From Acutalibacter sp. 1XD8-36 (GTDB lineage: Bacteria; Bacillota; Clostridia; Oscillospirales; Acutalibacteraceae), in the NCBI RefSeq assembly GCF_009917525.1, contig NZ_QZDU01000006.1, positions 1-64,000 on the forward strand: DNA of 64,000 nucleotides, in the 5' to 3' direction. Positions 1-64,000 of this stretch are shown here, piece after piece. The notes under the pieces are model-generated. The model saw nothing but the letters and a program-made list of their open reading frames with translations, was not told the origin of the DNA and did no database searches. Every line of letters begins with the position of its first letter. Position 1 is the first letter of the stretch. The translations under genes were made by a program, and so were the position numbers.

Positions 1-170
1 GTCGGCACATCCAGCCCGCCCAGCAGGGACAGCAGCGTGGTCTTGCCCGACCCGGACGGGCCGAGGATGGCGTACATTTTCCCGGTTTCCAGTGACCCGC
101 TGACGTTCTGCAAAACCGCCTTGCCCTTTTCGTAGGCGTAAGAAACATTTTTCAATTCCAGTATAGGCAT
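1..170 (-). CDS. ABC transporter ATP-binding protein (5' part only, cut by window edge)
   Basis: Only the N-terminal 56 codons are inside the window. The translation begins [19 protein letters not shown] and contains a perfect Walker A motif, GPSGSGKTT, followed by LLSLLGG, as in MacB/LolD-type ATPases. The start at 170 has a strong ribosome binding site (GGAGGG) just upstream. It lies 13 bp after the stop of the FtsX-like permease, so the two probably form one exporter or peptide-sensing ABC complex, with the ATPase driving the permease at the membrane. The Q-loop, signature and Walker B motifs lie outside the window. The ATPase call is secure; the substrate is unknown. Confidence 0.93.
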
Positions 171-183
171 GATAGTCCCTCCT

Positions 184-1620
184 TCAGCTCATTTTCGACA
201 AGATTTCACGGGGTTTCAGCCGCATGACCGTGATAGACGATGCGCTGACCGCCACAATGATGATGGCAAATCCGATCAAGTAGAGCTGGGCAAGGTTATC
301 CAGCCCAACCGATACCTGGATGCCGTTTTCAGTGGGTAAGGGCTTTTGCACGAGATTATCCGCGCCTATCTCAACGGAGGCGGCAACGGAAACAACATCG
401 TTATCGTCCTCCGGCCCGGTCTGCATACTCTGCTCCAACAGGTGGTTGCCGATCTGCCCCGCTATGGCGTTGCTGGTGAAGTAGGACAGGCCAAAGGCGA
501 GGACGGCAATCAGCAGCACCTCAATCAAATACTGCCCGATGATGGCCGATTTTCTGATACCCACAGACAAGAACACGCCGATTTCGTGAATACGGGTCTT
601 TGTCCAGAGGGTCAATATCAGGGCCAGAATGATGGCGCTGACAACGATAATCACCACCAGCAGGGTCACGACCAATTCATTCAGCGTAGCCAGCGGAGCG
701 GCGGCGTTTTCGTAAGTTTCATTGTCCACTTCCACAGTAAAGGCCTTCCAGTCGATACCCGGCAGGGCCTTGACATCGGCCACCACCCGCGCCATGTCCT
801 GCGGGTCGTCTATGGTAACGTGGAGTGCGGAAAAGCCGTAGTTGATTTCTCCGCCGTCCAATTTCTTTGAGGTCTGCAAATCCACAAATACACGGTTCTG
901 GATTTTGTCGTAGGTGGTGACGGTTTCCCCAAACTGCTCCACCGCATGAGGGGTAAACAATCCGATAATCTGCACCTTGATTTCCTGCCCGGTAAAGTTC
1001 TGTTCTTGCACGCTATAACTGTGGGCGGTGAGATAGTCCCCGATCTTCAACTCGTTTCTTTCCGCCAAGTCCTGGCTGATGATTGCCACATGGGTATCGT
1101 CGGTGGTAATATGCCGTCCCTCTGCCAGCGTCAGTGTGCCGGTGGTGAAAAGTTCATCATCTTCCGTGCTGCAAACGCCCAGGGCCTTTGTATATCCCTG
1201 ATATTTTGCGTCGGTTGAGATTGTTCCGGGGAACAGGGAAAGTCCATCAAACGGCAAAAGATTGTCCTGCCTTGCGCTGCAATACTTTACGCCGGGAACG
1301 CCTTTGATGGCGGCAATGTTCTCCGGGGTAAATTGTACGGTAGAATACATGAGGAAGCTGCTTGATGTTTTGCCGGTTTCCTCGTCCACTTCATCTTTGA
1401 CGGGTTCTTTCACTACATAGGGGCTGTTGCTCCAATCCACGAAAACGTCAAATTTGCCGCCCAAGCTCTGCCGCAGGTCAAGCTGCGCGGCTTCCGACGC
1501 TTTCCAAATGGAGAGGCCCGTCAGGACAAAGGTTGCCATAATCAGCAGGATGGCGAACAGGAGAAGTGTTTTCCCCCGTTTTCGCGTGACGTATAGAAAC
1601 GCCCTTTTGAAAATGCTCAT
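184..1620 (-). CDS. FtsX/MacB-like ABC transporter permease
   Basis: The 478-residue protein starts [18 protein letters not shown]. It has one N-terminal membrane helix, a large extracytoplasmic domain of roughly 270 residues, and three C-terminal helices (near [32 protein letters not shown] and [15 protein letters not shown]). This is the 1+3 topology of FtsX/MacB permeases. An in-frame start exists at 1662, but the ATG at 1620 has a good ribosome binding site (GGAGGT about 9 bases upstream), so I chose it. The gene precedes the ATPase in a two-gene operon and follows an adjacent histidine kinase/response regulator pair. That arrangement suggests export of, or resistance to, a cell-envelope-active compound controlled by the two-component system. 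The substrate cannot be read from sequence. Confidence 0.9.
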
Positions 1621-1664
1621 AGTCGATACCTCCATATCGTTGTGCTGTTCTTCTGAACGCACCC

Positions 1665-1699
1665 GTAGAATAGCACCCCAATGTGGAATGGGTATGAAA
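1665..1699 (-). promoter_or_regulatory. Promoter/operator of the ABC transporter operon (35-bp shared element, copy 1)
   Basis: This element matches the one at 3536-3570 at 30 or more of 35 positions. On the minus strand it reads TTTCATACCCATTCCACAT, then a short variable stretch, then GTGCTATTCTAC with a -10-like TATTCT. The matching copy upstream of the response regulator suggests a binding site for that regulator in both promoters. There is no good -35 hexamer, as expected for an activated promoter. Confidence 0.6.
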
Positions 1700-1724
1700 C
1701 GTATATGGAATTATGGTAGAAATG

Positions 1725-1750
1725 AAAAACTCCCCAGCCGGGGAGTTTTT
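1725..1750 (-). terminator. Bidirectional Rho-independent terminator after the two-component operon
   Basis: A perfect 11-bp inverted repeat (AAAAACTCCCC / GGGGAGTTTTT) with a 4-base loop sits just past the histidine kinase stop codon. Both strands give a GC stem followed by a T run, so it can end transcription from either side. Confidence 0.85.
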
Positions 1751-1755
1751 CGCAT

Positions 1756-2853
1756 TTATAAATGAATTGTGAAACACATCCCAGTCGGGGACTTCATCGG
1801 CTTAAAAGAATAGGGAATGTCCATAGAGGTCAAAAGTGTATCCACGATATAGAGGCCCAGACCGTTGCCCCCGCTTTCACGGCTCCGTGAGAAGTCTGGA
1901 CGATAGAACGGTTCAAACAGACGGCGGATTTCATCGTCAAGGATAGGCTTGCACTCGTTTTCGACCACAAGGCTGCGCCCCTCCATATAGACGGAAACAT
2001 TTTTCCCGGCCTCTGTATAAGCGACAGCATTTGCGAGGATATTAGACACCGCTTTACTGAACGGGCCGACAGGCAGCACAGCGGAGAACTGCTCCGGCAA
2101 ATCAAGAGAGAATGTAATTTGATGTGCCGCCGCAATCAGTTGGTAGGGTTCGCACAGTTCCGCCAGCAGTTCAGACACATCAACCTGTTTTGGCGCTTCG
2201 GCAATCAAATTCAGCTTGGAGGTTTCCAGAATTTCATGTATCATCCCGGAAAGCTGTTCCACCATTTCCTTGCACTCCGGCAGGTAGGTGGCGTAGTCCT
2301 GATACTTCCCAACGCCTAAAATCATGTTTTCCAGTGTGGCGTTCAATGCGGTCACAGGTGTTTTCAGTTCATGGGACGCCGCCCGCAGGAAGTCCACCTT
2401 GGCCCGCTCCATATCCCGCACAGCGTCTTTTTCCCGTTCTAAATGTTCAATGGTAGACAGCAGATTAGAGTACAGATCATTAACGTTCTGCGCCAGCGTA
2501 CCAATTTCATCCTTTGTATGAATAGGGCAGTTCGCCCCGTGGTCTAATTTCATCATCTGCTCGGTTGACGCAGAAATTTTCTTGATGGGGTCGGCAATCG
2601 CTTTGGAAAACAGGAGGGAACAGACAACGGAAATCAGCAGGGAACAGCTTAACGAGATGGGCAGGGCTTTTTCTACTGCCTCGGTCACAAACTGCTCCTG
2701 TCTGATGCTGACAACGACATCATCTTTGGTACTCAATGCAAGCTGCATCTGTGGGGCAAGCAGATAGATCAGCCCATGTGTGACAACAACGACAAAGAGC
2801 ATGATGCTCATGGTATAGAGAAAGATTTTCGGAAACAGTTTTAATCGTTTCAT
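1756..2853 (-). CDS. Sensor histidine kinase (VanS/BaeS-like)
   Basis: The 365-residue kinase has two membrane helices (about residues 10-32 and 63-85) enclosing a short extracytoplasmic loop of about 30 residues. A HAMP-like linker, a dimerisation/phosphoacceptor domain with SHELKTP (His161) and a GHKL ATPase domain with N box NILANAV and G box GGNGLGLYI follow. It should autophosphorylate and pass phosphate to the response regulator encoded immediately upstream, whose stop overlaps this start by 4 bases. The short sensory loop resembles kinases that sense through a partner transporter, such as the FtsX-type permease next door. That partnership is inferred from gene order and the shared promoter element. 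Confidence 0.93.
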   Translation of the reverse strand: MKRLKLFPKIFLYTMSIMLFVVVVTHGLIYLLAPQMQLALSTKDDVVVSIRQEQFVTEAVEKALPISLSCSLLISVVCSLLFSKAIADPIKKISASTEQMMKLDHGANCPIHTKDEIGTLAQNVNDLYSNLLSTIEHLEREKDAVRDMERAKVDFLRAASHELKTPVTALNATLENMILGVGKYQDYATYLPECKEMVEQLSGMIHEILETSKLNLIAEAPKQVDVSELLAELCEPYQLIAAAHQITFSLDLPEQFSAVLPVGPFSKAVSNILANAVAYTEAGKNVSVYMEGRSLVVENECKPILDDEIRRLFEPFYRPDFSRSRESGGNGLGLYIVDTLLTSMDIPYSFKPMKSPTGMCFTIHL

Positions 2854-3515
2854 GTCTGTACCTCGTATTTGTAGCCGATGCCTTTGACCGTCACGATACA
2901 GTCAAGCCGCAGCTTCTTCCGCAGATTTTTGATGTAGGTATCCACAGTTCGGTCGATGATCGGATAGTCATCGCCCCACAGCTCATCCAAAATCTGCGAA
3001 CGGGTCAGCACCAGCCCCCTATGCTCCACCAGCAGCCGGAGCAAATCAATTTCTTTGGGCATGATGTCAATTTTCCCGGCGCTGTCGCTGGCGGTGTAGC
3101 CGGAGAAATCGACGGTCACATCGCCAAAGGTTATCGTTTGGGGTAACGGGGCCTGTCCACTTCGCCGCAGGAGGGCGGTGATCCGCCTCCCCAGCAATAC
3201 CATAGAAAAGGGCTTTGTCATATAATCGTCGGCCTGCTCGTCAAAACTTCTGACTTGGGTATACTCGTCTTCAATGGCCGTAAGCATCAAAACGGGCGTT
3301 GTGCTTGTCCGCCGTATCTCATGCAGAACGGACAGACCGCTGACGTGGGGCAGCATAATATCCAGCACAACAAGGTCGATGCCGTTCTCACGGAAAAGCT
3401 GTAACGCCTCCCCGCCGTCATAAGCTGGGATGACTGTGTGGCCCGCAGGCTTTAGATATTCACAAATCGCATCGTTGGTCTTGCGGTCGTCCTCAACAAT
3501 TAGTAGTGTCGCCAT
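2850..3515 (-). CDS. OmpR/PhoB-family response regulator
   Basis: The 221-residue protein has an N-terminal receiver domain (VEDD acidic pocket, phosphoacceptor Asp52 in LVVLDIMLP, conserved Thr and Lys in LMLTA and TKPF) and a C-terminal winged-helix DNA-binding domain ending in RTVDTYIKNLRKKL. It is the partner of the histidine kinase, whose start overlaps its stop by 4 bases. It probably activates its own operon and the ABC transporter operon, because both are preceded by nearly the same 35-bp element. The start at 3515 has a ribosome binding site of the GGGGG type. Confidence 0.94.
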   Translation of the reverse strand: MATLLIVEDDRKTNDAICEYLKPAGHTVIPAYDGGEALQLFRENGIDLVVLDIMLPHVSGLSVLHEIRRTSTTPVLMLTAIEDEYTQVRSFDEQADDYMTKPFSMVLLGRRITALLRRSGQAPLPQTITFGDVTVDFSGYTASDSAGKIDIMPKEIDLLRLLVEHRGLVLTRSQILDELWGDDYPIIDRTVDTYIKNLRKKLRLDCIVTVKGIGYKYEVQT

Positions 3516-3535
3516 TGTAGTCCCCCCTTTTCAGG

Positions 3536-3570
3536 GTAGTATAGCACTGGAATGTGGAATGGGTATGAAA
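3536..3570 (-). promoter_or_regulatory. Promoter/operator of the response regulator operon (35-bp shared element, copy 2)
   Basis: This is the second copy of the element at 1665-1699. On the minus strand it contains tandem CATTCCA CATTCCA and a -10-like TATACT. The tandem heptamers are a reasonable candidate for a response regulator dimer site. The position just upstream of the regulator start implies autoregulation. Confidence 0.6.
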
Positions 3571-3633
3571 TGACAGTAAATTTTTAAGTTTTGGGCTTTG
3601 CGATATGTAGGGAACACTATCGTAGCAAGCATA

Positions 3634-3653
3634 GGGAGTGTGGCCACACTCCC
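3634..3653. repeat. Perfect 20-bp palindrome
   Basis: GGGAGTGTGG is followed directly by its reverse complement. It lies in a 450-bp non-coding stretch between the response regulator and the Lon-like gene, where I see no convincing gene. A second inverted repeat, TTGGGA-tag-TCCCAA, lies at 3702-3716. Palindromes like these are common around transfer origins and regulatory regions of mobile elements. The function here is unknown. Confidence 0.6.
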
Positions 3654-3819
3654 AGAAAACGGCCAAATCCGGCCCCTGTCAGGCCGTGTCCGTTTTGCTT
3701 GTTGGGATAGTCCCAAACCCTTAACCAGCATCTTTTTATCAGGGCATAGGTAATGTTCAAATTCAACTCATCCATACTGAAATAGTTGCAATTTCTAAGT
3801 TCAAAAAACGATTGTGTAT

Positions 3820-3848
3820 TGAAGTCGAATTATGTGTGTGATATAATA
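3820..3848 (+). promoter_or_regulatory. Sigma-A-type promoter of the Lon-like/membrane protein pair
   Basis: TTGAAG and TATAAT are separated by exactly 17 bp, about 137 bp upstream of the Lon-like start. This is the best promoter in the AT-rich island and points into the gene pair. The long leader between promoter and start holds no obvious gene. Confidence 0.55.
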
Positions 3849-3984
3849 TTTATAAAATCTGAATCACTGGCTGAAAACTGATATTATAAACAGCGCGCTT
3901 TTTCTAGACTCCCTTGCTAGCTTTATTGAGAGTATTGGGCCGATATCGTAATCATAAACTAAGCATTTAAGGATGGAAAAAGTT

Positions 3985-5205
3985 ATGTTTAATCTAAAAG
4001 AACTGCTCACACAGCATAAGGTTAGGAAAGGTAAACGCAACGAAACACTTCTTGACATGCTTGCTCAATTAGAAACGCCGATGGAATCAGACGAAATAGC
4101 TGATGGGGATGAGTATTCAACACTTGGGAGGAAAATTAGAAAGTTTTTTTCGCGGGAGTTGTTTTATTCTCTACCAAGGGTAATCCAGAGTTTCCTTTTG
4201 GATTCCCAAGATAACGAATTAAGCGATACACAATTAATGTATTTGTCGAGAATCCCATGGAATGAAGATAGCTATATAGATATTCAGATAGCAGATGCAA
4301 AGAATATTCTTGATCATTCTCATTACGGAATGGAAACCGTAAAAGAAAAAATATTGAGATTTATTGCGTGTCAGAAACATGTTGGAAATACTTATGGTGT
4401 TGTACTACTTCTCGTTGGACCACCGGGGGTTGGAAAAACTTCTATTGCATCTACAATAGCTGAAGCTATGGGACGTAAGATTGAGAAGATTTCCTTAGCC
4501 GGAGTTTCAGATGCTCTTTCTTTACGTGGTGCAAACAGCATGTTTAGCGATTCAAAACCTGGCCGCATCATTGAAGCAGTAATTCATGCCCAGACTCGTA
4601 GTTTAGTCATTCTGCTAGATGAGATTGATAAAATGGGAAGTTCTAAAGAACATGGCGATCCTGCGTATGTTTTGCTTGACATATTGGATAGTGATCGTTC
4701 TTCATACACTGATGGTTTTTTAGAAGTTGCTGTGGATTTAAGCAAAGTAGTTTTTATAGCAACCGCTAATAATCTACGTGAAATTTCCCCAATATTACAG
4801 GATCGCATGGAAATTATTGAGTTGCCCGGATATACACATGATGAAAGGATTAAGATTGTAACAGATTATATTTGGCCAAATCTGGTTAAAAAGTATAGAT
4901 TAAATAGTTTGAGTCTGGATAGTAAGCTAAAGTTTTCCATAGATAAAGAGGCAATTTCATACTTGATCGACAATTATACTAACGAGGCCGGGGTTCGAAG
5001 TCTGTCGCAATATTGTAATAGCTTGTGCCAAGCCATTATTAGTCTTTACTATACTAAAGGCGAGTTGATTAATAATATAAGTCTTGATAATGTGAATGTA
5101 TTGATGTCTTCTATCCATTATGAATCACAGCTAATTCAACAGTCCAAACAGAAGCGACAACCTAAAAAGCGAAAAGCAAGACTATATAAGCCGACTAACT
5201 TATAA
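3985..5205 (+). CDS. Lon-derived AAA+ ATPase lacking the protease domain
   Basis: The protein of about 406 residues matches the central part of Lon. It has the linker before the ATPase (IPWN... HYGMETVKEKIL), Walker A GPPGVGKTS (near residue 147), the Lon-type RG...PGRII segment, Walker B ILLDEIDKM, a sensor region FIATANN and the DRMEIIELPGYT helix, then a C-terminal alpha lid with NEAGVRSL. The Ser-Lys protease domain that follows in Lon is missing. The protein ends in a basic tail (KRQPKKRKARL). An in-frame ATG at 3973 exists, but the AAGGATGG site fits the ATG at 3985 better. Base composition is far more AT-rich than the core genes. It lies 23 bp before a membrane protein gene, so the two probably act together. 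A role in defence or element maintenance is speculation. Confidence 0.85.
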   Translation: MFNLKELLTQHKVRKGKRNETLLDMLAQLETPMESDEIADGDEYSTLGRKIRKFFSRELFYSLPRVIQSFLLDSQDNELSDTQLMYLSRIPWNEDSYIDIQIADAKNILDHSHYGMETVKEKILRFIACQKHVGNTYGVVLLLVGPPGVGKTSIASTIAEAMGRKIEKISLAGVSDALSLRGANSMFSDSKPGRIIEAVIHAQTRSLVILLDEIDKMGSSKEHGDPAYVLLDILDSDRSSYTDGFLEVAVDLSKVVFIATANNLREISPILQDRMEIIELPGYTHDERIKIVTDYIWPNLVKKYRLNSLSLDSKLKFSIDKEAISYLIDNYTNEAGVRSLSQYCNSLCQAIISLYYTKGELINNISLDNVNVLMSSIHYESQLIQQSKQKRQPKKRKARLYKPTNL

Positions 5206-5228
5206 TTTATTTGATTAGAGGTGCAGAA

Positions 5229-6173
5229 ATGAACTGGGAACTATTTTTTCAAGCAATTCAAGCGTTTGGAGCAATTGCAGCAATAGCATCAGTGATATGG
5301 GCAATTAATGTATATATAATGACTAGCCGCAACCATGACTATCAAAAAATAAGAGATGCAGTAATTGCTCTGCCACACCATTGCGAGCAGTTAAACAAAC
5401 AGCTTTCAGAGTCTTTATTTGCGGCAATAGGGACAAGCATATCTAACGAACTTCGGCCAATGTTCGAAGGATATACCATAGATTCATTCAGCAAGTGGCT
5501 TTTGTCTGAGGATTCCTCAAATTTTAAAGCGCAGGCCATATATATGGGGCTACAAAAATGTGATGGAGTAAAAGAAATCCAAGTACTTATTGATAGAATT
5601 GAAGATTCACAAAGAACAATATCTACCTCTTTTCCACAATTAGGACGAGCTATTAGAGCATTACTATTTTATGTAACAAAACCGGCTAACTATTGTATAT
5701 CTACTAGAAATTTAAATGGCAATTTAAAGTTCTCTAATGACGAGGAAAATGCTGGCATAAGGAAAGCAGTAAAAGAAGCCCAAGCCACGGGGAGTGAAGA
5801 ACTATATTTTCGGCAACTAGCATTTTATATTACGGCAATATGTGCGAAACCGTTGACTGATAAGGATTTAGGACAACAAACATTAGATTTATCTTTCGAA
5901 ATGATTGATGTTATTTCAAAAACTCTGTGTGTCCTGAGCAATTCAAAAATGAGGAAAATTGCAAAAAAAGATATGCGTCAAGCGGATAAAATGCAGACTA
6001 TGGAACAGTCTATGCCAGAAAGTGCAAAAAAACACTCTGTACAAATTGCTATGAATATATTAACCCAGTTTAAGGATTATTTTACAGAAGATGAATGGGA
6101 AAAATTAATCGAGCACAAAGCTCAAATTATACAACTAATGGAGTATGACACGATTGGCGATTTCTATCGTTAA
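5229..6173 (+). CDS. Membrane-anchored protein of unknown function, partner of the Lon-like ATPase
   Basis: I do not recognise a family. The 314-residue product starts MNWELFFQAIQAFGAIAAIA. It has one strong N-terminal membrane helix (about residues 3-30), and the rest is soluble and largely helical with several charged segments. There is no signal-peptidase site, so it is probably anchored with the bulk in the cytoplasm. GAGGTG six bases upstream supports the start at 5229 over the in-frame start at 5211. The gene closely follows the Lon-like ATPase gene, is equally AT-rich, and the island ends after it. The layout (AAA+ ATPase plus membrane-anchored partner) resembles known two-gene defence modules in outline only. 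Confidence 0.75.
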   Translation: MNWELFFQAIQAFGAIAAIASVIWAINVYIMTSRNHDYQKIRDAVIALPHHCEQLNKQLSESLFAAIGTSISNELRPMFEGYTIDSFSKWLLSEDSSNFKAQAIYMGLQKCDGVKEIQVLIDRIEDSQRTISTSFPQLGRAIRALLFYVTKPANYCISTRNLNGNLKFSNDEENAGIRKAVKEAQATGSEELYFRQLAFYITAICAKPLTDKDLGQQTLDLSFEMIDVISKTLCVLSNSKMRKIAKKDMRQADKMQTMEQSMPESAKKHSVQIAMNILTQFKDYFTEDEWEKLIEHKAQIIQLMEYDTIGDFYR

Positions 6174-6280
6174 TTAGGGCATGGTATATTTTTATTAATG
6201 TCGACAGAAATATGCTGTAATTGCGTAGCGCCTGGGTTTGTTCCAAGTCATCTGATGACATAGGATAACTATTCACCAGC

Positions 6281-6393
6281 CTACGCATTTAGGGCCTATT
6301 CAGCGGTCTGTTTTCAGGGTTTCCATGGGGCGGTTACATAGTAAGTAATACGATTTGACCTGCACCCTCAAAAACAAGGTTCTAAATGCGTAG
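6281..6393. repeat. Separated 12-bp inverted repeat in the non-coding region after the island
   Basis: CTACGCATTTAG at 6281-6292 is repeated inverted as CTAAATGCGTAG at 6382-6393, 89 bases apart. A further TGCGTAG occurs near 6223, and a small palindrome GTCATC-t-GATGAC lies near 6248-6260. The 820-bp stretch from 6174 to 6994 has no credible gene and is packed with such structures. Confidence 0.6.
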
Positions 6394-6407
6394 AAATAGG
6401 CATGAAA

Positions 6408-6452
6408 AAGCCAGGGCGAGAGGCCGACACCCCGGCGCTCCTGCCCTGGCTT
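6408..6452. repeat. Hairpin with 10-bp stem
   Basis: AAGCCAGGGC and GCCCTGGCTT flank a 25-base loop that is itself GC-rich. It could act as a terminator in either direction, but no T run follows. It belongs to the cluster of inverted repeats described for 6174-6994. Confidence 0.5.
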
Positions 6453-6508
6453 CCACTGAACTGCGAAACTGTGCTGTCACACAAGAGGCCCTGCGGCCCT
6501 CTTGAGGC

Positions 6509-6557
6509 ACCCGCAGAAACCGTACACCCGCTTCGCGTCTGTACGGTTTCTGCGGGT
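6509..6557. repeat. Long perfect hairpin, 18-bp stem
   Basis: ACCCGCAGAAACCGTAC (6509-6525) pairs perfectly with 6541-6557, with one more A-T pair inside, leaving a 13-base loop. A smaller hairpin (CAAGAGG ... CCTCTTG) sits directly upstream at 6482-6504. Perfect stems this long are unusual in ordinary intergenic DNA and suggest a mobile-element origin or recombination site. Confidence 0.65.
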
Positions 6558-6759
6558 CAGATAACGGCCACGATAACCCCCTGTTGCTATTTGGCCTCTT
6601 TCCGTTCCATTCCCTTCCGGCGGCTTTGCCTCCCGTTCCTCAACGGGAGGGCCAGGGGAAAGGATAGGAAAGGAATGAGTAATTGATTGATCTTTACTTG
6701 ATTTTGTCTTTAGTTACTTATATCTATATTTTATTGCGTTGGATTTTCCGACGTCGGTT

Positions 6760-6790
6760 TTTCCGTTGTCGGATTATCCGACAACGGAAA
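6760..6790. repeat. Nearly continuous 31-bp palindrome
   Basis: TTTCCGTTGTCGGAT is followed by one T and then its perfect reverse complement. A 10-bp palindrome, CCGACGTCGG, lies immediately upstream (6748-6757), and a related half site CCAACAACGG follows at 6793-6802. The three related half sites (CCGTTGT/ACAACGG) look like a binding array for a dimeric DNA-binding protein. Confidence 0.65.
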
Positions 6791-6806
6791 TGCCAACAAC
6801 GGCAAA

Positions 6807-6842
6807 AAAGGGCAAGGCACGTCTGTTCATGCCTTGCCCTTT
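6807..6842. terminator. Hairpin with 13-bp stem, possible bidirectional terminator
   Basis: AAAGGGCAAGGCA and TGCCTTGCCCTTT flank a 10-base loop. A run of A precedes the stem, so on the minus strand it has a T-rich tail and may end transcription there. The position marks the right side of the AT-rich, repeat-dense area. Confidence 0.5.
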
Positions 6843-6994
6843 ATCGTCCATATCATGCCAAGGCGGGTGTTATCGTCCAGACCTCAAAAGTAGTAAACAG
6901 GTAGTACATTTGCAGGGGCATCTACTGAAAATTCAGATATATCAACCATTTTTAAGGACAGGATGTGTACTTCCATGGCACACGAAAAGTATCC

Positions 6995-7825
6995 TCATAT
7001 GCCCGCCTCCTCAAGCCTGGCCCTGAGCCACTCCACAGAGCGCTTTAAGCATTCCAGCATAGGCTCTGCGCCATAGTGCTCGATGGTGTACGGCCCGTTA
7101 TACCCGCCGTCCATAAACTTCTCCAGCAGCTCCCCCATCGGAATCACCCCCGCACCCACAGGGCTCGGGTGCATTGGCGAGCCGTCCACAGTTTTGCGGG
7201 GCTCTGTGCCAAAGTCCTCGGTAAGCGACCGGTCCTTCAGGTGCACATGCCCTATGCACCCCCGCAGCCTCTCAAAGGCGTCCAGTGCGTCCTCCCCGGC
7301 GAAGTAAAAATTTCCTGTGTCGAAGCAGGCCGTGAGCCCGGGCACAGCGTCCATAAAGCGCAGCATCCCGGAGCTGTCTGAGATAGGCGAGCGCTCATTG
7401 TCGAAATCCTCCATGGTGAGGGCGAATCCGGCCCTGTCCGCCAGCTCCCCCAGCCGCTTGGTGCAGTCGATTATCTGCCGGGTGCAGGCCTCACGGTCCG
7501 CGCCCTCGGGGATAAAGCCGGGGATGACCAGCAGTTTCCTGGCGCCAATAGTCTTGGCGTCAGCAAAAATTTTCTCCGCCTGGGACTCAACGTCCGTGTC
7601 GCTCTCAAAGCTGAAAAAGGAGGGCATAGCCGTAACGCCCATCCCGGCCTCCGACAGCTCCCCTGCGAGCTTGTCCGCCTGCCCAGCCGTGTTGAAGCAT
7701 GAGACCTCCAGGGCCATGACGCCGAGCTTCCCGGCCTCTCTCAGCGCCTCCGGCACAGAGCAGCCCTCCTGCTTTGCTATGTCCGCAATATGGTCGTAAA
7801 AGGTAGCTATGGCTGGCTGTTGCAT
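6995..7825 (-). CDS. Sugar phosphate isomerase/epimerase-like TIM-barrel protein
   Basis: The 276-residue protein fits the xylose isomerase-like TIM-barrel (AP endonuclease 2) family. It has an early EVSCFN segment, TMEDFDNE with a likely metal-binding Glu, CFDTGNF, GHVHLKDR and a late YTIEHYG. These Asp/His/Glu positions coordinate a divalent metal in the family. Members isomerise or epimerise small sugars or inositols; the substrate here is not recognisable. The start at 7825 has an AAGGAGGG ribosome binding site. It stands alone next to the mobile-looking region and has core-like GC content, so the chromosomal backbone probably resumes here. Confidence 0.85.
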   Translation of the reverse strand: MQQPAIATFYDHIADIAKQEGCSVPEALREAGKLGVMALEVSCFNTAGQADKLAGELSEAGMGVTAMPSFFSFESDTDVESQAEKIFADAKTIGARKLLVIPGFIPEGADREACTRQIIDCTKRLGELADRAGFALTMEDFDNERSPISDSSGMLRFMDAVPGLTACFDTGNFYFAGEDALDAFERLRGCIGHVHLKDRSLTEDFGTEPRKTVDGSPMHPSPVGAGVIPMGELLEKFMDGGYNGPYTIEHYGAEPMLECLKRSVEWLRARLEEAGI

Positions 7826-7870
7826 ACGCGCCCTCCTTATGTTATGATATAATCCTATAAGTTTCAGCGA

Positions 7871-8365
7871 TTATATATCTCTCCCGCAGCATTTCTTGTA
7901 TTTCTTCCCGCTTCCGCAGGGGCACGGGTCGTTGCGGCCTATCTTCGGGCCCTTCACAACGGTTTTCGACTGCTTCTGCTCCCTGTAGAGCTCCTGGCGG
8001 CGCTCGGCGGTGAGCAGCGGCTCCCACTCGGGGAGGGTATAGAGCCACTCGGCCTTGGCCTCCACCATGTTTTTATAGAGCAGCTCCTTATCATATGCAA
8101 GGCTCACCTCGGAGGCAGCCTCGATGGTCTCCAAATCATTGGGGTTCTTCAGGCTGTCGTTTATGCCGTCAAGAAAGCCGGTCATGGTGATAAGGTCCAC
8201 CCCGAACTTCTTGGCGTAGGACTGCACGGTGCTCTTGCGGGGCTTGCTTGTGAGTATGGCCTTATAGAACTCTGTCTCCTGCCTGAAATAATCCTGCCAG
8301 AATTTCGCGCCCTTCTCCCTCTGCTGTTCCTCCGCGTAAGTACGCCACTGCTCCAATAGTGCCAC
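7871..8365 (-). CDS. SEC-C motif protein
   Basis: The 164-residue protein ends in a canonical SEC-C zinc motif, [19 protein letters not shown], the same Cys-rich tail that SecA uses to bind zinc and SecB or ribosomes. The N-terminal 140 residues are helical and charged and match no domain I recognise. The start is a GTG at 8365 preceded by GAGGAGGAG. The strong promoter at 8398-8426 drives it. Stand-alone SEC-C proteins have been linked to protein quality control or metal handling, but the role here is not determined. Confidence 0.85.
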
Positions 8366-8397
8366 TTGATACTCCTCCTCTGGAAAATTATATTATA

Positions 8398-8426
8398 ATA
8401 TTAGCATAGTAATCCGGGGCTGTCAA
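8398..8426 (-). promoter_or_regulatory. Sigma-A promoter of the SEC-C gene
   Basis: On the minus strand TTGACA (8426-8421) and TAATAT (8403-8398) are separated by exactly 17 bp, about 33 bp upstream of the GTG start. The tRNA nucleotidyltransferase gene diverges on the other side. Confidence 0.75.
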
Positions 8427-8456
8427 CAAACTAAAATAAAGTTAGGGGGCTCAAAT

Positions 8457-9524
8457 ATGCCGAAAATAATCCCTCCCCCACATATCGACAAAATTCTCTC
8501 CCGCCTTGAGGCCCGGGGCTTTGAGGCCTGGTGCGTGGGCGGCTGTGTCCGGGACGCTTTACTCTGCCGGGAGCCCTCGGACTGGGACATTGCCACCGCC
8601 GCACTGCCCCAGGAAACAAAGGCCTGTTTCCCCGGACTAAAGCTCATAGAGACCGGCATAGCCCACGGCACCGTCACCCTTATAACGGAGCAGGGCCCTG
8701 TGGAGGTCACCACCTACCGCGTGGACGGAAAGTATGAAAACCACCGCCGCCCCGCCGGGGTGAGCTTTTCCCGGGACATAAACGACGACCTGTCCCGCCG
8801 GGATTTTACCGTAAACGCCATGGCCTTCCACCCAGGGCGGGGCCTGCTGGACCCCTTCGGCGGGCAGGAGGACCTTCAGGGGCATATACTCCGCTGCGTT
8901 GGCAGCCCCTCCCGCCGCTTTGACGAGGACGCCCTGCGGATACTCCGGGGGGTACGCTTCTCGGCAGCGCTGGGCTTCAGGCTGGAGCCGGACACTTTCT
9001 CGGCGGCCCTTGAGAATACAGGCCTCATAGGCACCCTCTCCGGCGAGCGGATACAGGCCGAGCTGACTAAGCTCATCCTGTCGCCAATGGCACAGGCTGC
9101 GCTGGAGCGGTACGAACCCATAATGCTTGCCGCCCTCCCTGAGCTCCCATATATTCCAAAGCTTTTAGACGCTCCCCTATGCGCCATACCCCGCTGGGCG
9201 GCTCTGCTCCGGGACTGTCCCCCCGATACCTCCCGGAAACTTTTGTCCCGGCTGCGCTTTTCAAACCGGGAGACAGCTCAGATACTCCGGCTCATAAGGC
9301 AGCTTCCCCTTACCCCTGCGGACGAGAGCCTTTCAAAGCGCCTCCATAGGGCGGGGCTCAGCGTCTCTGAGCTGGCTGTCTCCGGCGGTGACCTTATCGG
9401 GCTGGGGTACTCCCCGGGGCCCCATATAGGCAGGGCTCTTGAGCTGCTTCTTCAAAGCGTTATCTCCGGGGAGCTCCCAAACCAGCGCGATACGCTGCTT
9501 AACTATGCCAAAAAAATTATGTAG
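8457..9524 (+). CDS. cca: CCA tRNA nucleotidyltransferase
   Basis: The 355-residue enzyme adds or repairs the 3' CCA end of tRNAs. The head domain shows the class II nucleotidyltransferase signature: GGCVRD, then SDWDIATAALP with the catalytic Asp pair, a TYRVDG segment, and RRDFTVNAMAF, which belongs to the nucleotide selection region. FDEDALRILRGVRFSAALGF follows and is highly typical. The C-terminal body is short compared with the roughly 400-450 residues usual in Firmicutes, and no HD phosphohydrolase domain is seen. AGGGGG upstream supports the ATG at 8457. It is divergent from the SEC-C gene. Confidence 0.95.
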   Translation: MPKIIPPPHIDKILSRLEARGFEAWCVGGCVRDALLCREPSDWDIATAALPQETKACFPGLKLIETGIAHGTVTLITEQGPVEVTTYRVDGKYENHRRPAGVSFSRDINDDLSRRDFTVNAMAFHPGRGLLDPFGGQEDLQGHILRCVGSPSRRFDEDALRILRGVRFSAALGFRLEPDTFSAALENTGLIGTLSGERIQAELTKLILSPMAQAALERYEPIMLAALPELPYIPKLLDAPLCAIPRWAALLRDCPPDTSRKLLSRLRFSNRETAQILRLIRQLPLTPADESLSKRLHRAGLSVSELAVSGGDLIGLGYSPGPHIGRALELLLQSVISGELPNQRDTLLNYAKKIM

Positions 9525-9568
9525 AGCCCCCATTTTTTGGAGGCCCTATGTTTTGCCCTTCGCTTGCT

Positions 9569-9952
9569 TTAACTGAATCTGGGCGGCTCATTGCCCCGGG
9601 GGTCCTGGCCCCCAAGGCCGAAGCTGATGGACAGCGCCTGGTTTACCCGGTCCATGGAGTTCTGGTCCAGGCGGCCCATCTTCTCCCTCAGGCGGTGCTT
9701 ATCAAGGGTCCTGACCTGCTCCAGGAGCACCACCGAGTCCTTTATGAGCCCGCTGCCCTGGGCGTCCACCTCGATATGAGTGGGCAGACTTGCCTTGTCC
9801 CTCTGGCTGGTGATGGCTGCGGCTATCACTGTGGGGCTGAAGCGGTTGCCCACGTCGTTCTGGATGATGAGCACCGGCCTTACGCCCCCCTGCTCCGAGC
9901 CCACCACCGGGCTCAGGTCGGCATAGTAAATATCTCCTCTGTGTACGTTCAC
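9569..9952 (-). CDS. mazF: MazF/PemK-type endoribonuclease (EndoA-like toxin)
   Basis: The 127-residue protein begins with the signature [19 protein letters not shown], continues RPVLIIQND and ends the core with [11 protein letters not shown], all typical of the MazF/PemK family closest to Bacillus EndoA (NdoA). Members cleave mRNA at short motifs. The start is a GTG at 9952 with GGAGAG nine bases upstream. No antitoxin gene precedes it: the 190 bases upstream lead directly to the divergent aroD promoter. It may have a distant antitoxin or act without one. Family assignment is firm; the specificity is unknown. Confidence 0.93.
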
Positions 9953-10055
9953 GGCTTTTCACTCTCCAAAAAGATTTTGTCGCGGATATTATTGCCCTCT
10001 TGGGAAGCTTTTAATCAGGTAACTTCCCTTTCATTCTATGCCGCCCACCCGCTTG

Positions 10056-10084
10056 TTGACTTTTTCCCCCGGGGCAAGTATACT
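10056..10084 (+). promoter_or_regulatory. Sigma-A promoter of the aroD operon
   Basis: TTGACT and TATACT are separated by exactly 17 bp, about 60 bp upstream of aroD. The spacer contains a CCCCCGGGG palindrome. Confidence 0.7.
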
Positions 10085-10143
10085 ATGAGTAACTGTACTT
10101 CGCCAAATAAATATATATCCGAAAACCATAAAGGGGTAAGCCT

Positions 10144-10908
10144 ATGACAACTTCTTTTATTGAAGCCCTTGGCCTTTGCCAGGGCCCTCCAAAAATATGT
10201 ATCCCCCTGACCGCCAGGGACATAGCCTCCCTCTCCACCCAGCTCCTGCGCTGCGAGGCCCTCCCCGGGGACCTGTATGAGCTCCGGCTGGATTATTACT
10301 CCGGGGACATAGCCCTGGCCCTCCAGGTCTGCCGCAAGACTACAAAGCGCCCGTTGCTCTGCACTATCCGCACCGGCTCCCAGGGGGGCGAAGCCATAAT
10401 CTCCACAGACGAATATGCCGGCCGGGTCTCGGAGCTGATAGGCCTTTATGAGTATTTCCAGCTTATAGACATCGAGCTCTCGGCCGGTGACGATATAGTA
10501 AGTGAGCTCACAGAAGCCGCCCACAATAAGGGCCTTGCCGTTGTGATATCCCAGCACAGCTTTACTGACACCCCTCCAAAGCAGGAGATGATAGATACCC
10601 TCACCCATATGCACGAGCTCGGCGCGGACCTGCCCAAGCTGGCGGTTTCCCCCGGCTCCCCCGCGGACCTCTTTGATTTGATGTCCGCAAGCTGGGAGGC
10701 CTCCTCAAGTATCGGCCCGGTGATTACCATGAGCATGGGAGATACAGGCCGTCTCAGCCGAATCGCGGGGAGCCTCACCGGCTCCTGCATAACCTTCGGC
10801 GCGGGGACAGAGCCCTCGGCCCCGGGACAGCTGGGTGCTGCTGAGCTTAAAAATATGCTGGACATTCTTGGGCGCGGCCTTATAAAGGAGATAACAGAGT
10901 ATGAATGA
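10144..10908 (+). CDS. aroD: Type I 3-dehydroquinate dehydratase
   Basis: The 254-residue enzyme catalyses dehydration of 3-dehydroquinate to 3-dehydroshikimate in the shikimate pathway. Type I hallmarks are visible: ELRLDYY, LLCTIRTGSQGGE, the catalytic His in ISQHSFTDTP, the Schiff-base Lys in LPKLAVSPGS, and ITMSMGDTGRLSRIAG with the substrate-binding Arg, followed by APGQL. The ATG at 10144 follows AAGGGG. Its 3' end overlaps the start of the AAA+ gene by 8 bases, so the two are probably co-transcribed. No other shikimate genes are in the window. Confidence 0.95.
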   Translation: MTTSFIEALGLCQGPPKICIPLTARDIASLSTQLLRCEALPGDLYELRLDYYSGDIALALQVCRKTTKRPLLCTIRTGSQGGEAIISTDEYAGRVSELIGLYEYFQLIDIELSAGDDIVSELTEAAHNKGLAVVISQHSFTDTPPKQEMIDTLTHMHELGADLPKLAVSPGSPADLFDLMSASWEASSSIGPVITMSMGDTGRLSRIAGSLTGSCITFGAGTEPSAPGQLGAAELKNMLDILGRGLIKEITEYE

Positions 10909-12928
10909 CAGAAACGATATAGATTCAATTTTAAACTCAATGTTCCGCGGGGGCAGGCTGAACGTAAAGAGCCCCGCCGCCAAGGAGGCCGAGAAGTCCC
11001 TTGAGGCCGTGCAGCGGGCTCAGGAGGATATGAGCCAGTCACTGCAAAAGAGCATAGAGCGTATGCAGGCAGACATGGCGGACCTGGAGCGGCACCTGGA
11101 GAGTGACGGAGTCACCCCCCAGGTGTCCAATAACTCCGGCGGGGCGGACCAGCTTGACGCCGCCTTTGAGAAGGCCAGGGCAGAGGTCCTCTCCGCTGTG
11201 CTGGGTCAGGAGGAGTTTGTAAACAGCCTGCTGCTGGCCTTTAAGCGCCCCTTTGTAGCCGGCTCCCCGGACCATCTCCCACTGTGCAGGGCTGCCCTCT
11301 TAGGCGGCGACGGCACCGGGCGGCGCAGTGCCGTGGAGTCCTTCACTGCCTCCCTGGGGCGGCAGGGGGTGCTGAAGACCCCTAAGACCTCCCATATCGA
11401 CCTGTCCGCATACAGCGCGCCCGGCTCGGAGAAGCTATTTATACAGGACCTGTTCACCGCCCTCAAGGGCGGCGCGGCCTCCCTGGTCTTTGTGAACTAT
11501 CAGAAATGCCACCCCTCTGTGCTGCCCCTGGTCCTCGCGGCCTTCAGCACCGGCAGCGTGCCCCTTCCCGGGCGCTACGCCGAGCAGAAGGGCCTCCTGA
11601 TAGACGTGGGCTCGGCACTGGCCCCCGGGGCCGTGTCACAGCTGTCGGTGGGCGGCAAGTACCTGTTCCTGCTGGCCGGACCCGACCCTTTAAAGCTCAG
11701 CGTAGCCTTTGGCAGTGTGTTCATGGCGGGGCTCGACGACGTGCTGTCCACCGGGGATTTTTCCCGTGAGAGCTTAGTTGATATAGCTGAACTGCGTTTA
11801 GGTGAGCTCAGGGAGCGGGCGGGCAGGCAGCTCTCATTTACCCTTGGCTTCAGCAGGCCCGAGGCCGAAGCCCTCGCCTTAAAGTACACCCGCGAGCAGG
11901 GCGCCGCGGCTATAGGCACAGCCGCGGACGTCCTGTATAAGGCCATGAGCGAGGAGAAGCTGCGCCGGTCCCTTGGGCCCGTGGATGCCGTCCTAAAATC
12001 AGGCGAAGATGGGCTCTATGTCGAGTATAACAGCAGTGTTATCCAGGGCAGAATAATGCCCAGCAGCCCTGCCGATACCCGGAACGCCGCTGAGCTTGCT
12101 GCGGTGAAGGAGGAGCTCTCAGAAATAACCGGCCTTAAGAATGTGAAGGAGTATGTCCTCTCCCTCGAGGATAATTTCCGTATGCAGCGCCTGAGAAAAG
12201 AGCGCGGCATGAAGGCCGAGACGCCCAGTATGCATATGATATTCACCGGCAACCCCGGCACCGGCAAGACCACCGTGGCGAGGATAGTGGCAAGATATCT
12301 CAAGGCCATGGGTGCTATCTCCGGCGGTCAGCTTGTGGAGGTCACCAGGGCCGACCTTGTGGGCCAGTACGTGGGCCATACCGCCCCCCTTACCCAGAAG
12401 GCCATACAGTCCGCCATGGGCGGGGTGCTCTTTATCGACGAAGCCTACTCCCTCTACAGGGGCCGTGACGACAGCTTCGGCCTTGAGGCCATAGACGCCC
12501 TTGTAAAGGGCATGGAGGACCACCGAGACCAGCTAGTGGTGATACTTGCCGGGTACTCCAGGGAGATGGAGGAGTTCTTAACGGCAAACTCCGGCCTTCG
12601 CTCACGCTTCCCGAATATAATCCCGTTCCCGGACTATACCCCCGGGGAGCTTCTGGAGATAACCGGCAGCATTGCCTCACGGATGGGCTATAGGCTGGAC
12701 CCAAGCTGCCACGGGCCTCTTATTGAATACTATACCCGCCAGCAGATATCCGGCGACTCCAGGGTCAACGGCAACGGGCGCATGGCCCGGAACATTGTTG
12801 AGGCGGCTGTCATAGCCTGCTCCAGAAGAAATATGCGCGCCCAGGAGTCCGAGCGGAACCTGGAACTGCTGCTGCCCGAGGATTTTAATGTGGAGGAGAA
12901 TTATGACGAGCTTTTTAAGGACATTTAA
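10901..12928 (+). CDS. SpoVK/CbbX-like AAA+ ATPase with a degenerate second AAA module
   Basis: The C-terminal half of this 675-residue protein is a clear CbbX/SpoVK ATPase: Walker A GNPGTGKTT near residue 450, pore loop VGQYVGHTA, Walker B GGVLFIDEAYSL, and an arginine-rich sensor segment LRSRFPNII. The N-terminal half has an early coiled coil (about residues 25-65). A Clp-like region follows (AVLGQEEFVNSLLLAFKRP) whose phosphate loop reads GGDGTGRRS, where the expected Lys is replaced by Arg. This first module is therefore probably inactive as an ATPase. SpoVK is linked to sporulation in Bacillus; a remodelling role is the safest guess here. The gene overlaps aroD upstream and a substrate-binding lipoprotein gene downstream. 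Confidence 0.88.
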   Translation: MNDRNDIDSILNSMFRGGRLNVKSPAAKEAEKSLEAVQRAQEDMSQSLQKSIERMQADMADLERHLESDGVTPQVSNNSGGADQLDAAFEKARAEVLSAVLGQEEFVNSLLLAFKRPFVAGSPDHLPLCRAALLGGDGTGRRSAVESFTASLGRQGVLKTPKTSHIDLSAYSAPGSEKLFIQDLFTALKGGAASLVFVNYQKCHPSVLPLVLAAFSTGSVPLPGRYAEQKGLLIDVGSALAPGAVSQLSVGGKYLFLLAGPDPLKLSVAFGSVFMAGLDDVLSTGDFSRESLVDIAELRLGELRERAGRQLSFTLGFSRPEAEALALKYTREQGAAAIGTAADVLYKAMSEEKLRRSLGPVDAVLKSGEDGLYVEYNSSVIQGRIMPSSPADTRNAAELAAVKEELSEITGLKNVKEYVLSLEDNFRMQRLRKERGMKAETPSMHMIFTGNPGTGKTTVARIVARYLKAMGAISGGQLVEVTRADLVGQYVGHTAPLTQKAIQSAMGGVLFIDEAYSLYRGRDDSFGLEAIDALVKGMEDHRDQLVVILAGYSREMEEFLTANSGLRSRFPNIIPFPDYTPGELLEITGSIASRMGYRLDPSCHGPLIEYYTRQQISGDSRVNGNGRMARNIVEAAVIACSRRNMRAQESERNLELLLPEDFNVEENYDELFKDI

Positions 12929-13808
12929 GCGCTGTTTATCCCTGGCCCTTATGCTGTGCCTCACCCTCGCCGCCTGCGGCGGTGGCCCCGGCCCCTCGGT
13001 GGAGAGCGCCCCTGCGTTCAGCGGGGACTCCCGAGTGGTTTGCCTCTACAGCTCCTACGCCGAGGCCTGGCTGCTGGCAGGGGGGACTCTTGTGGGCGTT
13101 ACTGACGACGCTGTAAATGAGCGCAAGCTTGACGTTGGGGACGCGGAGATTATAGGCACCGTGAAGGAGCCCAACACCGAGGCTATTATCGCCCTGGAGC
13201 CGGACCTGGTGATATTCTCAGAGGACATTGCCGCCCAGGTGGACATGACAGACGTGCTCACAAACGCCGGCATAACCTGTAGCGGCTATAGGGTCGATAC
13301 CTTTGAGGACTACGCGGAGATGATGAGGGACTTCTGCCGGCACACAGGCCGGGGGGAGCTTTTAAAGGAGTATGTGGACAAGCCCGCAGAGCAGATAGAG
13401 TCCGTGAGAAAAGAGTACGGCTTTGAGAGCGGCGGCCCCAAGGTGCTCCTCATACGCGCCTTCTCCACCGGCATAAAGGCAAAGACCGACGACGAGCTAG
13501 CCGGGGCCATACTTCTGGACCTTGGCTGCCAGAATATTGCAGACGAACACCCCTCCATGCTGGAGGACCTGAGCCTTGAGGAGGTTATAGACGCGGACCC
13601 GGACTATATTTTCGTCACCACCATGGGCAAGGAGGAAGCGGCACTCAGCTTCCTTGAGGGCATGATAGAGGCAAACCCCGCCTGGGATAGCCTTACGGCT
13701 ATAAAGGAGGGCCGCTTCCATGTGCTGCCCAAGGACCTTTTCCACTATAAGCCCAACCATCGCTGGGGGGAGAGCTATGAGTATCTTGGGGAGCTCCTCA
13801 GTGAGTAA
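12903..13808 (+). CDS. ABC importer substrate-binding lipoprotein (iron-siderophore/heme/cobalamin type)
   Basis: The protein of about 301 residues begins with a lipoprotein signal peptide (CLSLALMLCLTLAAC, lipobox LAAC). It then shows the helical-backbone binding protein fold: SRVVCLYSSYAEAWLLAGG, IGTVKEPNTEAIIALEPDLVI, and PDYIFVTTMG. It should be tethered outside the membrane and deliver a metal chelate to the adjacent FecCD-type permease and FecE-type ATPase. GGAGGAG four bases upstream supports the ATG at 12903 over the in-frame ATG at 12888. The start lies inside the end of the AAA+ gene. Specificity among siderophore, heme or corrinoid cannot be decided, and no Fur box was recognised. 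Confidence 0.92.
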   Translation: MTSFLRTFKRCLSLALMLCLTLAACGGGPGPSVESAPAFSGDSRVVCLYSSYAEAWLLAGGTLVGVTDDAVNERKLDVGDAEIIGTVKEPNTEAIIALEPDLVIFSEDIAAQVDMTDVLTNAGITCSGYRVDTFEDYAEMMRDFCRHTGRGELLKEYVDKPAEQIESVRKEYGFESGGPKVLLIRAFSTGIKAKTDDELAGAILLDLGCQNIADEHPSMLEDLSLEEVIDADPDYIFVTTMGKEEAALSFLEGMIEANPAWDSLTAIKEGRFHVLPKDLFHYKPNHRWGESYEYLGELLSE

Positions 13809-14817
13809 GTGGGAAGAAATCAAAAAAGGGCTGCCTGCGGGCGCAAAGCTGGCGCTGCTGGCAGTCCTTGTACTCTTATGCGGCATTCTCGGCGTGAGCC
13901 TGGGGTCAACTATAATAGACCTGCCCGCCGCTTTTGCCGGGGCCATATCCGGGGACTTCAGCTCCCCTCAGAGCCGCATACTCCTATATGTGCGCCTGCC
14001 AAGGGTCTCTGCGGCAATGCTGGCGGGCTCGGCCCTTGCCGTAAGCGGTATGCTCATACAGGCTGTGCTCAACAACCCCCTTGCCGCTCCAAACGTCATA
14101 GGCGTAAACGCCGGGGCCGGGTTCTTCACCTTCCTCGCCATAGCCATACTGCCCGGAGTGCGCGGCGCTGCCCAGCTGGGGGCCTTTTTCGGTGCCCTGT
14201 TTGCCGTGCTCTTAGTCTGCGCCGTCTCAGCCGGGACAGGCAGGCTGACTATAATACTAAGCGGCGTTGCCGTCAGCAGCATTTTCACCGCCGGGATAAA
14301 CACCGTGAAGACCTTCTACCCCGACACCCTGTATAACGGCAGCACATTCCTCATAGGCGGCTTCTCCGGCATATCATTAAAGGACCTCTCCCCCGCCTGG
14401 GCCATGATTCTTGCGGCGCTAATCATATCCTGGCCCATGTCCGGGCAGGCGGATTTGCTGGGGCTCGGGGAGGCCTCTGCCAGAAGCCTTGGCATGAATG
14501 TAGGCCTTGCCCGCTTTGGGCTGATAATCCTTTCCTGTATTTTAGCCGGCTGCGCGGTGAGCTTTTCAGGGCTTCTAAGCTTCGTGGGACTCCTGGCGCC
14601 CCATATGGTACGCAGGATTTTCGGCGAGGCCAGGACCTCCCACCGGGTGCTCATACCGGCCGCCGCCCTGCTGGGTGCGGGCTTTGTGACCCTCTGCGAC
14701 CTTCTGAGCCGCATTTTATTCGCCCCATACGAGCTGCCGGTAGGCATACTGCTCAGCGCTCTGGGAGGCCCATTCTTCCTGGCGCTGCTGCTGCGGGAGA
14801 GGAGGCGGCGGCTATGA
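13801..14817 (+). CDS. FecCD-family ABC transporter permease
   Basis: The protein of about 338 residues has nine or ten membrane helices and the family signatures RLPRVSAAMLAGSALAVSGMLIQ, NPLAAPNVIGVNAGAGF, and late GLLSFVGLLAPHMVRRIFG, which couples to the ATPase. The most likely start is the GTG at 13801, overlapping the upstream stop by 8 bases with GGGGAG eight bases before it; an ATG at 13777 is an alternative. It forms the membrane channel with the flanking binding protein and ATPase genes. Confidence 0.93.
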   Translation: MSKWEEIKKGLPAGAKLALLAVLVLLCGILGVSLGSTIIDLPAAFAGAISGDFSSPQSRILLYVRLPRVSAAMLAGSALAVSGMLIQAVLNNPLAAPNVIGVNAGAGFFTFLAIAILPGVRGAAQLGAFFGALFAVLLVCAVSAGTGRLTIILSGVAVSSIFTAGINTVKTFYPDTLYNGSTFLIGGFSGISLKDLSPAWAMILAALIISWPMSGQADLLGLGEASARSLGMNVGLARFGLIILSCILAGCAVSFSGLLSFVGLLAPHMVRRIFGEARTSHRVLIPAAALLGAGFVTLCDLLSRILFAPYELPVGILLSALGGPFFLALLLRERRRRL

Positions 14818-15563
14818 TAAGCTTTGAGCATGTCTCTGCCGGTTACCCGGGCCGTGAAGTCCTGCACGACGTGAGCTTCACAGCGCCAAAGGGCAGGGTG
14901 ACCGCTCTTGTAGGGCCAAACGGCTGCGGCAAGACCACCCTGCTGCTGATAGCCTGCGGGCTCCTGCGGCCCGGCAGCGGCCGGGTGCTGCTGGAGGGCA
15001 GGCCCATAAGCTCATACAGCCGCCGGGAGCTGGCGCGGCTCATATCCCTGCTGCCACAGACCAGGGAGGTGCCCTCTGTGACGGTTGAGCGGCTGACAGC
15101 CTACGGGCGCTACCCCCATCTTGGCCCTGGTAAGGTGCTCAGCATACAGGACCGCAGGCTGGTAGATGAGGCCTTGCGGCAATCGGATGCATACGGGCTC
15201 AGGCACAGGGAGCTCAGGGAGCTCTCCGGCGGCGAGCGACAGCGGGCTTACATCTCCATGGCCCTCTGCCAGGACAGCGGAGCGTTACTCCTGGACGAGC
15301 CCACCACCTACCTGGACATAGGCCAGAAAAACCAGGTGATGGAGCTTATACGTGAGCTGAACTCCCGGGGCAAGACTATCCTAACCGTGCTCCACGACCT
15401 GCCCCTGGCCTTTGGGTACAGCGACTATGTAGCCGTCATGGCAGAGGGAAAGCTCCAGGCCTTCGGCACGCCCGGCGAGGTTCGGGAGGCTGCCGCAAAG
15501 GCCTTCGGTGTAAAGCAGTCCGTTGTTGCAATAGACGGCAGGGAGCAGATAATATTCTACTGA
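14814..15563 (+). CDS. FecE/FhuC-type ABC transporter ATP-binding protein
   Basis: The 249-residue ATPase has Walker A GPNGCGKTT (near residue 37), a Q-loop LLPQTRE, the signature ELSGGERQR, Walker B ALLLDEPTTYLD and the H-loop His in LTVLHDLPLA. LDEPTTYLDIGQ is diagnostic of the siderophore/cobalamin importers. It overlaps the permease stop by 4 bases, completing a three-gene import operon. Its 3' end overlaps the convergent trmO gene by 7 bases. Confidence 0.95.
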   Translation: MISFEHVSAGYPGREVLHDVSFTAPKGRVTALVGPNGCGKTTLLLIACGLLRPGSGRVLLEGRPISSYSRRELARLISLLPQTREVPSVTVERLTAYGRYPHLGPGKVLSIQDRRLVDEALRQSDAYGLRHRELRELSGGERQRAYISMALCQDSGALLLDEPTTYLDIGQKNQVMELIRELNSRGKTILTVLHDLPLAFGYSDYVAVMAEGKLQAFGTPGEVREAAAKAFGVKQSVVAIDGREQIIFY

Positions 15564-16231
15564 CCGATACCGACTACCCGCAGTACGCCCTCCCCCACCG
15601 TAAACCTCACCTGGACCCCCGCAAAGCCCATGCCGTAGACCCTCTCCGGGTCCCTATGGTAATGGGGGCGGGGGTCCGCTTCAAGCACCGCCAGCAGCGC
15701 CTCCTGTGAACCTTCCGGCACCAGCTCCAAAAGCTCCGTCGGGCAATCCACCCTGAGGGGCTCCCAGGGCTCCGAGTCTGTAAAGCCTCCCCTGGCCCCC
15801 TCTATGCAGTCCGCAGAGGGCAGGTATGGCTTCACGTCAAGAATCGGCGTGCCGTCCACCAAATCCGCCCCCAACACAACCAGCTCAGGCCCTTCCGGGC
15901 CATTTAGCTCCACCCTCTCCAGCTCCACACAGGAGAGGCCCAGGCGGTTGGGCCTAAAGGGTGAACGGCTGGCGAATACCCCCACCCTGCGGTTGCCTCC
16001 AAGCCTCGGCGGACGGACAGTGGGAGACCATTTCCCCTCCGGTACCTGGGAAAACTGCCATAAAAGCCAAAGATGTGAGAAGCCCTCAATGCCCCTGAAG
16101 GCCTCAGGAGCCCTGTATTCAGGCTCGAACACCACCCTCCCCCGAAGCGCGGCTGCCACTCCGCTCTGGCGCGGCACGCCGAATTTTTCCGGGAAGTCGG
16201 TTTTTATATGGGCAATGGGCTCGATATTCAT
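15557..16231 (-). CDS. trmO: tRNA (N6-threonylcarbamoyladenosine37-N6)-methyltransferase
   Basis: The 224-residue protein is a TrmO/YaeB (UPF0066) family member: an N-terminal PIAHIKTDFPEKFGVPRQ, then GFSHLWLLWQF, RLGGNRRVGVFASRSPFRPN and LDVKPYLP, all conserved positions of the SAM-dependent methyltransferase. It methylates t6A37 to m6t6A in tRNAs that read ACY codons. The AAGGAGGG ribosome binding site supports the ATG at 16231. A C-terminal extension of about 70 residues is usual in the family. Confidence 0.93.
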   Translation of the reverse strand: MNIEPIAHIKTDFPEKFGVPRQSGVAAALRGRVVFEPEYRAPEAFRGIEGFSHLWLLWQFSQVPEGKWSPTVRPPRLGGNRRVGVFASRSPFRPNRLGLSCVELERVELNGPEGPELVVLGADLVDGTPILDVKPYLPSADCIEGARGGFTDSEPWEPLRVDCPTELLELVPEGSQEALLAVLEADPRPHYHRDPERVYGMGFAGVQVRFTVGEGVLRVVGIGQ

Positions 16232-16282
16232 GCGGATACCCTCCTTTATTTGATTTCCTCTATATAAGTCCGGGCAAAATCA

Positions 16283-16327
16283 AAGGACGGATACTTCGAC
16301 ACTGTCTGCATCGAAATATCCGTCCTT
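16283..16327 (-). terminator. Terminator after tRNA-Arg
   Basis: A 17-bp inverted repeat with one mismatch (AAGGACGGATA... / ...TATCCGTCCTT) and an 11-base loop lies just downstream of the tRNA on the minus strand and is followed by TTTGATTTT. Confidence 0.8.
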
Positions 16328-16331
16328 GCGT

Positions 16332-16408
16332 TGGCACGCCAGAAGGGATTCGAACCCCCGACCTTTTGATTCGTAGTCAAACACTCTATCCAGCTGAGCT
16401 ACTGGCGC
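16332..16408 (-). tRNA. tRNA-Arg (anticodon ACG)
   Basis: On the minus strand the acceptor stem GCGCCAG pairs with CTGGCGT, with G as discriminator and an encoded CCA. The D arm AGCTCAGCTGGATAGAG, anticodon loop CTACGAA with anticodon ACG, and T arm GGGGGTTCGAATCCC are all present. The length is 77 bases. ACG (A34 to inosine) reads CGU, CGC and CGA. Confidence 0.97.
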
Positions 16409-16449
16409 TTGTCTCAACTTCCTAATTATAGCGCCTCTCGCTCATTTTG

Positions 16450-18351
16450 TCAAGGGGTAGTTTGTATTTCTTTACGAAATTTCAGCAGCGCACAGCTGTA
16501 CGGGCGCAGTACCCGCACGCCCTCCAGGTTTTCCCCAAGCACCGGCTTTGCGTCGGAGAGGTCCAGGGATAGGGAGAGAATGCTCTGGGGACGCTCGCTG
16601 CGGTTGATTATCAGCATCAGGCTGTCTCTAAAGGCGCAGTCCTCCCCCTCCGCGCCGCGCACTATGAAGCGCTCAAGCACCAGAAGGTTGCCCTCGGCCT
16701 TGCGGACCCGGCAGCCGCCCCGGGCAAGTATCTCCTGGTGCTCATGGCGCATTTTGCCCAGGCTCCTGTACCATCCGATAAGCTCCTGGTCCTCACGGCC
16801 CCAGGGGTAGCAGGCACGGTTAAAGGGGTCGCGGTAGCCCTCCAGTCCTGCCTCGTCGCCGTAATAGATACAGGGTACTCCCGGAAGGATATACTGCATT
16901 ATAGCGGCCAGCTTCAGCCGCTCACGGCCTATCTCCCGCTCCCTTTGGCTCAGATGTTTCCCGCTCTGCCACTCCCTTCCGCGCCCGTTTGCAGGAGTGC
17001 CGCCGAGCACTGTAATGGCCCGCTCGGTGTCGTGGGTGCCGATATGGTTCATCAGGAGCCGCAGGCAGGGGCGTGGGTAGTTCTCCACTATATTCTCAAC
17101 GGCCTCTGCAAAGGCCGCAGGGTCGCCCCCCAGCAAAAAGCCCAGGATAGCGTCCCGGAAGGGGTAGTTCATCACGCTGTCCAGCTGTCCCCCAAGGAGA
17201 TAGCGCCTGCGCACGCCGTAGGCTGACTTATTGGACGCGTCCTCCCAGACCTCCCCGAGCACCAGCGCCTCCGGGTCCTCTGTCTTGGCGGCCTCGTTCA
17301 GGTGGTCAATAAATAGGTCCGGCAGCTCGTCGGCTACATCCAACCGCCAGCCGGAGGCCCCGGCCCTCAGCCACCGGCGCACAACGCCGTCCTCTCCGTT
17401 CACAAAAAGGTTATAGCTCTCCTCGGTCTCGTTCACGTTGGGCAGGGTGTCAAAGCCCCACCAGCTGTCGTATTCATGGGGCCAGTTTCTGAAGTTATAC
17501 CACTTATAGTAGGGAGACTCTGCGGAGTTATAGGCCCCCGGGCCCTCATAGCGGCCCTCCCGGTTAAAGTACACGCTGTCGCTGCCGGTATGGCTGAAAA
17601 CGCCGTCTATCATCACCCGGATTCCCAGCTCCCGGGCGCTTTCGCACAGCTCCCGAAAGTCCTGCTCGCTTCCAAGCAGCGGGTCTATCTTCAGGTAATC
17701 CGCCGTGTCGTACCGGTGATTGGAGTGGCTCTCAAACACCGGGTTAAGGTATATGCAGGTAACCCCAAGGTCCTTTAAATAGGGCAGCTTCTCCCGCACA
17801 CCCTGTAAATCGCCCCCATAGAAATCAGTGTTTGTAATGCGCCCCTCATGGTTGGGCCTCCAGTCCGGCTGCTCATACCAGTCCTCATGATAGGTGCGCC
17901 CCGCGGGTACATTCTCCTTATCGCCCCCGGCCTTATAAAACCTGTCGGGAAATATCTGGTACATAATCCCCCCCTCCAGCCAGTCAGGGGTTTTGAAGCC
18001 CTCCTGATACACGGTGAGCTGCCAGCGGTAGGTGCCGCCAAAGATAGCGCGCCCGTGCTCTCCCCTTGAGAGCCGCTGTACCCCGCGGCAGGTGCTGGCC
18101 TCGAAAAGGTAGAAGTAGAGCCCCCGCTTTTTAGGGGTGAAGTCGCACTCCCACCACTCCTCCTCCTCGCCGTTCATACCACACCAGAACATGTCGCAGA
18201 GTATGGCGGGCTCGTTCTCCGGCTCCACTATAAGCCGCGCCGCGGAGCATGACAGCTCCCTTGGCAGAGTGACGCGGAAGTGTATGGGCCTGCCCGCCTC
18301 TACAGCCCCTGTGGGGAAGCGGTACCGAGGGTCGCGTGAATTAAACAGCAT
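16450..18351 (-). CDS. GH13 alpha-amylase family glycosidase (neopullulanase/cyclomaltodextrinase-like)
   Basis: The 633-residue enzyme has no signal peptide, so it works inside the cell on maltodextrins. After an N-terminal beta-sandwich (about 1-115), the catalytic barrel shows GGIMYQIFPDRF, GVTCIYLNPVFES, DGVFSHTG, GWRLDVADE (nucleophile Asp near 335), LGEVWED (acid/base Glu near 367) and NHIGTHDTERA (third carboxylate near 438). A C-terminal beta domain follows. It sits beside glycogen phosphorylase on the same strand, so the two probably act together in glycogen or maltodextrin breakdown. AAGGAGGAG precedes the start. The exact substrate (pullulan, cyclodextrin or maltooligosaccharide) is open. 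Confidence 0.92.
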   Translation of the reverse strand: MLFNSRDPRYRFPTGAVEAGRPIHFRVTLPRELSCSAARLIVEPENEPAILCDMFWCGMNGEEEEWWECDFTPKKRGLYFYLFEASTCRGVQRLSRGEHGRAIFGGTYRWQLTVYQEGFKTPDWLEGGIMYQIFPDRFYKAGGDKENVPAGRTYHEDWYEQPDWRPNHEGRITNTDFYGGDLQGVREKLPYLKDLGVTCIYLNPVFESHSNHRYDTADYLKIDPLLGSEQDFRELCESARELGIRVMIDGVFSHTGSDSVYFNREGRYEGPGAYNSAESPYYKWYNFRNWPHEYDSWWGFDTLPNVNETEESYNLFVNGEDGVVRRWLRAGASGWRLDVADELPDLFIDHLNEAAKTEDPEALVLGEVWEDASNKSAYGVRRRYLLGGQLDSVMNYPFRDAILGFLLGGDPAAFAEAVENIVENYPRPCLRLLMNHIGTHDTERAITVLGGTPANGRGREWQSGKHLSQREREIGRERLKLAAIMQYILPGVPCIYYGDEAGLEGYRDPFNRACYPWGREDQELIGWYRSLGKMRHEHQEILARGGCRVRKAEGNLLVLERFIVRGAEGEDCAFRDSLMLIINRSERPQSILSLSLDLSDAKPVLGENLEGVRVLRPYSCALLKFRKEIQTTP

Positions 18352-18391
18352 GATTAACTCCTCCTTACAACATTAGAAAAGCTATCCATTA

Positions 18392-18418
18392 AGAGGGGAG
18401 GGGCGCGGGACCCCTCCC
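18392..18418 (-). terminator. GC-rich hairpin between glgP and the amylase gene
   Basis: AGGGGAGGGG and CCCCTCCCCT form a 10-bp stem just after glgP. There is no strong T run, so it may attenuate or protect the message rather than fully terminate before the downstream amylase gene. Confidence 0.55.
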
Positions 18419-18435
18419 CTATATATCATTGAAAT

Positions 18436-20874
18436 TTACAGCACAATCTTTGCGGCCAGATTCTTCTCCGGGGGCACAGGTGAGCCGTGCCAAATGTTCC
18501 CGGCGTAGTCCCTGATGGCCCTGTCCGCGGCAAAGCGGCCTGCTCCGGCGATGTTCACAAGGGACATACGGTTCCAGCGCTCCTTGTCGTGGTAGAGGGA
18601 GACCGCCCGGTCCTGGGCCGCCCTGTAGGACTGGAAGTCCGCAAGGGCCATATAGCGGTCCTGCTGGATTATAGCCCTGTAGATATCGCTGAAGTTCTTG
18701 TGGTTTATGCCGTGGTTCAGAGCATCCAGCGCCCTGCGCATCTGGTTGTCGTGCTGGTAGTGCTGCATGGGGTTATACCCCGCGCGCTTGACCTCCTCCA
18801 CCTGGCTGGCGGTCATGCCGAAGAGCAGGATATTCTCGTCGCCCACGGTCTCGTGTATCTCCACGTTTGCCCCGTCCAGAGTACCCAGGGTAATGGCTCC
18901 GTTTATCATGAACTTCATATTGCTGGTGCCGGAGGCCTCGGTGCCCGCAAGGGATATCTGCTCGCTTATCTCGGCGGCGGGGATGAGGGTCTCGGCCCAG
19001 GTAACGCAGTAGTTCTCAACAAAGACGACCTTCATCTTGCTGTTTACTCTCTGGTCGTTGTTTATCGTATCAGCCAGGGCGCTTATAAACTGTATGATTT
19101 GCTTGGCGAAATAGTACCCGGGCGCGGCCTTGGCCCCGAAGAACCAGGTATGGGGGGTAAAGTCCGCGTTGGGATTGTCCAGCAGCCACTGATAGGTGGC
19201 AAGTATTGACAGGGCATTCATATGCTGGCGCTTATACTCATGCAGGCGCTTTACCTGCACGTCGAAGATGGAATCCGGGTCCACCACCAGGCCCTGGGTG
19301 CGCTGAAGGTGCTTTGCAAGGCGCTCCTTATTCTCCCGCTTTATCTTCTGCAGGCGCTCCAACACGGATCTGTCGTCCTTATACTTCAAAAGCTCGGAGA
19401 GCTTGTCGGCGTCATAGATATAGTCCTCCCCGATAAGCTCGGTAATAAGGGAGGCAAGCTTCGGGTTGCTCTGGTTCAGCCAGCGGCGGTGGGCTATGCC
19501 GTTGGTGACGTTTGTGAACTTCTGGGGCTCCTCCACATAGAAGTCGTGGAACAGGTCGTCCTTCAGGATATCGCTGTGTAGGGCGGACACGCCGTTTACG
19601 CTGTGGGAGCCGATAACGGCAAGATTCGCCATCTTTACAAAGCCGTCGCTTATGGGGGCCATGCGCGCTATTTTTCCGTGGTCCACTCCCCTGTACTTCA
19701 TCTCCTCCCAGAAGCGGCGGTTTATCTCCTCGATTATCTGGTAGATACGGGGCAGGCGCATTTTCACCAAATCGCATTTCCATGACTCCAGAGCCTCGCT
19801 CATGACCGTATGGTTGGTATAAGCCACAGTCTGCTTTACTATGCCCCAGGCGCTCTCCCAGTCGTAGCCGCACTCGTCCAGCATTACCCGCATCATCTCG
19901 GGGATAGCCAGCACCGGGTGGGTATCGTTCAGGTGTATTGCCGCGAGCTTCGGCAGCTCGTCCAGGTTGCTGTGGGCAAACAGGTGCCTTCTGATTATAT
20001 CCTGTACAGAGGCGGAGACCAGGAAATACTGCTGGGTCAGGCGCAGAAGCTTGCCCTCGGCGTGGTCGTCCTCAGGGTAGAGGACCTTTGTAATGACCTC
20101 AGCCATGGTCTGCTGCTCCATGGCGCGCATATAGTTGCCGCCGCCAAAGAGGTTCATGTCAAACTGGTTGTTCTCGGCCTTCCAGACGCGCAGAAGGCTT
20201 ATGCCCCGGCCGTCCTTGCCGGATACATACAAATCGTATGGCACAGCGGTGACGGTGGTGTAGTCCTTATGCTTCACGGCGTGGTACTGGTCGTTCCAGC
20301 GCTCCTCAATATGGCCGTCAAAGTGCACCTCAACGGAGTTGTCCGGCACAGCCTGCATCCATACGGAGCCCCCGGGCAGCCAGAAGTCCGGCAGCTCGGT
20401 CTGCCAGCCGTCCACCAGCTTCTGTTTGAATAGGCCGTACTCGTACCGCAGGGAGTATCCCATCGCCGGATACCCCTGGGTGGCGAGGCCGTCTAAGAAG
20501 CACGCGGCAAGACGCCCGAGGCCTCCGTTGCCAAGGCCGGCGTCGGGCTCCTGCTCATAGAGATGGTCGAGCTTTATGCCGAACTCCGAGAGGGCCTCGC
20601 GCATGTTTTCCTCAAGACCCAGGTTATAGAGGTTGTTCTTCAGAGAGCGGCCCAGCAGGAATTCCATGCAGAGATAGTATATGCGTTTAGTCTCAGTACG
20701 CATGGCGTTCTGCTGGAACTCGGCGCGGCCCTTAGCCATCATCTCCCGGACTATCAGGGCTACCGCCTTATAGTATTCCTCATTGGTTGCGTTTTGCAGC
20801 GAGACCCCGAAGGTGTGGGACAGCTTATCCTTTACTGCCTCCTTAATCTGCGGGACCGATAACGAGTAATTCAT
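18436..20874 (-). CDS. glgP: Glycogen/alpha-glucan phosphorylase
   Basis: The 812-residue enzyme releases glucose-1-phosphate from alpha-1,4-glucans using pyridoxal phosphate. Typical segments include YYLCMEFLLGRSL, DAGLGNGGLGRLAACFLD, HLNDTHP, VQVKRLHEYKRQ-type sequence, and EASGTSNMKFMINGAITLGTLDG, which contains the PLP-binding Lys near residue 650. The length is standard. A GGAGG site lies about ten bases before the ATG at 20874. The AT-rich region upstream (20875-21180) holds TATACT/TATAAT-like -10 sequences on this strand but no convincing -35. Confidence 0.97.
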   Translation of the reverse strand: MNYSLSVPQIKEAVKDKLSHTFGVSLQNATNEEYYKAVALIVREMMAKGRAEFQQNAMRTETKRIYYLCMEFLLGRSLKNNLYNLGLEENMREALSEFGIKLDHLYEQEPDAGLGNGGLGRLAACFLDGLATQGYPAMGYSLRYEYGLFKQKLVDGWQTELPDFWLPGGSVWMQAVPDNSVEVHFDGHIEERWNDQYHAVKHKDYTTVTAVPYDLYVSGKDGRGISLLRVWKAENNQFDMNLFGGGNYMRAMEQQTMAEVITKVLYPEDDHAEGKLLRLTQQYFLVSASVQDIIRRHLFAHSNLDELPKLAAIHLNDTHPVLAIPEMMRVMLDECGYDWESAWGIVKQTVAYTNHTVMSEALESWKCDLVKMRLPRIYQIIEEINRRFWEEMKYRGVDHGKIARMAPISDGFVKMANLAVIGSHSVNGVSALHSDILKDDLFHDFYVEEPQKFTNVTNGIAHRRWLNQSNPKLASLITELIGEDYIYDADKLSELLKYKDDRSVLERLQKIKRENKERLAKHLQRTQGLVVDPDSIFDVQVKRLHEYKRQHMNALSILATYQWLLDNPNADFTPHTWFFGAKAAPGYYFAKQIIQFISALADTINNDQRVNSKMKVVFVENYCVTWAETLIPAAEISEQISLAGTEASGTSNMKFMINGAITLGTLDGANVEIHETVGDENILLFGMTASQVEEVKRAGYNPMQHYQHDNQMRRALDALNHGINHKNFSDIYRAIIQQDRYMALADFQSYRAAQDRAVSLYHDKERWNRMSLVNIAGAGRFAADRAIRDYAGNIWHGSPVPPEKNLAAKIVL

Positions 20875-21201
20875 TAAACCATGCCTCCATATTGAATAAT
20901 AAATTCAAAATAAATTCCCAATACCTAAACTTTACAAACTCAAAATTATAGTATAATATGTGGAAAAGGAAGGGTATCTCAACCTGCTGTTCGGGTGAGA
21001 TATATGAATTATACACTAATTTCTAAAAAAAAGCAACTGCAATATCCCATAATGCTCCGGGCAATGAGAAATTTGTCAAAATCACCAAATGATTCCACCG
21101 GGGAGCTGCTATGCTAATTTTGCAAAAAAGCCTTTCCTTTTGCCGGTTTTTGCTCTATAATAGTAATAATATAACTTTTCGTGAAAGGAATTGGTGCTTT
21201 T

Positions 21202-21918
21202 ATGGAGAGACGGCGGGTACGTCTGAACATAAACGGTGTAGTCTGCGGGCTGATAACCGGTGAGAGCGAGGCCTATATGCAGGCCCTGGCGGACGAGGTT
21301 GGTGATATGATGAGGCAGATAATGTCCGCCTCCCCCTTCGTCACCAGGGAGGCCGCCGCGCTCACCACAGCCCTGAGCATATGCGACGACTGCCACAAGA
21401 ACGCTGAGCTTGCCGCGCGCCTTAAGGAGCGCAAGGAGGAGCTGGAGGTTGAGGCCGAGCTATGGCAGGAGGAGAAGGTGGAGCTCCTAAAGTCCGCTGT
21501 GGACACACAGAAGGACGCCCAGCTTGCTGAGAAGGCCGCCCGGCTGGAGTCGGAGAACACAAGGCTTGAGGAGCATATCCAGAGGCTGAAGGAAGTGGTT
21601 ATCCAGGCCCGAGCCATTGAGGATGAGAACGCGGCTCTTAGGGAGGCCATGAAGTCAGCGGAAGAGCCCTCGGAGAACGAGCTGAGGCTTGAGGCAGAAA
21701 ACCGGGAGCTCACGGCGAAGCTGGCCGCTTTGGAGGAGCGCCTGGCTCAGGCGAAAACCGTGCAGGCCCCTACGGAGTCTGCCGCTGAGGATCAGCCTGC
21801 CCAGAAGCCCAAGCCAAAGCCCAGGCGCCGCAGGAGCAACCCCATCAGGGACTTCCCGGAGCTGGAGCAGGAAGGCCTTGTGAGCTTCTTTGAGAAGGAT
21901 AAGGCGGACAATGAGTAG
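21202..21918 (+). CDS. zapA: Cell division protein ZapA with a long C-terminal coiled coil
   Basis: The N-terminal 75 residues match ZapA: RRRVRLNINGVVCGLITGESEAYMQALADEV with a following helix rich in Ala. ZapA binds FtsZ and bundles protofilaments at the division ring. Unlike the usual product of about 100 residues, this one has 238. The extension has a long coiled coil (about residues 75-200, Glu/Leu-rich heptads) and a basic tail (KPKPKPRRRRSN). AAAGGA upstream fits the ATG at 21202. The stop overlaps the U32 peptidase start. Confidence 0.85.
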   Translation: MERRRVRLNINGVVCGLITGESEAYMQALADEVGDMMRQIMSASPFVTREAAALTTALSICDDCHKNAELAARLKERKEELEVEAELWQEEKVELLKSAVDTQKDAQLAEKAARLESENTRLEEHIQRLKEVVIQARAIEDENAALREAMKSAEEPSENELRLEAENRELTAKLAALEERLAQAKTVQAPTESAAEDQPAQKPKPKPRRRRSNPIRDFPELEQEGLVSFFEKDKADNE

Positions 21919-23983
21919 CCCTGTGGAGGTGCTGGCCCCGGCAGGAGGGTGCGAGGCCCTTGAAGCGGCTGTGCGGGCCGGGGCGGATGCGGTGTACCTG
22001 GGCGGGCCCCAGTTCGGCGCCCGGGCCAACGCACAGAATTTTTCTTTGGAGGAACTCTCGGAGGCGGTGAGATACTGTCGCCGGCGGGGGGTGCGGGTGC
22101 ATGTGACGGTAAACACCCTGCTGAAGGACAGCGAACTGCCTGAGGCCCTGGAGTTCGTGCGCTATCTCTGTGCAATCCCTGTGGACGCGGTGCTGGTGCA
22201 GGACATGGGGCTCTTTTCCCTATTGCGGGAGCGGGCCCCTAAGCTGGCCCTGCACGCCTCCACCCAGATGAGCCTGCACACCCCCGCCGGGGTGCGGCTG
22301 ATAAAGGAGCTAGGGGCCCGGAGGGTTGTGCTGGCAAGGGAGCTCTCCCTTGAGGAGATTCGGGAGATTGGTGACGGCGTGGACGTAGAGCTGGAGAGCT
22401 TTGTACACGGCGCTCTGTGCATGTGCGTTTCCGGGCAGTGCTACCTCAGCGCCATGCTGGGCGGGCGCTCGGGAAACAGGGGCCAGTGCGCCCAGCCCTG
22501 CCGCCTGCCCTTTGGGGCGAAGGGCGGCACCGGGCACGATTTGTCCCTGAGGGATTTGAGCTTTATAAATAGTATAGGGAAACTCCAGGAGGCCGGGGTA
22601 TGCTCGGCGAAGATTGAGGGCAGAATGAAGCGCCCGGAGTATGTGGCGGCGGCAACTGCGGCCTGCAGGCTGGCGGCCGACGGCAAGCCTGTTCCGGCCG
22701 AGCTTTCAGGGGCCCTTGAAGCCGTGTTCTCCCGCTCGGGCTTCACCGACGGCTACCTTACCGGGCATAGGGGCGCGGGGATGTTCGGCACGCGAACTAA
22801 GGGGGACGTGACAGCGGCTACCGAGAAGGTGCTCTCCGGCCTTAGGGAGCTCTACCGCTCCGAAAGGCAGGCTGTGCCGGTAGAGCTTGCCCTGACCATG
22901 GAGGAGGGCTCCGCCGTGCTTCACGCCTCCTGCGGGGGAAGATGTGTATTTGTTGCCGCCAAACCTGTCCCCGACAGCCCTATATATAATAGTATACCCA
23001 AAGAACGCTGTATAAAGCAGTTACAGAAGACCGGCGGCACGCCTTTTTTCGCCCAAAGCGTTACTGTGCCGGAGGAGGGCGTCCCAATGCCGGTGGGCGC
23101 GCTGAATAAGCTGCGGCGGGAAGCCCTTGACGCCCTGCTGGAGGCCAGGGGAAATGTAAAGCCTATACCCTTTACCGAGCTGCCTATGCCCTCCCATAAG
23201 GCATACCACAGGCCAAAGGGGGAGCTGCCGGTCCGGGTGGTCCTGCGGGACGCAGGCCAATTCTGCCCGGAAATGGCGGGCTGTGAAGGGGTCTGCCTGC
23301 CCATTGAGACGGACGCCGTAAAGCTGGAGGGCTTGCGGGACATAGGCACAAGGCTGATACTGGACCTGCCAAGGGCAGTATTTGGCAGGGAGCTGGAACT
23401 CCGCAGCCTTATTGAGGAGCGGAAGGCCATGGGCTTTACGGAGTACCTCTGCGGTAACCTGGGCACTTTACAGCTGTGCCGGGAGCTGGGGGTGACAGCC
23501 CACGGCGGCTTCTCGCTTAATATAGCCAACACCCCGGCCCTTGAAGTTTTTGAGCGTCTGGGACTTGAGAGCGCGGAGCTGAGCTTTGAGCTCTCAGTCC
23601 GGGAGATATCCGGCCTTGGAGCTGGTGTCAGGAGGGGCGTTATGGCCTATGGGCGGCAGGCGCTTATGCTCACAAGGAATTGCCCCCTGGCAAATTCCCC
23701 CAGAGGCTGTCTTGGGTGTAAAGCCCCCGGCCTTCTCACAGACCGTAAAGGGGCCAGCTTTCCGGTTATATGCCGGATGAGGGGAAAATTCGGGGTAGAA
23801 ATGCTCAACAGCGTACCCATTTGGCTGGGCGATTTGCAGGACGAGCTCTCCGCAGACTTCGCCGTGTTGAGATTTACTGTGGAAAACTCTGTGGAATCTG
23901 GGGAAATCTTGAGGGCCTTCCGAGGGCGGGAAAGCCTAAATGCTGCCTATACTCGCGGACTTTTCAAGAGAGGCGTGGTTTAA
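21911..23983 (+). CDS. U32 family peptidase (RlhA/YdcP-like)
   Basis: The 690-residue protein shows the U32 pattern: EVLAPAGGCEALEAAVRAGADAVYLGG at the N-terminus and ESFVHGALCMCVSGQCYLS...GNRGQCAQPCRLPF with the conserved cysteines, then KIEGRMKRPEYV. A C-terminal DUF3656-type region follows, and CPLANSPRGCLGCK provides further Cys ligands. Relatives such as E. coli RlhA hydroxylate 23S rRNA; others were described as collagenases. An RNA hydroxylation role is more likely given the cysteine clusters. ATGAGTAG overlaps the zapA stop. Adjacency to zapA is common in Clostridia. Confidence 0.9.
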   Translation: MSSPVEVLAPAGGCEALEAAVRAGADAVYLGGPQFGARANAQNFSLEELSEAVRYCRRRGVRVHVTVNTLLKDSELPEALEFVRYLCAIPVDAVLVQDMGLFSLLRERAPKLALHASTQMSLHTPAGVRLIKELGARRVVLARELSLEEIREIGDGVDVELESFVHGALCMCVSGQCYLSAMLGGRSGNRGQCAQPCRLPFGAKGGTGHDLSLRDLSFINSIGKLQEAGVCSAKIEGRMKRPEYVAAATAACRLAADGKPVPAELSGALEAVFSRSGFTDGYLTGHRGAGMFGTRTKGDVTAATEKVLSGLRELYRSERQAVPVELALTMEEGSAVLHASCGGRCVFVAAKPVPDSPIYNSIPKERCIKQLQKTGGTPFFAQSVTVPEEGVPMPVGALNKLRREALDALLEARGNVKPIPFTELPMPSHKAYHRPKGELPVRVVLRDAGQFCPEMAGCEGVCLPIETDAVKLEGLRDIGTRLILDLPRAVFGRELELRSLIEERKAMGFTEYLCGNLGTLQLCRELGVTAHGGFSLNIANTPALEVFERLGLESAELSFELSVREISGLGAGVRRGVMAYGRQALMLTRNCPLANSPRGCLGCKAPGLLTDRKGASFPVICRMRGKFGVEMLNSVPIWLGDLQDELSADFAVLRFTVENSVESGEILRAFRGRESLNAAYTRGLFKRGVV

Positions 23984-24059
23984 TGTGGAAAACCCGGTGG
24001 AAAATGTTGATAAAGTTGACCTGCTTTACAGGATTTGGTGAAAAACAGGAGGTGCTGTA

Positions 24060-24491
24060 GTGGAAATCCGTTTCGTGAGGTTAAAGGACAACTGCCTTAC
24101 ACCAAAAAGGCAGACCGGGGAGAGCGCGGGCTGCGACCTGTGCGCCTGCCTCCCCGCCCCCCATACCCTGGAGCCCGGGGAGGTGTTCATGGTGCCCCTG
24201 GGCTTTGCCGCGGAGATACCCCCAGGCTATGCGGGGTTTGTCTTCTCCAGGAGCGGCCTCGGCTCTAAAAGGGGCGTTGTGGTGGCCCAGGGAGTTGGTG
24301 TGATTGACAGCGACTATAGGGGGGAGTGGATGGTGCCCCTTCGCAATCTTGGAAACGAAAGCTATGCCATAGAGCCCGGGGAGCGCATTGCCCAGGCGGT
24401 ATTCCTGCCGGTCGTTTTCGGCGAGTTTGTGGAGGCGGACGCCCTCTCCGGAACTGTGAGGGGCTCGGGAGGGTTTGGCAGCACAGGCTGA
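24060..24491 (+). CDS. dut: dUTP diphosphatase
   Basis: The 143-residue trimeric dUTPase hydrolyses dUTP to dUMP. The five family motifs are visible: AGCDLCACLP, FSRSGLGSKRGVVV, GVGVIDSDYRGE, PGERIAQAVFLP and the C-terminal arm RGSGGFGSTG. The start is the GTG at 24060, five bases after AGGAGGTG. It follows the U32 peptidase gene by about 75 bp. Confidence 0.96.
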   Translation: MEIRFVRLKDNCLTPKRQTGESAGCDLCACLPAPHTLEPGEVFMVPLGFAAEIPPGYAGFVFSRSGLGSKRGVVVAQGVGVIDSDYRGEWMVPLRNLGNESYAIEPGERIAQAVFLPVVFGEFVEADALSGTVRGSGGFGSTG

Positions 24492-24584
24492 AATTTTAAC
24501 CTGGATATCTTGTGCCAGGCTCCCGGGAAAAGCTATACATCTTCTGTTATTCCCCGGTTTTGGGGGCGCATTGGCAGTTTCTTG

Positions 24585-24613
24585 TTGAGAATCGGCGCTA
24601 AATGCGGTATAAT
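24585..24613 (+). promoter_or_regulatory. Sigma-A promoter of the mreB operon
   Basis: TTGAGA and TATAAT are separated by exactly 17 bp, 110 bp upstream of mreB. The rest of the 232-bp dut-mreB interval holds no gene that I can support. Confidence 0.75.
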
Positions 24614-24723
24614 GGGACTAGTTATGGGTTGTATTTGAAATATCCAGGCAATTCCTGGGAACACTTTGATAGATGTGAGTTTACATTTGCTACCGGCCCG
24701 GCCGGGGAAAGGCAGGTTCAGTT

Positions 24724-25776
24724 ATGGCAGGATTTTCCAACTTCCTCTCTATGTTTTCCATGTTCTCCAAGGATATCGGCATTGACCTTGGCACGGCGAA
24801 CACCCTGGTGTTCATGCGCGGCAAGGGGATTGTTATGCGCGAGCCATCGGTGGTCGCCGTGGACGTGCGCACCGACGAGGTCCTTGCAGTGGGCAAGCAG
24901 GCCAAGGAAATGCTGGGGCGCACCCCCGGCTCGATAGTCGCCGTGCGGCCCCTGAAGGACGGCGTTATCGCGGACTTTGACGTTACCGCCGCAATGCTCA
25001 AATATTTTATCAAGAAGGCCCTGCGCTCGGGAGCCTTGGCCCGGCCCAGGATAATAATCTGCATCCCCTCGGGGGTAACTGAGGTGGAGCGCCGCGCCGT
25101 TGAGGACGCCGCCAGACAGGCGGGCTCAAACAACGTGGATTTGATGGAGGAGCCCATGGCGGCGGCTGTGGGCGCCGGCCTTCCTGTGTCAGATGCCACC
25201 GGCAGCATGGTGGTTGATATCGGCGGCGGCACCTCAGAGGTGGCTGTCATCTCCCTTGGAGATATCGTCACGGCGGTTTCCGTGCGCATGGCCGGGGACA
25301 AGTTCGACGAGGCTATAGTCGCCTACGTGAAGAAAAAGTACAACCTGCTCATAGGAGAGCGCACCGCCGAGGAGATTAAAATGCGCATAGGCTCTGCCTT
25401 CCCCACTGAGGAGACCATAAACGCGTTTGTGGAGATAAAGGGCCGGAACCTGGTGGATGGCCTGCCGAAGAATGTGACGATACATGCCGACGAGGTCCGG
25501 GAGGCCCTGGCCGACAGCGTTATGACCGTTGTGGACGCCATAAAGGAGACCCTGGAGCAGACCCCCCCCGAGCTTGCCGCCGACATCATAGACCGCGGCA
25601 TAATGCTCACCGGCGGCGGCGCGCTGCTGAAGGGCCTGGACAGGCTCGTGAGCCAGGAGACTGGGATACCCGTGCACGTGGCTGAGCGGCCCCTGGACTG
25701 CGTGGTCGAGGGCACAGGCAAGAGCCTTGAGATAGAGCTGCCCAAGTCCTATTACCGCAACGGACGGAGAAAGTAA
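24724..25776 (+). CDS. mreB: Rod shape-determining protein MreB
   Basis: The 350-residue bacterial actin has the phosphate-1 loop [29 protein letters not shown]-type segment, [15 protein letters not shown], phosphate-2 [15 protein letters not shown] and the adenosine motif [15 protein letters not shown]. It forms membrane-bound filaments that guide cell wall synthesis. It leads a block with mreC, mreD and mrdA. Confidence 0.97.
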
Positions 25777-25779
25777 GAC

Positions 25780-26670
25780 GTGAGGGATTTTCTGAAGGGA
25801 AGCTCCTTTAAGGCGCTTATCATCACGGTGGTGGTGCTGCTGGGGCTAATGATTTATACCGCCTCTGCAGGCGGCTCCCTGATAGCAAGCATACTGGGCT
25901 TTGTATCCACACCAATGCAGTCTGTGGCTACGGAGGTCACCGACAACGTGGTGGAATTTCTGGACCTGGACGGCCTCTCAAAGGACGAGCTCAAAGAGAT
26001 GGTGACCGCGCTCCAGGATGAAAACAGCCGGCTGCAGGACAGGCTGATAGACTATACCCAGGTAAAGCAGGAGAACGAGCGCCTGAAGGTGCAGCTGCAT
26101 ATCAGCCAGCAGGCGCCTGAAAACGAAATGGTCTCGGCCTCTGTAATAGGCCGAGACCCCAACGACCCCTTTTCCGGGTTTTCCATCGGCATCGGCACCC
26201 TCTCCGGGGTGAGCGAGGGCGACCCGGTCATCACTGACAAGGGGCTGGTGGGGATAGTCTCAAGGGCCTATGCTACTACAAGCAAGGTGGACTGCCTTTT
26301 GAGCGAGGACGTGAGTGTTGCCGCCGTGTCAATCGACAAGCAGGAGAGCGGCCTCATAGGCTGCAATATAACCATGGCCAGCTCCGGGCTTCTGCGGCTG
26401 AGCTATCTTACAAGTGAGACGGCCCTGGAGGAGGGCGATATCATCACCACCTCCGGCGCTGGCGGGGTGTACCCGGCCAACCTGAAGATAGGCGTGGTGC
26501 AGAGCGTGGAGAAGTCCGAGACGGACGTGTCGAAATACGCGGTAGTCAGGCCCTTTGAGGAGCTGGCCTCGGTCAAGGAGGTACAGGTCATTGTCAGCTT
26601 CCCCGGACAGGGTGAGGACGACACCGTTACCGACCCCGGCCCTGAGGACAGCGAGGAGGACGGCGAATGA
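25780..26670 (+). CDS. mreC: Rod shape-determining protein MreC
   Basis: The 296-residue protein has one N-terminal membrane helix (about residues 10-32), a coiled coil (about 65-105, LQDENSRLQDRLIDYTQ) and a beta-barrel periplasmic-side domain with ASVIGRDPNDPF and DKGLVGIV. The start is a GTG at 25780, 3 bp after the mreB stop. It links MreB to the penicillin-binding proteins. The acidic C-terminal tail is lineage-specific. Confidence 0.95.
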   Translation: MRDFLKGSSFKALIITVVVLLGLMIYTASAGGSLIASILGFVSTPMQSVATEVTDNVVEFLDLDGLSKDELKEMVTALQDENSRLQDRLIDYTQVKQENERLKVQLHISQQAPENEMVSASVIGRDPNDPFSGFSIGIGTLSGVSEGDPVITDKGLVGIVSRAYATTSKVDCLLSEDVSVAAVSIDKQESGLIGCNITMASSGLLRLSYLTSETALEEGDIITTSGAGGVYPANLKIGVVQSVEKSETDVSKYAVVRPFEELASVKEVQVIVSFPGQGEDDTVTDPGPEDSEEDGE

Positions 26671-27182
26671 GGGACCTGAACCGTATCATCCGCAGCCTTG
26701 CTTATGTCCTTGAGCTGCTGGTGCTCTTTATGCTCCAGGAGACCCCGGGACTGTTCCCGCCGGTATACGGTGTGCGCCCGGTGCTGGTGCTGCCTGCGGC
26801 GGCGGTGATAGCCATGCTGGAGGACGAGACCAGGGCCATGGCCTTCGGCGTAATAGCAGGGCTTTTCTGCGATTTCGGTTACTCCGGCATGCTGGGCTTC
26901 CACGCCCTTGTGATGGGGGTGCTCTGCTTCGGGGTGAGCCTTCTGGTCCAGACCTACCTGCAGATAAACCCTGTGACGGCGGTGCTGGTGGGCATTGCCG
27001 CGCTTGGGATAATGTTCGGGAGCCAGTGGCTGTTTTTCTACTATTTCCGCTACTCCTCCCCGGGGTATGCCCTGAAGATACACTACATTCCAAAGTATTT
27101 ATACACACTTATTTTTGTGCCGCTGCTGTACCTGCTGAACAAAGCCCTGGCAGAGTCCCTGCCATCGAACAGCGGGGCGTAG
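26667..27182 (+). CDS. mreD: Rod shape-determining protein MreD
   Basis: The 171-residue protein has about five membrane helices and little else, as expected for MreD. Its ATG overlaps the mreC stop by 4 bases. Position between mreC and the class B PBP makes the assignment secure despite low family conservation. Confidence 0.92.
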   Translation: MRDLNRIIRSLAYVLELLVLFMLQETPGLFPPVYGVRPVLVLPAAAVIAMLEDETRAMAFGVIAGLFCDFGYSGMLGFHALVMGVLCFGVSLLVQTYLQINPVTAVLVGIAALGIMFGSQWLFFYYFRYSSPGYALKIHYIPKYLYTLIFVPLLYLLNKALAESLPSNSGA

Positions 27183-27209
27183 CGGCCCTGTTATAAGGAG
27201 GTGGGGCAG

Positions 27210-29729
27210 ATGAAGCTGCCCAGGCTCAGGATAGGGCGCACAGGCGCGTGTATCCTGTTTGTATGTATTTTCTTTCTCATATATGTTTTGCAGCTGGCAA
27301 ACTGGCAGCTTATCAACGGCTCCTTCTACCAGCAGGAGGCCATGAGCAACCGCACCGACGCCATAGAGATAAGCGCCGCCCGGGGCGAGATACTGGACCG
27401 GGACGGAAATATACTGGCTGGAAACCATACGGTGTATGAGGTAATATATAACGCCCTTTATATGGACGACTCCCAGCGGAACAACACCATCCTTGGGGTG
27501 GTGGACCTTCTTGAGGAGCTGGGGGAATCCTGGCGGGACGTGCTGCCCATACGCCTTGACGACGAGGGGAACTACAGCTTTCTTGAGGACGAGGAGGAGG
27601 ACATAGCAAAGCTCAAAACCTTCCTGAACCTTGCGGACTATGCCACAGCCGACGACTGCATGGAGGAGCTCTCCAAGCGCTACCACTTCCAGGGCCGCTC
27701 CAAGGAGGACACCCGCACGGTGGTCTCTGTGAGATACTGCATGACCTCGGAGAATTTTTCCATATATGACCCCTATGTGATAGCCTCCAGCGTCTCCCCC
27801 GAGACTGTGGGCATATTCGGCGAGTACAGCGACCGCTGGGAGGGGATAGAGACCAGGGTGAGCGTTGACAGGTACTACCCCGACGGCTCCCTTGCCCCCC
27901 ATATCGTGGGCTATACCTGGCCCATAAGCGACAGCGACCTGGAGAAGGCCGAAAAAGAGGGGAAGCTGTATGACAGCGAGGAGAACGTGGCTGGCTACAA
28001 GTCCAACGAAAGGATAGGGGCCGTTGGCGCGGAGTCCGCCTTCGAGGAGGACCTGCGGGGCACAAGAGGGCTTCAGGCGGTGTTCACCGACGAGAACGGC
28101 GACGTGGTGACTACCGCCACTAAGGAGCAGCCCGAGCAGGGGCATACTGTCCGGCTGACCCTGGACTCAAAAATGCAGGGCATAACAAACCGCTCCCTGG
28201 AGCGCAACATAAAGGCCAACAAGAACTCCGGCGCCAAGGACGATAAGCGGGCCCATGACTGCCGGGCTGGGGCGGCTGTGGCTATAGAGCTGGAGGACTT
28301 CGGGGTGCTGGCCTGCTCCTCATACCCCAGCTATGACCTGAACCTGTACCTTGAGGACAGCGACTACCGCAACGACGCCCTTAAAGACGAGGAAAACCAG
28401 CCCCTTTTCTGCCGGGCCCTCCAGGGAGTATACGCCCCCGGCTCGGTGTTCAAGCCCATGGTGGCTGTAGCGGGCCTGCAGGAGGGGGTGATATTCGACA
28501 GCGTCGGAGTGTACGACTGTGACGGCCCCGGCATTGTGGGCGTGTTTAAATATGAGGATTTGGAACTGCACTGCACCGGTAAGCACCACTGGGTCGGGCT
28601 CTATGAAGCTATCGCGGAATCCTGCAACTGCTACTTCGCGGAGCTGGGCAAGCAACTCGGCATACGGAAGCTGGACGCCTACGCCCAGTATTTCGGCCTC
28701 GGGGAGCTCACCGGGGTGGAGCTCTATGAGTCCACCGGAAATATGACCAGCCCCCAGAGCTATCAGGAGATACACAGCGAGCGCGGCTATGAGTGGACCG
28801 ACGGCAACACCTGTCAGGCGGCTATAGGCCAGGCGGACAACTGGTTCACCACCATGCAGCTTGCCACCTACACGGCAACCCTTGCAAACGGCGGCAAGCG
28901 TCTAAAGTCCCACTTTCTGGAGGAGGTCACAGACTATTCCCGCCAGGAGCTGGTGCGCAGGTATGAGCCCGAGGAGCTTTATGACGCGGAAATAAGCCCG
29001 GACGTGCTGGGCGTGGTGCGCCAGGCTATGATACAGACGGCGATTACCGGAACGGCCCGCTCGGTCTTCTCTGACTATCCAATCTCTGTGGCCTGTAAGA
29101 CAGGCACGGCCCAGACCTCCGGCGCGGAATGGGAGGACGGCGGCACCGAGGAGAATATCAGCTTTATCTGCTATGCCCCGGCAAACGACCCGGAAATAGC
29201 CGTGGCGGTGGTGCTGGAGCACGGGCGCTCGGGCAACTATGCCATGAATGTGGCAAAGGATATGCTGGACTATTACTTTGGGTTCTACACCTGGGACGAT
29301 GAGTGGAACAAGTTTGACCAGGACGGGAACCAGGTGGACGATGACGGCAAGATAATCAAGACCAAGGAGGAGCTGGACGAGGCCAAGGCTACCCCCACCC
29401 CCGGGCCCTCAGGGAGCCCGGACGGCGAGGGAGCTGAGGACAGCGGGGACGCCGAGCCGACTCCTACCCCCATTCCCAAGCGGGGCAGCGATATCCCGGA
29501 CCGTATCTTTACCGGCGGCTCTGTAGCCGCGGACGTTCCCGAGGCCGGGAGCACCCCCGGGCCCACCCCGGCGCCGCAGCTCGATACGCCCTACTATACC
29601 GGCAGCGGCTCCCCTCCCCCATCACCATCGCCGGAGCCTGACGGAGATAGCAGCGAGCCCGAGGACGGCGGTAACGGCTCAGAGGGCAATGGAGACGGCT
29701 CTGGGAACGGTGGGGACAGCTCCGGATAG
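27210..29729 (+). CDS. mrdA: Penicillin-binding protein 2 (class B, elongasome transpeptidase)
   Basis: The 839-residue protein has one N-terminal membrane helix, a dimerisation domain beginning near RGEILDRDGNILAGN, and a transpeptidase domain with the SxxK motif SVFK near residue 413, SCN near 471 and KTGTA near 630. It cross-links peptidoglycan during elongation with MreBCD. AAGGAGGTG seven bases upstream supports the ATG at 27210. The last roughly 110 residues are a Pro/Ser/Gly/Asp-rich low-complexity tail beyond the usual PBP2 end. A terminator follows at 29749. Confidence 0.95.
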   Translation: MKLPRLRIGRTGACILFVCIFFLIYVLQLANWQLINGSFYQQEAMSNRTDAIEISAARGEILDRDGNILAGNHTVYEVIYNALYMDDSQRNNTILGVVDLLEELGESWRDVLPIRLDDEGNYSFLEDEEEDIAKLKTFLNLADYATADDCMEELSKRYHFQGRSKEDTRTVVSVRYCMTSENFSIYDPYVIASSVSPETVGIFGEYSDRWEGIETRVSVDRYYPDGSLAPHIVGYTWPISDSDLEKAEKEGKLYDSEENVAGYKSNERIGAVGAESAFEEDLRGTRGLQAVFTDENGDVVTTATKEQPEQGHTVRLTLDSKMQGITNRSLERNIKANKNSGAKDDKRAHDCRAGAAVAIELEDFGVLACSSYPSYDLNLYLEDSDYRNDALKDEENQPLFCRALQGVYAPGSVFKPMVAVAGLQEGVIFDSVGVYDCDGPGIVGVFKYEDLELHCTGKHHWVGLYEAIAESCNCYFAELGKQLGIRKLDAYAQYFGLGELTGVELYESTGNMTSPQSYQEIHSERGYEWTDGNTCQAAIGQADNWFTTMQLATYTATLANGGKRLKSHFLEEVTDYSRQELVRRYEPEELYDAEISPDVLGVVRQAMIQTAITGTARSVFSDYPISVACKTGTAQTSGAEWEDGGTEENISFICYAPANDPEIAVAVVLEHGRSGNYAMNVAKDMLDYYFGFYTWDDEWNKFDQDGNQVDDDGKIIKTKEELDEAKATPTPGPSGSPDGEGAEDSGDAEPTPTPIPKRGSDIPDRIFTGGSVAADVPEAGSTPGPTPAPQLDTPYYTGSGSPPPSPSPEPDGDSSEPEDGGNGSEGNGDGSGNGGDSSG

Positions 29730-29748
29730 AATAAAATATCTAACAAAG

Positions 29749-29785
29749 TTCGCCCTGTATTTTTGTGCAGGGCGAATATAATTTT
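29749..29785 (+). terminator. Terminator of the mreBCD-mrdA operon
   Basis: TTCGCCCTG and CAGGGCGAA (9-bp stem, 10-base loop) are followed by TATAATTTT. It separates the operon from the minD promoter. Confidence 0.75.
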
Positions 29786-29804
29786 AAAAAAGCGTGTTTT
29801 GATT

Positions 29805-29833
29805 TTGACAAATCGACTTCTATGTGGTAAGAT
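29805..29833 (+). promoter_or_regulatory. Sigma-A promoter of minD
   Basis: TTGACA and TAAGAT are separated by 17 bp, 22 bp upstream of the minD start. The consensus -35 suggests a reasonably strong promoter. Confidence 0.75.
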
Positions 29834-29855
29834 GTATTGTAAGGCGGTGTTCATC

Positions 29856-30641
29856 ATGGGAATTGCAACTGTAATCACCTCCGGAAAGGGCGGCGTTGGG
29901 AAATCCACCGCCTCTGTGGGGCTTGGACGGGCGTTGGCTGCCCGGGGCCGCAGGGTGCTGCTGATAGACTGTGACGCGGGGCTTAGGGGGCTTGACAAGC
30001 TCTCCGGCGCGGAGGACGGCCTGGTGTACGACATCTCCGACGTGGTGTTCGGCCGGTGCTCCCCTGCCCAGGCAATCTATCCCTGCAGGACCTCGAAGGA
30101 GGACGGGAAAACTGAGAAGCCGGAAGATGGCCAGGAGGAGCTTTTCCTGTTGCCGGCCCCGGCGAAGGTGGAGGACATGGTGCGGCCCCCGGTAATGCGG
30201 CGGCTGATACCGCTTCTGAAGCGCTACTATGACCACGTACTGCTGGACTCACCGGCGGGCGTTGGGATGGGGTTCCAGTCGGCGGCATGTGCGGCTGACA
30301 GGGCGCTGGTGCTCTGCGGGCCGGACCCGGTGTCCGTGCGAAGCGCCGCCAGCGTGCGGCAGCTGTTGTCGGGGCTGGGGCTTGCGGATATGCGGCTGGT
30401 GATAAACCAGTTTGACCGGGGGCTCTTCAGGGAGACCGGGGCCTTTAAGGACCTTGACGGCGTTATAGACTCGGCAGGCATACGCCTTGGGGCGCTGATG
30501 CCTGTGGACAAGAGGCTGGCGGCGGCCTTCCTAAGAGGTGAGCCCGCGCCGGACGGGTCGCCGGGAATGCTTGCCATAAGCCGGGCGGCGGCGAGGCTTG
30601 AGGGTGAAAACGTGCCCCTGCCCTCATGGTATTTGAGCTAG
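29856..30641 (+). CDS. minD: MinD-like division-site ATPase
   Basis: The 261-residue P-loop ATPase shows the deviant Walker A of the ParA/MinD family, SGKGGVGKSTAS, then LLIDCDAGLRGLD and LLDSPAGVGMG, which are MinD-like. MinD places the division inhibitor at the membrane. AAGGCGGTG upstream supports the ATG at 29856. The usual C-terminal membrane-targeting amphipathic helix is not obvious (the end reads ENVPLPSWYLS), and a charged insertion (EDGKTEKPEDGQ) lies mid-protein. No minC or minE is adjacent. It could instead be a MinD-family protein with a different job. Confidence 0.75.
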   Translation: MGIATVITSGKGGVGKSTASVGLGRALAARGRRVLLIDCDAGLRGLDKLSGAEDGLVYDISDVVFGRCSPAQAIYPCRTSKEDGKTEKPEDGQEELFLLPAPAKVEDMVRPPVMRRLIPLLKRYYDHVLLDSPAGVGMGFQSAACAADRALVLCGPDPVSVRSAASVRQLLSGLGLADMRLVINQFDRGLFRETGAFKDLDGVIDSAGIRLGALMPVDKRLAAAFLRGEPAPDGSPGMLAISRAAARLEGENVPLPSWYLS

Positions 30642-30713
30642 AGCTATATTTTGCAAAACTCTATTTATACTATATTAATATATTTATTTTTTATAAACCG
30701 GGAGGAGTTCACT

Positions 30714-31112
30714 ATGCACATTGCATTAACTGCCCACGACGCAAAAAAGGAACTGATGGTACAGTTCTGCATTGCCTATTGCGGCATACTCAGCCGCCAC
30801 TCGCTCTGCGGGACGGGCACCACCGGTAAGATGGTCTCTGAGGCTACAGGTCTGAAGCTGCAGCGGTTTTTAAGCGGCCCTCAGGGGGGCGACCAGCAGA
30901 TAGCGGCAAGGATATCCTGCGACGAGATAGACCTGCTGCTGTTTTTCCGCGACCCTCTGAACCCGCAATCCAACGACCCCAGCGCGCTGAACCTGCTGAG
31001 GCTCTGCGACGTGCACAATATACCGGTAGCGACAAATATAGCTACAGCTGAGGTACTCATACACGGGCTTGAGCGCGGGGATTTGGATTGGCGTGATTTG
31101 GTGAAGCCATAA
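30714..31112 (+). CDS. mgsA: Methylglyoxal synthase
   Basis: The 132-residue enzyme converts dihydroxyacetone phosphate to methylglyoxal and phosphate. Visible signatures are ALTAHDAKKELMVQF, GTGTTGKMV, SGPQGGDQQIAARI, LLLFFRDPLNPQSNDPS and PVATNIATAEVLI, including the catalytic Asp and His-contacting residues. GGGAGGAG seven bases upstream fixes the ATG at 30714. It is downstream of minD, an arrangement seen in many Clostridia. Confidence 0.96.
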   Translation: MHIALTAHDAKKELMVQFCIAYCGILSRHSLCGTGTTGKMVSEATGLKLQRFLSGPQGGDQQIAARISCDEIDLLLFFRDPLNPQSNDPSALNLLRLCDVHNIPVATNIATAEVLIHGLERGDLDWRDLVKP

Positions 31113-31166
31113 AGTATGGTGCTTTAGGGCCTGCAAAAGAATAGAATTATAGAAAGAAGTTTTAAA

Positions 31167-32453
31167 ATGGACTTGATAACAAAAGCCCCTAAGGGCACCC
31201 AGGACCTGACCCCTGAGAAGACCCGGCGCTGGCAAATAGCCGAGCAGGTTCTCATAGGGGAGGCCGAGCTCAACGGCTTCGGAGAGATACGCACACCCGC
31301 CTTTGAGCATACGGAGCTCTTTCAGCGAGGCATGGGCGATGTGACGGACGTAGTTGAGAAGCAGATGTACACCTTCGAGGACAAGGGCGGGCGCTCGGTT
31401 ACCCTTCGCCCCGAGGGCACGGCGGGAGCTGTGCGGGCTATGCTGGAGAACGGCCTTTATAACGCCGTATACCCTGTTAAGCTCTATTATAATATTCCCT
31501 GCTATAGATACGAAAAGCCACAGGCCGGGCGTATGCGGGAATTCCGCACCTTCGGCGTGGAGGTGTTCGGCGCGGCTGAGCCTATTGCCGACGCCCAGAT
31601 AATCGCCATGGCTATGTCTGCCTTCAAGCGCCTGGGACTTGAGGACGTGGGGCTGCAGCTCAATTCCATCGGCTGCCCGGAATGCCGGAAGGAGTACCAT
31701 AGGGCGCTGAAGGAGTATTTCACCGGGAACAGGGACAAGCTCTGCGGCACGTGCCTGTCTAGGCTTGACAGAAATCCCATGCGCATACTGGACTGCAAGA
31801 ACCCTGAGTGCAAGGAGCTGGCGAAAAACGCCCCGGTGATAACCGACTATCTCTGCGGGGACTGCCGGGAGCATTTTAATAAGGTGCAGGAGTACCTGAC
31901 GGCGCTGGGGATAGGCTTTGAGCTGGACCCGGGGCTGGTGCGGGGCCTCGACTACTATACCCGCACGGTGTTTGAATTCCCCTCAAGGAGCCTGGGCTTT
32001 GCCCTGGGCGGCGGCGGAAGGTACGACGGCCTGGTGGAGGAAATGGGCGGCAGCCCGACCCCCGGGCTTGGCTTCGGCCTTGGCATGGACAGGATAATGC
32101 TGGCGCTGGAGGAGGGGAAGGTGGAATTCCCCGAGGAGGACAGGTGCGAGGTATATATCGCGGCTATGGGCGATAAGGCCCAGGTGAAGGCACTGGAGCT
32201 TGTTGACCGGCTCCATAGGTGCGGCATTATTGCGGACTGTGATATCTGCGGCAGGGGACTCAAGGCCCAGATGAAGTACGCGGGTAAAATCGGCGCTAAG
32301 TTCAGCATGGTGCTTGGGGAGGACGAGCTGTCCTCCGGCAGTGCCGTGCTTAAGGATATGTCCAGCGGCGAGACCAGGAAGGTCAGTATCGGTGAGGATT
32401 TTGTAGACGGCTACCTGACATTTTCCACCGCCCAGGAAGACCTTAGTTTCTGA
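31167..32453 (+). CDS. hisS: Histidine-tRNA ligase
   Basis: The 428-residue class II synthetase shows motif 1 IRTPAFEHTELF, motif 2 CYRYEKPQAGRMREFRTFGVEVFG, the histidine-specific segment GLVRGLDYYTRTVFE and GGGGRYDGL, then motif 3 GFGLGMDRIMLAL. The C-terminal anticodon-binding domain is complete. It lies 18 bp before aspS and is co-transcribed. Confidence 0.98.
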   Translation: MDLITKAPKGTQDLTPEKTRRWQIAEQVLIGEAELNGFGEIRTPAFEHTELFQRGMGDVTDVVEKQMYTFEDKGGRSVTLRPEGTAGAVRAMLENGLYNAVYPVKLYYNIPCYRYEKPQAGRMREFRTFGVEVFGAAEPIADAQIIAMAMSAFKRLGLEDVGLQLNSIGCPECRKEYHRALKEYFTGNRDKLCGTCLSRLDRNPMRILDCKNPECKELAKNAPVITDYLCGDCREHFNKVQEYLTALGIGFELDPGLVRGLDYYTRTVFEFPSRSLGFALGGGGRYDGLVEEMGGSPTPGLGFGLGMDRIMLALEEGKVEFPEEDRCEVYIAAMGDKAQVKALELVDRLHRCGIIADCDICGRGLKAQMKYAGKIGAKFSMVLGEDELSSGSAVLKDMSSGETRKVSIGEDFVDGYLTFSTAQEDLSF

Positions 32454-32471
32454 TATTTGGAGGGATTTGAT

Positions 32472-34253
32472 ATGCTCAGAACACATAACTGCGGCGAGCT
32501 CCGCATTGAAAACGCCGGGGAGACCGCCACCCTCTGCGGCTGGATGGAGAATCTCCGTGAGGTGGGCGGCGGCATTGCCTTTTTGGTGCTCAGGGACTTT
32601 TTCGGGACCACACAGGTGGTCATAGAGACCCCGGAGCTGCTGGCCCAGGTGAAGGCGCTGAATAAGGAGACCACAATATCCGTCACCGGCGCTGTGCGGG
32701 AGCGCACCAGCAAGAACCCCAAGCAGGCCACCGGCGATATTGAGATAGCCCCCACTGAGATAGAGGTGCTGGGGCGCTGCCAGTATAACGAGCTGCCCTT
32801 TGAGATAAACTTCTCCCGAGACGCGGACGAGTCCCAGAGACTAAGGTACCGCTATTTGGACCTGCGCAACCCCGGAGTCAAGGGGAATATCGTCCTGCGG
32901 AGCCGGGTGGTGTCTGCCCTGCGCCGGGCCATGGAGGAGCAGGGGTTTTTGGAGATAACCACCCCCATTCTGACAGCCTCTTCCCCCGAGGGAGCCAGGG
33001 ACTATCTGGTGCCCTCGCGCAAGCACCCCGGGAATTTTTACGCGCTGCCCCAGGCCCCCCAGCAGTTCAAGCAGCTTTTGATGGCCTCGGGCTTTGACAA
33101 ATATTTCCAGATAGCCCCCTGCTTCAGGGACGAGGACGCCAGAGGGGACCGCTCGCCGGGAGAGTTCTACCAGCTTGACATGGAGATGGCCTTTGCCGGG
33201 CAGGACGACGTGTTCGCCGTCTTGGAGGCTGTGCTGCCGCCGGTATTTAGAGATTTCGGTATCTATGGCAAGCGGGTGACCGAGGGGCCCTTTAGGCGCA
33301 TACCCTTCCTGCAGGCCATGGAGGACTACGGCAGCGATAAGCCGGATTTGCGGATAGATTTACTTATCAAGGATGTGACGGAGCTCCTGGGCGGCTGCGG
33401 CTTCGGGCCCTTTGAGGGCAATATAGTGAAGGCCGTGCCGGTCTCCGGGTGCGATATGACCCGCAAGGCCATAGACAAGCTCTGCGCTGAGGTTGAAGTG
33501 CAGACAGCCCAGAAGACCTACTGGTTCAAGCTGGACGAGAAGGGCGAGATAGCCGGCGGCATAGGGAAGTTTATAAACGCCGACCCGGCTCTCTGCGAGA
33601 GGGTCAAGGCTGAGCTGGCCCTGGAGCCGGGCTCACTGGTAATGCTGGCGGCAGGCAAAAAGGCTGTGGCCCAGAAGACCGCGGGCGTGGCAAGGAAGCT
33701 GCTGGGCGCGGCCTGCCCCCAGCATATGGACACGGAGCAGTATGCCCTATGTTGGATAGTGGACTTCCCCATGTACGAGGTGGGCGAGGAGAGCGGGGAG
33801 CTGGAGTTCGGGCATAACCCCTTCTCAATGCCCCACGGTGGTAGGGAGGCCCTTCTGAAGGCCGAGAGCGGGGAGCTTGACCCGCTGGACCTCCGGGCCC
33901 ACCAGTACGATTTGGTATGCAACGGCTACGAGCTGGCAAGCGGCGCCGAGCGCAACTACGACCCCGAGATAATGGTGAAGGCCTTCGAGCTGGTGGGGCT
34001 TACAGAGGAGGATGTGCGCGGGAAGTTCCCGGCAATGTACAACGCCTTCTGCTACGGCGCGCCGCCCCACGCAGGGGCTGCTCCGGGGGTGGACAGGCTC
34101 ATAATGCTCCTTACCGGGGAGAGCTTTATCCGGGAGGTCATCGCCTTCCCCATGAACCAGAGCGCGCAGGATGTGATGATGGGCGCCCCCAGCGCCGTAT
34201 CTGAGGCACAGCTCAAGGAACTAAATATAGCCGTCACCAAAACCGGGGAATAG
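32472..34253 (+). CDS. aspS: Aspartate-tRNA ligase
   Basis: The 593-residue class IIb synthetase has an N-terminal OB-fold anticodon-binding domain (GWMENLREVGGGIAFLVLRD), motif 2 FRDEDARGDRSPGEFYQLDMEM and motif 3 GAAPGVDRLIMLLTG, with a bacterial GAD insertion. GGAGG eight bases upstream supports the ATG at 32472. The bacterial-type AspRS may charge tRNA-Asp only or also tRNA-Asn; this cannot be told here. Confidence 0.97.
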   Translation: MLRTHNCGELRIENAGETATLCGWMENLREVGGGIAFLVLRDFFGTTQVVIETPELLAQVKALNKETTISVTGAVRERTSKNPKQATGDIEIAPTEIEVLGRCQYNELPFEINFSRDADESQRLRYRYLDLRNPGVKGNIVLRSRVVSALRRAMEEQGFLEITTPILTASSPEGARDYLVPSRKHPGNFYALPQAPQQFKQLLMASGFDKYFQIAPCFRDEDARGDRSPGEFYQLDMEMAFAGQDDVFAVLEAVLPPVFRDFGIYGKRVTEGPFRRIPFLQAMEDYGSDKPDLRIDLLIKDVTELLGGCGFGPFEGNIVKAVPVSGCDMTRKAIDKLCAEVEVQTAQKTYWFKLDEKGEIAGGIGKFINADPALCERVKAELALEPGSLVMLAAGKKAVAQKTAGVARKLLGAACPQHMDTEQYALCWIVDFPMYEVGEESGELEFGHNPFSMPHGGREALLKAESGELDPLDLRAHQYDLVCNGYELASGAERNYDPEIMVKAFELVGLTEEDVRGKFPAMYNAFCYGAPPHAGAAPGVDRLIMLLTGESFIREVIAFPMNQSAQDVMMGAPSAVSEAQLKELNIAVTKTGE

Positions 34254-34284
34254 GCTTAAAACCCATTGGATTCTACGGAAAACG

Positions 34285-34325
34285 AGCGCCAGGGCCCTCC
34301 CTGAGGGACTTGGCGCTTTCTATAT
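34285..34325 (+). terminator. Terminator after aspS
   Basis: AGCGCCA and TGGCGCT enclose an inner CCCTC/GAGGG stem and are followed by TTCTATAT. It ends the hisS-aspS unit. Confidence 0.7.
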
Positions 34326-34360
34326 CTTGGGGTATTGCAGAAAATGAAATAAAAATATGT

Positions 34361-34400
34361 ACAAGATATAGTTGACTTTCCGGGCGGTTTGGAATATAAT
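34361..34400 (+). promoter_or_regulatory. Strong sigma-A promoter of the nrdD operon with a possible NrdR-like box
   Basis: TTGACT (34372-34377) and TATAAT (34395-34400) are separated by exactly 17 bp. ACAAGATATAGTTGA (34361-34375) overlaps the -35 and loosely resembles the palindromic NrdR box; no second box was found. A small hairpin (CCCC-tgtatatgc-GGGG) lies just downstream in the leader. Confidence 0.6.
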
Positions 34401-34517
34401 AATAGCTGTCCCCTGTATATGCGGGGATAATAGTAAACACACTTGAAAATTGGTGAACACCGATTTTTAAACCGCGTTAACTATATTGCCCAACCTGGGA
34501 AGGAGAATATTTTAAAG

Positions 34518-36815
34518 ATGCCAAAAAAAATCATCAAACGCAACGGCGACCAGGTCAAGTTTGACCCGGCAAAGATACGCGCGGCTATATTCAAGGCCAA
34601 TGTGCGTATCGCCACCGAGCGATTCAGCGACAAGGACCTGGATGACCTTACCGCCCAGGTGGTAGGTGAGCTTGAGGGTATGGAGTCCACCCCCACTGTG
34701 GAGCAGACACAGGATATTGTGGAGGAAAAGCTCATTGCCGCCGACTATGCCAAGACAGCCAAGGCCTACATCCTGTACCGGGCCCAGCACCAGCGCCTCC
34801 GCGAGATGGACGACGAGCTGGTGAAAATTTACTCGGCCCTCACCTTCGTGCCCGCAGAGGACGTAGACCTGAAAAGGGAAAATGCCAATATCAACGCAGA
34901 CACCGCCATGGGCACCATGCTCAAGTACGGCAGCGAGGGGGCCAAGAGCTTTTATGACAAATATGTTATACCGGCACACCTGGCGAAGGCCGACGCCGAC
35001 GGAGACATCCATATCCACGACAAGGATTTTTACACCCTCACCGAGACCTGCTGCCAGATAGACCTAATAAAGCTGTTTAAAAACGGCTTTTCCACCGGCC
35101 ACGGATATCTCCGGGAGCCAAAGGACATAAGGAGCTATGCGGCCCTGGCCTGTATCGCTATCCAGGCCAACCAGAATGAGATGCACGGCGGCCAGAGCGT
35201 CCCGAACTTTGACTATTCCATGGCCCGGGGTGTGGACAAGACCTACCATAAGGAGTACCTGAAAGCCCTTATACAGTTCTTCCAGCTCAGGCGGCTCATG
35301 CCCCACGGCCAGGCCGAGGCCATGATAAACAGGGCGGCAATGGAACTGCACAATAAGGTCACCATGAAGAATGCTGACAAGTATGGCAAAGCATTTGTGG
35401 ACTACCTGCCCCAGCACCAGAAGGAGTGCGGCTTTGAGCAGATAACCTGGGAGGAGGCCGCGGACGCCGCCGCCTACGCCAAGGAGACCGCCTGGAGGGA
35501 GACGGACAAGGCAACCTATCAGGCTATGGAGGCCCTGGTACATAACCTGAACACCATGAACTCCCGGGCCGGGGCCCAGGTCCCCTTCTCCTCCATAAAC
35601 TACGGCACGGACACAAGCGAGCAGGGCCGTATGGTGGTGAGAAACCTGCTGTTAGCTACCGAGGCCGGCCTTGGGGACGGCGAGACGCCCATCTTCCCGG
35701 TGCAGATATTCAAGGTGAAGGAGGGCATAAACTATAACCCGGAGGACCCGAACTACGACCTGTTCAAGCTGGCAATGAGGGTCTCGGCAAAGCGGCTCTT
35801 CCCCAACTTCAGCTTTATCGACGCCCCCTTCAACCTGCAATACTATAAGAAGGGCGACTACGACACGGAGATAGCCTATATGGGCTGCCGCACCAGGGTC
35901 ATGGGCAATGTCCACGACCGCAAGCGGGAGACCACCTGCGGCAGGGGAAATCTCAGCTTCACCTCTGTGAACCTGCCCCGCACAGGCATTGAGGCCAAGG
36001 GGGATATCAAGAAGTTCTATGAGCTTTTGGACGAGCGCATCGATTTGTGCGTTGAGCAGCTGCTGCACCGCTTTAAGATACAGAGCAGCAAGAAGGCCTA
36101 TAACTACCCCTTCTTAATGGGCCAGGGGGTCTGGATAGACTCCGACAGCCTGGACCGCAACGATTCCGTGGCGGAGGTCTTAAAGCACGGCACCCTCTCG
36201 GTGGGCTTTATAGGCCTTGCGGAGACCCTTGTGGCCCTTACCGGCAAGCACCACGGCGAGAGCGAGGAGAGCTATAAGCTGGGCCTTGAGATAATCACCT
36301 ATATGCGGGAGCGCATGGATAAGCTCTCAGAGAAGTACGGCCTGAATTTCACCCTGCTTGCCACCCCCGCCGAGGGCCTTTCCGGTACCTTTACCCGCAG
36401 CGACAAGAAGAAGTACGGCATAATTAAGGGCGTCACCGACAGGGACTATTACACCAATTCCTTCCATGTGCCTGTATACTACCCCATCAGCGCCTTTGAG
36501 AAGATAAAGAAGGAGGCCCCCTTCCACGCCCTCACCAATGCCGGGCATATCAGCTATGTGGAGCTGGACGGAGACGTGGCGAAAAACCTGGACGCCTTCG
36601 AGAGCATTATCCGCTGCATGAAGGAGTCCGGCATCGGCTACGGCTCTGTAAACCACCCGGTGGACCGGGACCCGGTCTGCGGCTATAACGGCATTATCAA
36701 CGAGGTCTGCCCCCGCTGCGGCAGGCGTTCCGGCGAAGGTGTACCCTTAGAGAAGCTTGACGAGCTGCGCAAGAAATATCACGACGTCCCGGATTATTCG
36801 GGGCTTATAAGCTGA
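34518..36815 (+). CDS. nrdD: Anaerobic ribonucleoside-triphosphate reductase, catalytic subunit without its glycyl-radical tail
   Basis: The 765-residue protein starts MPKKIIKRNGDQVKF with an ATP-cone regulatory domain (about 1-95). The ten-stranded barrel follows (DGDIHIHDKDFYTLTETCCQ, MHGGQSVPNFDYSM, CRTRVMGN, RGNLSFTSVNLPR) and it ends in a zinc-site pair CGYNGIINEVCPRCGRRSG. In full-length NrdD a glycyl-radical segment (R-x-x-GYL) follows these cysteines. Here the frame ends, and that segment is encoded as a separate small gene at 36860. It makes deoxyribonucleotides without oxygen. GGAAGGAG upstream supports the ATG at 34518. Confidence 0.95.
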   Translation: MPKKIIKRNGDQVKFDPAKIRAAIFKANVRIATERFSDKDLDDLTAQVVGELEGMESTPTVEQTQDIVEEKLIAADYAKTAKAYILYRAQHQRLREMDDELVKIYSALTFVPAEDVDLKRENANINADTAMGTMLKYGSEGAKSFYDKYVIPAHLAKADADGDIHIHDKDFYTLTETCCQIDLIKLFKNGFSTGHGYLREPKDIRSYAALACIAIQANQNEMHGGQSVPNFDYSMARGVDKTYHKEYLKALIQFFQLRRLMPHGQAEAMINRAAMELHNKVTMKNADKYGKAFVDYLPQHQKECGFEQITWEEAADAAAYAKETAWRETDKATYQAMEALVHNLNTMNSRAGAQVPFSSINYGTDTSEQGRMVVRNLLLATEAGLGDGETPIFPVQIFKVKEGINYNPEDPNYDLFKLAMRVSAKRLFPNFSFIDAPFNLQYYKKGDYDTEIAYMGCRTRVMGNVHDRKRETTCGRGNLSFTSVNLPRTGIEAKGDIKKFYELLDERIDLCVEQLLHRFKIQSSKKAYNYPFLMGQGVWIDSDSLDRNDSVAEVLKHGTLSVGFIGLAETLVALTGKHHGESEESYKLGLEIITYMRERMDKLSEKYGLNFTLLATPAEGLSGTFTRSDKKKYGIIKGVTDRDYYTNSFHVPVYYPISAFEKIKKEAPFHALTNAGHISYVELDGDVAKNLDAFESIIRCMKESGIGYGSVNHPVDRDPVCGYNGIINEVCPRCGRRSGEGVPLEKLDELRKKYHDVPDYSGLIS

Positions 36816-36859
36816 GAATAACTTAAATTTTAGTATAAATTATATAGGAGGTTTTTATT

Positions 36860-37039
36860 ATGACTACAAGGCAAGAGGCCGGCATCACCGGCACAGACAA
36901 GATTATGGTGGGCGAGGGCCGGGAGTTCGAGCGTATCCGCCGCATCACAGGATATCTTGTGGGCACCATGGACCGCTGGAACAACGCCAAGCAGTCCGAG
37001 GAGAAGGACCGGGTAAAGCATAGCCTTTCGGAGAGCTGA
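36860..37039 (+). CDS. Separate glycyl-radical subunit of anaerobic ribonucleotide reductase
   Basis: This 59-residue protein starts MTTRQEAGITGTDKIMVGEG and contains RIRRITGYLVGTMDRWNNAK...DRVKH. That matches the C-terminal end of ordinary NrdD, where the Gly in GYL carries the radical. Gly31 is therefore the likely radical site. AGGAGG eight bases upstream gives it its own translation start. It lies 44 bp after nrdD and just before surE, with nrdG (the activase that would install the radical) next. The large subunit and this peptide should assemble into one active enzyme. Similar short proteins are annotated as NRDD fragments in some Clostridia, but I cannot search for them. Confidence 0.85.
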   Translation: MTTRQEAGITGTDKIMVGEGREFERIRRITGYLVGTMDRWNNAKQSEEKDRVKHSLSES

Positions 37040-37042
37040 GAC

Positions 37043-37795
37043 ATGAATATCCTTCTGGTGAACGACGACGGAATCCATTCCCCCGCCCTGTGGGCGCTGG
37101 CCGGGGGGCTCTCAAGGGCCCACGTTGTGACGGTGACGGCGCCTGCCAATAATTGCAGCGCCGTGGGCCATGGCGTGACAATACATTCGCCGCTTTTCGC
37201 CCATAGGGAGGATTTTCCCCACGGCGTACCGGCCTGGTCGGTTTCTGGGACTCCTGCGGACTGCACAAGGCTCGGGCTGATGAACTTCGCCCCGGGCCCT
37301 GTGGACCTGGTGATATCCGGCCCCAACCGGGGCTGCAACCTGTCCCAGGACCTGCTCTACTCAGGCACAGTTGCGGCGGCGCTGGAGGCTTCCATGATGG
37401 GTGTAAAGGCAATCGCCTTGTCATCACCCATTGACGCCGACGACATGCAGACAGTTGAAACCTTCCTGGGCATATTCGGCCTTCTGGATTTGGATAATGA
37501 CTTCAGCCATGTGCTCAACATCAATATCCCCGCCCTGCCCCTGGCAGAGGTAAAGGGGCTCTGCTGGACGCCCCTTGGGGATAACCGCTGGCGCGGGGCC
37601 TATGAGAAGCGTCCGAATACGGAGCCCGGATTCGAGGGGCAGAGCCTCTATCACCCGCCCTCAAAGCCGCCGGAGCGCTGCCCCGGGGCCGATAACGACT
37701 ACGACAGGCTTTACGACGGCTACATCACCCTGACCCCCCTGGGCTATAGCCTGCAGCAGAGCGTAGAGGGCCGGAGGGAGATACCGTGGCAGTGA
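37043..37795 (+). CDS. surE: 5'/3'-nucleotidase SurE
   Basis: The 250-residue metal-dependent phosphatase has the family start MNILLVNDDGIHSPAL with the metal-binding DD, then SVSGTPADCTRLGL, LVISGPNRGCNLSQDLLYSGTVAAALEA and a C-terminal dimerisation arm. It dephosphorylates nucleoside monophosphates. Location between the two NrdD parts and NrdG ties it to nucleotide metabolism. It overlaps nrdG by 10 bases. Confidence 0.95.
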   Translation: MNILLVNDDGIHSPALWALAGGLSRAHVVTVTAPANNCSAVGHGVTIHSPLFAHREDFPHGVPAWSVSGTPADCTRLGLMNFAPGPVDLVISGPNRGCNLSQDLLYSGTVAAALEASMMGVKAIALSSPIDADDMQTVETFLGIFGLLDLDNDFSHVLNINIPALPLAEVKGLCWTPLGDNRWRGAYEKRPNTEPGFEGQSLYHPPSKPPERCPGADNDYDRLYDGYITLTPLGYSLQQSVEGRREIPWQ

Positions 37796-38304
37796 GCAAC
37801 GAGAGCTTAAAGGTATCGGGTATAGAGCCCGAGTCCATAGTGGACGGTCCTGGTATCCGCTTTGCGGTATTCGTCCAGGGCTGTCCCCACAACTGTCCCG
37901 GCTGCCATAACCCCCAGACCCACCCATTTGAGGGCGGGATGGAGATGAGCGTGGAGGAGATTTTCGAGAAATTCCGGAAAAATCCCATCCTAAAGGGAAT
38001 CACCCTCAGCGGCGGCGAGCCATTCTGTCAAGCAGGGGCCCTTTACAGCCTGGCTAAGCTCGTACATGGAGCATGTAAAGATGTGGTACTTTACACTGGC
38101 TACGTATATGAGGAGCTGGCAGGCTCCCCCGACCCGGACGTGCAGGCGCTGCTCCATGAAGCCGACCTTCTCATAGACGGCCCCTTTATTGAATCGGAGA
38201 AAAACCTGGAGCTAAGCTTCAGGGGAAGCGAGAACCAGAGGGTCATCGATATGAAAAAGACAAGGGCTGCGGGCAGGGTCGTCCTCTGGGAGCAGGAATA
38301 CTGA
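37786..38304 (+). CDS. nrdG: Anaerobic ribonucleotide reductase activating protein (radical SAM)
   Basis: The 172-residue radical-SAM enzyme has VDGPGIRFAVFVQGCPHNCPGCHNP, whose Cx3Cx2C-like cysteines bind the 4Fe-4S cluster, and GITLSGGEPF for SAM binding. It generates the glycyl radical, here presumably on the separate 59-residue subunit. The start is a GTG at 37786 with GGAGGGAG five bases upstream. Confidence 0.96.
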   Translation: MAVSNESLKVSGIEPESIVDGPGIRFAVFVQGCPHNCPGCHNPQTHPFEGGMEMSVEEIFEKFRKNPILKGITLSGGEPFCQAGALYSLAKLVHGACKDVVLYTGYVYEELAGSPDPDVQALLHEADLLIDGPFIESEKNLELSFRGSENQRVIDMKKTRAAGRVVLWEQEY

Positions 38305-38334
38305 GGGAAGGGAACAGAATTTGGAAAAACCCCA

Positions 38335-38363
38335 TTGATTATTTCTTTGTGCTGTGTTAGAAT
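38335..38363 (+). promoter_or_regulatory. Sigma-A promoter of the PEP carboxykinase gene
   Basis: TTGATT and TAGAAT are separated by exactly 17 bp. The predicted start is near 38370, giving a leader of about 60 bases. Confidence 0.7.
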
Positions 38364-38428
38364 ATAAGGTAGAAATGCTTCAACTTTATCCTAACACAAT
38401 TCTATTTGCGAAAGGAGTCAATACAAAC

Positions 38429-40204
38429 ATGACCAACAACAAAACAGTCCTCACCTGGCTTGAGGAGATGAAGGAGCTTGTCACACCTGATAACGTGGTG
38501 TGGATAGACGGCTCTGAGGAGCAGGTGGAAGACCTGCGCCGCCAGGCCTGCGAGACCGGCGAGATGATTAAGCTGAACCAGGAGAAGCTGCCTGACTGCT
38601 ACTATCACCGCACCGCCGTCAACGACGTGGCCCGCGTTGAGGGCCGCACCTTCATCTGCTCCAAGAAGGAGGAGGACGCAGGACCTACCAACCATTGGAT
38701 GGACCCCGAGAAGGCCTATAAGATGCTCTTTGACATCGCCAGGGGCAGCTATAAGGGCCGCACCATGTATGTCATCCCCTACTCCATGGGACCTGTGGGC
38801 TCCCCTCTTGCCAAGATAGGCATTGAGGTCACAGACTCCATCTATGTTGTGCTGAACATGTCCATAATGACCCGCACCGGCCAGAAGGTCCTGGACGTGC
38901 TGGGCGACAGCACCGACTGGGTGAAGGGCCTGCACTGCAAGGTTGACATCGACGAGGAGAAGCGCTATATCTGCCACTTCCCCGAGGACAACTATATCAT
39001 CAGCGTAAACTCCGGCTACGGCGGAAACGTGCTGCTGGGCAAGAAGTGCTTCGCCCTGCGTATCGCCTCCTACCAGGCCAAGAACGAGGGCTGGATGGCT
39101 GAGCATATGCTTATCCTGGGCATTGAGAATCCCCAGGGCGAGGTGAAGTATGTCTGCGCCGCCTTCCCCTCTGCCTGCGGCAAGACCAACCTGGCTATGA
39201 TGATTCCGCCCGAGGGCTACCGCGAGAAGGGCTACAAGGTCTGGACCGTCGGCGACGACATCAGCTGGATGCGCCAGGGCCCCGACGGCAGGCTCTATGC
39301 CATCAACCCGGAGAACGGCTTCTTCGGCGTGGCCCCCGGCACCAATATGAAGAGTAACCCCAACGCCCTTATCTCCACCCAGAAGGGCACCATCTTCACC
39401 AACGTGGGCCGCAACCTGGACGAGAACACCGTCTGGTGGGAGAGCCTTGATAAGAATCCCCCTGTCAATGCCGAGGAGTGGAAGGGCGCCAAGGTCAACG
39501 GCCCCGAGTTCATTGCCGAGGGCAACAAGCTGGCCCATCCCAACAGCCGCTTCACTGCTCCCGCCAAGAACTGCCCCTGCATCAGCCCCGAGTTTGACAA
39601 GGGCGAGGGCGTGCCGGTATCCGCCATCATCTTCGGCGGCCGCCGTCCCGACACCGTACCCCTGGTCTACCAGTCCAAGAGCTGGAACGCCGGCGTGTTC
39701 GTAGGCTCCATCACCGGCTCCGAGACCACTGCCGCCGCCGCCGGCGCCGTAGGCGTTGTGCGCCGCGACCCCATGGCTATGCTGCCCTTCTGCGGCTACC
39801 ATATGGGCGACTACTTCAAGCACTGGATTGAGATGGGCGAGAAGCTGGGCGACAAGGCTCCCAAGATATTCAACGTCAACTGGTTCCGTACCGACGCCGA
39901 CGGCCACTTCATCTGGCCCGGCTTCGGCGACAACTTCCGCGTGGTCGAGTGGATAATCAAGCGCTGCGAGGGCAAGGTTGACGCCGTTGAGACTCCCATC
40001 GGCTTTGTGCCCAAGGCTGAGGACATCAACCTGGAGGGCCTGGAGGACTTCACCATCGACACCCTGAAGGACATCCTCGTGGTGGACAAGGCCGCCTGGG
40101 CCAAGGAGGCCGAGGGCATCGAGGAGTTCTACAAGCAGTTCGGCGACAGGCTGCCCGAGGCTCTCAAGGAGCAGCTGGCGGTGCTGAAGGAGAACTGCAA
40201 GTAA
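38429..40204 (+). CDS. pckG: Phosphoenolpyruvate carboxykinase (GTP)
   Basis: The 591-residue enzyme interconverts oxaloacetate and PEP using GTP/GDP. GTP-type signatures are present: YVIPYSMGP, the P-loop AAFPSACGKTNLAMM, VGDDISWM with the metal-binding Asp, FGVAPGTN, and FGGRRPDTVPLVYQ. AAAGGAG upstream supports the ATG at 38429. It has its own promoter and terminator. Very strong codon bias suggests high expression; in anaerobes this enzyme often runs towards oxaloacetate for fermentation. Confidence 0.97.
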   Translation: MTNNKTVLTWLEEMKELVTPDNVVWIDGSEEQVEDLRRQACETGEMIKLNQEKLPDCYYHRTAVNDVARVEGRTFICSKKEEDAGPTNHWMDPEKAYKMLFDIARGSYKGRTMYVIPYSMGPVGSPLAKIGIEVTDSIYVVLNMSIMTRTGQKVLDVLGDSTDWVKGLHCKVDIDEEKRYICHFPEDNYIISVNSGYGGNVLLGKKCFALRIASYQAKNEGWMAEHMLILGIENPQGEVKYVCAAFPSACGKTNLAMMIPPEGYREKGYKVWTVGDDISWMRQGPDGRLYAINPENGFFGVAPGTNMKSNPNALISTQKGTIFTNVGRNLDENTVWWESLDKNPPVNAEEWKGAKVNGPEFIAEGNKLAHPNSRFTAPAKNCPCISPEFDKGEGVPVSAIIFGGRRPDTVPLVYQSKSWNAGVFVGSITGSETTAAAAGAVGVVRRDPMAMLPFCGYHMGDYFKHWIEMGEKLGDKAPKIFNVNWFRTDADGHFIWPGFGDNFRVVEWIIKRCEGKVDAVETPIGFVPKAEDINLEGLEDFTIDTLKDILVVDKAAWAKEAEGIEEFYKQFGDRLPEALKEQLAVLKENCK

Positions 40205-40235
40205 ACACTCAAGTTGCATAATATGGCATGATAGG

Positions 40236-40268
40236 AGGGCAGTCGGATTAAACCGACTGCCCTTTTTG
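40236..40268 (+). terminator. Rho-independent terminator after pckG
   Basis: AGGGCAGTCGG and CCGACTGCCCT form a perfect 11-bp stem with a 6-base loop, followed by TTTTG. A textbook terminator. Confidence 0.9.
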
Positions 40269-40289
40269 TATACTATAAGGAGTTTTATC

Positions 40290-41054
40290 ATGAACACTAA
40301 GCAAATCGCCAGTGAAATAGTTTCCGGACTGTCAGCATACCTCTCCAATGCGGACTTGCCCGCTGTACGCTCCGTATTTGTTTCCGGTTCCTACTGCCGG
40401 GGAGACTGGCTGGATAGTAGCAGCGACCTTGACATAACCGTAATACTCCGCGACACACAGCCTGCCGCCAGGGAACGCGACTTACAGCAGATACGCTCTG
40501 CTATCGCATCAATAACAGACGGCAGACCGTTCCCATCTCAGTGCCCGGACGGAGTGGATTTTGGTATAGTTTCCGATGACCTGATACCCAAAACGCAGGC
40601 TGAAGCTCGCGTGCCTTCACCCTACCCGCCGTTTTCAATAAACATGTTTGACCTGAAGGCGTACCACAAAATGCTCTACGGTGACGACATAAATGCCCTG
40701 CTGCCCACGCCCCCTTCGCCCGCTGAGTGTGCCGCAGACTGCCTGAGAGCTCTGAGCCAGCGGCTGAGCGCTTTGAACCTGACGGATACCCTCCGGGCCA
40801 TGTTTCTGACATATAAGGCCATAACAGCCGCCCAGCTTCACTTTGGCGAGCCAACTCTGCACAAATACCGCATCTTGGAACTGTATCAGGAGCACATCCC
40901 CGATTTCCCGGAGAAATGCTTCGGCGAACGCGTTATCCGCAACTATATCGGGTCTTTCTACCCTGAACGCCCGCCTGAAGCCTTAGCCGTAGCGGAGTGC
41001 AAAAGCTTTGTTCCGGCGCTTGCACTCATCACTGGGGCGGCACCTCCTCCCTAA
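40290..41054 (+). CDS. Nucleotidyltransferase-domain protein
   Basis: The 254-residue protein has the Pol-beta-type nucleotidyltransferase signature SVFVSGSYCRGDWLDSSSDLDITVIL, i.e. GSxxRGD followed by SDxDxxV with two metal-binding Asp residues, and a third acidic residue in DGVDFGIVSDD. The C-terminal half is helical. Relatives include antibiotic nucleotidyltransferases and MNT-type toxins or antitoxins, but no HEPN partner is adjacent, so neither role is supported. AAGGAG upstream supports the ATG at 40290. Its 3' end overlaps the convergent M23 peptidase gene by 26 bases. Confidence 0.8.
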   Translation: MNTKQIASEIVSGLSAYLSNADLPAVRSVFVSGSYCRGDWLDSSSDLDITVILRDTQPAARERDLQQIRSAIASITDGRPFPSQCPDGVDFGIVSDDLIPKTQAEARVPSPYPPFSINMFDLKAYHKMLYGDDINALLPTPPSPAECAADCLRALSQRLSALNLTDTLRAMFLTYKAITAAQLHFGEPTLHKYRILELYQEHIPDFPEKCFGERVIRNYIGSFYPERPPEALAVAECKSFVPALALITGAAPPP

Positions 41055-42027
41055 ACCCCCTCACCCTGCTCCACTCCTTAGTGGCGTCGTCCCTCTGGAC
41101 AGTGCTCTGGTGCCCTCTCAGCAGCCTGCATATCTGGTACACATCCACCCAAATTTCGCCGTTGCCCTCCTTCTGGCTCTCGTCAAATATAAGCTGCAGG
41201 CCGTAGTGCAGGTGGCTCTGCTCTATGCCGTTCACATTTTCCGAGGCGCTGTAGCCTGTGCGCCCCACATAGCCGATAACGTCCCCGGCCATTACAGTGT
41301 CCCCAAGCTCCAGGCCTTCGGCGAAGGGCCGGTCCTTTCTCAGGTGGGCGTAGTAGTGGTAGCGGAGGCCGTCAAAGCTCCTGATACCGATACGCCAGCC
41401 GCCGTACTGGTTCCAGCCCAGGGCCTCCACCTTCCCCGACTCCACCGCTATCACCGGCGTGCCCACCGCCGCCATCATGTCATGGCCCAGGTGCTTGCGC
41501 CTGTAGCCATAGTCCCGGCCCACGCCGAAGTCGTCATAGTCGCTGTATGGGAATGTCTCTGCAATGGGAGAGTATGCCTTAAGGCCGTAGCAGCTCTCCC
41601 AGCCCTCCTCCCCCTCCAGCTGGAACTCCCCTACAAATCCTCCCAGCACGGCCCCGTAGGCCTCCCTGTAATAGGAATAGCTGGGGGTCTCTGAGATATC
41701 CTCCCCGGCTTTGAGCTTTTCCACAGCACTGTCAAAATCCGACTGCTTATACAGCTTGAAATCCCCGCCGTACTTGGCCGCCAGGTAGGCCAGCAGGTCA
41801 ATCCAGTCCACCGGCTCGCCCTCCTCGCGGGAGGCTTTATCCACCTCCAGCGCCCCCTTTAATACAGACTCCGGCACCTGGAAGTCCACCCACTTGATAA
41901 AATCCCGCTGGGCCTCCTCCCCTGCCGCCCAGACCTTAGAGAGCACCGGCACCAGCACAGCCGCCGCCAGCAGGACCCCAAGAGCTGTCAGCCTAATGCG
42001 CCGCCTCAACCTGACCGTACAGAACAT
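41029..42027 (-). CDS. Membrane-anchored M23 family metallopeptidase
   Basis: The 332-residue protein has an N-terminal membrane helix (about residues 12-34), a helical region and a C-terminal LytM/M23 domain: HLGHDMMAAVGTPVIAVESGKV with the first His/Asp zinc ligands and QSHLHYGLQL with the HxH. It should cut peptidoglycan cross-bridges or stem peptides outside the membrane. It is the last gene of the phage-type operon starting at 45215, 30 bp after the amidase. The overall plan resembles SpoIIQ-like sporulation proteins, so a host role is also possible. Confidence 0.85.
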   Translation of the reverse strand: MFCTVRLRRRIRLTALGVLLAAAVLVPVLSKVWAAGEEAQRDFIKWVDFQVPESVLKGALEVDKASREEGEPVDWIDLLAYLAAKYGGDFKLYKQSDFDSAVEKLKAGEDISETPSYSYYREAYGAVLGGFVGEFQLEGEEGWESCYGLKAYSPIAETFPYSDYDDFGVGRDYGYRRKHLGHDMMAAVGTPVIAVESGKVEALGWNQYGGWRIGIRSFDGLRYHYYAHLRKDRPFAEGLELGDTVMAGDVIGYVGRTGYSASENVNGIEQSHLHYGLQLIFDESQKEGNGEIWVDVYQICRLLRGHQSTVQRDDATKEWSRVRGFREEVPPQ

Positions 42028-42057
42028 GCTCCCGCCTCCCCACAGTTTTGGTCTATT

Positions 42058-42744
42058 CTATGCCTTTTCCTCCCTGGGTAGAACACGGCTCAGCACCATA
42101 GCCGCCTGCTCCCGGGTGAGCGGCCCCCTGGGAGCTGAGCCGTCCAGCAGCCCCTTTTCCCTTGCCCAGCCCCAGGCCTCACCTGCCCAGCCGGAAGGGA
42201 CCTTCCCCTCAAGCTCCCTATTATACCTGTCCATAAATTCCTTGAACCTTTCGTAGTCCATACAGTCATCCCCCAAATATTTTTTCACCATCTCCAGAAA
42301 CCGCTCCCAGCCCAGGGCAAGGGTCCTATGGGGACAGTTTTTTCTGTCGTAGTCCTGATGCTTCGTCACCCTATCCAGTCCCCAGCCCCGCTCCCTTAAG
42401 AGCTTTGCTATGAGCTCTGCGGCGTTATTCTCAGCCCTATCAAACCGCTCCCCGCCGCTTTTGGAATAGCATATCTCAATATGTATCCCTCCCATATTGC
42501 CCGGCCCGAGGCCGTCGCCGCTGGCCCAGGCGTTCCGGTCCAGGGGTAGCCCCTGGACCGCCTCAATATCGTCCACGGCAAAGTGGAAGCTCACCTCCTC
42601 GCCGCGGTTTATCATGTATGTTATCTCGTTTATGGCGGGCGCGTCGTTGCCGGTGTTGTGCACCACTATCCTGTCCGGCTCCCGCCCATAGGGGCACTTA
42701 ATATTGTACCTCTCCTTTGGGCAGAGCTTCATTTTAACCGTCAT
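42058..42744 (-). CDS. N-acetylmuramoyl-L-alanine amidase (endolysin) with SLH-like tail
   Basis: The 228-residue protein has an Amidase_2/PGRP-type domain: IVVHNTGNDAP with the first zinc His, then TKHQDYDRKNCPH with the second His and catalytic Lys/Cys region. It cleaves the bond between MurNAc and L-alanine. The C-terminus (about 185-225) resembles one S-layer homology repeat (WA...GWAREKGLLDG...LTREQAA). It has no signal peptide and depends on the holin encoded just upstream, whose stop overlaps this start by 4 bases. Confidence 0.88.
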   Translation of the reverse strand: MTVKMKLCPKERYNIKCPYGREPDRIVVHNTGNDAPAINEITYMINRGEEVSFHFAVDDIEAVQGLPLDRNAWASGDGLGPGNMGGIHIEICYSKSGGERFDRAENNAAELIAKLLRERGWGLDRVTKHQDYDRKNCPHRTLALGWERFLEMVKKYLGDDCMDYERFKEFMDRYNRELEGKVPSGWAGEAWGWAREKGLLDGSAPRGPLTREQAAMVLSRVLPREEKA

Positions 42745-43190
42745 ATCCCCTCCCCCTCCTCGTCAGACTGCTTTCTCATGGCCTCAAGCATTTCCCTCAG
42801 AAACCGGGGATAGGGCACGCCCATAAGCCCCAGGTTTTCCAGTATGGACAGCCCCTCGTTTGCCGTAAAGAACAGGCAGACCCCCGCGCGGATAAAGCCG
42901 CCTGTCCCAGCCATACCGTCCAGCACCACCGCCAGCAGCACCACCAGCAGTATGCAGCACTTGCGAAGGAGCCCCACAAAACCCGCGCGGCTGGACAAAG
43001 CTCCCAGCTGGGTCTTGGGCGACCGCCTGAACACCGCCGCCACTATGAGCCCCGTAATATAGTCCGCCGCCATAAACGACAGCAGGGCTTTAAGGGCCAC
43101 GTCCCAGCCCCCCAGGGCCTCCGCCGCCACAGCGCCGGCTGCCGCCAGCGCCCCTATCACCAGATTTTTTATATCACTAAAGTTATTCAT
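42741..43190 (-). CDS. Phage holin family protein (TcdE/Bhl type)
   Basis: The 149-residue protein has several membrane helices and the family segment MAADYITGLIVAAVFRRSPKTQLGALSSRAGFVGLLRK, followed by ANEGLSILENLGLMGVPYP. These are hallmarks of the toxin secretion/phage lysis holin family (holin_4 type). It should make membrane holes that release the amidase encoded next. The gene lies 18 bp after the terminase large subunit gene, without any tail genes in between. Confidence 0.92.
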   Translation of the reverse strand: MNNFSDIKNLVIGALAAAGAVAAEALGGWDVALKALLSFMAADYITGLIVAAVFRRSPKTQLGALSSRAGFVGLLRKCCILLVVLLAVVLDGMAGTGGFIRAGVCLFFTANEGLSILENLGLMGVPYPRFLREMLEAMRKQSDEEGEGI

Positions 43191-43208
43191 CTTAACCTCC
43201 CCATAAAC

Positions 43209-44639
43209 TCAAAATTTTGCCCTGCTGACTGTAAAGCTCCACTCCCTCTCCTCCACAGGCCTCTGCCAGCCCTGACGCACATGATAGGCGATAGCCAGGG
43301 CCATAACGCAGTCATCATGGGCCCCAGCCTGAGCCTCAGCCCTGCCGCTTCTGCTTCTCACAAAGCTGAGCATTTCCCTCAGGGTCTCAGGGTCGTTTAT
43401 CCAGTCCGTATGCTCCCTGGCTACCTCCACCAGCCCCGCGATTATCACCGGCCTGGTGCTTGAGGTGGTGCGGAAGCCGTAGCTCGGCACGCTCCTAAAG
43501 CTCCCCGGGTCTATGCCCTCCCGGGCATATTGGTTTGGGTAGCCCTGCCGCTCAAGCTCCCTCATAGGGTAGCTGGAGAAATTGGCCTCAACAGCTATAA
43601 GCGCCCAGCAGTACCAGCGGCCAAGGCAGTATAGCTGCCTTGCGTAAACGTCCTCGTCCATGCGCCCGCGAAGGGTACAGACCTGCTCGCCGCTGTCCAG
43701 GTCCAGCACCTGGGCCACAAAGTAGTCCGAGCCCTCACCGGCAGTGTCCCCGCCGATAACATAGCTGTGCCCGGGCTCAGGAGGCCTGTACACGCTGACG
43801 CAGCCCCCCTCGTCCCCCGTAAAGCTCACGGTCTCCTGGCGTATCAGCACCCGGCCTGCCTGCTCGTCATAGCCGGTCTCAAAGATAAACTCCCCCCTCT
43901 CAATGGGCCCCCGGACCCTCTCAAGCCTCCCGGCAACCCTTCCCGGATGAAAAATGCTCCTGCCAAGCACCCCCCACTCACCAAGGCAGTACACCTGGTA
44001 ATAGTATGGGTCGCTCTCCCTGTAGCCCTCCAGGGTCCGGCGGTAGTCCCCGTCTAAGAAGAGGTTGTCCTTATAGGTAGTCTTGAGCACTCTGGCCCTG
44101 GGGTCGGGGCTGTCGAAGAAGCGCCGCTTCAGCCAGTGCATTGAGGAGACCGGGTTAAAGGTGAGGGTCATCTGCTTGGTAAGCCCCAGGCCCCTCAGCC
44201 TCAGGTCAAGCTGATTAAACTGGCCCTCGGTGAGCTCTGAGGCCTCCTCTATCCACACATCCGTCAGCTCGCCGCCAGGGAACGTGACGGACTTCAGCTT
44301 CTCCGGGTCGTCCAGCCCCTTGAATATCACACCGTTGCCGTTTGCGCAGGTAATCCTGAGCTCACCGTCCCAGCACTTAAATAGGCTTGTAAGCCCCCAC
44401 CGGCCTATGACCTGCTTGAATAGGGCGTATGTAGAGTCCCGGTGTGTAGCCGCCACAGCCCTTGCCACAAGCAGGTTTCTTCCTGGCTGCTCCATCAGCC
44501 GTATCAAAAGCCGCTGGGCGGTGAACAGACTCTTGCCGCTGCCCGCGCCTCCATAGAGCACCAGATACCGGCTCTCCTCCTCATACAAAAGGGGCAGATA
44601 TACCGGATTGAAGGCCTCCTGTGGAATGATAACCTTCAT
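43209..44639 (-). CDS. terL: Phage terminase large subunit (PBSX type)
   Basis: The 476-residue packaging motor has an ATPase domain with Walker A VLYGGAGSGKSLFTAQRL near residue 30 and Walker B DVWIEEASEL, then an RNase H-like nuclease domain starting at IGGDTAGEGSDYFVAQVLD, with later acidic residues VEANFSS and DDCVMALAIAY. All motifs are intact. It overlaps the small subunit gene by 4 bases. Portal and capsid genes, which normally follow, are absent; a holin gene comes next instead. Confidence 0.94.
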   Translation of the reverse strand: MKVIIPQEAFNPVYLPLLYEEESRYLVLYGGAGSGKSLFTAQRLLIRLMEQPGRNLLVARAVAATHRDSTYALFKQVIGRWGLTSLFKCWDGELRITCANGNGVIFKGLDDPEKLKSVTFPGGELTDVWIEEASELTEGQFNQLDLRLRGLGLTKQMTLTFNPVSSMHWLKRRFFDSPDPRARVLKTTYKDNLFLDGDYRRTLEGYRESDPYYYQVYCLGEWGVLGRSIFHPGRVAGRLERVRGPIERGEFIFETGYDEQAGRVLIRQETVSFTGDEGGCVSVYRPPEPGHSYVIGGDTAGEGSDYFVAQVLDLDSGEQVCTLRGRMDEDVYARQLYCLGRWYCWALIAVEANFSSYPMRELERQGYPNQYAREGIDPGSFRSVPSYGFRTTSSTRPVIIAGLVEVAREHTDWINDPETLREMLSFVRSRSGRAEAQAGAHDDCVMALAIAYHVRQGWQRPVEEREWSFTVSRAKF

Positions 44640-44974
44640 GGCCTAACCTCCACCTGGATTTCCCCGCTCTCGGCAGCCCCTGGCCTCTCGCTGTAGCCGA
44701 AGCCGTTCTGCAGGATAAACTTGGCGCTCTGGGCAGTGTCCTTATGGTAGACCGACTGGATATTGGCCTCCTCAACCCGGGTCACGGCCCTTTTCACGAC
44801 CCTGCCCGCCTTGCCTCCCCCGGACATGAGCTTATAGAGCTCAGAGCTGCTGTCCAGCCCAAAGGCCAGCGCCAGCCCCGGCAGAGAGGGGTGCTGCTCC
44901 TGCTCCCGGCAGTGCAGGAAGTAGGCCTCTGCAAGGCCGCCGTATTTTTTACCGCTGAGCTTCTTATGACCCAT
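44636..44974 (-). CDS. terS: Phage terminase small subunit
   Basis: The 112-residue protein starts MGHKKLSGKKYGGLAEAYF. It has a helix-turn-helix-like N-terminal region and a C-terminal half (VKRAVTRVEEANIQSVYHKDTAQSAKFILQNGFGYSER) typical of PBSX-type small subunits, which recognise the packaging site and recruit TerL. GAGGAGG upstream fixes the ATG at 44974; longer in-frame starts lack a ribosome binding site. It overlaps the preceding small gene by 11 bases. Confidence 0.85.
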   Translation of the reverse strand: MGHKKLSGKKYGGLAEAYFLHCREQEQHPSLPGLALAFGLDSSSELYKLMSGGGKAGRVVKRAVTRVEEANIQSVYHKDTAQSAKFILQNGFGYSERPGAAESGEIQVEVRP

Positions 44975-45215
44975 ACGCCCTCCTCTTCCGGGCCCGGTGC
45001 TCAAATTCAATGGCGTTCTTCCGCTGCTCCAGGTACATCTCATAGTACCTTTTGCTCTGCTGCTCCCAGAGCATGGCCTTGTCCGGGTTCTTTGGCCGCT
45101 GTCTGCGCCGGGCCTTCACAATACTGCTAAGGCTGTCCCGCTCCCGTCTGGCCTCCTCTGCCATCTGCTCATAGTCGAAGTGTGCCCAGCAGGTCCAGTT
45201 ATCTGTCGGTGTCAT
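44964..45215 (-). CDS. Small highly charged protein, first gene of the phage-type operon
   Basis: I recognise no family in this 83-residue protein. It is rich in Arg, Glu and Lys and probably forms one or two long helices (EEARRERDSLSSIVKARRR). GAGGGGG eight bases upstream and the tight overlap with terS show that it is a real gene. It is the first gene transcribed from the promoter at 45299-45271, so it may be an early regulator or a TerS accessory. Confidence 0.65.
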   Translation of the reverse strand: MTPTDNWTCWAHFDYEQMAEEARRERDSLSSIVKARRRQRPKNPDKAMLWEQQSKRYYEMYLEQRKNAIEFEHRARKRRAYGS

Positions 45216-45245
45216 AGTGGTTTCCCCCTCACCTGTGAAAATCTA

Positions 45246-45260
45246 TTGACGAATCGTCAA
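45246..45260. promoter_or_regulatory. Palindromic operator TTGACGA-a-TCGTCAA
   Basis: A perfect 15-bp palindrome lies at the predicted transcription start of the phage-type operon. Related sequences lie at about 45285-45299 (TCGACAGCTTGTCAA) and 45317-45327 (TTGACAATTCG), both covering -35 boxes. This three-site layout fits cooperative binding by the S24 repressor encoded next door. Confidence 0.75.
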
Positions 45261-45270
45261 TCTAATTTAT

Positions 45271-45299
45271 ATTATAATGTCAAATCGACAGCTTGTCAA
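45271..45299 (-). promoter_or_regulatory. Consensus promoter of the phage-type operon
   Basis: On the minus strand TTGACA (45299-45294) and TATAAT (45276-45271) are separated by exactly 17 bp. Both hexamers are perfect consensus, so the operon would be strongly expressed unless repressed. Confidence 0.88.
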
Positions 45300-45316
45300 G
45301 AGAATTTTGATTTTAG

Positions 45317-45346
45317 TTGACAATTCGCCCACAAATGGGATATACT
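45317..45346 (+). promoter_or_regulatory. Promoter of the S24 repressor gene
   Basis: TTGACA and TATACT with an 18-bp spacer point towards the repressor gene at 45368. Its -35 overlaps an operator-like half site, which implies autoregulation. Confidence 0.8.
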
Positions 45347-45367
45347 TATCCTAAAGGAGTGAGCGAG

Positions 45368-46087
45368 ATGAGCTTTCCCGAACAACTGAAATCCGCACGT
45401 ATGGCAGCAGGACTGACCCAGGCTGAGATGGCCTCAGAGCTTGGCGTGGACAAGACGACCTATTCCGGCTATGAAACAGGCCGCCGCCAGCCGGATGTAA
45501 ACCGCCTTAGGCAGCTGATAGACCTTTTGGATGTGCCCGCCGATGAGCTGCTGGGCACAAAGGGCGCCGGAACCGTCACCCCCGAGGAGCTGGGGCAGCT
45601 GCGCAAGTACCGTCTGCTAGACCTCCACGGTCGGGATTTGGTGGACACTATACTCCAGAAGGAGTATGAGCGTATGGCAAGCCCTACTGAGCCGGAAAGT
45701 GACGGCGAGAGATGGGTCACGCATATAAACTGCTACGATTTGGCGGTGAGCGCGGGGACCGGGGAGCCCTGGGCGGACCCGGCCTATAAGACCAGGCTGG
45801 AGATACCCGGTGAGCTGGTGCCAAAGCGCGCCCACTTCTGTGTGCGGGTAAACGGCGACAGCATGGAGCCCGCCTTTAGGGACGGCGATATCGTCTTTGT
45901 GGAGCGGGTAGAGGACTGCGTCAGGGAGGGGGAAATAGGTATCTTCTTCCTCAACGGCGACGGCTATATCAAGCAGCTGGGCCATAGGGAGCTAATCTCA
46001 CTGAACTCAAAATACAAGCCCATAGAGCTGCACGACTACGACACCCTCTGGTGCCAGGGCCGTGCCCTGGGCAAGCTCACTATATAG
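45368..46087 (+). CDS. XRE/S24-type repressor (LexA/CI-like, self-cleaving)
   Basis: The 239-residue protein has an N-terminal XRE helix-turn-helix (LTQAEMASELGVDKTTYSGYETGRRQP) and a C-terminal S24 domain. The S24 domain has the likely cleavage site in LAVSAGTGEP (Ala-Gly), the catalytic Ser in VRVNGDSMEPAF and the Lys expected in the GYIKQL strand. This is the CI/LexA architecture in which RecA activity triggers self-cleavage and induction. AAAGGAG supports the ATG at 45368. It diverges from the terminase/lysis operon and probably represses it through the TTGACnnnnnGTCAA-like sites between them. Confidence 0.92.
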   Translation: MSFPEQLKSARMAAGLTQAEMASELGVDKTTYSGYETGRRQPDVNRLRQLIDLLDVPADELLGTKGAGTVTPEELGQLRKYRLLDLHGRDLVDTILQKEYERMASPTEPESDGERWVTHINCYDLAVSAGTGEPWADPAYKTRLEIPGELVPKRAHFCVRVNGDSMEPAFRDGDIVFVERVEDCVREGEIGIFFLNGDGYIKQLGHRELISLNSKYKPIELHDYDTLWCQGRALGKLTI

Positions 46088-46112
46088 GCGCACATAAATA
46101 GCTCCGCCGCAT

Positions 46113-46147
46113 AAAATAGTCCTGGGGACAATCCCCAGGCTATTTTT
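46113..46147 (+). terminator. Terminator after the S24 repressor gene
   Basis: AAAATAG-t-CCTGGGGA pairs with TCCCCAGG-CTATTTT across a 3-base loop and is followed by T residues. It lies directly in front of cotJA, so cotJ must start transcription within or after it or rely on read-through. Confidence 0.8.
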
Positions 46148-46165
46148 ATGAGAGGAGCTAAGAAT

Positions 46166-46360
46166 ATGGCAGATAAATTTGAGCCCTGCGGCCCGGACCC
46201 AACCCCGCTCCCGGCGGACCCGGTCCCGGCTATGGCATATGTGCCCTACCAGCAGTGGAGCAGCAACCTGCACAGTGCCGAGCGGGCGCTGGACAGCGGC
46301 ACCCTTTTCCCCGTGCTGGATAAGCCCTTCTACGGCAGGAGAGGGGGCGAGCCCCGGTGA
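46166..46360 (+). CDS. cotJA: Spore coat associated protein CotJA
   Basis: The 64-residue protein contains MAYVPYQQWSSNLHSAERALDSGTLFPVLDKPF, the CotJA signature. In Bacillus the cotJABC operon is sigma-E dependent and its products enter the inner spore coat. GAGGAG upstream supports the ATG at 46166. It overlaps cotJB by 4 bases. A sigma-E promoter was not clearly recognised. Confidence 0.92.
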   Translation: MADKFEPCGPDPTPLPADPVPAMAYVPYQQWSSNLHSAERALDSGTLFPVLDKPFYGRRGGEPR

Positions 46361-46617
46361 ACGACAACCAGAGAGAGGCCATGAAGCGGAGGCTAAGCGC
46401 CATGCGGTTCGCCTGCTGGGAGCTGCACCTGTTTCTCGATACCCACCCCAACAACTGCGAGGCCGCCCGCCGCCTGGAAGAGTACCGCGGGCGGCTCGAG
46501 CAGCAGGTAAAGGAGTACGAGGAGGCCTTCGGGCCCTTAAACGAGCTCAGCAGCAAGACCAGCCGCTGGGACTGGATAAACGGTCCCTGGCCCTGGGAGA
46601 GGGAGGGTAACGAGTAA
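46357..46617 (+). CDS. cotJB: Spore coat protein CotJB
   Basis: The 86-residue protein matches CotJB: RFACWELHLFLDTHPNNCEAARRLEEYR and the C-terminal WDWINGPWPWE. The start is a GTG at 46357 overlapping the cotJA stop. Its stop codon overlaps the ATG of the cotJC remnant by 1 base, so the operon order is cotJA-cotJB-cotJC as in other spore formers. Confidence 0.92.
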   Translation: MNDNQREAMKRRLSAMRFACWELHLFLDTHPNNCEAARRLEEYRGRLEQQVKEYEEAFGPLNELSSKTSRWDWINGPWPWEREGNE

Positions 46618-46727
46618 TGTTTGTATACGAGAAGCGACTGCAGCACCCTGTGCGCATTAAAAATCCAAACCCAAAGCTGGCGAAGATAATTATGAGCCAG
46701 TATGGCGGGCCATCATGTATAATGTGA
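46617..46727 (+). pseudogene. cotJC: cotJC, 5' fragment only, interrupted at the prophage boundary
   Basis: The frame starts MFVYEKRLQHPVRIKNPNPK and continues to SQYGGP, matching the first 32 residues of CotJC (manganese catalase-like spore coat protein, about 190 residues). It then leaves the family sequence and stops four codons later. The match breaks off abruptly, without internal frameshift or decay. The DNA to the right contains phage genes up to the window end. The simplest reading is insertion of the prophage into codons around QYGGP. The 3' part should lie at the far prophage end, outside the window. Confidence 0.88.
46698..46716. other. Probable prophage attachment junction (attL) inside cotJC
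   Basis: Homology to cotJC ends within AGCCAGTATGGCGGGCC. The exact core cannot be fixed without the right junction. Large serine recombinases need only a 2-bp identical core, so no long repeat is expected. Confidence 0.6.
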
Positions 46728-46761
46728 TATAAGCCAATAAACAACAGAAAGGGATGGGCTT

Positions 46762-47076
46762 ATGTCAATACAAAACGGAAAAGATTTCAAATGGGTCTAC
46801 GAGCGTTACCTGGCGTGGTTCCACCAAAACGCCAAGCCGACGGCTGCTCCGAAAGATGAAGAAGGGCTGCTGCGCTTCTCTCTATGCCAAGAGAATGTGT
46901 TCGAGCAGGACGTTGTCTTCCTGAATCAGCTGTTCTTCGCCGTGCCGCTGCTGCCCTCTGAGAGCCTTACGGGACAGTTTCGGTTGTTTGTGTTTTCCGA
47001 AATGAACCTAATGAAGAAAATTCCTGAAATTGATGACTTTGATGTTATCACACCGGTCGAGTACGCGGTGATTTAA
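46762..47076 (+). CDS. Small protein of unknown function at the prophage left end
   Basis: I recognise no family in this 104-residue protein, which starts MSIQNGKDFKWVYERYLAWFH. It is probably a soluble alpha/beta protein. AAAGGGATGG upstream, a possible -10 (TATAAT at about 46717-46722) and a terminator at 47086 make it a self-contained unit. It is the first gene inside the attachment junction and opposite in strand to the phage late genes, a position typical of lysogenic accessory genes. Confidence 0.65.
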   Translation: MSIQNGKDFKWVYERYLAWFHQNAKPTAAPKDEEGLLRFSLCQENVFEQDVVFLNQLFFAVPLLPSESLTGQFRLFVFSEMNLMKKIPEIDDFDVITPVEYAVI

Positions 47077-47085
47077 GTAAAGACA

Positions 47086-47129
47086 AAAGCCCCCGGCTCA
47101 TCCAAACAAAGGGAAAGACCGGGGGCTTT
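47086..47129 (+). terminator. Terminator after the left-end accessory gene
   Basis: AAAGCCCCCGG and CCGGGGGCTTT form an 11-bp stem with a 22-base loop. It can work in both directions. The following 47130-47342 stretch has a 16-bp palindrome (AGAGCTTATAAGCTCT at 47227-47242) and no gene that I can support. Confidence 0.75.
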
Positions 47130-47342
47130 CATATTCCGTTATAACTTATTCACCGCTCTCCAGACGATAATCGTGCCTTTCGTCTCAGACTTTGTAGGCC
47201 CCACCAAAAAAGAGCCTGGCGAGCCAAGAGCTTATAAGCTCTACACCGACAATTACGATGGCCGGCGGTGTTTGTTCCGGCTTGCCCATTGGAGCTTCTG
47301 ATGGACAAGTACTCCGAGCCCATGCAGTATTCTGGAAATTAC

Positions 47343-47375
47343 TCAAAATTAAAAAGGCGGCTGAGTTCAGCCGCC
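47343..47375 (-). terminator. Terminator after the DUF3800 gene
   Basis: GGCGGCTGA and TCAGCCGCC (9-bp stem, 2-base loop, 47356-47375) are followed on the minus strand by TTTTTAATTTT. It is correctly placed to end the DUF3800 message. Confidence 0.85.
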
Positions 47376-47474
47376 CCATCTGAACTGACGTACTCACCAG
47401 TACGCTTAATACAAAGTATCAGTTATCAGACGTATACAGTGCATTTCTGCCTGTAATCATAGTATACACAGCTT

Positions 47475-48179
47475 TCAAGGAAATGTCAAGGCCAAATGAT
47501 TGGAAATAGCTCTCAACTTAATATTATTTGTGCGATACGATGTCCAAATACGATTTGCCAATATATCACTTGCTTGAATCAAATAATTACTTTTCGATTC
47601 ACAATATAATATATCAACTGAAACCTCGCTAGAGAACACATTTGGATGGAATGTTCCATAATCCCAATTAGAAATCCCATAAACCAATTCTTCCAAAATA
47701 GAATCGCGCAAATTGTAGTATCCATTTGTAGCTGTTAACTGCTCATCAATATTTATATGCAGTCGGACATTCTCCGTTGGATATAGTAATCCCCTTCTTA
47801 TCATATCTTGCAACTTGCTTTTAATACCCCGCTTCAAAACATAATCCTTATAACGACATATAGCACGCTTATCTGATAGAATACTCTCATAAACTCTACT
47901 GATGTCTACAGCTAGTGAAACAGTTTCACAATTCTGTAATGGAGTAAACAAAGCCCTTTTGTGTTTGAACGACAGACCTGCTGCCTTTAATTCCCCTTTT
48001 CTATTTGTAGAGAGCCGGATTTGCCTATTTGCATGGATATATTTCCTCTTTGCATCCTCAAGGTCTTGACGAGATAAAAATACATATCCTGCATAAACAA
48101 AAAATCCGCTAGGCTCGTTCCTGTGCAAAACGCCTGAGTCATCGAAGAAAAAATAAATATCTCTTATGATATTGTCCAC
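47475..48179 (-). CDS. DUF3800 domain protein (accessory gene of the prophage)
   Basis: The 234-residue protein has an early IYFFFDDSGVLH, a mid-protein LHINIDEQ and the late IQASDILANRIW. These match the acidic and Asp-containing motifs of DUF3800, a family related to the RNase H fold. DUF3800 proteins are frequent in phages and near defence genes, and their biochemical role is largely unsettled. The gene is much more AT-rich than its neighbours and sits between the late-operon terminator and its own terminator, so it is probably expressed from the lysogen. Confidence 0.8.
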   Translation of the reverse strand: MDNIIRDIYFFFDDSGVLHRNEPSGFFVYAGYVFLSRQDLEDAKRKYIHANRQIRLSTNRKGELKAAGLSFKHKRALFTPLQNCETVSLAVDISRVYESILSDKRAICRYKDYVLKRGIKSKLQDMIRRGLLYPTENVRLHINIDEQLTATNGYYNLRDSILEELVYGISNWDYGTFHPNVFSSEVSVDILYCESKSNYLIQASDILANRIWTSYRTNNIKLRAISNHLALTFP

Positions 48180-48297
48180 CCTATTTCGCCAATTTTTTAA
48201 ATTATAGCACAGAGCTACCTACATTGCAACAAATATTCTCCTTTTAGGCAATGATGCAAGCACTACCCACTTCAAAACTGGCATAGCCTGGAAAACC

Positions 48298-48355
48298 AAA
48301 AAGAAAAGCCCCCAGCCCTCCCAGCCGAAGCATCGGCCCGGGAAAGCCGGGGGCT
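48298..48355 (-). terminator. Terminator of the prophage late operon
   Basis: AGCCCCC and GGGGGCT enclose further GC pairing, and on the minus strand the stem is followed by TTTTCTTTTTGG. It lies directly after the holin gene and ends the late transcription unit. Confidence 0.8.
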
Positions 48356-48366
48356 CTCCTATGTCC

Positions 48367-48780
48367 TTACGTGCTCAGGGTCAAAGTACCCGCCCGCATC
48401 TTCTGATTGCGGACCTCCGCCTCAATCCTGCCCTCCAGATACCGCTCCAGGCTGCCATAAGCCGCCTCCAGATATTCAATAGCATCCTCTGTCAGCAGAG
48501 TCTTAGCTTTGGCAATAGCCACCTTCAGGGCCCACTCCTGACTCTCCTTTGTGAACCCGTCGGACTTCTTCAATGCGTCCACATAGGTCTGGCTGGTGTA
48601 GGTGACAGCGGTACTCACCGCGTCAGCCACAGCCTCCAGAAACCCTTTCGCCGTCTCGCTCTCGGACTTCTGGCCCAGGTAGCTGGCAATGGCCTTAATG
48701 CCCCTACCGGCAAAGGCCGCCAGCACCGGCACGGCGGCAATTAAAACAGCCTGCAAAAGCGTTGCTATAAATTCATTCAT
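48367..48780 (-). CDS. Phage holin, LLH family
   Basis: The 137-residue protein has one N-terminal membrane helix (residues 3-25, IATLLQAVLIAAVPVLAAFAG) and a long soluble helical tail with VADAVSTAVTYTSQTYVDALK and ALKVAIAKAKTLLTEDAIEYL. This matches LLH holins (phage_holin_6 type). It would permeabilise the membrane for the amidase encoded upstream in the same operon. Confidence 0.87.
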   Translation of the reverse strand: MNEFIATLLQAVLIAAVPVLAAFAGRGIKAIASYLGQKSESETAKGFLEAVADAVSTAVTYTSQTYVDALKKSDGFTKESQEWALKVAIAKAKTLLTEDAIEYLEAAYGSLERYLEGRIEAEVRNQKMRAGTLTLST

Positions 48781-48792
48781 GCTTGTAACCCC

Positions 48793-49101
48793 CTAAAATG
48801 TCTGGCTATTTTCATGGTTATATTCAAAATTGGCGGCTTTTGCACTTTCAAAGGTGATGCCGCCCTCTTTGTGGTCGGATTTCGCCATGTTGAGATAAAA
48901 CGAGCACACCACCCCATGAGCCGTCCAGGGCAGGCCCACCATCGCCGAAAGCCAGGGCAAAGAGCCCACATAGCCGTTATGTATGCAGTACGCCGCCAGC
49001 AGCAGGCCCCCGATTGTCACGGCCCACAGTAGCCAGCGGATGTCGGATATCAGCTTCTTTGAATAGCCGGGCCGTGGGCTGCCCTTCATATGCGCCGCCA
49101 T
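48793..49101 (-). CDS. Small two-helix membrane protein of the prophage lysis module
   Basis: The 102-residue protein has two membrane helices (around LLWAVTIGGLLLAAYCI and LPWLSAMVGLPWTAHGVVC) and a charged C-terminal tail. The ATG at 49101 overlaps the amidase stop by one base (TGATG) and GGGAGAAG precedes it. Its place between the amidase and holin genes suggests a second holin, an antiholin or a lysis regulator. No family was recognised. Confidence 0.7.
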   Translation of the reverse strand: MAAHMKGSPRPGYSKKLISDIRWLLWAVTIGGLLLAAYCIHNGYVGSLPWLSAMVGLPWTAHGVVCSFYLNMAKSDHKEGGITFESAKAANFEYNHENSQTF

Positions 49102-49979
49102 CACAGCTTCTCCCGGATGCGCTTGGCAAGGACAGCAGCCTTGCAGTCGCTTTTGGTGAGCCCCAGCCTGCCGTTTCCTGTGCCGGCGATGATACCCTTC
49201 TCCACCAGCTCCTTAATGTCAGCCCGCCAGTAGCTGGGCACCTCCTCCAGGGTGTTATAGGTGGGGTTTATACGGCTGTTCTCCTCCTGAATCACTTTCC
49301 TTGTCTGTTCCAGCGTCATGTCTTCACCCTCCGTATCATTTTTAAGTAATGCTGCCACATCTCTGCGGACAGAGCCCATATCCTTGCCGAACCTTGGTAG
49401 CCAGTGGAGCACATCAGCATGGTCCGACCCCATCCCAAGCCTGTAGCTGTCTTTATGGCAGAGAATAGTGGGCACAGAGATATTCCCTACCGTCACCTTC
49501 CCATTAGGGTCAATGCCATAAAGCTTACAGAGATAGGCTGTCAATTCACAGGCCTCCCTATAGGCTTTCTCAAAGTAGCCCCTATCGTCAAGCCCGTCCT
49601 CGCATATTTCAAACTGTATCCAGCCGTCGTTGCAGCTTCCGTTTCGGCCCTGATAGCACCCCCACGGAGCGTAGTCCCAGGGCATGGCCTGTACTGTAGT
49701 AACCGTGCCGTCCGCAAGCTTCCCTATCCAGGCGTTGAGCCCGGCCTCCATATAGATATGGTTCCAGTCGTTGCCGTTGGGATTCCTGCCCAGCAGGGAG
49801 ATTAGCCTCGCATAGTCCCTGTCGTTCCCGCTTGGCTGGACATACCGCCGAAGGTTGGGGTTATTCGCGCCGGTGCTGTGCCAGAGCACCCCCTTTACCC
49901 GCATTTTATATGTGTTCTTATAGCAGGTACTGTTGGTCTGTATACACACCAGGGGCTTATTTCTGTTGGAATACTTCAC
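49101..49979 (-). CDS. Prophage N-acetylmuramoyl-L-alanine amidase (endolysin)
   Basis: The 292-residue protein has an Amidase_2-type domain: VKGVLWHSTGANNP with the first zinc His, WIQFEICEDG with the catalytic Glu, and PTILCHKDSYRLGMGSDHADV with further zinc ligands. The C-terminal 75 residues resemble a wall-binding segment (YNTLEEVPSYWRADIKELVEKGIIAGTGNGRLGLT). It belongs to the prophage late operon and is distinct in sequence from the amidase at 42058. Confidence 0.92.
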   Translation of the reverse strand: MKYSNRNKPLVCIQTNSTCYKNTYKMRVKGVLWHSTGANNPNLRRYVQPSGNDRDYARLISLLGRNPNGNDWNHIYMEAGLNAWIGKLADGTVTTVQAMPWDYAPWGCYQGRNGSCNDGWIQFEICEDGLDDRGYFEKAYREACELTAYLCKLYGIDPNGKVTVGNISVPTILCHKDSYRLGMGSDHADVLHWLPRFGKDMGSVRRDVAALLKNDTEGEDMTLEQTRKVIQEENSRINPTYNTLEEVPSYWRADIKELVEKGIIAGTGNGRLGLTKSDCKAAVLAKRIREKL

Positions 49980-49981
49980 CT

Positions 49982-50386
49982 TTAGAGAGCTCCTTCCTGT
50001 AAAAAGTCGTGCTTCTTGAGCCGTTCCCTGTAGACCTCCCGGATGTTCTCAATAGCCAGCACGGCCCGGTTATTGGGATAGTCCGGGTGGTCTCTGCAGA
50101 AATCCTCGTAGGCGTCTATCTCTGTCAGCACCTCTATAAACTCCTCCTTGGTGTGGCCTATAGAGCGCAGGAGCTCGTTATTGAAGCGTAAAATTTCAAG
50201 CCGGTTGCTGTCCGCCAGCTGCTTCTCCACGCCGTACAGCTTGTCCAGCACCTCGCCGTTTATGGCCCTGCCTATCCACCGGGCTATGGCCGACCAGGGG
50301 TCCAGCTTAACGGGCGCGAGCTGGATGAATGTAAGCAGGAGTAAAAGGCCTCCGCCGGAATATGTTAGGATTTTGTCTAATGGCAT
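49982..50386 (-). CDS. Small phage membrane protein with its own start inside the tail gene frame
   Basis: The protein of 134 residues starts MPLDKILTYSGGGLLLLLTF. It has one N-terminal membrane helix and a helical tail ending KKHDFLQEGAL. A strong ribosome binding site (AAGGAGGT) lies 7 bases before this ATG, inside the upstream reading frame. In related phages I recall similar proteins encoded as stand-alone genes. Here no stop codon separates it from the preceding tail gene, so both a separate protein and a fusion may be made. Confidence 0.7.
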   Translation of the reverse strand: MPLDKILTYSGGGLLLLLTFIQLAPVKLDPWSAIARWIGRAINGEVLDKLYGVEKQLADSNRLEILRFNNELLRSIGHTKEEFIEVLTEIDAYEDFCRDHPDYPNNRAVLAIENIREVYRERLKKHDFLQEGAL

Positions 50387-51022
50387 CGCCTTACCTCCTT
50401 TTAACCTTGCCAGGAACTTAGCTCTGTTGGTTATTGTATGTGCTGCAGGCCACCTTAAAAAAAGCTTTGACCCACCTATTTGCTGTACATTGAAGAGAAA
50501 CTTTCCCCGAATGAACGGTCTGACAAAGGAGAAACGATAACTGTTCTCAATGGTCTCCGGGGACATAATGTAGGTAAAGTTATATAAAAGGTTCGAGGGA
50601 AGTACAATGTCTAACATTGTTCGGAGCTTCGGCAAAAGCTCCGGTTTCTCCCATTTTATCTTTATGCTCACCAAATAGCTGTTCCGGCTCAGAAAACAAT
50701 GGGCTGTATCCGGGCCATATAACGCATCCAGCATACGCTGCAGCGTGCGGTATGTATACGGCCTTTGCTCCATCATGCGGCTCAGCACCACTGCCCGCCG
50801 GTTTTCCAAACTTTCTTTTTTCGATGGAAAAATCTGTAGTAGCTTTTCAAATCGGGATATGCCGTATTCATCAGCGGTTGCTATAAATTCGTTTTTCAGC
50901 ACCCGATCCGTAGCATCCCACAAAAGGTTAAATTCTGGGTTTTCAGCGGTAAGCGTTTCCCTGATTTCTTTGTACTCTGCAACAAATGGGGGAAGATATG
51001 AAACAAGATCAACAGTTCTCAT
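49982..51022 (-). CDS. Tail protein (YmfQ/DUF2313-like) reading in frame into the small membrane protein
   Basis: The N-terminal 210 residues fit the YmfQ (XkdT-adjacent) tail family: DLVSYLPPFVAEYKEIRETLTAENPEF, then NEFIATADEYGISRFEKLLQI and ENRRAVVLSRM. This family completes the contractile-tail baseplate. The frame then runs through KFLARLKGG, encoded by the next gene's ribosome binding site, into MPLDKIL. The result is a 346-residue fusion. The tail fibre gene normally found after YmfQ is missing, which suggests a deletion that also removed the stop codon. It overlaps the baseplate J gene by 4 bases. Confidence 0.78.
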   Translation of the reverse strand: MRTVDLVSYLPPFVAEYKEIRETLTAENPEFNLLWDATDRVLKNEFIATADEYGISRFEKLLQIFPSKKESLENRRAVVLSRMMEQRPYTYRTLQRMLDALYGPDTAHCFLSRNSYLVSIKIKWEKPELLPKLRTMLDIVLPSNLLYNFTYIMSPETIENSYRFSFVRPFIRGKFLFNVQQIGGSKLFLRWPAAHTITNRAKFLARLKGGKAMPLDKILTYSGGGLLLLLTFIQLAPVKLDPWSAIARWIGRAINGEVLDKLYGVEKQLADSNRLEILRFNNELLRSIGHTKEEFIEVLTEIDAYEDFCRDHPDYPNNRAVLAIENIREVYRERLKKHDFLQEGAL

Positions 51023-52221
51023 GTTTCGCTCACACCTCCAAACACGGGAACTTGGAGTTTGTCAAGGGTTAAATTCTCAGTTAATCCGTTTAACTCTGTA
51101 TCCCGTATATCAACAATCCCTTTAATTGCAAGAATCCGGGTTTCAATTTGACTGATCCGCACAATTAAATAAGGGGAATCGCCCCATTGCCGTCTAAGCT
51201 CGGTAAAATAGTCAGATATGGCCGTGTCAATGGAGTTTTGCAAGTTAGCCCAGCCAAAACCCACATCAAATGTAATATTAGTTTTTACATCCACATTTAC
51301 GGGTGCTGCCCCCTCTACAGTTACCACATGGCCTATAGGGGCAAGCCCATACCCTTCTCCCGCGTTAATTTCGGGGTCAATGGCCGTTTGTACTGTTTGG
51401 ATCAAAGTTTCTGTAGGTACCCCGAACTCAGAATCAAGGATCGTCAGCTTGACCGTGCCGCCGGTTGTCAATTTCTTGGCTTCGCCCGCATGATACACGG
51501 AAGAAAGCCAAAATTGCACATCCGGGTTTACTTCTCCAATTATCCCTTCATACCACGTTGTAACAGCGCTTGAGGGGATCATATCGGCGGGGGCAATATC
51601 CCCATTCCATACCCGTGTAACCCTTGTGGCCCCCACACCGGGGATCGCGTTGGTCTTTTCCAGGTAGTCATGAACATTACCGCCGAAAGCTCTATCCCCA
51701 AAAGAATTGAAATACCTTTCGCGTAAATCTTCTGTATCTTCTTCATCTTCGCCGGGTATAAGCACTTCGACCAACTCAGCACTTATCAGGCCATCTACAT
51801 AATCAATAGGGATGATACTGCCCAAAAACTGATTGCCGCCTGTTCCCGATTCTTCACAGCGAACTTGATATTCACCATCGGCTATTTTCTCGGTAACTAC
51901 AAAATTTGCGGTTTCAAGGCTAAAGCGCTTGCCTACCACATCCACAGTGGCCGGGGTAAATACCCCTTTCAGCACAGCATAAGTAGCCGGGCGGGGAGCG
52001 ATTCCGCGCTCTTTGCAACGTAAAATAAGGAAGTCCCTGGACGCGGTATCTCCATAGGCTTCCTTAATAAGCGTGTCAAGCTCAAGATATAAAATTTGCA
52101 GCTCTATAGCTGTTGGTGAATGTGTGTCCCAAATTACCGATCCTTCCCGCTTATCCAGCTTATTGGATACACGGTCAAGCATCCGCTTGAGAATCACATC
52201 ATAAGTCATGCTCTCATACAT
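51019..52221 (-). CDS. Baseplate J-like protein (XkdT family)
   Basis: The 400-residue protein shows the baseplate J pattern: KLDKREGSVIWDTHSPTAIELQILYLEL at the N-terminus, ARDFLILRCKERGI-type segment, DTEDLRERYFNSFGDRAFGGNVHDYLEKTNAIPGVGATRVTRVW and a C-terminal DIRDTELNG. It forms the baseplate wedge of contractile tails. The gene appears intact, with more AT than the phage early genes. Confidence 0.93.
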   Translation of the reverse strand: MYESMTYDVILKRMLDRVSNKLDKREGSVIWDTHSPTAIELQILYLELDTLIKEAYGDTASRDFLILRCKERGIAPRPATYAVLKGVFTPATVDVVGKRFSLETANFVVTEKIADGEYQVRCEESGTGGNQFLGSIIPIDYVDGLISAELVEVLIPGEDEEDTEDLRERYFNSFGDRAFGGNVHDYLEKTNAIPGVGATRVTRVWNGDIAPADMIPSSAVTTWYEGIIGEVNPDVQFWLSSVYHAGEAKKLTTGGTVKLTILDSEFGVPTETLIQTVQTAIDPEINAGEGYGLAPIGHVVTVEGAAPVNVDVKTNITFDVGFGWANLQNSIDTAISDYFTELRRQWGDSPYLIVRISQIETRILAIKGIVDIRDTELNGLTENLTLDKLQVPVFGGVSET

Positions 52222-52638
52222 TTAGATTTCCACCTCTTTTTCAGCTTCAAAGCTGCCCAAATCCGTGTGAACGGTAAAGGTGGTGGAAAGCACCCCTCGC
52301 TTTGAAGTATCGAATTCAAAATCGGTAACCGCCGTAATACGGCTATCCTGTGTAAGCGCTTCCGTTACACGTCGTTCCAGCTCGGGGCATACATACGATA
52401 TCGCTTGACCGAAAAGGTCTTTCAGCTCTATCCCATAATTCCAGGAATAGATAATATAGCTGTATCTTTCAGTATTGAGAATTTTGTAAACGGCCTGTTT
52501 AATTGCTTCCAGGCCGTCAGTGTAGCCCTGTATCCTCTCTCCCGTGTAGAGGTTCATTTTATAGGTCTTGCTGGGCTGCTCGACAAATTCAACCGGCAGA
52601 CTTAGCAATGTGGCATTTCCCGGAATCATCCCAGCCAT
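52222..52638 (-). CDS. DUF2634 baseplate protein (XkdS-like, gp25-type)
   Basis: The 138-residue protein matches DUF2634: KTYKMNLYTGERIQGYTDGLEAIKQAVYKILNTERYSYIIYSWNYGIEL is characteristic, followed by ERRVTEALTQDSRI. It is a baseplate wedge component. It overlaps the DUF2577 gene by 13 bases. Confidence 0.92.
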   Translation of the reverse strand: MAGMIPGNATLLSLPVEFVEQPSKTYKMNLYTGERIQGYTDGLEAIKQAVYKILNTERYSYIIYSWNYGIELKDLFGQAISYVCPELERRVTEALTQDSRITAVTDFEFDTSKRGVLSTTFTVHTDLGSFEAEKEVEI

Positions 52639-53048
52639 TCCCCCTTTACAATGTGTTCGCTTATCCTATCCAGCACAAGAAAGCGCTGCCCCTCTTGAAA
52701 ACGTACTAGAATAACCTTTTCCCCTTTCAAAAGGCCGTTATACACTCTAATGCGCTTGCAACCCTTGTATTGGTGATTGTGGCTTTCATATTCGGCTGCG
52801 CCGCTGCCGCCGCCCCGGTTTTCTGTCACATGGTCTACCTCTATATCTACCCAATGATCGGTAACAGCTTTGGTAAATTCAAGCTGGGCCATACCCAATA
52901 CCAGCTTTTGATCTACTGTGATTTCAATGGGTGAAACTTTGGTAACTGTTCCATATAGCACCGCCGCCGGTTTACTGTTTTCTACAGCATTTAGGGCTAT
53001 ACGCTTCACCATATGGACAAACCCAGTATAGTTAGGCAATGAACTCAC
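52626..53048 (-). CDS. DUF2577 baseplate protein (XkdR-like)
   Basis: The 140-residue protein matches DUF2577: an N-terminal KPAAVLYGTVTKVSPIEITVDQKLVLGMAQLEF and GEKVILVRFQEGQRFLVLDRI. It is part of the baseplate hub region of PBSX-like tails. It appears intact and lies 3' of the XkdQ remnant. Confidence 0.9.
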   Translation of the reverse strand: MSSLPNYTGFVHMVKRIALNAVENSKPAAVLYGTVTKVSPIEITVDQKLVLGMAQLEFTKAVTDHWVDIEVDHVTENRGGGSGAAEYESHNHQYKGCKRIRVYNGLLKGEKVILVRFQEGQRFLVLDRISEHIVKGEWLG

Positions 53049-53400
53049 CCCCGCGCAAATTCAAATCCATAAAATGCTCACTTTCTTTGAAGGTATGCAC
53101 CACCTTTTCTACCAGCATAAATGTATTGGCAATGATATCCCCCAAGTCAAGAGAAACGGCCACAAGGGAACCGGCCCTTACCCTAGTATCTCCCAGTGCT
53201 TTTGTGATTTTGAGTTTCCGGGTTTTGCAATTATACAGGGAAAGAAGGGCATCCGCTTTAGCTGCGCCGTTTTCTCCCTCTTTGAGAGTGTCATAATACT
53301 GTAAAAGGCCCCACTTGTTTATATGGGAACTGTCTTTTGCTATGTACACTTCCCGCTTACCTGTTTTCTCATTATCATAGGTCAGTTTAGAGCGCCGTTT
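53032..53400 (-). pseudogene. XkdQ-like baseplate hub protein, C-terminal fragment
   Basis: The frame from about 53400 to 53032 encodes KLTYDNEKTGKREVYIAKDSS...KWGLLQYYDTLKEGE...LGDTRVRAGSLVAVSLDLGDI...LNLRGGEF, the C-terminal third of XkdQ-type hub proteins. The N-terminal two thirds are missing. Upstream of about 53400 the DNA is the tape measure gene in another frame, so there is no natural start. A deletion joined the two genes here. Confidence 0.8.
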
Positions 53401-55010
53401 AGAATAGCTTGCGCCGCCGCTGCAGCCAATGTAGCTACTTGATACGCTATGAAAGCCGCCGCAACTCCATATACTATCGGACTTATCCAGCTCCAATTAC
53501 CGGCTACAAAGTTTGCAAGCATCACAAGCAGATTAAAGGCTTGCAGCACAATATCTGCAACTGTGGTAATGGCCGCTATAGCGTTATCGGCGAACTGCTG
53601 AAAACGGTCACTGTTTGCCAGTTCGTTTAACTGTTCAAGCACTGGCTGGAAAGCCATAATGGCATTGTTTTGAATGGATGTGGCAATTTGCGCGAAAGTC
53701 TGGGGCATACTTTCAAACTGTGCGTTTGTTTCGTCTGCCGCCGCAAACATAGCGTTTTTCACGATATCTGCGGTAATCTGCCCTTCTGCGGCCAAATCTT
53801 TTAGCTGCCCCTTGGGTACATCAAGATAATCTGCAATAGACTGGATAATGTTGGGCGCTTGCTCCAAAATGCTGTTAAATTCCTCGCCCCTGAGAACGCC
53901 CGATCCCATAGCCTGAGAAAGCTGCAACATGGCCGCATCTATGCCCGCCGCTTCTGTACCGGCAATAGCAAATTTCTTGTTAATCTGCTCCATGAAAGCA
54001 ACTATTTCCTCAGAACTTCCAAAGGCATCCCCGGCCATAAGGCCCAGCTTAGAAACGGCATCGGCGGTTGCTTGGTAAGACCCCCTCGCCCTTTCAGCAG
54101 ACTGGAAAATCATGCCCTGTAGGTCTTTGGTGGTCTGTAAGCCATCATTCATCATATTAAGGCGGGCAGTAGTGGAAGTAAGTTGATCCGACAAACCCAA
54201 AGCCTTTGAAACTGTCTGTACAGAAGCATAGGCCGCCGCCATACTGCCAATCGTGCGCATGAGCGATCCGGCTTCTGTATTGCCTTGTGAAACTTTTTGA
54301 TTAAACTTTTCTTGTTCCCCGGTATTGTCCCTAATATAGCGCTCGGTGCCGCCAATCGTCTGAGAAAGCCGTAAATAGGCTTCATTGGCGCGGCTTACAT
54401 CCATATCGGCCACGGCATCATTAAGCGCTTCCTGAGCCGCCAGGGCTTGATTTAAGTGCCCTCTGAGCTGTTCCAATTCAGCGTTTGTTTCATCGGTGCC
54501 GATATCAACCGGGTTGCTTGTGATTTCATTGATCCGTGTCTGAATCGCGCCAATACGCCCTTGCATGGCTTGTAAATCCTGTAACGCATCCGGCGAGAAG
54601 ATGTTGCTTTTCGCCGCCTGGTTATTTATGCGGCTTTGCGTGGAGTAAAGCGAACCCAACATATTATTAGCGCTCTGAACCTCAGCTTCAAAGCGTTCTA
54701 TACCTGTATTTTGAAACACCGGCATGGTGTCTGTTTTCCAAGTTAAAGGAACTTCAACCGGGGGGATTTCTGGAACCGCCGGAGTGCTACCCCCCAGGTT
54801 GCTTAGTTCCTCATTAAAGCTTTGCGCGGCCATTTCGGCACGGGCTATGGAATCCCGCAAATTATCCATTGTATGGGTATCTATTTCATTGCCGCTGGCC
54901 CGCTGCATATCCTCAAATGCGGATACGGTTAGATTAAGCGCATTGACAATGGAAGTTAAGGGGCCTGTAAAGCCGTCATATAATTCTACCCCTGTCTGTA
55001 TACTAGCCAT
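53382..55010 (-). pseudogene. Tail tape measure protein, truncated at the C-terminus
   Basis: The 542-residue product starts MASIQTGVELYDGFTG and shows the tape measure domain (IGSMAAAYASVQTVSKALGLSDQLTST, QSAERARGSYQATADAVSKLGLMAGDAF, GVLRGEEFNSILEQAPN). A hydrophobic region follows, and the frame stops at AAQAILNGALN, exactly where intact relatives continue for hundreds of residues. Tape measure proteins set tail length. The stop arises from joining to the XkdQ remnant in a different frame. The ATG at 55010 is chosen over TTG at 55016 for its spacing to AGGGGG. Confidence 0.85.
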
Positions 55011-55012
55011 AC

Positions 55013-55632
55013 TCAATGCGCCCCCTTTTGCTTTGCCTCAAGTTTTTTGCGGTCTTTTTCTTCTTTCTCGATCCGCACTTTGATAGAAGCTATCACAAAT
55101 GCTTTTTCTTCATCGGTCATTTCCAAGAATACGCTTGGTAAAATGTGCAGCTTTTCCAAGCAGTAATGCGCATAGACGGATAGCGCATCGCCGCCCTCAA
55201 TTAGTTTTTTGCCTCGTCAACCTTATCTTCCAGGGAAGTTGTGAAGCCGTTGAACTTCTGGACAAAAGCGGCAAAATCGTCATATTCGCCGGGGTCGTCC
55301 ACCAAAGCGTAAAGAAGTTCTTCCGGGGTCATTACCCCATAGGAATCCTGCAAAGCGCTGTCGTACAGGTCAGGAGAAACGCAAGAGGCCACCAGCAGCT
55401 TTGCGATATATTCGCTGGTGCTGATCTTCTGGCGGTACATACCGTTCTTGCCCTTGATGGGGATTTCTTTCATGCAGCTTTCGCGGAGTTCGGTATTTTC
55501 CTTACTGGAAATGGGGCGCAACTCCCACAAAACCGGCTTCCCGTCCTTATCCACAATGGACTTCGTGGCCGCATAGGTTGTATTTTCCTTTACCTTTTTG
55601 TTGGCCTTCATGAACTGAGAGAAATTAGACAT
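55013..55632 (-). CDS. Tail assembly chaperone, -1 frameshift product (XkdN plus downstream frame)
   Basis: Slippage at A-AAA-AAC (55210-55204) would extend the XkdN-like protein past its TAA into the next frame, which reads LIEGGDALSVYAHYCLEKLHILPSVFLEMTDEEKAF and ends in a charged KKEAK-type tail at 55013. That C-terminal sequence has no start codon or ribosome binding site of its own and is typical of the frameshifted chaperone of PBSX-like and P2-like phages. The longer form binds the tape measure protein encoded next. Confidence 0.85.
55201..55632 (-). CDS. Tail assembly chaperone, short form (XkdN-like)
   Basis: The 143-residue protein starts MSNFSQFMKANKKVKENTTY and contains LWELRPISSKENTELRESCM and YIAKLLVASCVSPDLYDSALQDSYG. 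This matches the XkdN/phage tail assembly chaperone family. AAAGGAG nine bases upstream fixes the ATG at 55632. Its stop TAA follows directly after the slippery heptamer. Confidence 0.88.
   Translation of the reverse strand: MSNFSQFMKANKKVKENTTYAATKSIVDKDGKPVLWELRPISSKENTELRESCMKEIPIKGKNGMYRQKISTSEYIAKLLVASCVSPDLYDSALQDSYGVMTPEELLYALVDDPGEYDDFAAFVQKFNGFTTSLEDKVDEAKN
55204..55210 (-). other. Programmed -1 ribosomal frameshift site A-AAA-AAC
   Basis: The heptamer is in the correct register (GC A AAA AAC TAA), so both tRNAs can re-pair after slipping back one base. It sits immediately before the zero-frame stop. A stop directly after the heptamer tends to raise frameshifting. Confidence 0.85.
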
Positions 55633-55705
55633 AATAAAAAACTCCTTTAACTTAGATAAAATATGAAAGAATCCCCCGATTAGTCGGGGGATTCTCCCTT
55701 GTGCC

Positions 55706-55815
55706 TTAGCCCACCACAAAACCGGGCAAATCCAGGAACTTCTCAGGCATTTTGAAGTCCTCAAAGGTGAAGTCCATTTCTTCATCCAGGTATTCACCAT
55801 CCGCATCGAACTTGG
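55706..55815 (-). pseudogene. Tail tube protein (XkdM-like), C-terminal fragment
   Basis: The frame ends FDADGEYLDEEMDFTFEDFKMPEKF with a short hydrophobic finish, matching the last 35 residues of XkdM-type tail tube proteins. No start or N-terminal part precedes it; upstream DNA belongs to a capsid fragment in another frame. Confidence 0.72.
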
Positions 55816-56198
55816 CTAAACTCTTTCGCCGCCTTAGCGGGTACAGTGTTGCCCGTAGTAGCCATAGAGAATACACCCTTGAGAATCGCCAAAAGCATTG
55901 CCTGCTGGACTTCCACCTTGTATTCGCTGATCTGCTTGGCCACATTGTCCATGAAGTCAACGCCCGCCGTGATATTCTTGGAAAAGCTGCGCTCTGTCCA
56001 GGAATCCATACGGGAAGCGGTCACAAATCCACAGCTCTTTGTGTTTCCGCTTTTTAAGTTGCTCTGTGTTACAGTTACAAAATTCCCGCAATCGCACTTG
56101 CAAATCCACATAGACCCTGACTTTGCCTTTTTATCAGACCTCCTTATGACCGTTAGCCGACCAAAACGGCTTCCAGTCAAATCAATCATTTTTCCCAT
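55794..56198 (-). pseudogene. Chimeric remnant: zinc-ribbon DNA-binding N-terminus joined to a capsid protein fragment
   Basis: The first 57 codons encode MIDLTGSRFGRLTVIRR...WICKCDCGNFVTVTQSNLKSGNTKSCG, the N-terminal module found before AP2/HNH domains of phage homing endonucleases. At SCG the frame switches without a break to FVTASRMDSWTERSFSKNITAGVDFMDNVAKQISEY...LLAILKGVFSM, which resembles the middle of a phage major capsid protein. It then ends in unrelated residues. Two deletion junctions within 400 bp explain this. AAGGAGG before the ATG at 56198 means it could still be translated. Confidence 0.7.
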
Positions 56199-56439
56199 GA
56201 CATTCCTCCTTGAACTTGTCCATCAGTGCATCCGTCGCTTTTTCAAGTTCTGGTTTCGTATTGTGCAGAATGTTAGTAGCCACATAGAGCAGTTTGAGAA
56301 TTTGCTCCGCGTAGTGGGGGAGGAATTTGGAATCCTCTTTGGATTCAAAATACCGTTCCGCCTCTGCCAATACCGCACAAGATAGTTCGATTTGGTACTG
56401 CTGCTGTTCGATTTCAGCCATAATGTCGAATATGGACAT
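56182..56439 (-). CDS. Small helical phage protein of unknown function
   Basis: The 85-residue protein starts MSIFDIMAEIEQQQYQIELSCAV. It is acidic and mostly helical, and I recognise no family. GGGAGGGG lies just upstream. Its end overlaps the start of the chimeric remnant by 17 bases. Confidence 0.65.
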   Translation of the reverse strand: MSIFDIMAEIEQQQYQIELSCAVLAEAERYFESKEDSKFLPHYAEQILKLLYVATNILHNTKPELEKATDALMDKFKEECHGKND

Positions 56440-56541
56440 ATCTGCCCCTCCCAATTTACGCCAGAAAATGGCGTTTATTTTTTCTCTATATTACGCCATA
56501 ATAAGGCGTAAGTCAAGAGCTTTTTGTTAGGAGGTTCGAAA

Positions 56542-56817
56542 ATGTTCAACGACCGGCTTCGTGCAGCACGCATTTTCCGTGGATATACCCTCCAAAGAAC
56601 AGCAGATGCAGTAGGTGTTCCTCTTCGCTCATACCAGAAATACGAAAGCGCTGATAGTGAACCAGATTTTGAGATGCTTATAAAATTAGCAAATCTATTT
56701 GATGTTCCTACTGATTTTCTTTTGGGCCGAGATGATTATTTGAGGAAGCTCGAAGTATTCGTTGATGTACCCCCAGAAGGTCCTCCAAGGCATCCCAAAC
56801 CTCGAATGAACCGCTAA
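56542..56817 (+). CDS. XRE-family DNA-binding protein
   Basis: The 91-residue protein has a complete XRE helix-turn-helix (MFNDRLRAARIFRGYTLQRTADAVGVPLRSYQKYESADSEP) followed by LANLFDVPTDFLLGRDD, the usual repressor-like end. AGGAGG upstream fixes the ATG at 56542. It is on the strand opposite to the late and early phage genes and overlaps another XRE gene tail to tail. It may be an immunity or antirepressor component left from a second regulatory locus. Confidence 0.85.
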   Translation: MFNDRLRAARIFRGYTLQRTADAVGVPLRSYQKYESADSEPDFEMLIKLANLFDVPTDFLLGRDDYLRKLEVFVDVPPEGPPRHPKPRMNR

Positions 56818-56929
56818 CTTCCTCATATTCGATTTTCTGGTAGTGGCGCAGTGTTAGACCTAACTTTTCCGCCATCGCCTGCTGAGTTAGCCCAGCGGCC
56901 TTGCGGGCGTTTTTGAGATTTTCCCTCAT
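56708..56929 (-). CDS. Small XRE-family DNA-binding protein
   Basis: The 73-residue protein starts MRENLKNARKAAGLTQQAMAEKLGLTLRHYQKIE, a clear XRE helix-turn-helix, followed by SGSFEVWDALEDLLGVHQRILR, a short family-specific tail. It lies 3 bp after the helicase stop. Its last 110 bases overlap the convergent XRE gene, so both proteins are coded from the same DNA there. Probably a Cro-like regulator. Confidence 0.8.
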   Translation of the reverse strand: MRENLKNARKAAGLTQQAMAEKLGLTLRHYQKIEYEEVSGSFEVWDALEDLLGVHQRILRASSNNHLGPKENQ

Positions 56930-56932
56930 GGT

Positions 56933-58528
56933 CTACTCTCCTCTATATTCATATGGAGTAATTCCGTATGGAACTCTCCAACCATTTGCCGCTATGCGGT
57001 CAATCATTTGTCGGGCAGTTTCAAACTTCCATGTTCCTACATGACGAAAACCTTTGTTTTCCAAAAAACGTATCTGTTTTGGTGTTGTAAGCCCTTCCTG
57101 GCGGCGGGCATCCAGCCGGTCCAGCAGTTTTGCGGCCTTACCTGCGTTATCTATCTGGTCAGGGAAGATGCCGAGCTTTTCCAATGCTGCTATCTGTTTC
57201 TCAGAGGGCGGGGCCATTTCCCAGCCGAAGGACGGCACATAGCCTGCAAGGTCCTCGGCCTGAATGGACATTTCAAACTGCAGCGGGTCCACCAGCTTGC
57301 GCTTACGGTTGCGCATCTCCCTAAGCTGCTTGGCAAGGGCCTCCTCCCGCTGGGCCACAACGTCCTCACTGGCAGCTTTCTCAGCCTGCTCCAAATCAAT
57401 CGGCTCCCCAGCGTTCTCAATGTTCTCGGTCATCTTTCGGGCCACTTCCTCGTTCTCGCAAATAAGAGATGCAGGGTGGCAAAGCTCATGGCGCTCGGTG
57501 TGCCAGAGGAAGTCAAGCAGTAGAAGGTGGTCTTTGCCGGGGAAGAGCCGGGTCCCGCGCCCTACCATCTGGCTGTACAGCGAGCGCACCTTCGTGGGCC
57601 GCAGCACCACTACGCAGTCCACAGAGGGACAGTCCCAGCCTTCGGTGAGCAGCATGGAGTTGCACAGCACGTTGTACTTACCGCTGTCAAAGTCGGCCAG
57701 CACCTGGGCCCTGTCCTGGCTCTCGCCGTTGACCTCTGCCGCCCGGAAGCCTTTCTCGCAGAGGATATCCCGAAACTTCTGGGAGGTCTTCACCAGGGGT
57801 AGAAATACCACGGTTTTGCGGTCCCGGCAGTATTTGTCCATCTCTTCGGCAATCTGGTACAGATAGGGGCCCAGGGCGTCTCCCAGGTCGCCTGCTTTAA
57901 AATCCCCCGCGCTTAGCCCTACCCCGGACAAATCCAACTTGAGAGGCACGGTGAGGGCCTTGATAGGGCTGAGATAGCCCTCCCGGATTGCTTTGGGCAG
58001 AGTATACTCATAGGCCAGCGACTCAAAATAGCTGCCAAGATTACGCATATCCCCCCGGTCGGGAGTTGCGGTAACGCCCAGCACATTACTAGTCTCGAAG
58101 TACTGCAAGACCCGCTGGTAGCTGTCGGAGATGCAGTGATGGGCCTCGTCGATGATGATGGTGCCGAAATGCTCGGGGTCGAACTGGCTCAGCCGCTTCT
58201 CTCTCATCAGGGTCTGGACGGAGCCTACCGTCACCCGGTACCAGCTCTGGAGGCTGGTCTGCTCTGCTTTCTCCACCGCACAGCCCAGGCCGGTGGATTT
58301 TTTGATTTTGTCCGCTGCCTGGTCTAATAGCTCCCCCCGGTGGGCAAGAATAAGTACCCGCTGGCCGGCCTTTACGCAGTCTTCGGTGATTTTGGCGAAT
58401 ACGATGGTCTTGCCGCACCCCGTGGGCAGCACCAGCAGTGTGCGCCGGATGCCCTCCTCCCACTGGCTTTCCACGGCAGCACGGGCCTCTTGTTGATATG
58501 GACGCAGAGCAAGTATGCTCTTTTCCAT
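56933..58528 (-). CDS. DEAD/DEAH-box helicase (phage, SF2)
   Basis: The 531-residue helicase has motif Q/I RPYQQEARAAVESQW...LLVLPTGCGKTIVFAKI, motif II IIIDEAHH, motif III GVTATPDRGD, motif V CNSMLLTEGWDCPSVD and motif VI YSQMVGRGTRLFPGK. It is the type common in Clostridia and Bacillus phages next to DUF669 and Sak-type genes, where it serves DNA replication or recombination. Its start overlaps the DUF669 stop by one base. Confidence 0.92.
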   Translation of the reverse strand: MEKSILALRPYQQEARAAVESQWEEGIRRTLLVLPTGCGKTIVFAKITEDCVKAGQRVLILAHRGELLDQAADKIKKSTGLGCAVEKAEQTSLQSWYRVTVGSVQTLMREKRLSQFDPEHFGTIIIDEAHHCISDSYQRVLQYFETSNVLGVTATPDRGDMRNLGSYFESLAYEYTLPKAIREGYLSPIKALTVPLKLDLSGVGLSAGDFKAGDLGDALGPYLYQIAEEMDKYCRDRKTVVFLPLVKTSQKFRDILCEKGFRAAEVNGESQDRAQVLADFDSGKYNVLCNSMLLTEGWDCPSVDCVVVLRPTKVRSLYSQMVGRGTRLFPGKDHLLLLDFLWHTERHELCHPASLICENEEVARKMTENIENAGEPIDLEQAEKAASEDVVAQREEALAKQLREMRNRKRKLVDPLQFEMSIQAEDLAGYVPSFGWEMAPPSEKQIAALEKLGIFPDQIDNAGKAAKLLDRLDARRQEGLTTPKQIRFLENKGFRHVGTWKFETARQMIDRIAANGWRVPYGITPYEYRGE

Positions 58529-58992
58529 CAGAACTCACCCGCCTTAAATCCCTGGGCGGGTTTTTCCACAGGCTCATAAAACCGCTTGATTTCATTGCTC
58601 TGCTTCTTCTCGCCGTCCCGGTCGCTGACCCATTCCCGGATGCCCACCTTGCACCGGCCCTTTGAGCCGATAACCTTGCTCCAGTTCATGCGCAGCTTTT
58701 CACCGTGTTTGCGCTGGCCGATACTGCTGAAGAACGCACACAGCAGGCCCTCGCACTTACTGTGCAGGAACAGATTGTGCTTTATAGCCGCCTTCCCCTC
58801 AGGTGAGTCAATAGTGATGGAAAGCACCGCCTTGTTGCAGGGGGGAAGCTTAGCCCCGCCGGCATAGTGCTCCCGCTCAAAGTCTGTAACCGTAAAGTCG
58901 TAGTCGCCCGGAGGCAGAAGGACAAATTCCGGGCCATCGTTTTCAATAACGTCCTCCCAGTCCAGCTCTCTCTCGTGATTTACAAATTCCAT
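58528..58992 (-). CDS. DUF669 family phage protein
   Basis: The 154-residue protein starts MEFVNHERELDWEDVIENDG and continues FVLLPPGDYDFTVTDFERE, then LHSKCEGLLCAFFSSIGQRKHGE, matching DUF669. These proteins accompany phage single-strand annealing and helicase genes and are thought to bind single-stranded DNA. AAAGGAGG supports the ATG at 58992. Confidence 0.88.
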   Translation of the reverse strand: MEFVNHERELDWEDVIENDGPEFVLLPPGDYDFTVTDFEREHYAGGAKLPPCNKAVLSITIDSPEGKAAIKHNLFLHSKCEGLLCAFFSSIGQRKHGEKLRMNWSKVIGSKGRCKVGIREWVSDRDGEKKQSNEIKRFYEPVEKPAQGFKAGEF

Positions 58993-59013
58993 AGACAAGT
59001 CCTCCTTTCGCCG

Positions 59014-60087
59014 TTAAAACGGCAGGTCGCGGTTGTTCATAATTGTAGTGAATACCTTTTTCCAGGCCCCCACCAGCACTCCGCTGATAAATGCCGGGTC
59101 GTAGTTCTCAATGGGCGTGTCCTCGGGGTAGTACCCCTTCTGGCTGACTGCAAGGCGGATTTCCTGCTCCTCCACCTGGTTCTGTATCATCAGGTCGGTA
59201 AGGGCCTTTGGCAGATTGGGATTGACGTTAATAGTCAGCTGCTCTTGGGGAGCCAGGACGGGCTCAGCTGCCGCCGGGGCCGCTTTTGGGCTTTCCGCAG
59301 GGGGAGCAGCTTCCTCCACCGGCGGTGCAGCCGGAACAGCAGGCTCAGGCGTACCTGACGCAGCCCCGCCGCCTATGTAGATATAAGGGGCAATAGCACT
59401 GTAATCAAACTCCACCTCCTCAGGCAATCCCCAGCGGTTCTTGGCGTCCCAGCAGGGATGGTGGGCTGTGTACATGGTCCGCCGCCCGCCCTGGGCCTTG
59501 ACGGTCTTCTTGTCCTCCCCGGAGCGCACTGTCAGGATTTTGTAGTTGGCAAAGAGAAGAGCGTCCGACCATTCCTTCACCAGCGGGGCCACATTCTTGC
59601 TCATCTTCATCTCCCAGCGGTCATAGGCCCCGGTCTCCTCAGGCTGCTCGAATTTGCGCATTTTGGCGTGGGCGGTGCCCAACACGTTTATGCCCCGGTC
59701 TATAATCTCGTCCAGCAGGTTCAGAAGCTTGCCGAACTCTTCGGCAACATAGACATACCCTTTACCATACCCGAAATCCTCGACGCCTTTCTTCTGTGCT
59801 GTGTCACAGACGTGCTGTGTGCAAAGGGCCTCGGCCCAGTCCATGGTGTCTATGATAAGGGTCTTGCACACGCTAGGGGTGTCCCGGATATATCTCGCAT
59901 CTTCCAGCAGCATAGTCCAGCTTGAGGGCTTCGGGAGCCGTGCCACGTCCATATGTCGGGTGCTGCCCTCGGTGTCAATAAACACAGGCTCCGGGAATTT
60001 ACTGGCAAAGGTGCTCTTGCCGATACCCTCCGGGCCGTAGAGGACCACCTTCTGAGCCCCTGACTGTATGCCTCTCGTTATCTGCAT
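59014..60087 (-). CDS. Phage RecA-like ATPase (Sak4-type, AAA family)
   Basis: The 357-residue protein has Walker A VVLYGPEGIGKSTFASKF near residue 18, Walker B KTLIIDTMDWAE and a RecA-like core; FGYGKGYVYVAEEF and TAHAKMRKFE are typical. A Pro/Ala/Glu-rich linker (about 245-290) leads to a small C-terminal domain (LTDLMIQNQVEEQEIRLAVSQKGYYPEDTPIENYDPAFI). Sak4 proteins promote single-strand annealing in phage recombination. It lies 22 bp upstream of DUF669 and 1 bp from the next ATPase gene. Confidence 0.88.
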   Translation of the reverse strand: MQITRGIQSGAQKVVLYGPEGIGKSTFASKFPEPVFIDTEGSTRHMDVARLPKPSSWTMLLEDARYIRDTPSVCKTLIIDTMDWAEALCTQHVCDTAQKKGVEDFGYGKGYVYVAEEFGKLLNLLDEIIDRGINVLGTAHAKMRKFEQPEETGAYDRWEMKMSKNVAPLVKEWSDALLFANYKILTVRSGEDKKTVKAQGGRRTMYTAHHPCWDAKNRWGLPEEVEFDYSAIAPYIYIGGGAASGTPEPAVPAAPPVEEAAPPAESPKAAPAAAEPVLAPQEQLTINVNPNLPKALTDLMIQNQVEEQEIRLAVSQKGYYPEDTPIENYDPAFISGVLVGAWKKVFTTIMNNRDLPF

Positions 60088-61353
60088 TTAGAACTCCCCC
60101 TCCTTCCAGGCGGCTTTAGTCTCAGCCGGCTTTTCCTCTCCGGCTATGTAGCCGTCCTCGATGATGATGGAGCACTCCCCGCCGGTGCTGACCCTGGTGG
60201 CGATTGCCTGCAGGCCCTCGCTCTCCAGCCATGCCCCGAACTCCCGCAGGGTGGCAATATCCATCTGCTCCAGCTTGTCCAGAAGCACAAACCCACAGTT
60301 AGGATTGAGCTTGCGCACTATAGCCGTGCTGACCTTCAGCTGGTCGCTGCCGCTCATGCTGTCCCAGCGCTTGCCGTTGTAGGTCAGCGCCCCTTCCTCC
60401 ACCGAGAGCCCGGGCAGGGGAAGCGGGGCGCGGTTCAGCAGGTCGGCCTTTTCCTGCCGGGTCTTATTGAGCTCGGCGGTGAGAGCAGCGTACCGCTGGC
60501 CGTAGTCATTGGCGTCCATCTCGGCCTTTTCCTTGTCCAGATTGGCCCGGACTTTCACGTTAATGGCCTCGATGTCCGCAATATTTCTCTCCAACTCAGC
60601 GGTAGACTGGTCCTGCAAATCCTGGGCAGAGCGGGTGGCTGTATCGCAATCAGAGCAGAGGGTCTTATATCGCTCTTCCAGAAGTGCCAGCTCTTTGCCC
60701 ATGCGGTCCCGTTCTGCTTCCAGCTGGGCGGCCTGCTGCCGCTTGCGCTGGTTCTCTCCATTCTGGGCAAGAATGGCCTGCTGCTGGCTCAAAAGCTCAC
60801 TGATGGAAACCGGCTCCTTGGGCGCGTCAGGATAGTAGGTCATCTCTTTGGCGAACTTCATCTTCTGGTCGGCTATCTGCCCAATGGCCCGGCGGCGGTT
60901 ATATGTATCGCTCTCATGGCGCTCCAGCTCCATGAGCTTGTCCCCCACACCAATAATCTGCAGGAGGGTGTCCCCCTTTTCCTTGTCGCTGGCCTGCATG
61001 AACCGGGGCAGGTCCAGGGCCAGCTGGGACACAAACTCGTTGAGAAGCTGCTGGCCCCCTTTATGGCCCGCTGGGTCAGTTACTTTAAGTTCGCTGTTCT
61101 TGCCCTTGCGCTCTACCACCAGGCCGTTGCTCATTACGATATGCAGCCGGGGCGGGATGTTGGAGCCGTCCCGGGTGGCGGCACTGGGCCGGTAGCGGTC
61201 GCCTCCCAGAGCCCAGGCGATGGAGTCCAGCACCGAGGTCTTGCCCTGGTTGTTGTTCCCGCCGATGATGGTCAGGCCGCTTGCGCTGGGCTTGATTTTT
61301 ACCGCGCGGATGCGCTTGACGTTTTCTATTTCTAGTTGGTTTATTTTCAGCAT
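60088..61353 (-). CDS. SMC/RecF-like ATPase with coiled coil (phage)
   Basis: The 421-residue protein has an N-terminal Walker A IIGGNNNQGKTSVLDSIAWALGG, a coiled coil (about residues 190-320), and a C-terminal half with SGSDQLKVSTAIV (signature-like) and FVLLDKLEQMDI (Walker B-like). This is the plan of RecF/SbcC/Rad50-type proteins reduced to phage size. It probably works with the Sak4-like ATPase in DNA end processing. Confidence 0.88.
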   Translation of the reverse strand: MLKINQLEIENVKRIRAVKIKPSASGLTIIGGNNNQGKTSVLDSIAWALGGDRYRPSAATRDGSNIPPRLHIVMSNGLVVERKGKNSELKVTDPAGHKGGQQLLNEFVSQLALDLPRFMQASDKEKGDTLLQIIGVGDKLMELERHESDTYNRRRAIGQIADQKMKFAKEMTYYPDAPKEPVSISELLSQQQAILAQNGENQRKRQQAAQLEAERDRMGKELALLEERYKTLCSDCDTATRSAQDLQDQSTAELERNIADIEAINVKVRANLDKEKAEMDANDYGQRYAALTAELNKTRQEKADLLNRAPLPLPGLSVEEGALTYNGKRWDSMSGSDQLKVSTAIVRKLNPNCGFVLLDKLEQMDIATLREFGAWLESEGLQAIATRVSTGGECSIIIEDGYIAGEEKPAETKAAWKEGEF

Positions 61354-61514
61354 GATACAGTCTCCTTTTTGTATTCCAGCAGGTTCAGCGCCTGGTTGAT
61401 AAGCTCGGGCAGCTTGTAGGGACTCGCGGCGAAAATCAGAATCAGCCAGTGGGGAGCCGTCTTTCTCCGTTCGGAGGCGGCTTGGGTGAAAGGAATAATT
61501 TTTGTGTTATTCAC
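61347..61514 (-). CDS. Small phage protein of unknown function (55 residues)
   Basis: The GTG at 61514 is preceded by AAGGAGG and opens a 55-residue frame (NNTKIIPFTQAASERRKTAPHW) with one short hydrophobic segment (LILIFAA). It overlaps the start of the coiled-coil ATPase gene by 7 bases. The longer frame extending to 61748 has no ribosome binding site. The 61515-61629 stretch holds no other gene. Confidence 0.6.
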   Translation of the reverse strand: MNNTKIIPFTQAASERRKTAPHWLILIFAASPYKLPELINQALNLLEYKKETVSC

Positions 61515-61629
61515 GCTGTTAATTTCCTCCTTGTGTTTCCCGGAGGAATGTGATACACTAGATATAGCCCTCCGGGGTTGTGTTGGGCCTCTATACGCGG
61601 TGCTTGGTCGGCGGTTGCGAATAGGGCCT

Positions 61630-61851
61630 TCACTTTTTCCATTGTATCGGTTCATCTTTCCTTGTGATGATATAGTCCATCTCGTCTCCGTATACCGTGC
61701 TCGACCGCCAGATACTCTGGAACTGTACCCGGCGCCGCTTCCTGGCATTCCGGGCGTCGTATGCAGCGCAGCACCTTTCGGCGAGATACCAGGCGAAGAA
61801 ACCGAGCGTTGCTATACGCAGGCCCATAATAAGCGCCAATAACAGGTCCAC
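61630..61851 (-). CDS. Small single-helix membrane protein (phage)
   Basis: The 73-residue protein has one N-terminal membrane helix (LLLALIMGLRIATLGFFAWYLA) and a basic, Arg-rich tail. The start is a GTG at 61851 with GGGAGGG upstream, 3 bp after the preceding stop. The function is unknown. Confidence 0.65.
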   Translation of the reverse strand: MDLLLALIMGLRIATLGFFAWYLAERCCAAYDARNARKRRRVQFQSIWRSSTVYGDEMDYIITRKDEPIQWKK

Positions 61852-61854
61852 CTT

Positions 61855-62043
61855 TTACTCCCTCCCCTCTGAGCGGTACCTTTGGCCCTTCAGCTCTGCC
61901 ATAAGTTCCGCAAGCTTTGGTATATCGTCCTCACAGGCCCCCTCCAGCCAGAGCACCCACCAGGCGGCCTCTGCAGGGGTGAGCTTGTACTTTTTTCGGA
62001 TACACCCGGCCCTGTGGGCCAGGTCTTTATACGTCCGTCCCAT
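61855..62043 (-). CDS. Small phage early protein (62 residues)
   Basis: The protein starts MGRTYKDLAHRAGCIRKKYKLTPAEAAW and is probably a small helical bundle. GGAGGGG supports the ATG at 62043. It is tightly spaced with the genes on both sides. No family recognised. Confidence 0.6.
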   Translation of the reverse strand: MGRTYKDLAHRAGCIRKKYKLTPAEAAWWVLWLEGACEDDIPKLAELMAELKGQRYRSEGRE

Positions 62044-62053
62044 TTGTCCCCTC

Positions 62054-62236
62054 CTAACGGTAGAGCGTCACCGGCTCAATCGCGGCCTTGCGCCGCTCAA
62101 AATCCTCCTTAGGTATGAGCCATTTTGAGCTCCTGTCCACTATCTTTTTCAGCTTGGTGTCCCATATCAGGGTGGTCTCCACGAAGGTCTCCCCGTCCTG
62201 GCCCACGCCGCAGCTGGTCCATTTCTCCAGTGCCAT
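62054..62236 (-). CDS. Small phage early protein (60 residues)
   Basis: The protein starts MALEKWTSCGVGQDGETFVETTLIWD and looks like a small beta-rich fold. AAAGGAGAG supports the ATG at 62236. It ends with TAG, which shows that TAG is a normal stop codon in this prophage. No family recognised. Confidence 0.6.
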   Translation of the reverse strand: MALEKWTSCGVGQDGETFVETTLIWDTKLKKIVDRSSKWLIPKEDFERRKAAIEPVTLYR

Positions 62237-62262
62237 ATGTATACTCTCCTTTCTATATCAGT

Positions 62263-62850
62263 CTATGCTTTAGGGGTTGTACAGCGTGCGCCGAGTTGGG
62301 GAACAGTTTCCATCGCCCCGAGCGATAATTGCTCAAATGGATCTTTCTTCACAAAGTTTGCTATTGTTACAACACCGAACTGCTTACACGTTATCTCGAC
62401 CTGCCAGGAAATGCTTTCGGACGGTTGCCTGTTTTCCTTCATCGTAAGCCGCAGTTCCCTTAACAGTGAAGCCACTTCACCGGCAGATGTCGCTTTTGCC
62501 GGGTAGAATGCAGGCGGCTGGTGCAAACTCTCAAACCGGTTCTACATGTCCTCGAATGCTGTGACATAGGCGACAGTAAAGAGGACACCTTTCTCTCCGG
62601 TGAGCTTATTGGCAATCATGTCGCAGCCCTTTTTAGTGATGAGATAGCAAGGCTGCTCTTTGTTTTGGGCACTTACATAGGTGCTTGGGATGAAGAAGTC
62701 GGACGGTCCAAATTTGGGCTCTCCTGACTTTTCCATGATTTCAATGTAACCCGCAATATTGCGGAGTAGGTGTTTGTGCTGCTTTCCTACCATCTCCGCA
62801 ACCTCGCGGCTGTCTATGGCCTGTTGGCCGTTAATGTTTTTGACCGTCAT
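62263..62850 (-). pseudogene. Rha-family antirepressor, interrupted by an in-frame TAG
   Basis: The N-terminal part (MTVKNINGQQAIDSREVAEMVGKQHKHLLRNI...EPKFGPSDFF...SAQNKEQPCYLITKKGCDMIANKLTGEKG) is the Rha/phage regulatory domain. The frame meets TAG right after YVTAFEDM (62542-62544). It then continues open in the same frame for about 92 codons to 62263, with coding-like sequence (SLLRELRLTMKENRQ). Intact relatives read through this position, so it is probably a nonsense mutation. A TTG at 62526 could allow reinitiation. GGAAGGAG supports the ATG at 62850. Confidence 0.72.
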
Positions 62851-63064
62851 TTCGTTCGCTCCTTCCAATAGTTGATATACGTAAGGCTACTGGCTGCTTT
62901 AACAAAAAATGTTGGCATGTGTCGAAAGGGCCCCTGTTCTTCATTCTAGGATAGACACAGTGCCCACAATATAGCTCGTCTCCGTCCCGGGTATAGTGCT
63001 GACGAAAGTGCTCGCAGTTATAGCAGCACTCTGTCTGCGGTTCGATATTAATTTTGAAATACAT
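62831..63064 (-). CDS. Small Cys-rich, probably zinc-binding phage protein
   Basis: The 77-residue protein contains ECCYNCEHF, YCGHCVY and FDTCQHF, with pairs of Cys/His spaced for one or two zinc sites. AAGGAGG supports the ATG at 63064. Its end overlaps the Rha gene by 20 bases. The function is unknown. Confidence 0.65.
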   Translation of the reverse strand: MYFKINIEPQTECCYNCEHFRQHYTRDGDELYCGHCVYPRMKNRGPFDTCQHFLLKQPVALRISTIGRSERNDGQKH

Positions 63065-63141
63065 TTTGTTCCTCCTTGCCTTTTTGTTCTTACCGTGGTA
63101 TTCTTTTAGTGAACTGTCCTATTCGTGTACCTTTATGTTCT

Positions 63142-63327
63142 TTAGCTAAACAGTTCTTCCACTGTCCGCCCAAGCGCTTTAGCTATCCGAATGGCCGTTT
63201 TCACTCCAGGTTCTCTCATATCGTATTCATATCTCTGATATGCTATTTCTGATATACCTGTTTCTTTAGCTACCTGCGCTTGTGTTTTTCCTGCCGCTTT
63301 TCGAGCGCTTTTTAGCAATTCGTTCAC
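63142..63327 (-). CDS. Cro-like XRE regulator
   Basis: The 61-residue protein is a minimal XRE domain: NELLKSARKAAGKTQAQVAKETGISEIAYQRYEYDMREPGVKTAIRIAKALGRTVEELF. It starts at GTG 63327 and is divergent from the larger repressor gene at 63432, the arrangement of a cro/cI switch. It is the first early gene on the minus strand. Confidence 0.85.
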   Translation of the reverse strand: MNELLKSARKAAGKTQAQVAKETGISEIAYQRYEYDMREPGVKTAIRIAKALGRTVEELFS

Positions 63328-63349
63328 AGCACCTTCTCTTTCTAGTTTA

Positions 63350-63365
63350 ACTACCAGTTGGTAGT
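63350..63365. promoter_or_regulatory. Operator of the prophage genetic switch
   Basis: ACTACCA-gt-TGGTAGT, a perfect 7-bp inverted repeat, lies between the divergent cro-like and cI-like genes. It is a likely repressor site. It differs completely from the TTGAC-type operator of the 45-kb operon, so the two phage loci have separate control. Confidence 0.7.
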
Positions 63366-63431
63366 GTATTCATGATAACACCACCAAACGGATATGTCAA
63401 GCTTTTTTATAATTGGCAAGGAGGAAATTTT

Positions 63432-63830
63432 ATGACTTTTGCAGAACGACTCAAAAAACTACGTTTAGCTAGAGATTTAACGCAAAAAGACGTGTATGAG
63501 GCCGTTGGTATGTCTGCCATAGGTTACCAGCGATATGAATATGGGCAAAGGGAGCCCGCTTATCAACAGTTAATCGCTCTTGCCGACTTCTTCGATGTTC
63601 CCACAGACTATCTTCTGGGCCGCGGCGTGTTCGCCAACTGGGACGAGCTCATGGATGAAAAGAGCCGCTTGTTGATTATCGCGTCCATTGAATCTCATTT
63701 CCCTGAATTGAAGAAACTCAACCTGTCTCATGCTGACGAGCGCAAGCTCATGAAGGTTTTGCCCTCTTTCATTGCTTTGATTGAGTTTTCCGATGATATG
63801 AAAGAGAGTTCTATTACCTATAAAATTTAG
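63432..63830 (+). CDS. cI-like XRE repressor of the prophage
   Basis: The 132-residue protein has an N-terminal XRE domain (FAERLKKLRLARDLTQKDVYEAVGMSAIGYQRYEYGQREPAYQQL) with FFDVPTDYLLGRG, and a helical C-terminal region. It has no S24 self-cleavage domain, so induction must work differently from the 45-kb repressor, perhaps through the Rha or XRE proteins. AAGGAGG supports the ATG at 63432. The remaining bases to 64000 contain no gene I can support. Confidence 0.85.
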   Translation: MTFAERLKKLRLARDLTQKDVYEAVGMSAIGYQRYEYGQREPAYQQLIALADFFDVPTDYLLGRGVFANWDELMDEKSRLLIIASIESHFPELKKLNLSHADERKLMKVLPSFIALIEFSDDMKESSITYKI

Positions 63831-64000
63831 TTCAGCTTGCTTTCTATTTCTGATCAGTAGCTGCTCAGACCGAGTTTGCCGGAATGCACGAAGCACTTGG
63901 CTCCATTGATATGCGCTCCAACATCTTCACTGACCTTAATACTAATAACGAGGTGAACCATCGCCCTGCCGCCCAGCAATGGGCGGTGTGTACTCCGTAA

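Follow-up and report, generated by a model that had tools for sequence, protein, structure and literature searches.

The window, by which we mean the whole stretch of 64,000 nucleotides analysed here, corresponds to C62:1-64000, the first part of a 176 kb contig with which it shares its numbering; the source genome amounts to 3.2 Mb in 65 contigs and is 99.5% complete. The window contains the cotJ operon (Table 1), which is expressed in the mother cell in B. subtilis. As the preliminary description of this DNA had proposed, cotJA and cotJB are intact, judging from their matches to PF11007 and PF12652, and cotJC (46617-46727) matches its family, PF05067, only over model positions 1 to 32-33, the reading frame continuing as QYGGP-S-C-I-M-stop before it gives way to foreign DNA. 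The search of the whole genome with PF05067 (E up to 0.001) returned no full-length cotJC, and thus no intact second copy, but two partial matches on the plus strand, C62:46617-46715 (model positions 1-33, 28.7 bits) and C62:69899-70345 (model positions 29-191, 123.1 bits), against a gathering score of 27.

The remainder of the gene was anticipated on the plus strand where the phage DNA ends on its right side, and it is indeed there, 23.2 kb beyond the codon-32 break: the second piece starts at C62:69910 with HGEIG, right where QYGGP ended, and runs to QRFGE (codon 175). Compared with an intact congeneric CotJC, the first two pieces show identities of 87.5% (32 aa) and 86.8% (151 aa), and they fuse in frame without any indel, which argues that the break is not due to chance. 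The preliminary description was right about this cut. It missed the use of four sites among relatives, described below, and a second cut in this gene, neither of which the window shows: the gene is cut again after codon 175, and its last 23 codons are located farther along the contig. Joining the three pieces at the cores GGGCC and TTCGGCGAAG produces an uninterrupted open reading frame of 198 codons. At the level of sequence, cotJC is here a host gene in three pieces, interrupted by two elements that we call A and D. Solved relatives of CotJC include manganese catalases (1jku, E 2e-16), while the manganese catalase equivalog NF052557, with its cut-off of 350 bits, gives 103.6 bits with the intact CotJC of a congener (G009).

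Table 1. Features of the cotJ operon and of elements A and D; C62 positions above 64000 lie past the end of the window (LSR, large serine recombinase).
Feature	Position	Strand	Evidence or remark
cotJA, intact	46166..46360	+	PF11007, 60.4 bits
cotJB, intact	46357..46617	+	PF12652, 89.5 bits
cotJC piece 1, codons 1-32	46617..46711	+	PF05067; codon 32 completed by piece 2
Core GGGCC of element A	attL 46707..46711; attR C62:69905-69909	+	junction comparison
Element A	C62:46712-69909 (46712..64000 in window)		23198 bp
DUF3800-I RNA	47345..47461	-	Rfam RF02969, 88.9 bits
DUF3800 gene beside DUF3800-I RNA	47475-48179	-	PF12686
Phage holin and endolysin genes	48367..49979	-	PHROGs
Phage tail and baseplate genes, tape measure truncated	49982..55806	-	PHROGs
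Phage helicase, phrog_2698 ORF, Sak4-like annealing protein, phrog_1499 ORF	56933..61353	-	PHROGs
AbiD	C62:65779-66612	-	element A, beyond window
LSR A, 482 aa	C62:66797-68245	+	Pfam
HicA/HicB	C62:69273-69848	+	right end of element A
cotJC piece 2, to start of codon 176	C62:69910-70340	+	past window end
Core TTCGGCGAAG of element D	attL C62:70331-70340; attR C62:83150-83159		junction comparison
Element D	C62:70341-83159		12819 bp
LSR D, 512 aa	C62:71439-72977	-	Pfam
HsdS-HsdM-HsdR	C62:73317-79359	-	type I restriction system
Two ATPase-like ORFs	from C62:79678	+	first matches PADLOC PDC-S01; neither matches a PHROG
cotJC piece 3, remainder of codon 176 through codon 198, with stop	C62:83160-83230	+	past window end

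The gene had been described as running straight into phage DNA, which is nearly the case: element A opens with a 104-aa ORF that has no match in Pfam or PHROGs, followed by the DUF3800 gene, and its phage lysis and tail genes begin at 48.4 kb. The DUF3800-I RNA and the DUF3800 gene at this left end perhaps form a small cargo unit. The decay of the tail genes is borne out by a tape-measure ORF (544 aa) that spans only the N-terminal part of its PHROGs families and by the next tail ORF, of which only positions 226-340 of 654 are matched. Element A also codes for an antirepressor-like ORF and a CI-like repressor, and the PHROGs scan of 17 of its ORFs revealed no convincing head, portal or packaging gene, a terminase match (26 bits) on the Sak4-like ORF being disregarded. 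A recombinase had been predicted near the right boundary, and LSR A ends 1.7 kb before it; this distance to the att site is atypical when compared with most LSRs beside cotJC junctions and counts against the developmental excision considered below. Outside element A, to the left of cotJA, the interval 42058-46087 holds an amidase-like ORF, a terminase large subunit and a CI-like repressor, which we read as the leftover of another phage or as a phage-derived island adjoining the cotJ operon.

In element D, the recombinase gene and a junction are 1.1 kb apart. Cargo of the anti-phage or toxin-antitoxin kind is present in each element (L003:2780-3613, 6274-6849, 10318-17887), namely AbiD and HicAB in element A, and type I restriction and PDC-S01 in element D. 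The host may retain the elements for the sake of such cargo.

The same genome also has a split sigK, whose parts (C21:115296-114958 and C21:100984-100634) are on the minus strand, in order and about 14 kb apart, with an LSR adjoining the 3' part (element span C21:100634-115296, L229). A full-length sigma match on C65 was tried as sigK and rejected, as it corresponds to SigE (NF006158, 350.7 bits versus 339) and lies behind a SpoIIGA-like ORF that scores below its own cut-off; sigK proper is therefore the split pair on C21, and a skin-type rearrangement is to be expected in this organism on independent grounds. Examination by eye showed no clear sigma-E/K promoter upstream of LSR A or LSR D and a sigma-A-like promoter for the LSR of the sigK element; a box upstream of cotJA was dropped as a sigma-E promoter candidate, its spacing being unlike that of the consensus. 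According to the available parts of a study on C. difficile, the skin LSR of this species is made constitutively and the timing is set by a directionality factor (PMC5025042), so that constitutive production of an LSR does not speak against control by the mother cell.

Split cotJC genes recur among relatives. A sample of 29 genomes of the genus, including the source genome, was searched with PF05067 and sorted by tblastn with an intact CotJC: CotJC proper was found in 24, intact in nine and split in 15, of which two, G011 and G023, break off at the edge of a contig. Among the five genomes without it, four gave no match and one a paralogue only, and three of the five are at most 81% complete. 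The breaks define four sites, at codon 32 (A), codons 62-65 (B), codons 135-136 (C) and codon 175 (D), which are combined as A+D in the source genome, A+B in G003, B+D in G007 and G017, and C+D in G004. Five congeners (G007, G010, G025, G026 and G028; L004-L008) have a second, manganese-catalase-like paralogue that is uninterrupted over its CotJC-like part; it was rejected as a second cotJC, being a different protein with 32-38% identity to CotJC.

Within the family, 229 of the 300 genomes drawn have a PF05067 match. Sixty of these, selected because their best match was weak and their completeness good, were re-read, and a hand count gave at least two cotJC pieces in 45, with breaks at sites A, B and C, PF05067 being unable to show the tail beyond site D, which is too short for the model. 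One of the re-read genomes (G290) additionally has a near-full copy. In G134 (C23; L124-L126), four pieces follow one another in order on one contig and enclose three elements of about 4.0, 20.7 and 22.6 kb, every site having an LSR of its clade, and the single contig of G273 holds three pieces in order. A survey of named relatives, made with codons 62-136 as query and therefore liable to overlook splits within this stretch, kept 80 loci of at least 535; under a strict rule, 27 are split within a contig, five are unclear and 48 are intact, the last number being an upper bound because L145, counted as intact, is split at D. Examples are Anaeromassilibacillus sp. An250 (site B, one half with an LSR adjoining), Oscillibacter valericigenes An907 (site B, one half), bacterium MS4 'Amazonia massiliensis' (site C, one half) and an uncultured Lachnospiraceae bacterium (site A, both halves). 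Going by the titles of their records, the named relatives include many gut bacteria.

An unfiltered count placed 127 of 153 fragment ends inside intervals spanning 50 of 185 codons, in a set where loci were partly picked as split, named and unnamed loci overlap and some genes are counted twice. The notion that breaks occur at the four sites exclusively had to be rejected, as the other 26 ends lie outside these intervals, most of them within about ten codons of a site. Judging from these sequences, cotJC is a recurrent insertion target, with the same sites A-D also used in other genera.

The precision of the joins was examined in 39 genome/site pairs over 50-53 codons around each junction. Both pieces, a common core of 3-19 bases (the shortest of which could be chance) and an in-frame join were found in 35 of them, 34 besides the source genome; the failures comprise three pairs without a piece, one being site D of the source genome, which was joined separately, and site B of G007, which has no core. 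When full-length genes were assembled for 23 genomes, no stop appeared before codon 199; 21 of them end at codons 199-206, and those of G131 and L217 stay open as far as codon 215. Order and orientation are correct in 31 of 33 pairs located on one contig, with element lengths of 2.0-98.5 kb (median 9.9 kb), the exceptions being site A of G003, which is inverted, and site B of G007, which is out of order. A third exception, outside these 33, is site D of G004, with the tail at C187:9414 and the preceding piece at C187:28942.

On the single contig of G003 (C1; L033-L036), the first piece of cotJC is oriented against the others and the pieces are 45 to 92 kb apart. This arrangement is consistent with one inversion having a breakpoint inside element A, and the gene could still be restored if attL and attR, now inverted, recombined and thereby flipped the DNA between them. 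In G007 (C50; L048, L049 and L060), the pieces are on one strand in the order middle, tail, first, and in G004 (C187; L042 and L065) they are on one strand with the tail ahead of the preceding piece; we read both orders as rearrangement or misassembly. Since the pieces of these three pairs are inverted or out of order, a simple deletion would not rejoin them, and the third pair moves the odds slightly from excision towards plain disruption of the gene.

LSR genes adjoin all four kinds of cotJC junction, and their 3' end faces the att site in 58 of 64 entries, six differing and some genes being listed twice. After removal of four entries shorter than 330 aa and eight second copies (one gene, of G288, was entered twice), a maximum-likelihood tree of 52 LSRs (19 for A, 17 for B, nine for C and seven for D) grouped those of sites A, C and D into one clade each (SH-aLRT 99-100) and those of site B into two. 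The tree requires three changes of site label, the minimum for four labels, compared with a mean of 26.6 after shuffling, none of 200 shuffles being as low; it stems from a quick search with several long branches flagged, and its deep joins are unsure. This shows, as far as sequences can tell, that the LSR clades are site-specific within cotJC. The attB stretches themselves have only mildly lower entropy than random positions, 2865 of 100000 random quadruples being as low. In a rigid test for inverted repeats, the predicted attP of A is not significant (1364 of 2000 shuffles as good), which counts against the excision proposed below, and the arms of this attP were dropped as evidence of symmetry after that test, while the same test of the predicted attP of D gave 23 of 2000 and singled it out among the predicted att sites.

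Relatives of LSR A were collected from 81 loci, that is, the best 80 of 177 from viral contigs and one phage record. A cotJC half stands right behind the LSR, or behind HicAB in the source record, in 15 of the 81. Ten were called by a script, the LSR and the 3' half of cotJC being no more than 100 bases apart, and five by tblastn: L231 (the source genome's own), L236 and L252, together with L277 and L282, which have the 5' half in reverse. These halves argue that phages with such LSRs integrate into cotJC. The remaining script calls among the 81 are 16 loci that end at the LSR, 31 without a call (including the five found by tblastn) and 24 with an attP-like palindrome, the last being an upper bound obtained with a lax rule and no shuffle control, and including some that resemble terminators. 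Some viral contigs hence carry what looks like a free attP in sequence. The predicted attP of element A itself had no exact match in the viral contigs, which counts against excision. One IMG/VR record is identical to the source contig over 21.4 kb without a mismatch, possibly because it comes from the same assembly, and holds the right junction of element A in its unexcised form; it is probably the source genome's own prophage.

Over codons 66-134, the median dN/dS is 0.058 between split genes (31 usable pairs of 55), 0.094 between intact ones (27 of 36) and 0.089 between split and intact ones (69 of 99); many pairs approach saturation at synonymous sites, and low values by themselves would also be compatible with very recent insertion. 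Two pairs of sister species have elements in common, at dS values from 0.34 to 1.40. A 2.3 kb element at site A, 75% identical (dS 1.1-1.4), is common to G305 and G147, which are separate species within a single genus, with dN/dS of 0.155 for the LSR and 0.035 for cotJC; the congeners G082 and G200 share most of an element of 8.6-9.8 kb at 91-92% identity, with dN/dS of 0.13 for the LSR and 0.016 for cotJC. The 2.3 kb elements (L108 in G305 and L115 in G147) have hardly any cargo besides an intact LSR, since they hold only an Amidase_6 ORF and a 73-aa ORF. The Amidase_6 ORF, with weak PHROGs matches to families annotated as 'unknown function' and 'peptidase', may be a cargo cell-wall enzyme, and the 73-aa ORF, confined to G305 and G147 among the loci examined, was set aside as a directionality factor and is a candidate only. 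Elements A and D themselves yielded no named candidate for such a factor, which counts against excision. From these comparisons, the cotJC pieces and the recombinases look as if they had been kept after insertion, transfer of the element between species being the alternative.

In an alignment with solved manganese catalases, the four sites fall on, or only a few codons away from, E35 (A), E65/H68 (B), E136 (C) and H169 (D), residues that we take to be metal ligands. With breaks at these codons, unspliced pieces of CotJC would lack a complete metal site.

Taken together, these data make it probable that cotJC is rebuilt in the mother cell during sporulation through excision by the LSRs, the excision, its timing and the cell type being what we infer. 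Each element would have entered the coding sequence of cotJC through the action of its own LSR on a short attB there, the prophage A at codon 32 and the restriction-modification island D at codon 175. The same LSRs, probably with directionality factors coded by the elements, would then excise both elements in the mother cell by recombination of attL with attR, so that the three pieces would fuse in frame and complete cotJABC. This would allow the coat protein CotJC, a member of the manganese catalase family, to be made, while the chromosome of the spore would retain the elements and pass them on. We favour this proposal because the pieces are collinear on one strand, the genome has no full copy and the join gives a clean 198-codon frame; because the pieces of relatives can be joined in frame on paper, their LSR clades sort by site and the pieces are under selection; and because the 2.3 kb elements keep their LSR, sigK is split in the same genome and relatives of LSR A adjoin cotJC halves. 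The analogy with skin drawn in the preliminary description is likewise supported by the split sigK, the 34 further in-frame pairs and the selection on the pieces.

According to a rival explanation that we find unlikely, a dispensable coat gene was simply lost to cotJC-specific integrases, and its pieces are young pseudogenes without any developmental excision. Loss of cotJC might be cheap, and this counts against excision, in view of B. subtilis mutants lacking this coat protein, which have no apparent defect according to the available text of the source (PMC12122855). Plain disruption would fit with the three rearranged pairs on single contigs, with the five congeners devoid of CotJC, incomplete as three of them are, and with the fact that neither the search of viral contigs for the predicted attP nor the identical viral record yielded an excised junction. 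However, pseudogenes are difficult to reconcile with 23 full-length joins none of which meets a stop before codon 199, with purifying selection on both cotJC and LSR in sister-species elements at the dS values given above, and with minimal elements that retain their LSR. The possibility of an assembly or binning artefact can be given hardly any weight: halves do lie on different contigs in some relatives (such as G008, G010 and G017) and three same-contig pairs are rearranged, but the three pieces of the source genome are on one 176 kb contig that matches the IMG/VR record (possibly the same assembly), and the single-contig genomes G273, G082, G200, G305, G179 and G035 show ordered splits.

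It is also rather improbable, to a somewhat greater degree than plain disruption, that excision is real but takes place outside development, cotJC being restored in some cells at any time through prophage induction or through an LSR made constitutively. Selection on the pieces would then act in the cells concerned or reflect the ease with which elements are lost. The sigma-A-like promoter of the sigK LSR and the lack of a sporulation-type promoter call at LSR A and D point in this direction, as does the constitutive skin LSR of C. difficile; yet in the available parts of that same work the timing comes from the directionality factor and not from the LSR (PMC5025042). Easy loss is in turn at odds with the related elements found at the same site in sister species with dS of about 1, unless they were transferred between them.

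A wider and more tentative reading, which we consider possible and would not favour, is that in many genera of Clostridia cotJC serves as a docking gene that offers four ports. Each of five LSR lineages would be specialised on a single port, B being served by two of them, and the ports would lie at or near codons of the conserved manganese-binding motifs; parking there would be cheap for phages and defence islands since the mother cell excises the elements, and stacked elements would form a multi-key DNA lock, or AND gate. If so, a catalase gene with stacked elements would be expressed only after two or three independent recombinases had acted. One small gene is targeted by at least five recombinase lineages at four positions, with genes in two to four pieces in many genera, whereas the sporulation cases previously described, in the parts of the literature available, concern few genes at a time and one element per gene. 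The choice of terminal-cell genes by mobile elements, the stacked lock and the low-cost housing of defence islands become testable now. From a practical standpoint, such cotJC genes may pass as truncated in annotation, and they offer a resource of serine integrase families with defined attB sites.

Sporulation genes described as interrupted comprise sigK, spsM, spoVFB, spoVR, gerE and yabG in the available text of three articles (PMC4191935, PMC10747680, PMC5595907), and excision during sporulation is described there for spsM and yabG (PMC4191935, PMC10747680). In the titles, partial abstracts and passages available on cotJC or manganese catalase together with prophages, recombinases or intervening elements, no report of a split cotJC was found. 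A close parallel is skin in the sigK of B. subtilis and C. difficile, also a defective prophage in a mother-cell sporulation gene with an LSR near the junction; as with skin, the gene rejoins in frame, here on paper, and has no other copy, while the cotJC case differs by a coat protein gene as target, two elements and, across species, four alternative sites that are served by separate LSR clades, one or more per site. SPbeta in spsM, vfbin in spoVFB, vrin in spoVR and yin in yabG are likewise prophage-like elements in sporulation genes; as far as the text available goes, they come as one element per gene and cotJC is not listed among the targets (PMC4191935, PMC10747680). The case that comes nearest to a split cotJC in this literature is prophage phi027 of C. 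difficile R20291, which sits beside a CotJC homologue and, in the accessible passages, is described as adjacent and not as splitting or restoring the gene, by which description we set it apart (PMC11222575, PMC12122855).

Heterocyst elements of cyanobacteria, as presented in the part of the source available, are comparable in that they occupy genes of terminal cells, reach up to four elements per gene and have recombinase clades that match position (PMC4874684). They belong to another phylum and cell type, and the cotJC LSRs score far below the cut-off of the XisF model (NF041201, 375 bits), with 102.3 bits for LSR A and 157.7 for LSR D. The gin element in gerE of B. cereus ATCC10987 is an LSR element without phage genes, which element D and the 2.3 kb elements resemble; in contrast to its three LSRs in one element, according to the available text, one LSR was seen per cotJC element, with up to three elements per gene (PMC5595907). 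Element D further differs from gin by its type I restriction-modification genes. While the kind of arrangement is thus known from skin, SPbeta and gin, cotJC as target gene, the four dedicated sites and the stacking of elements are apparently new.
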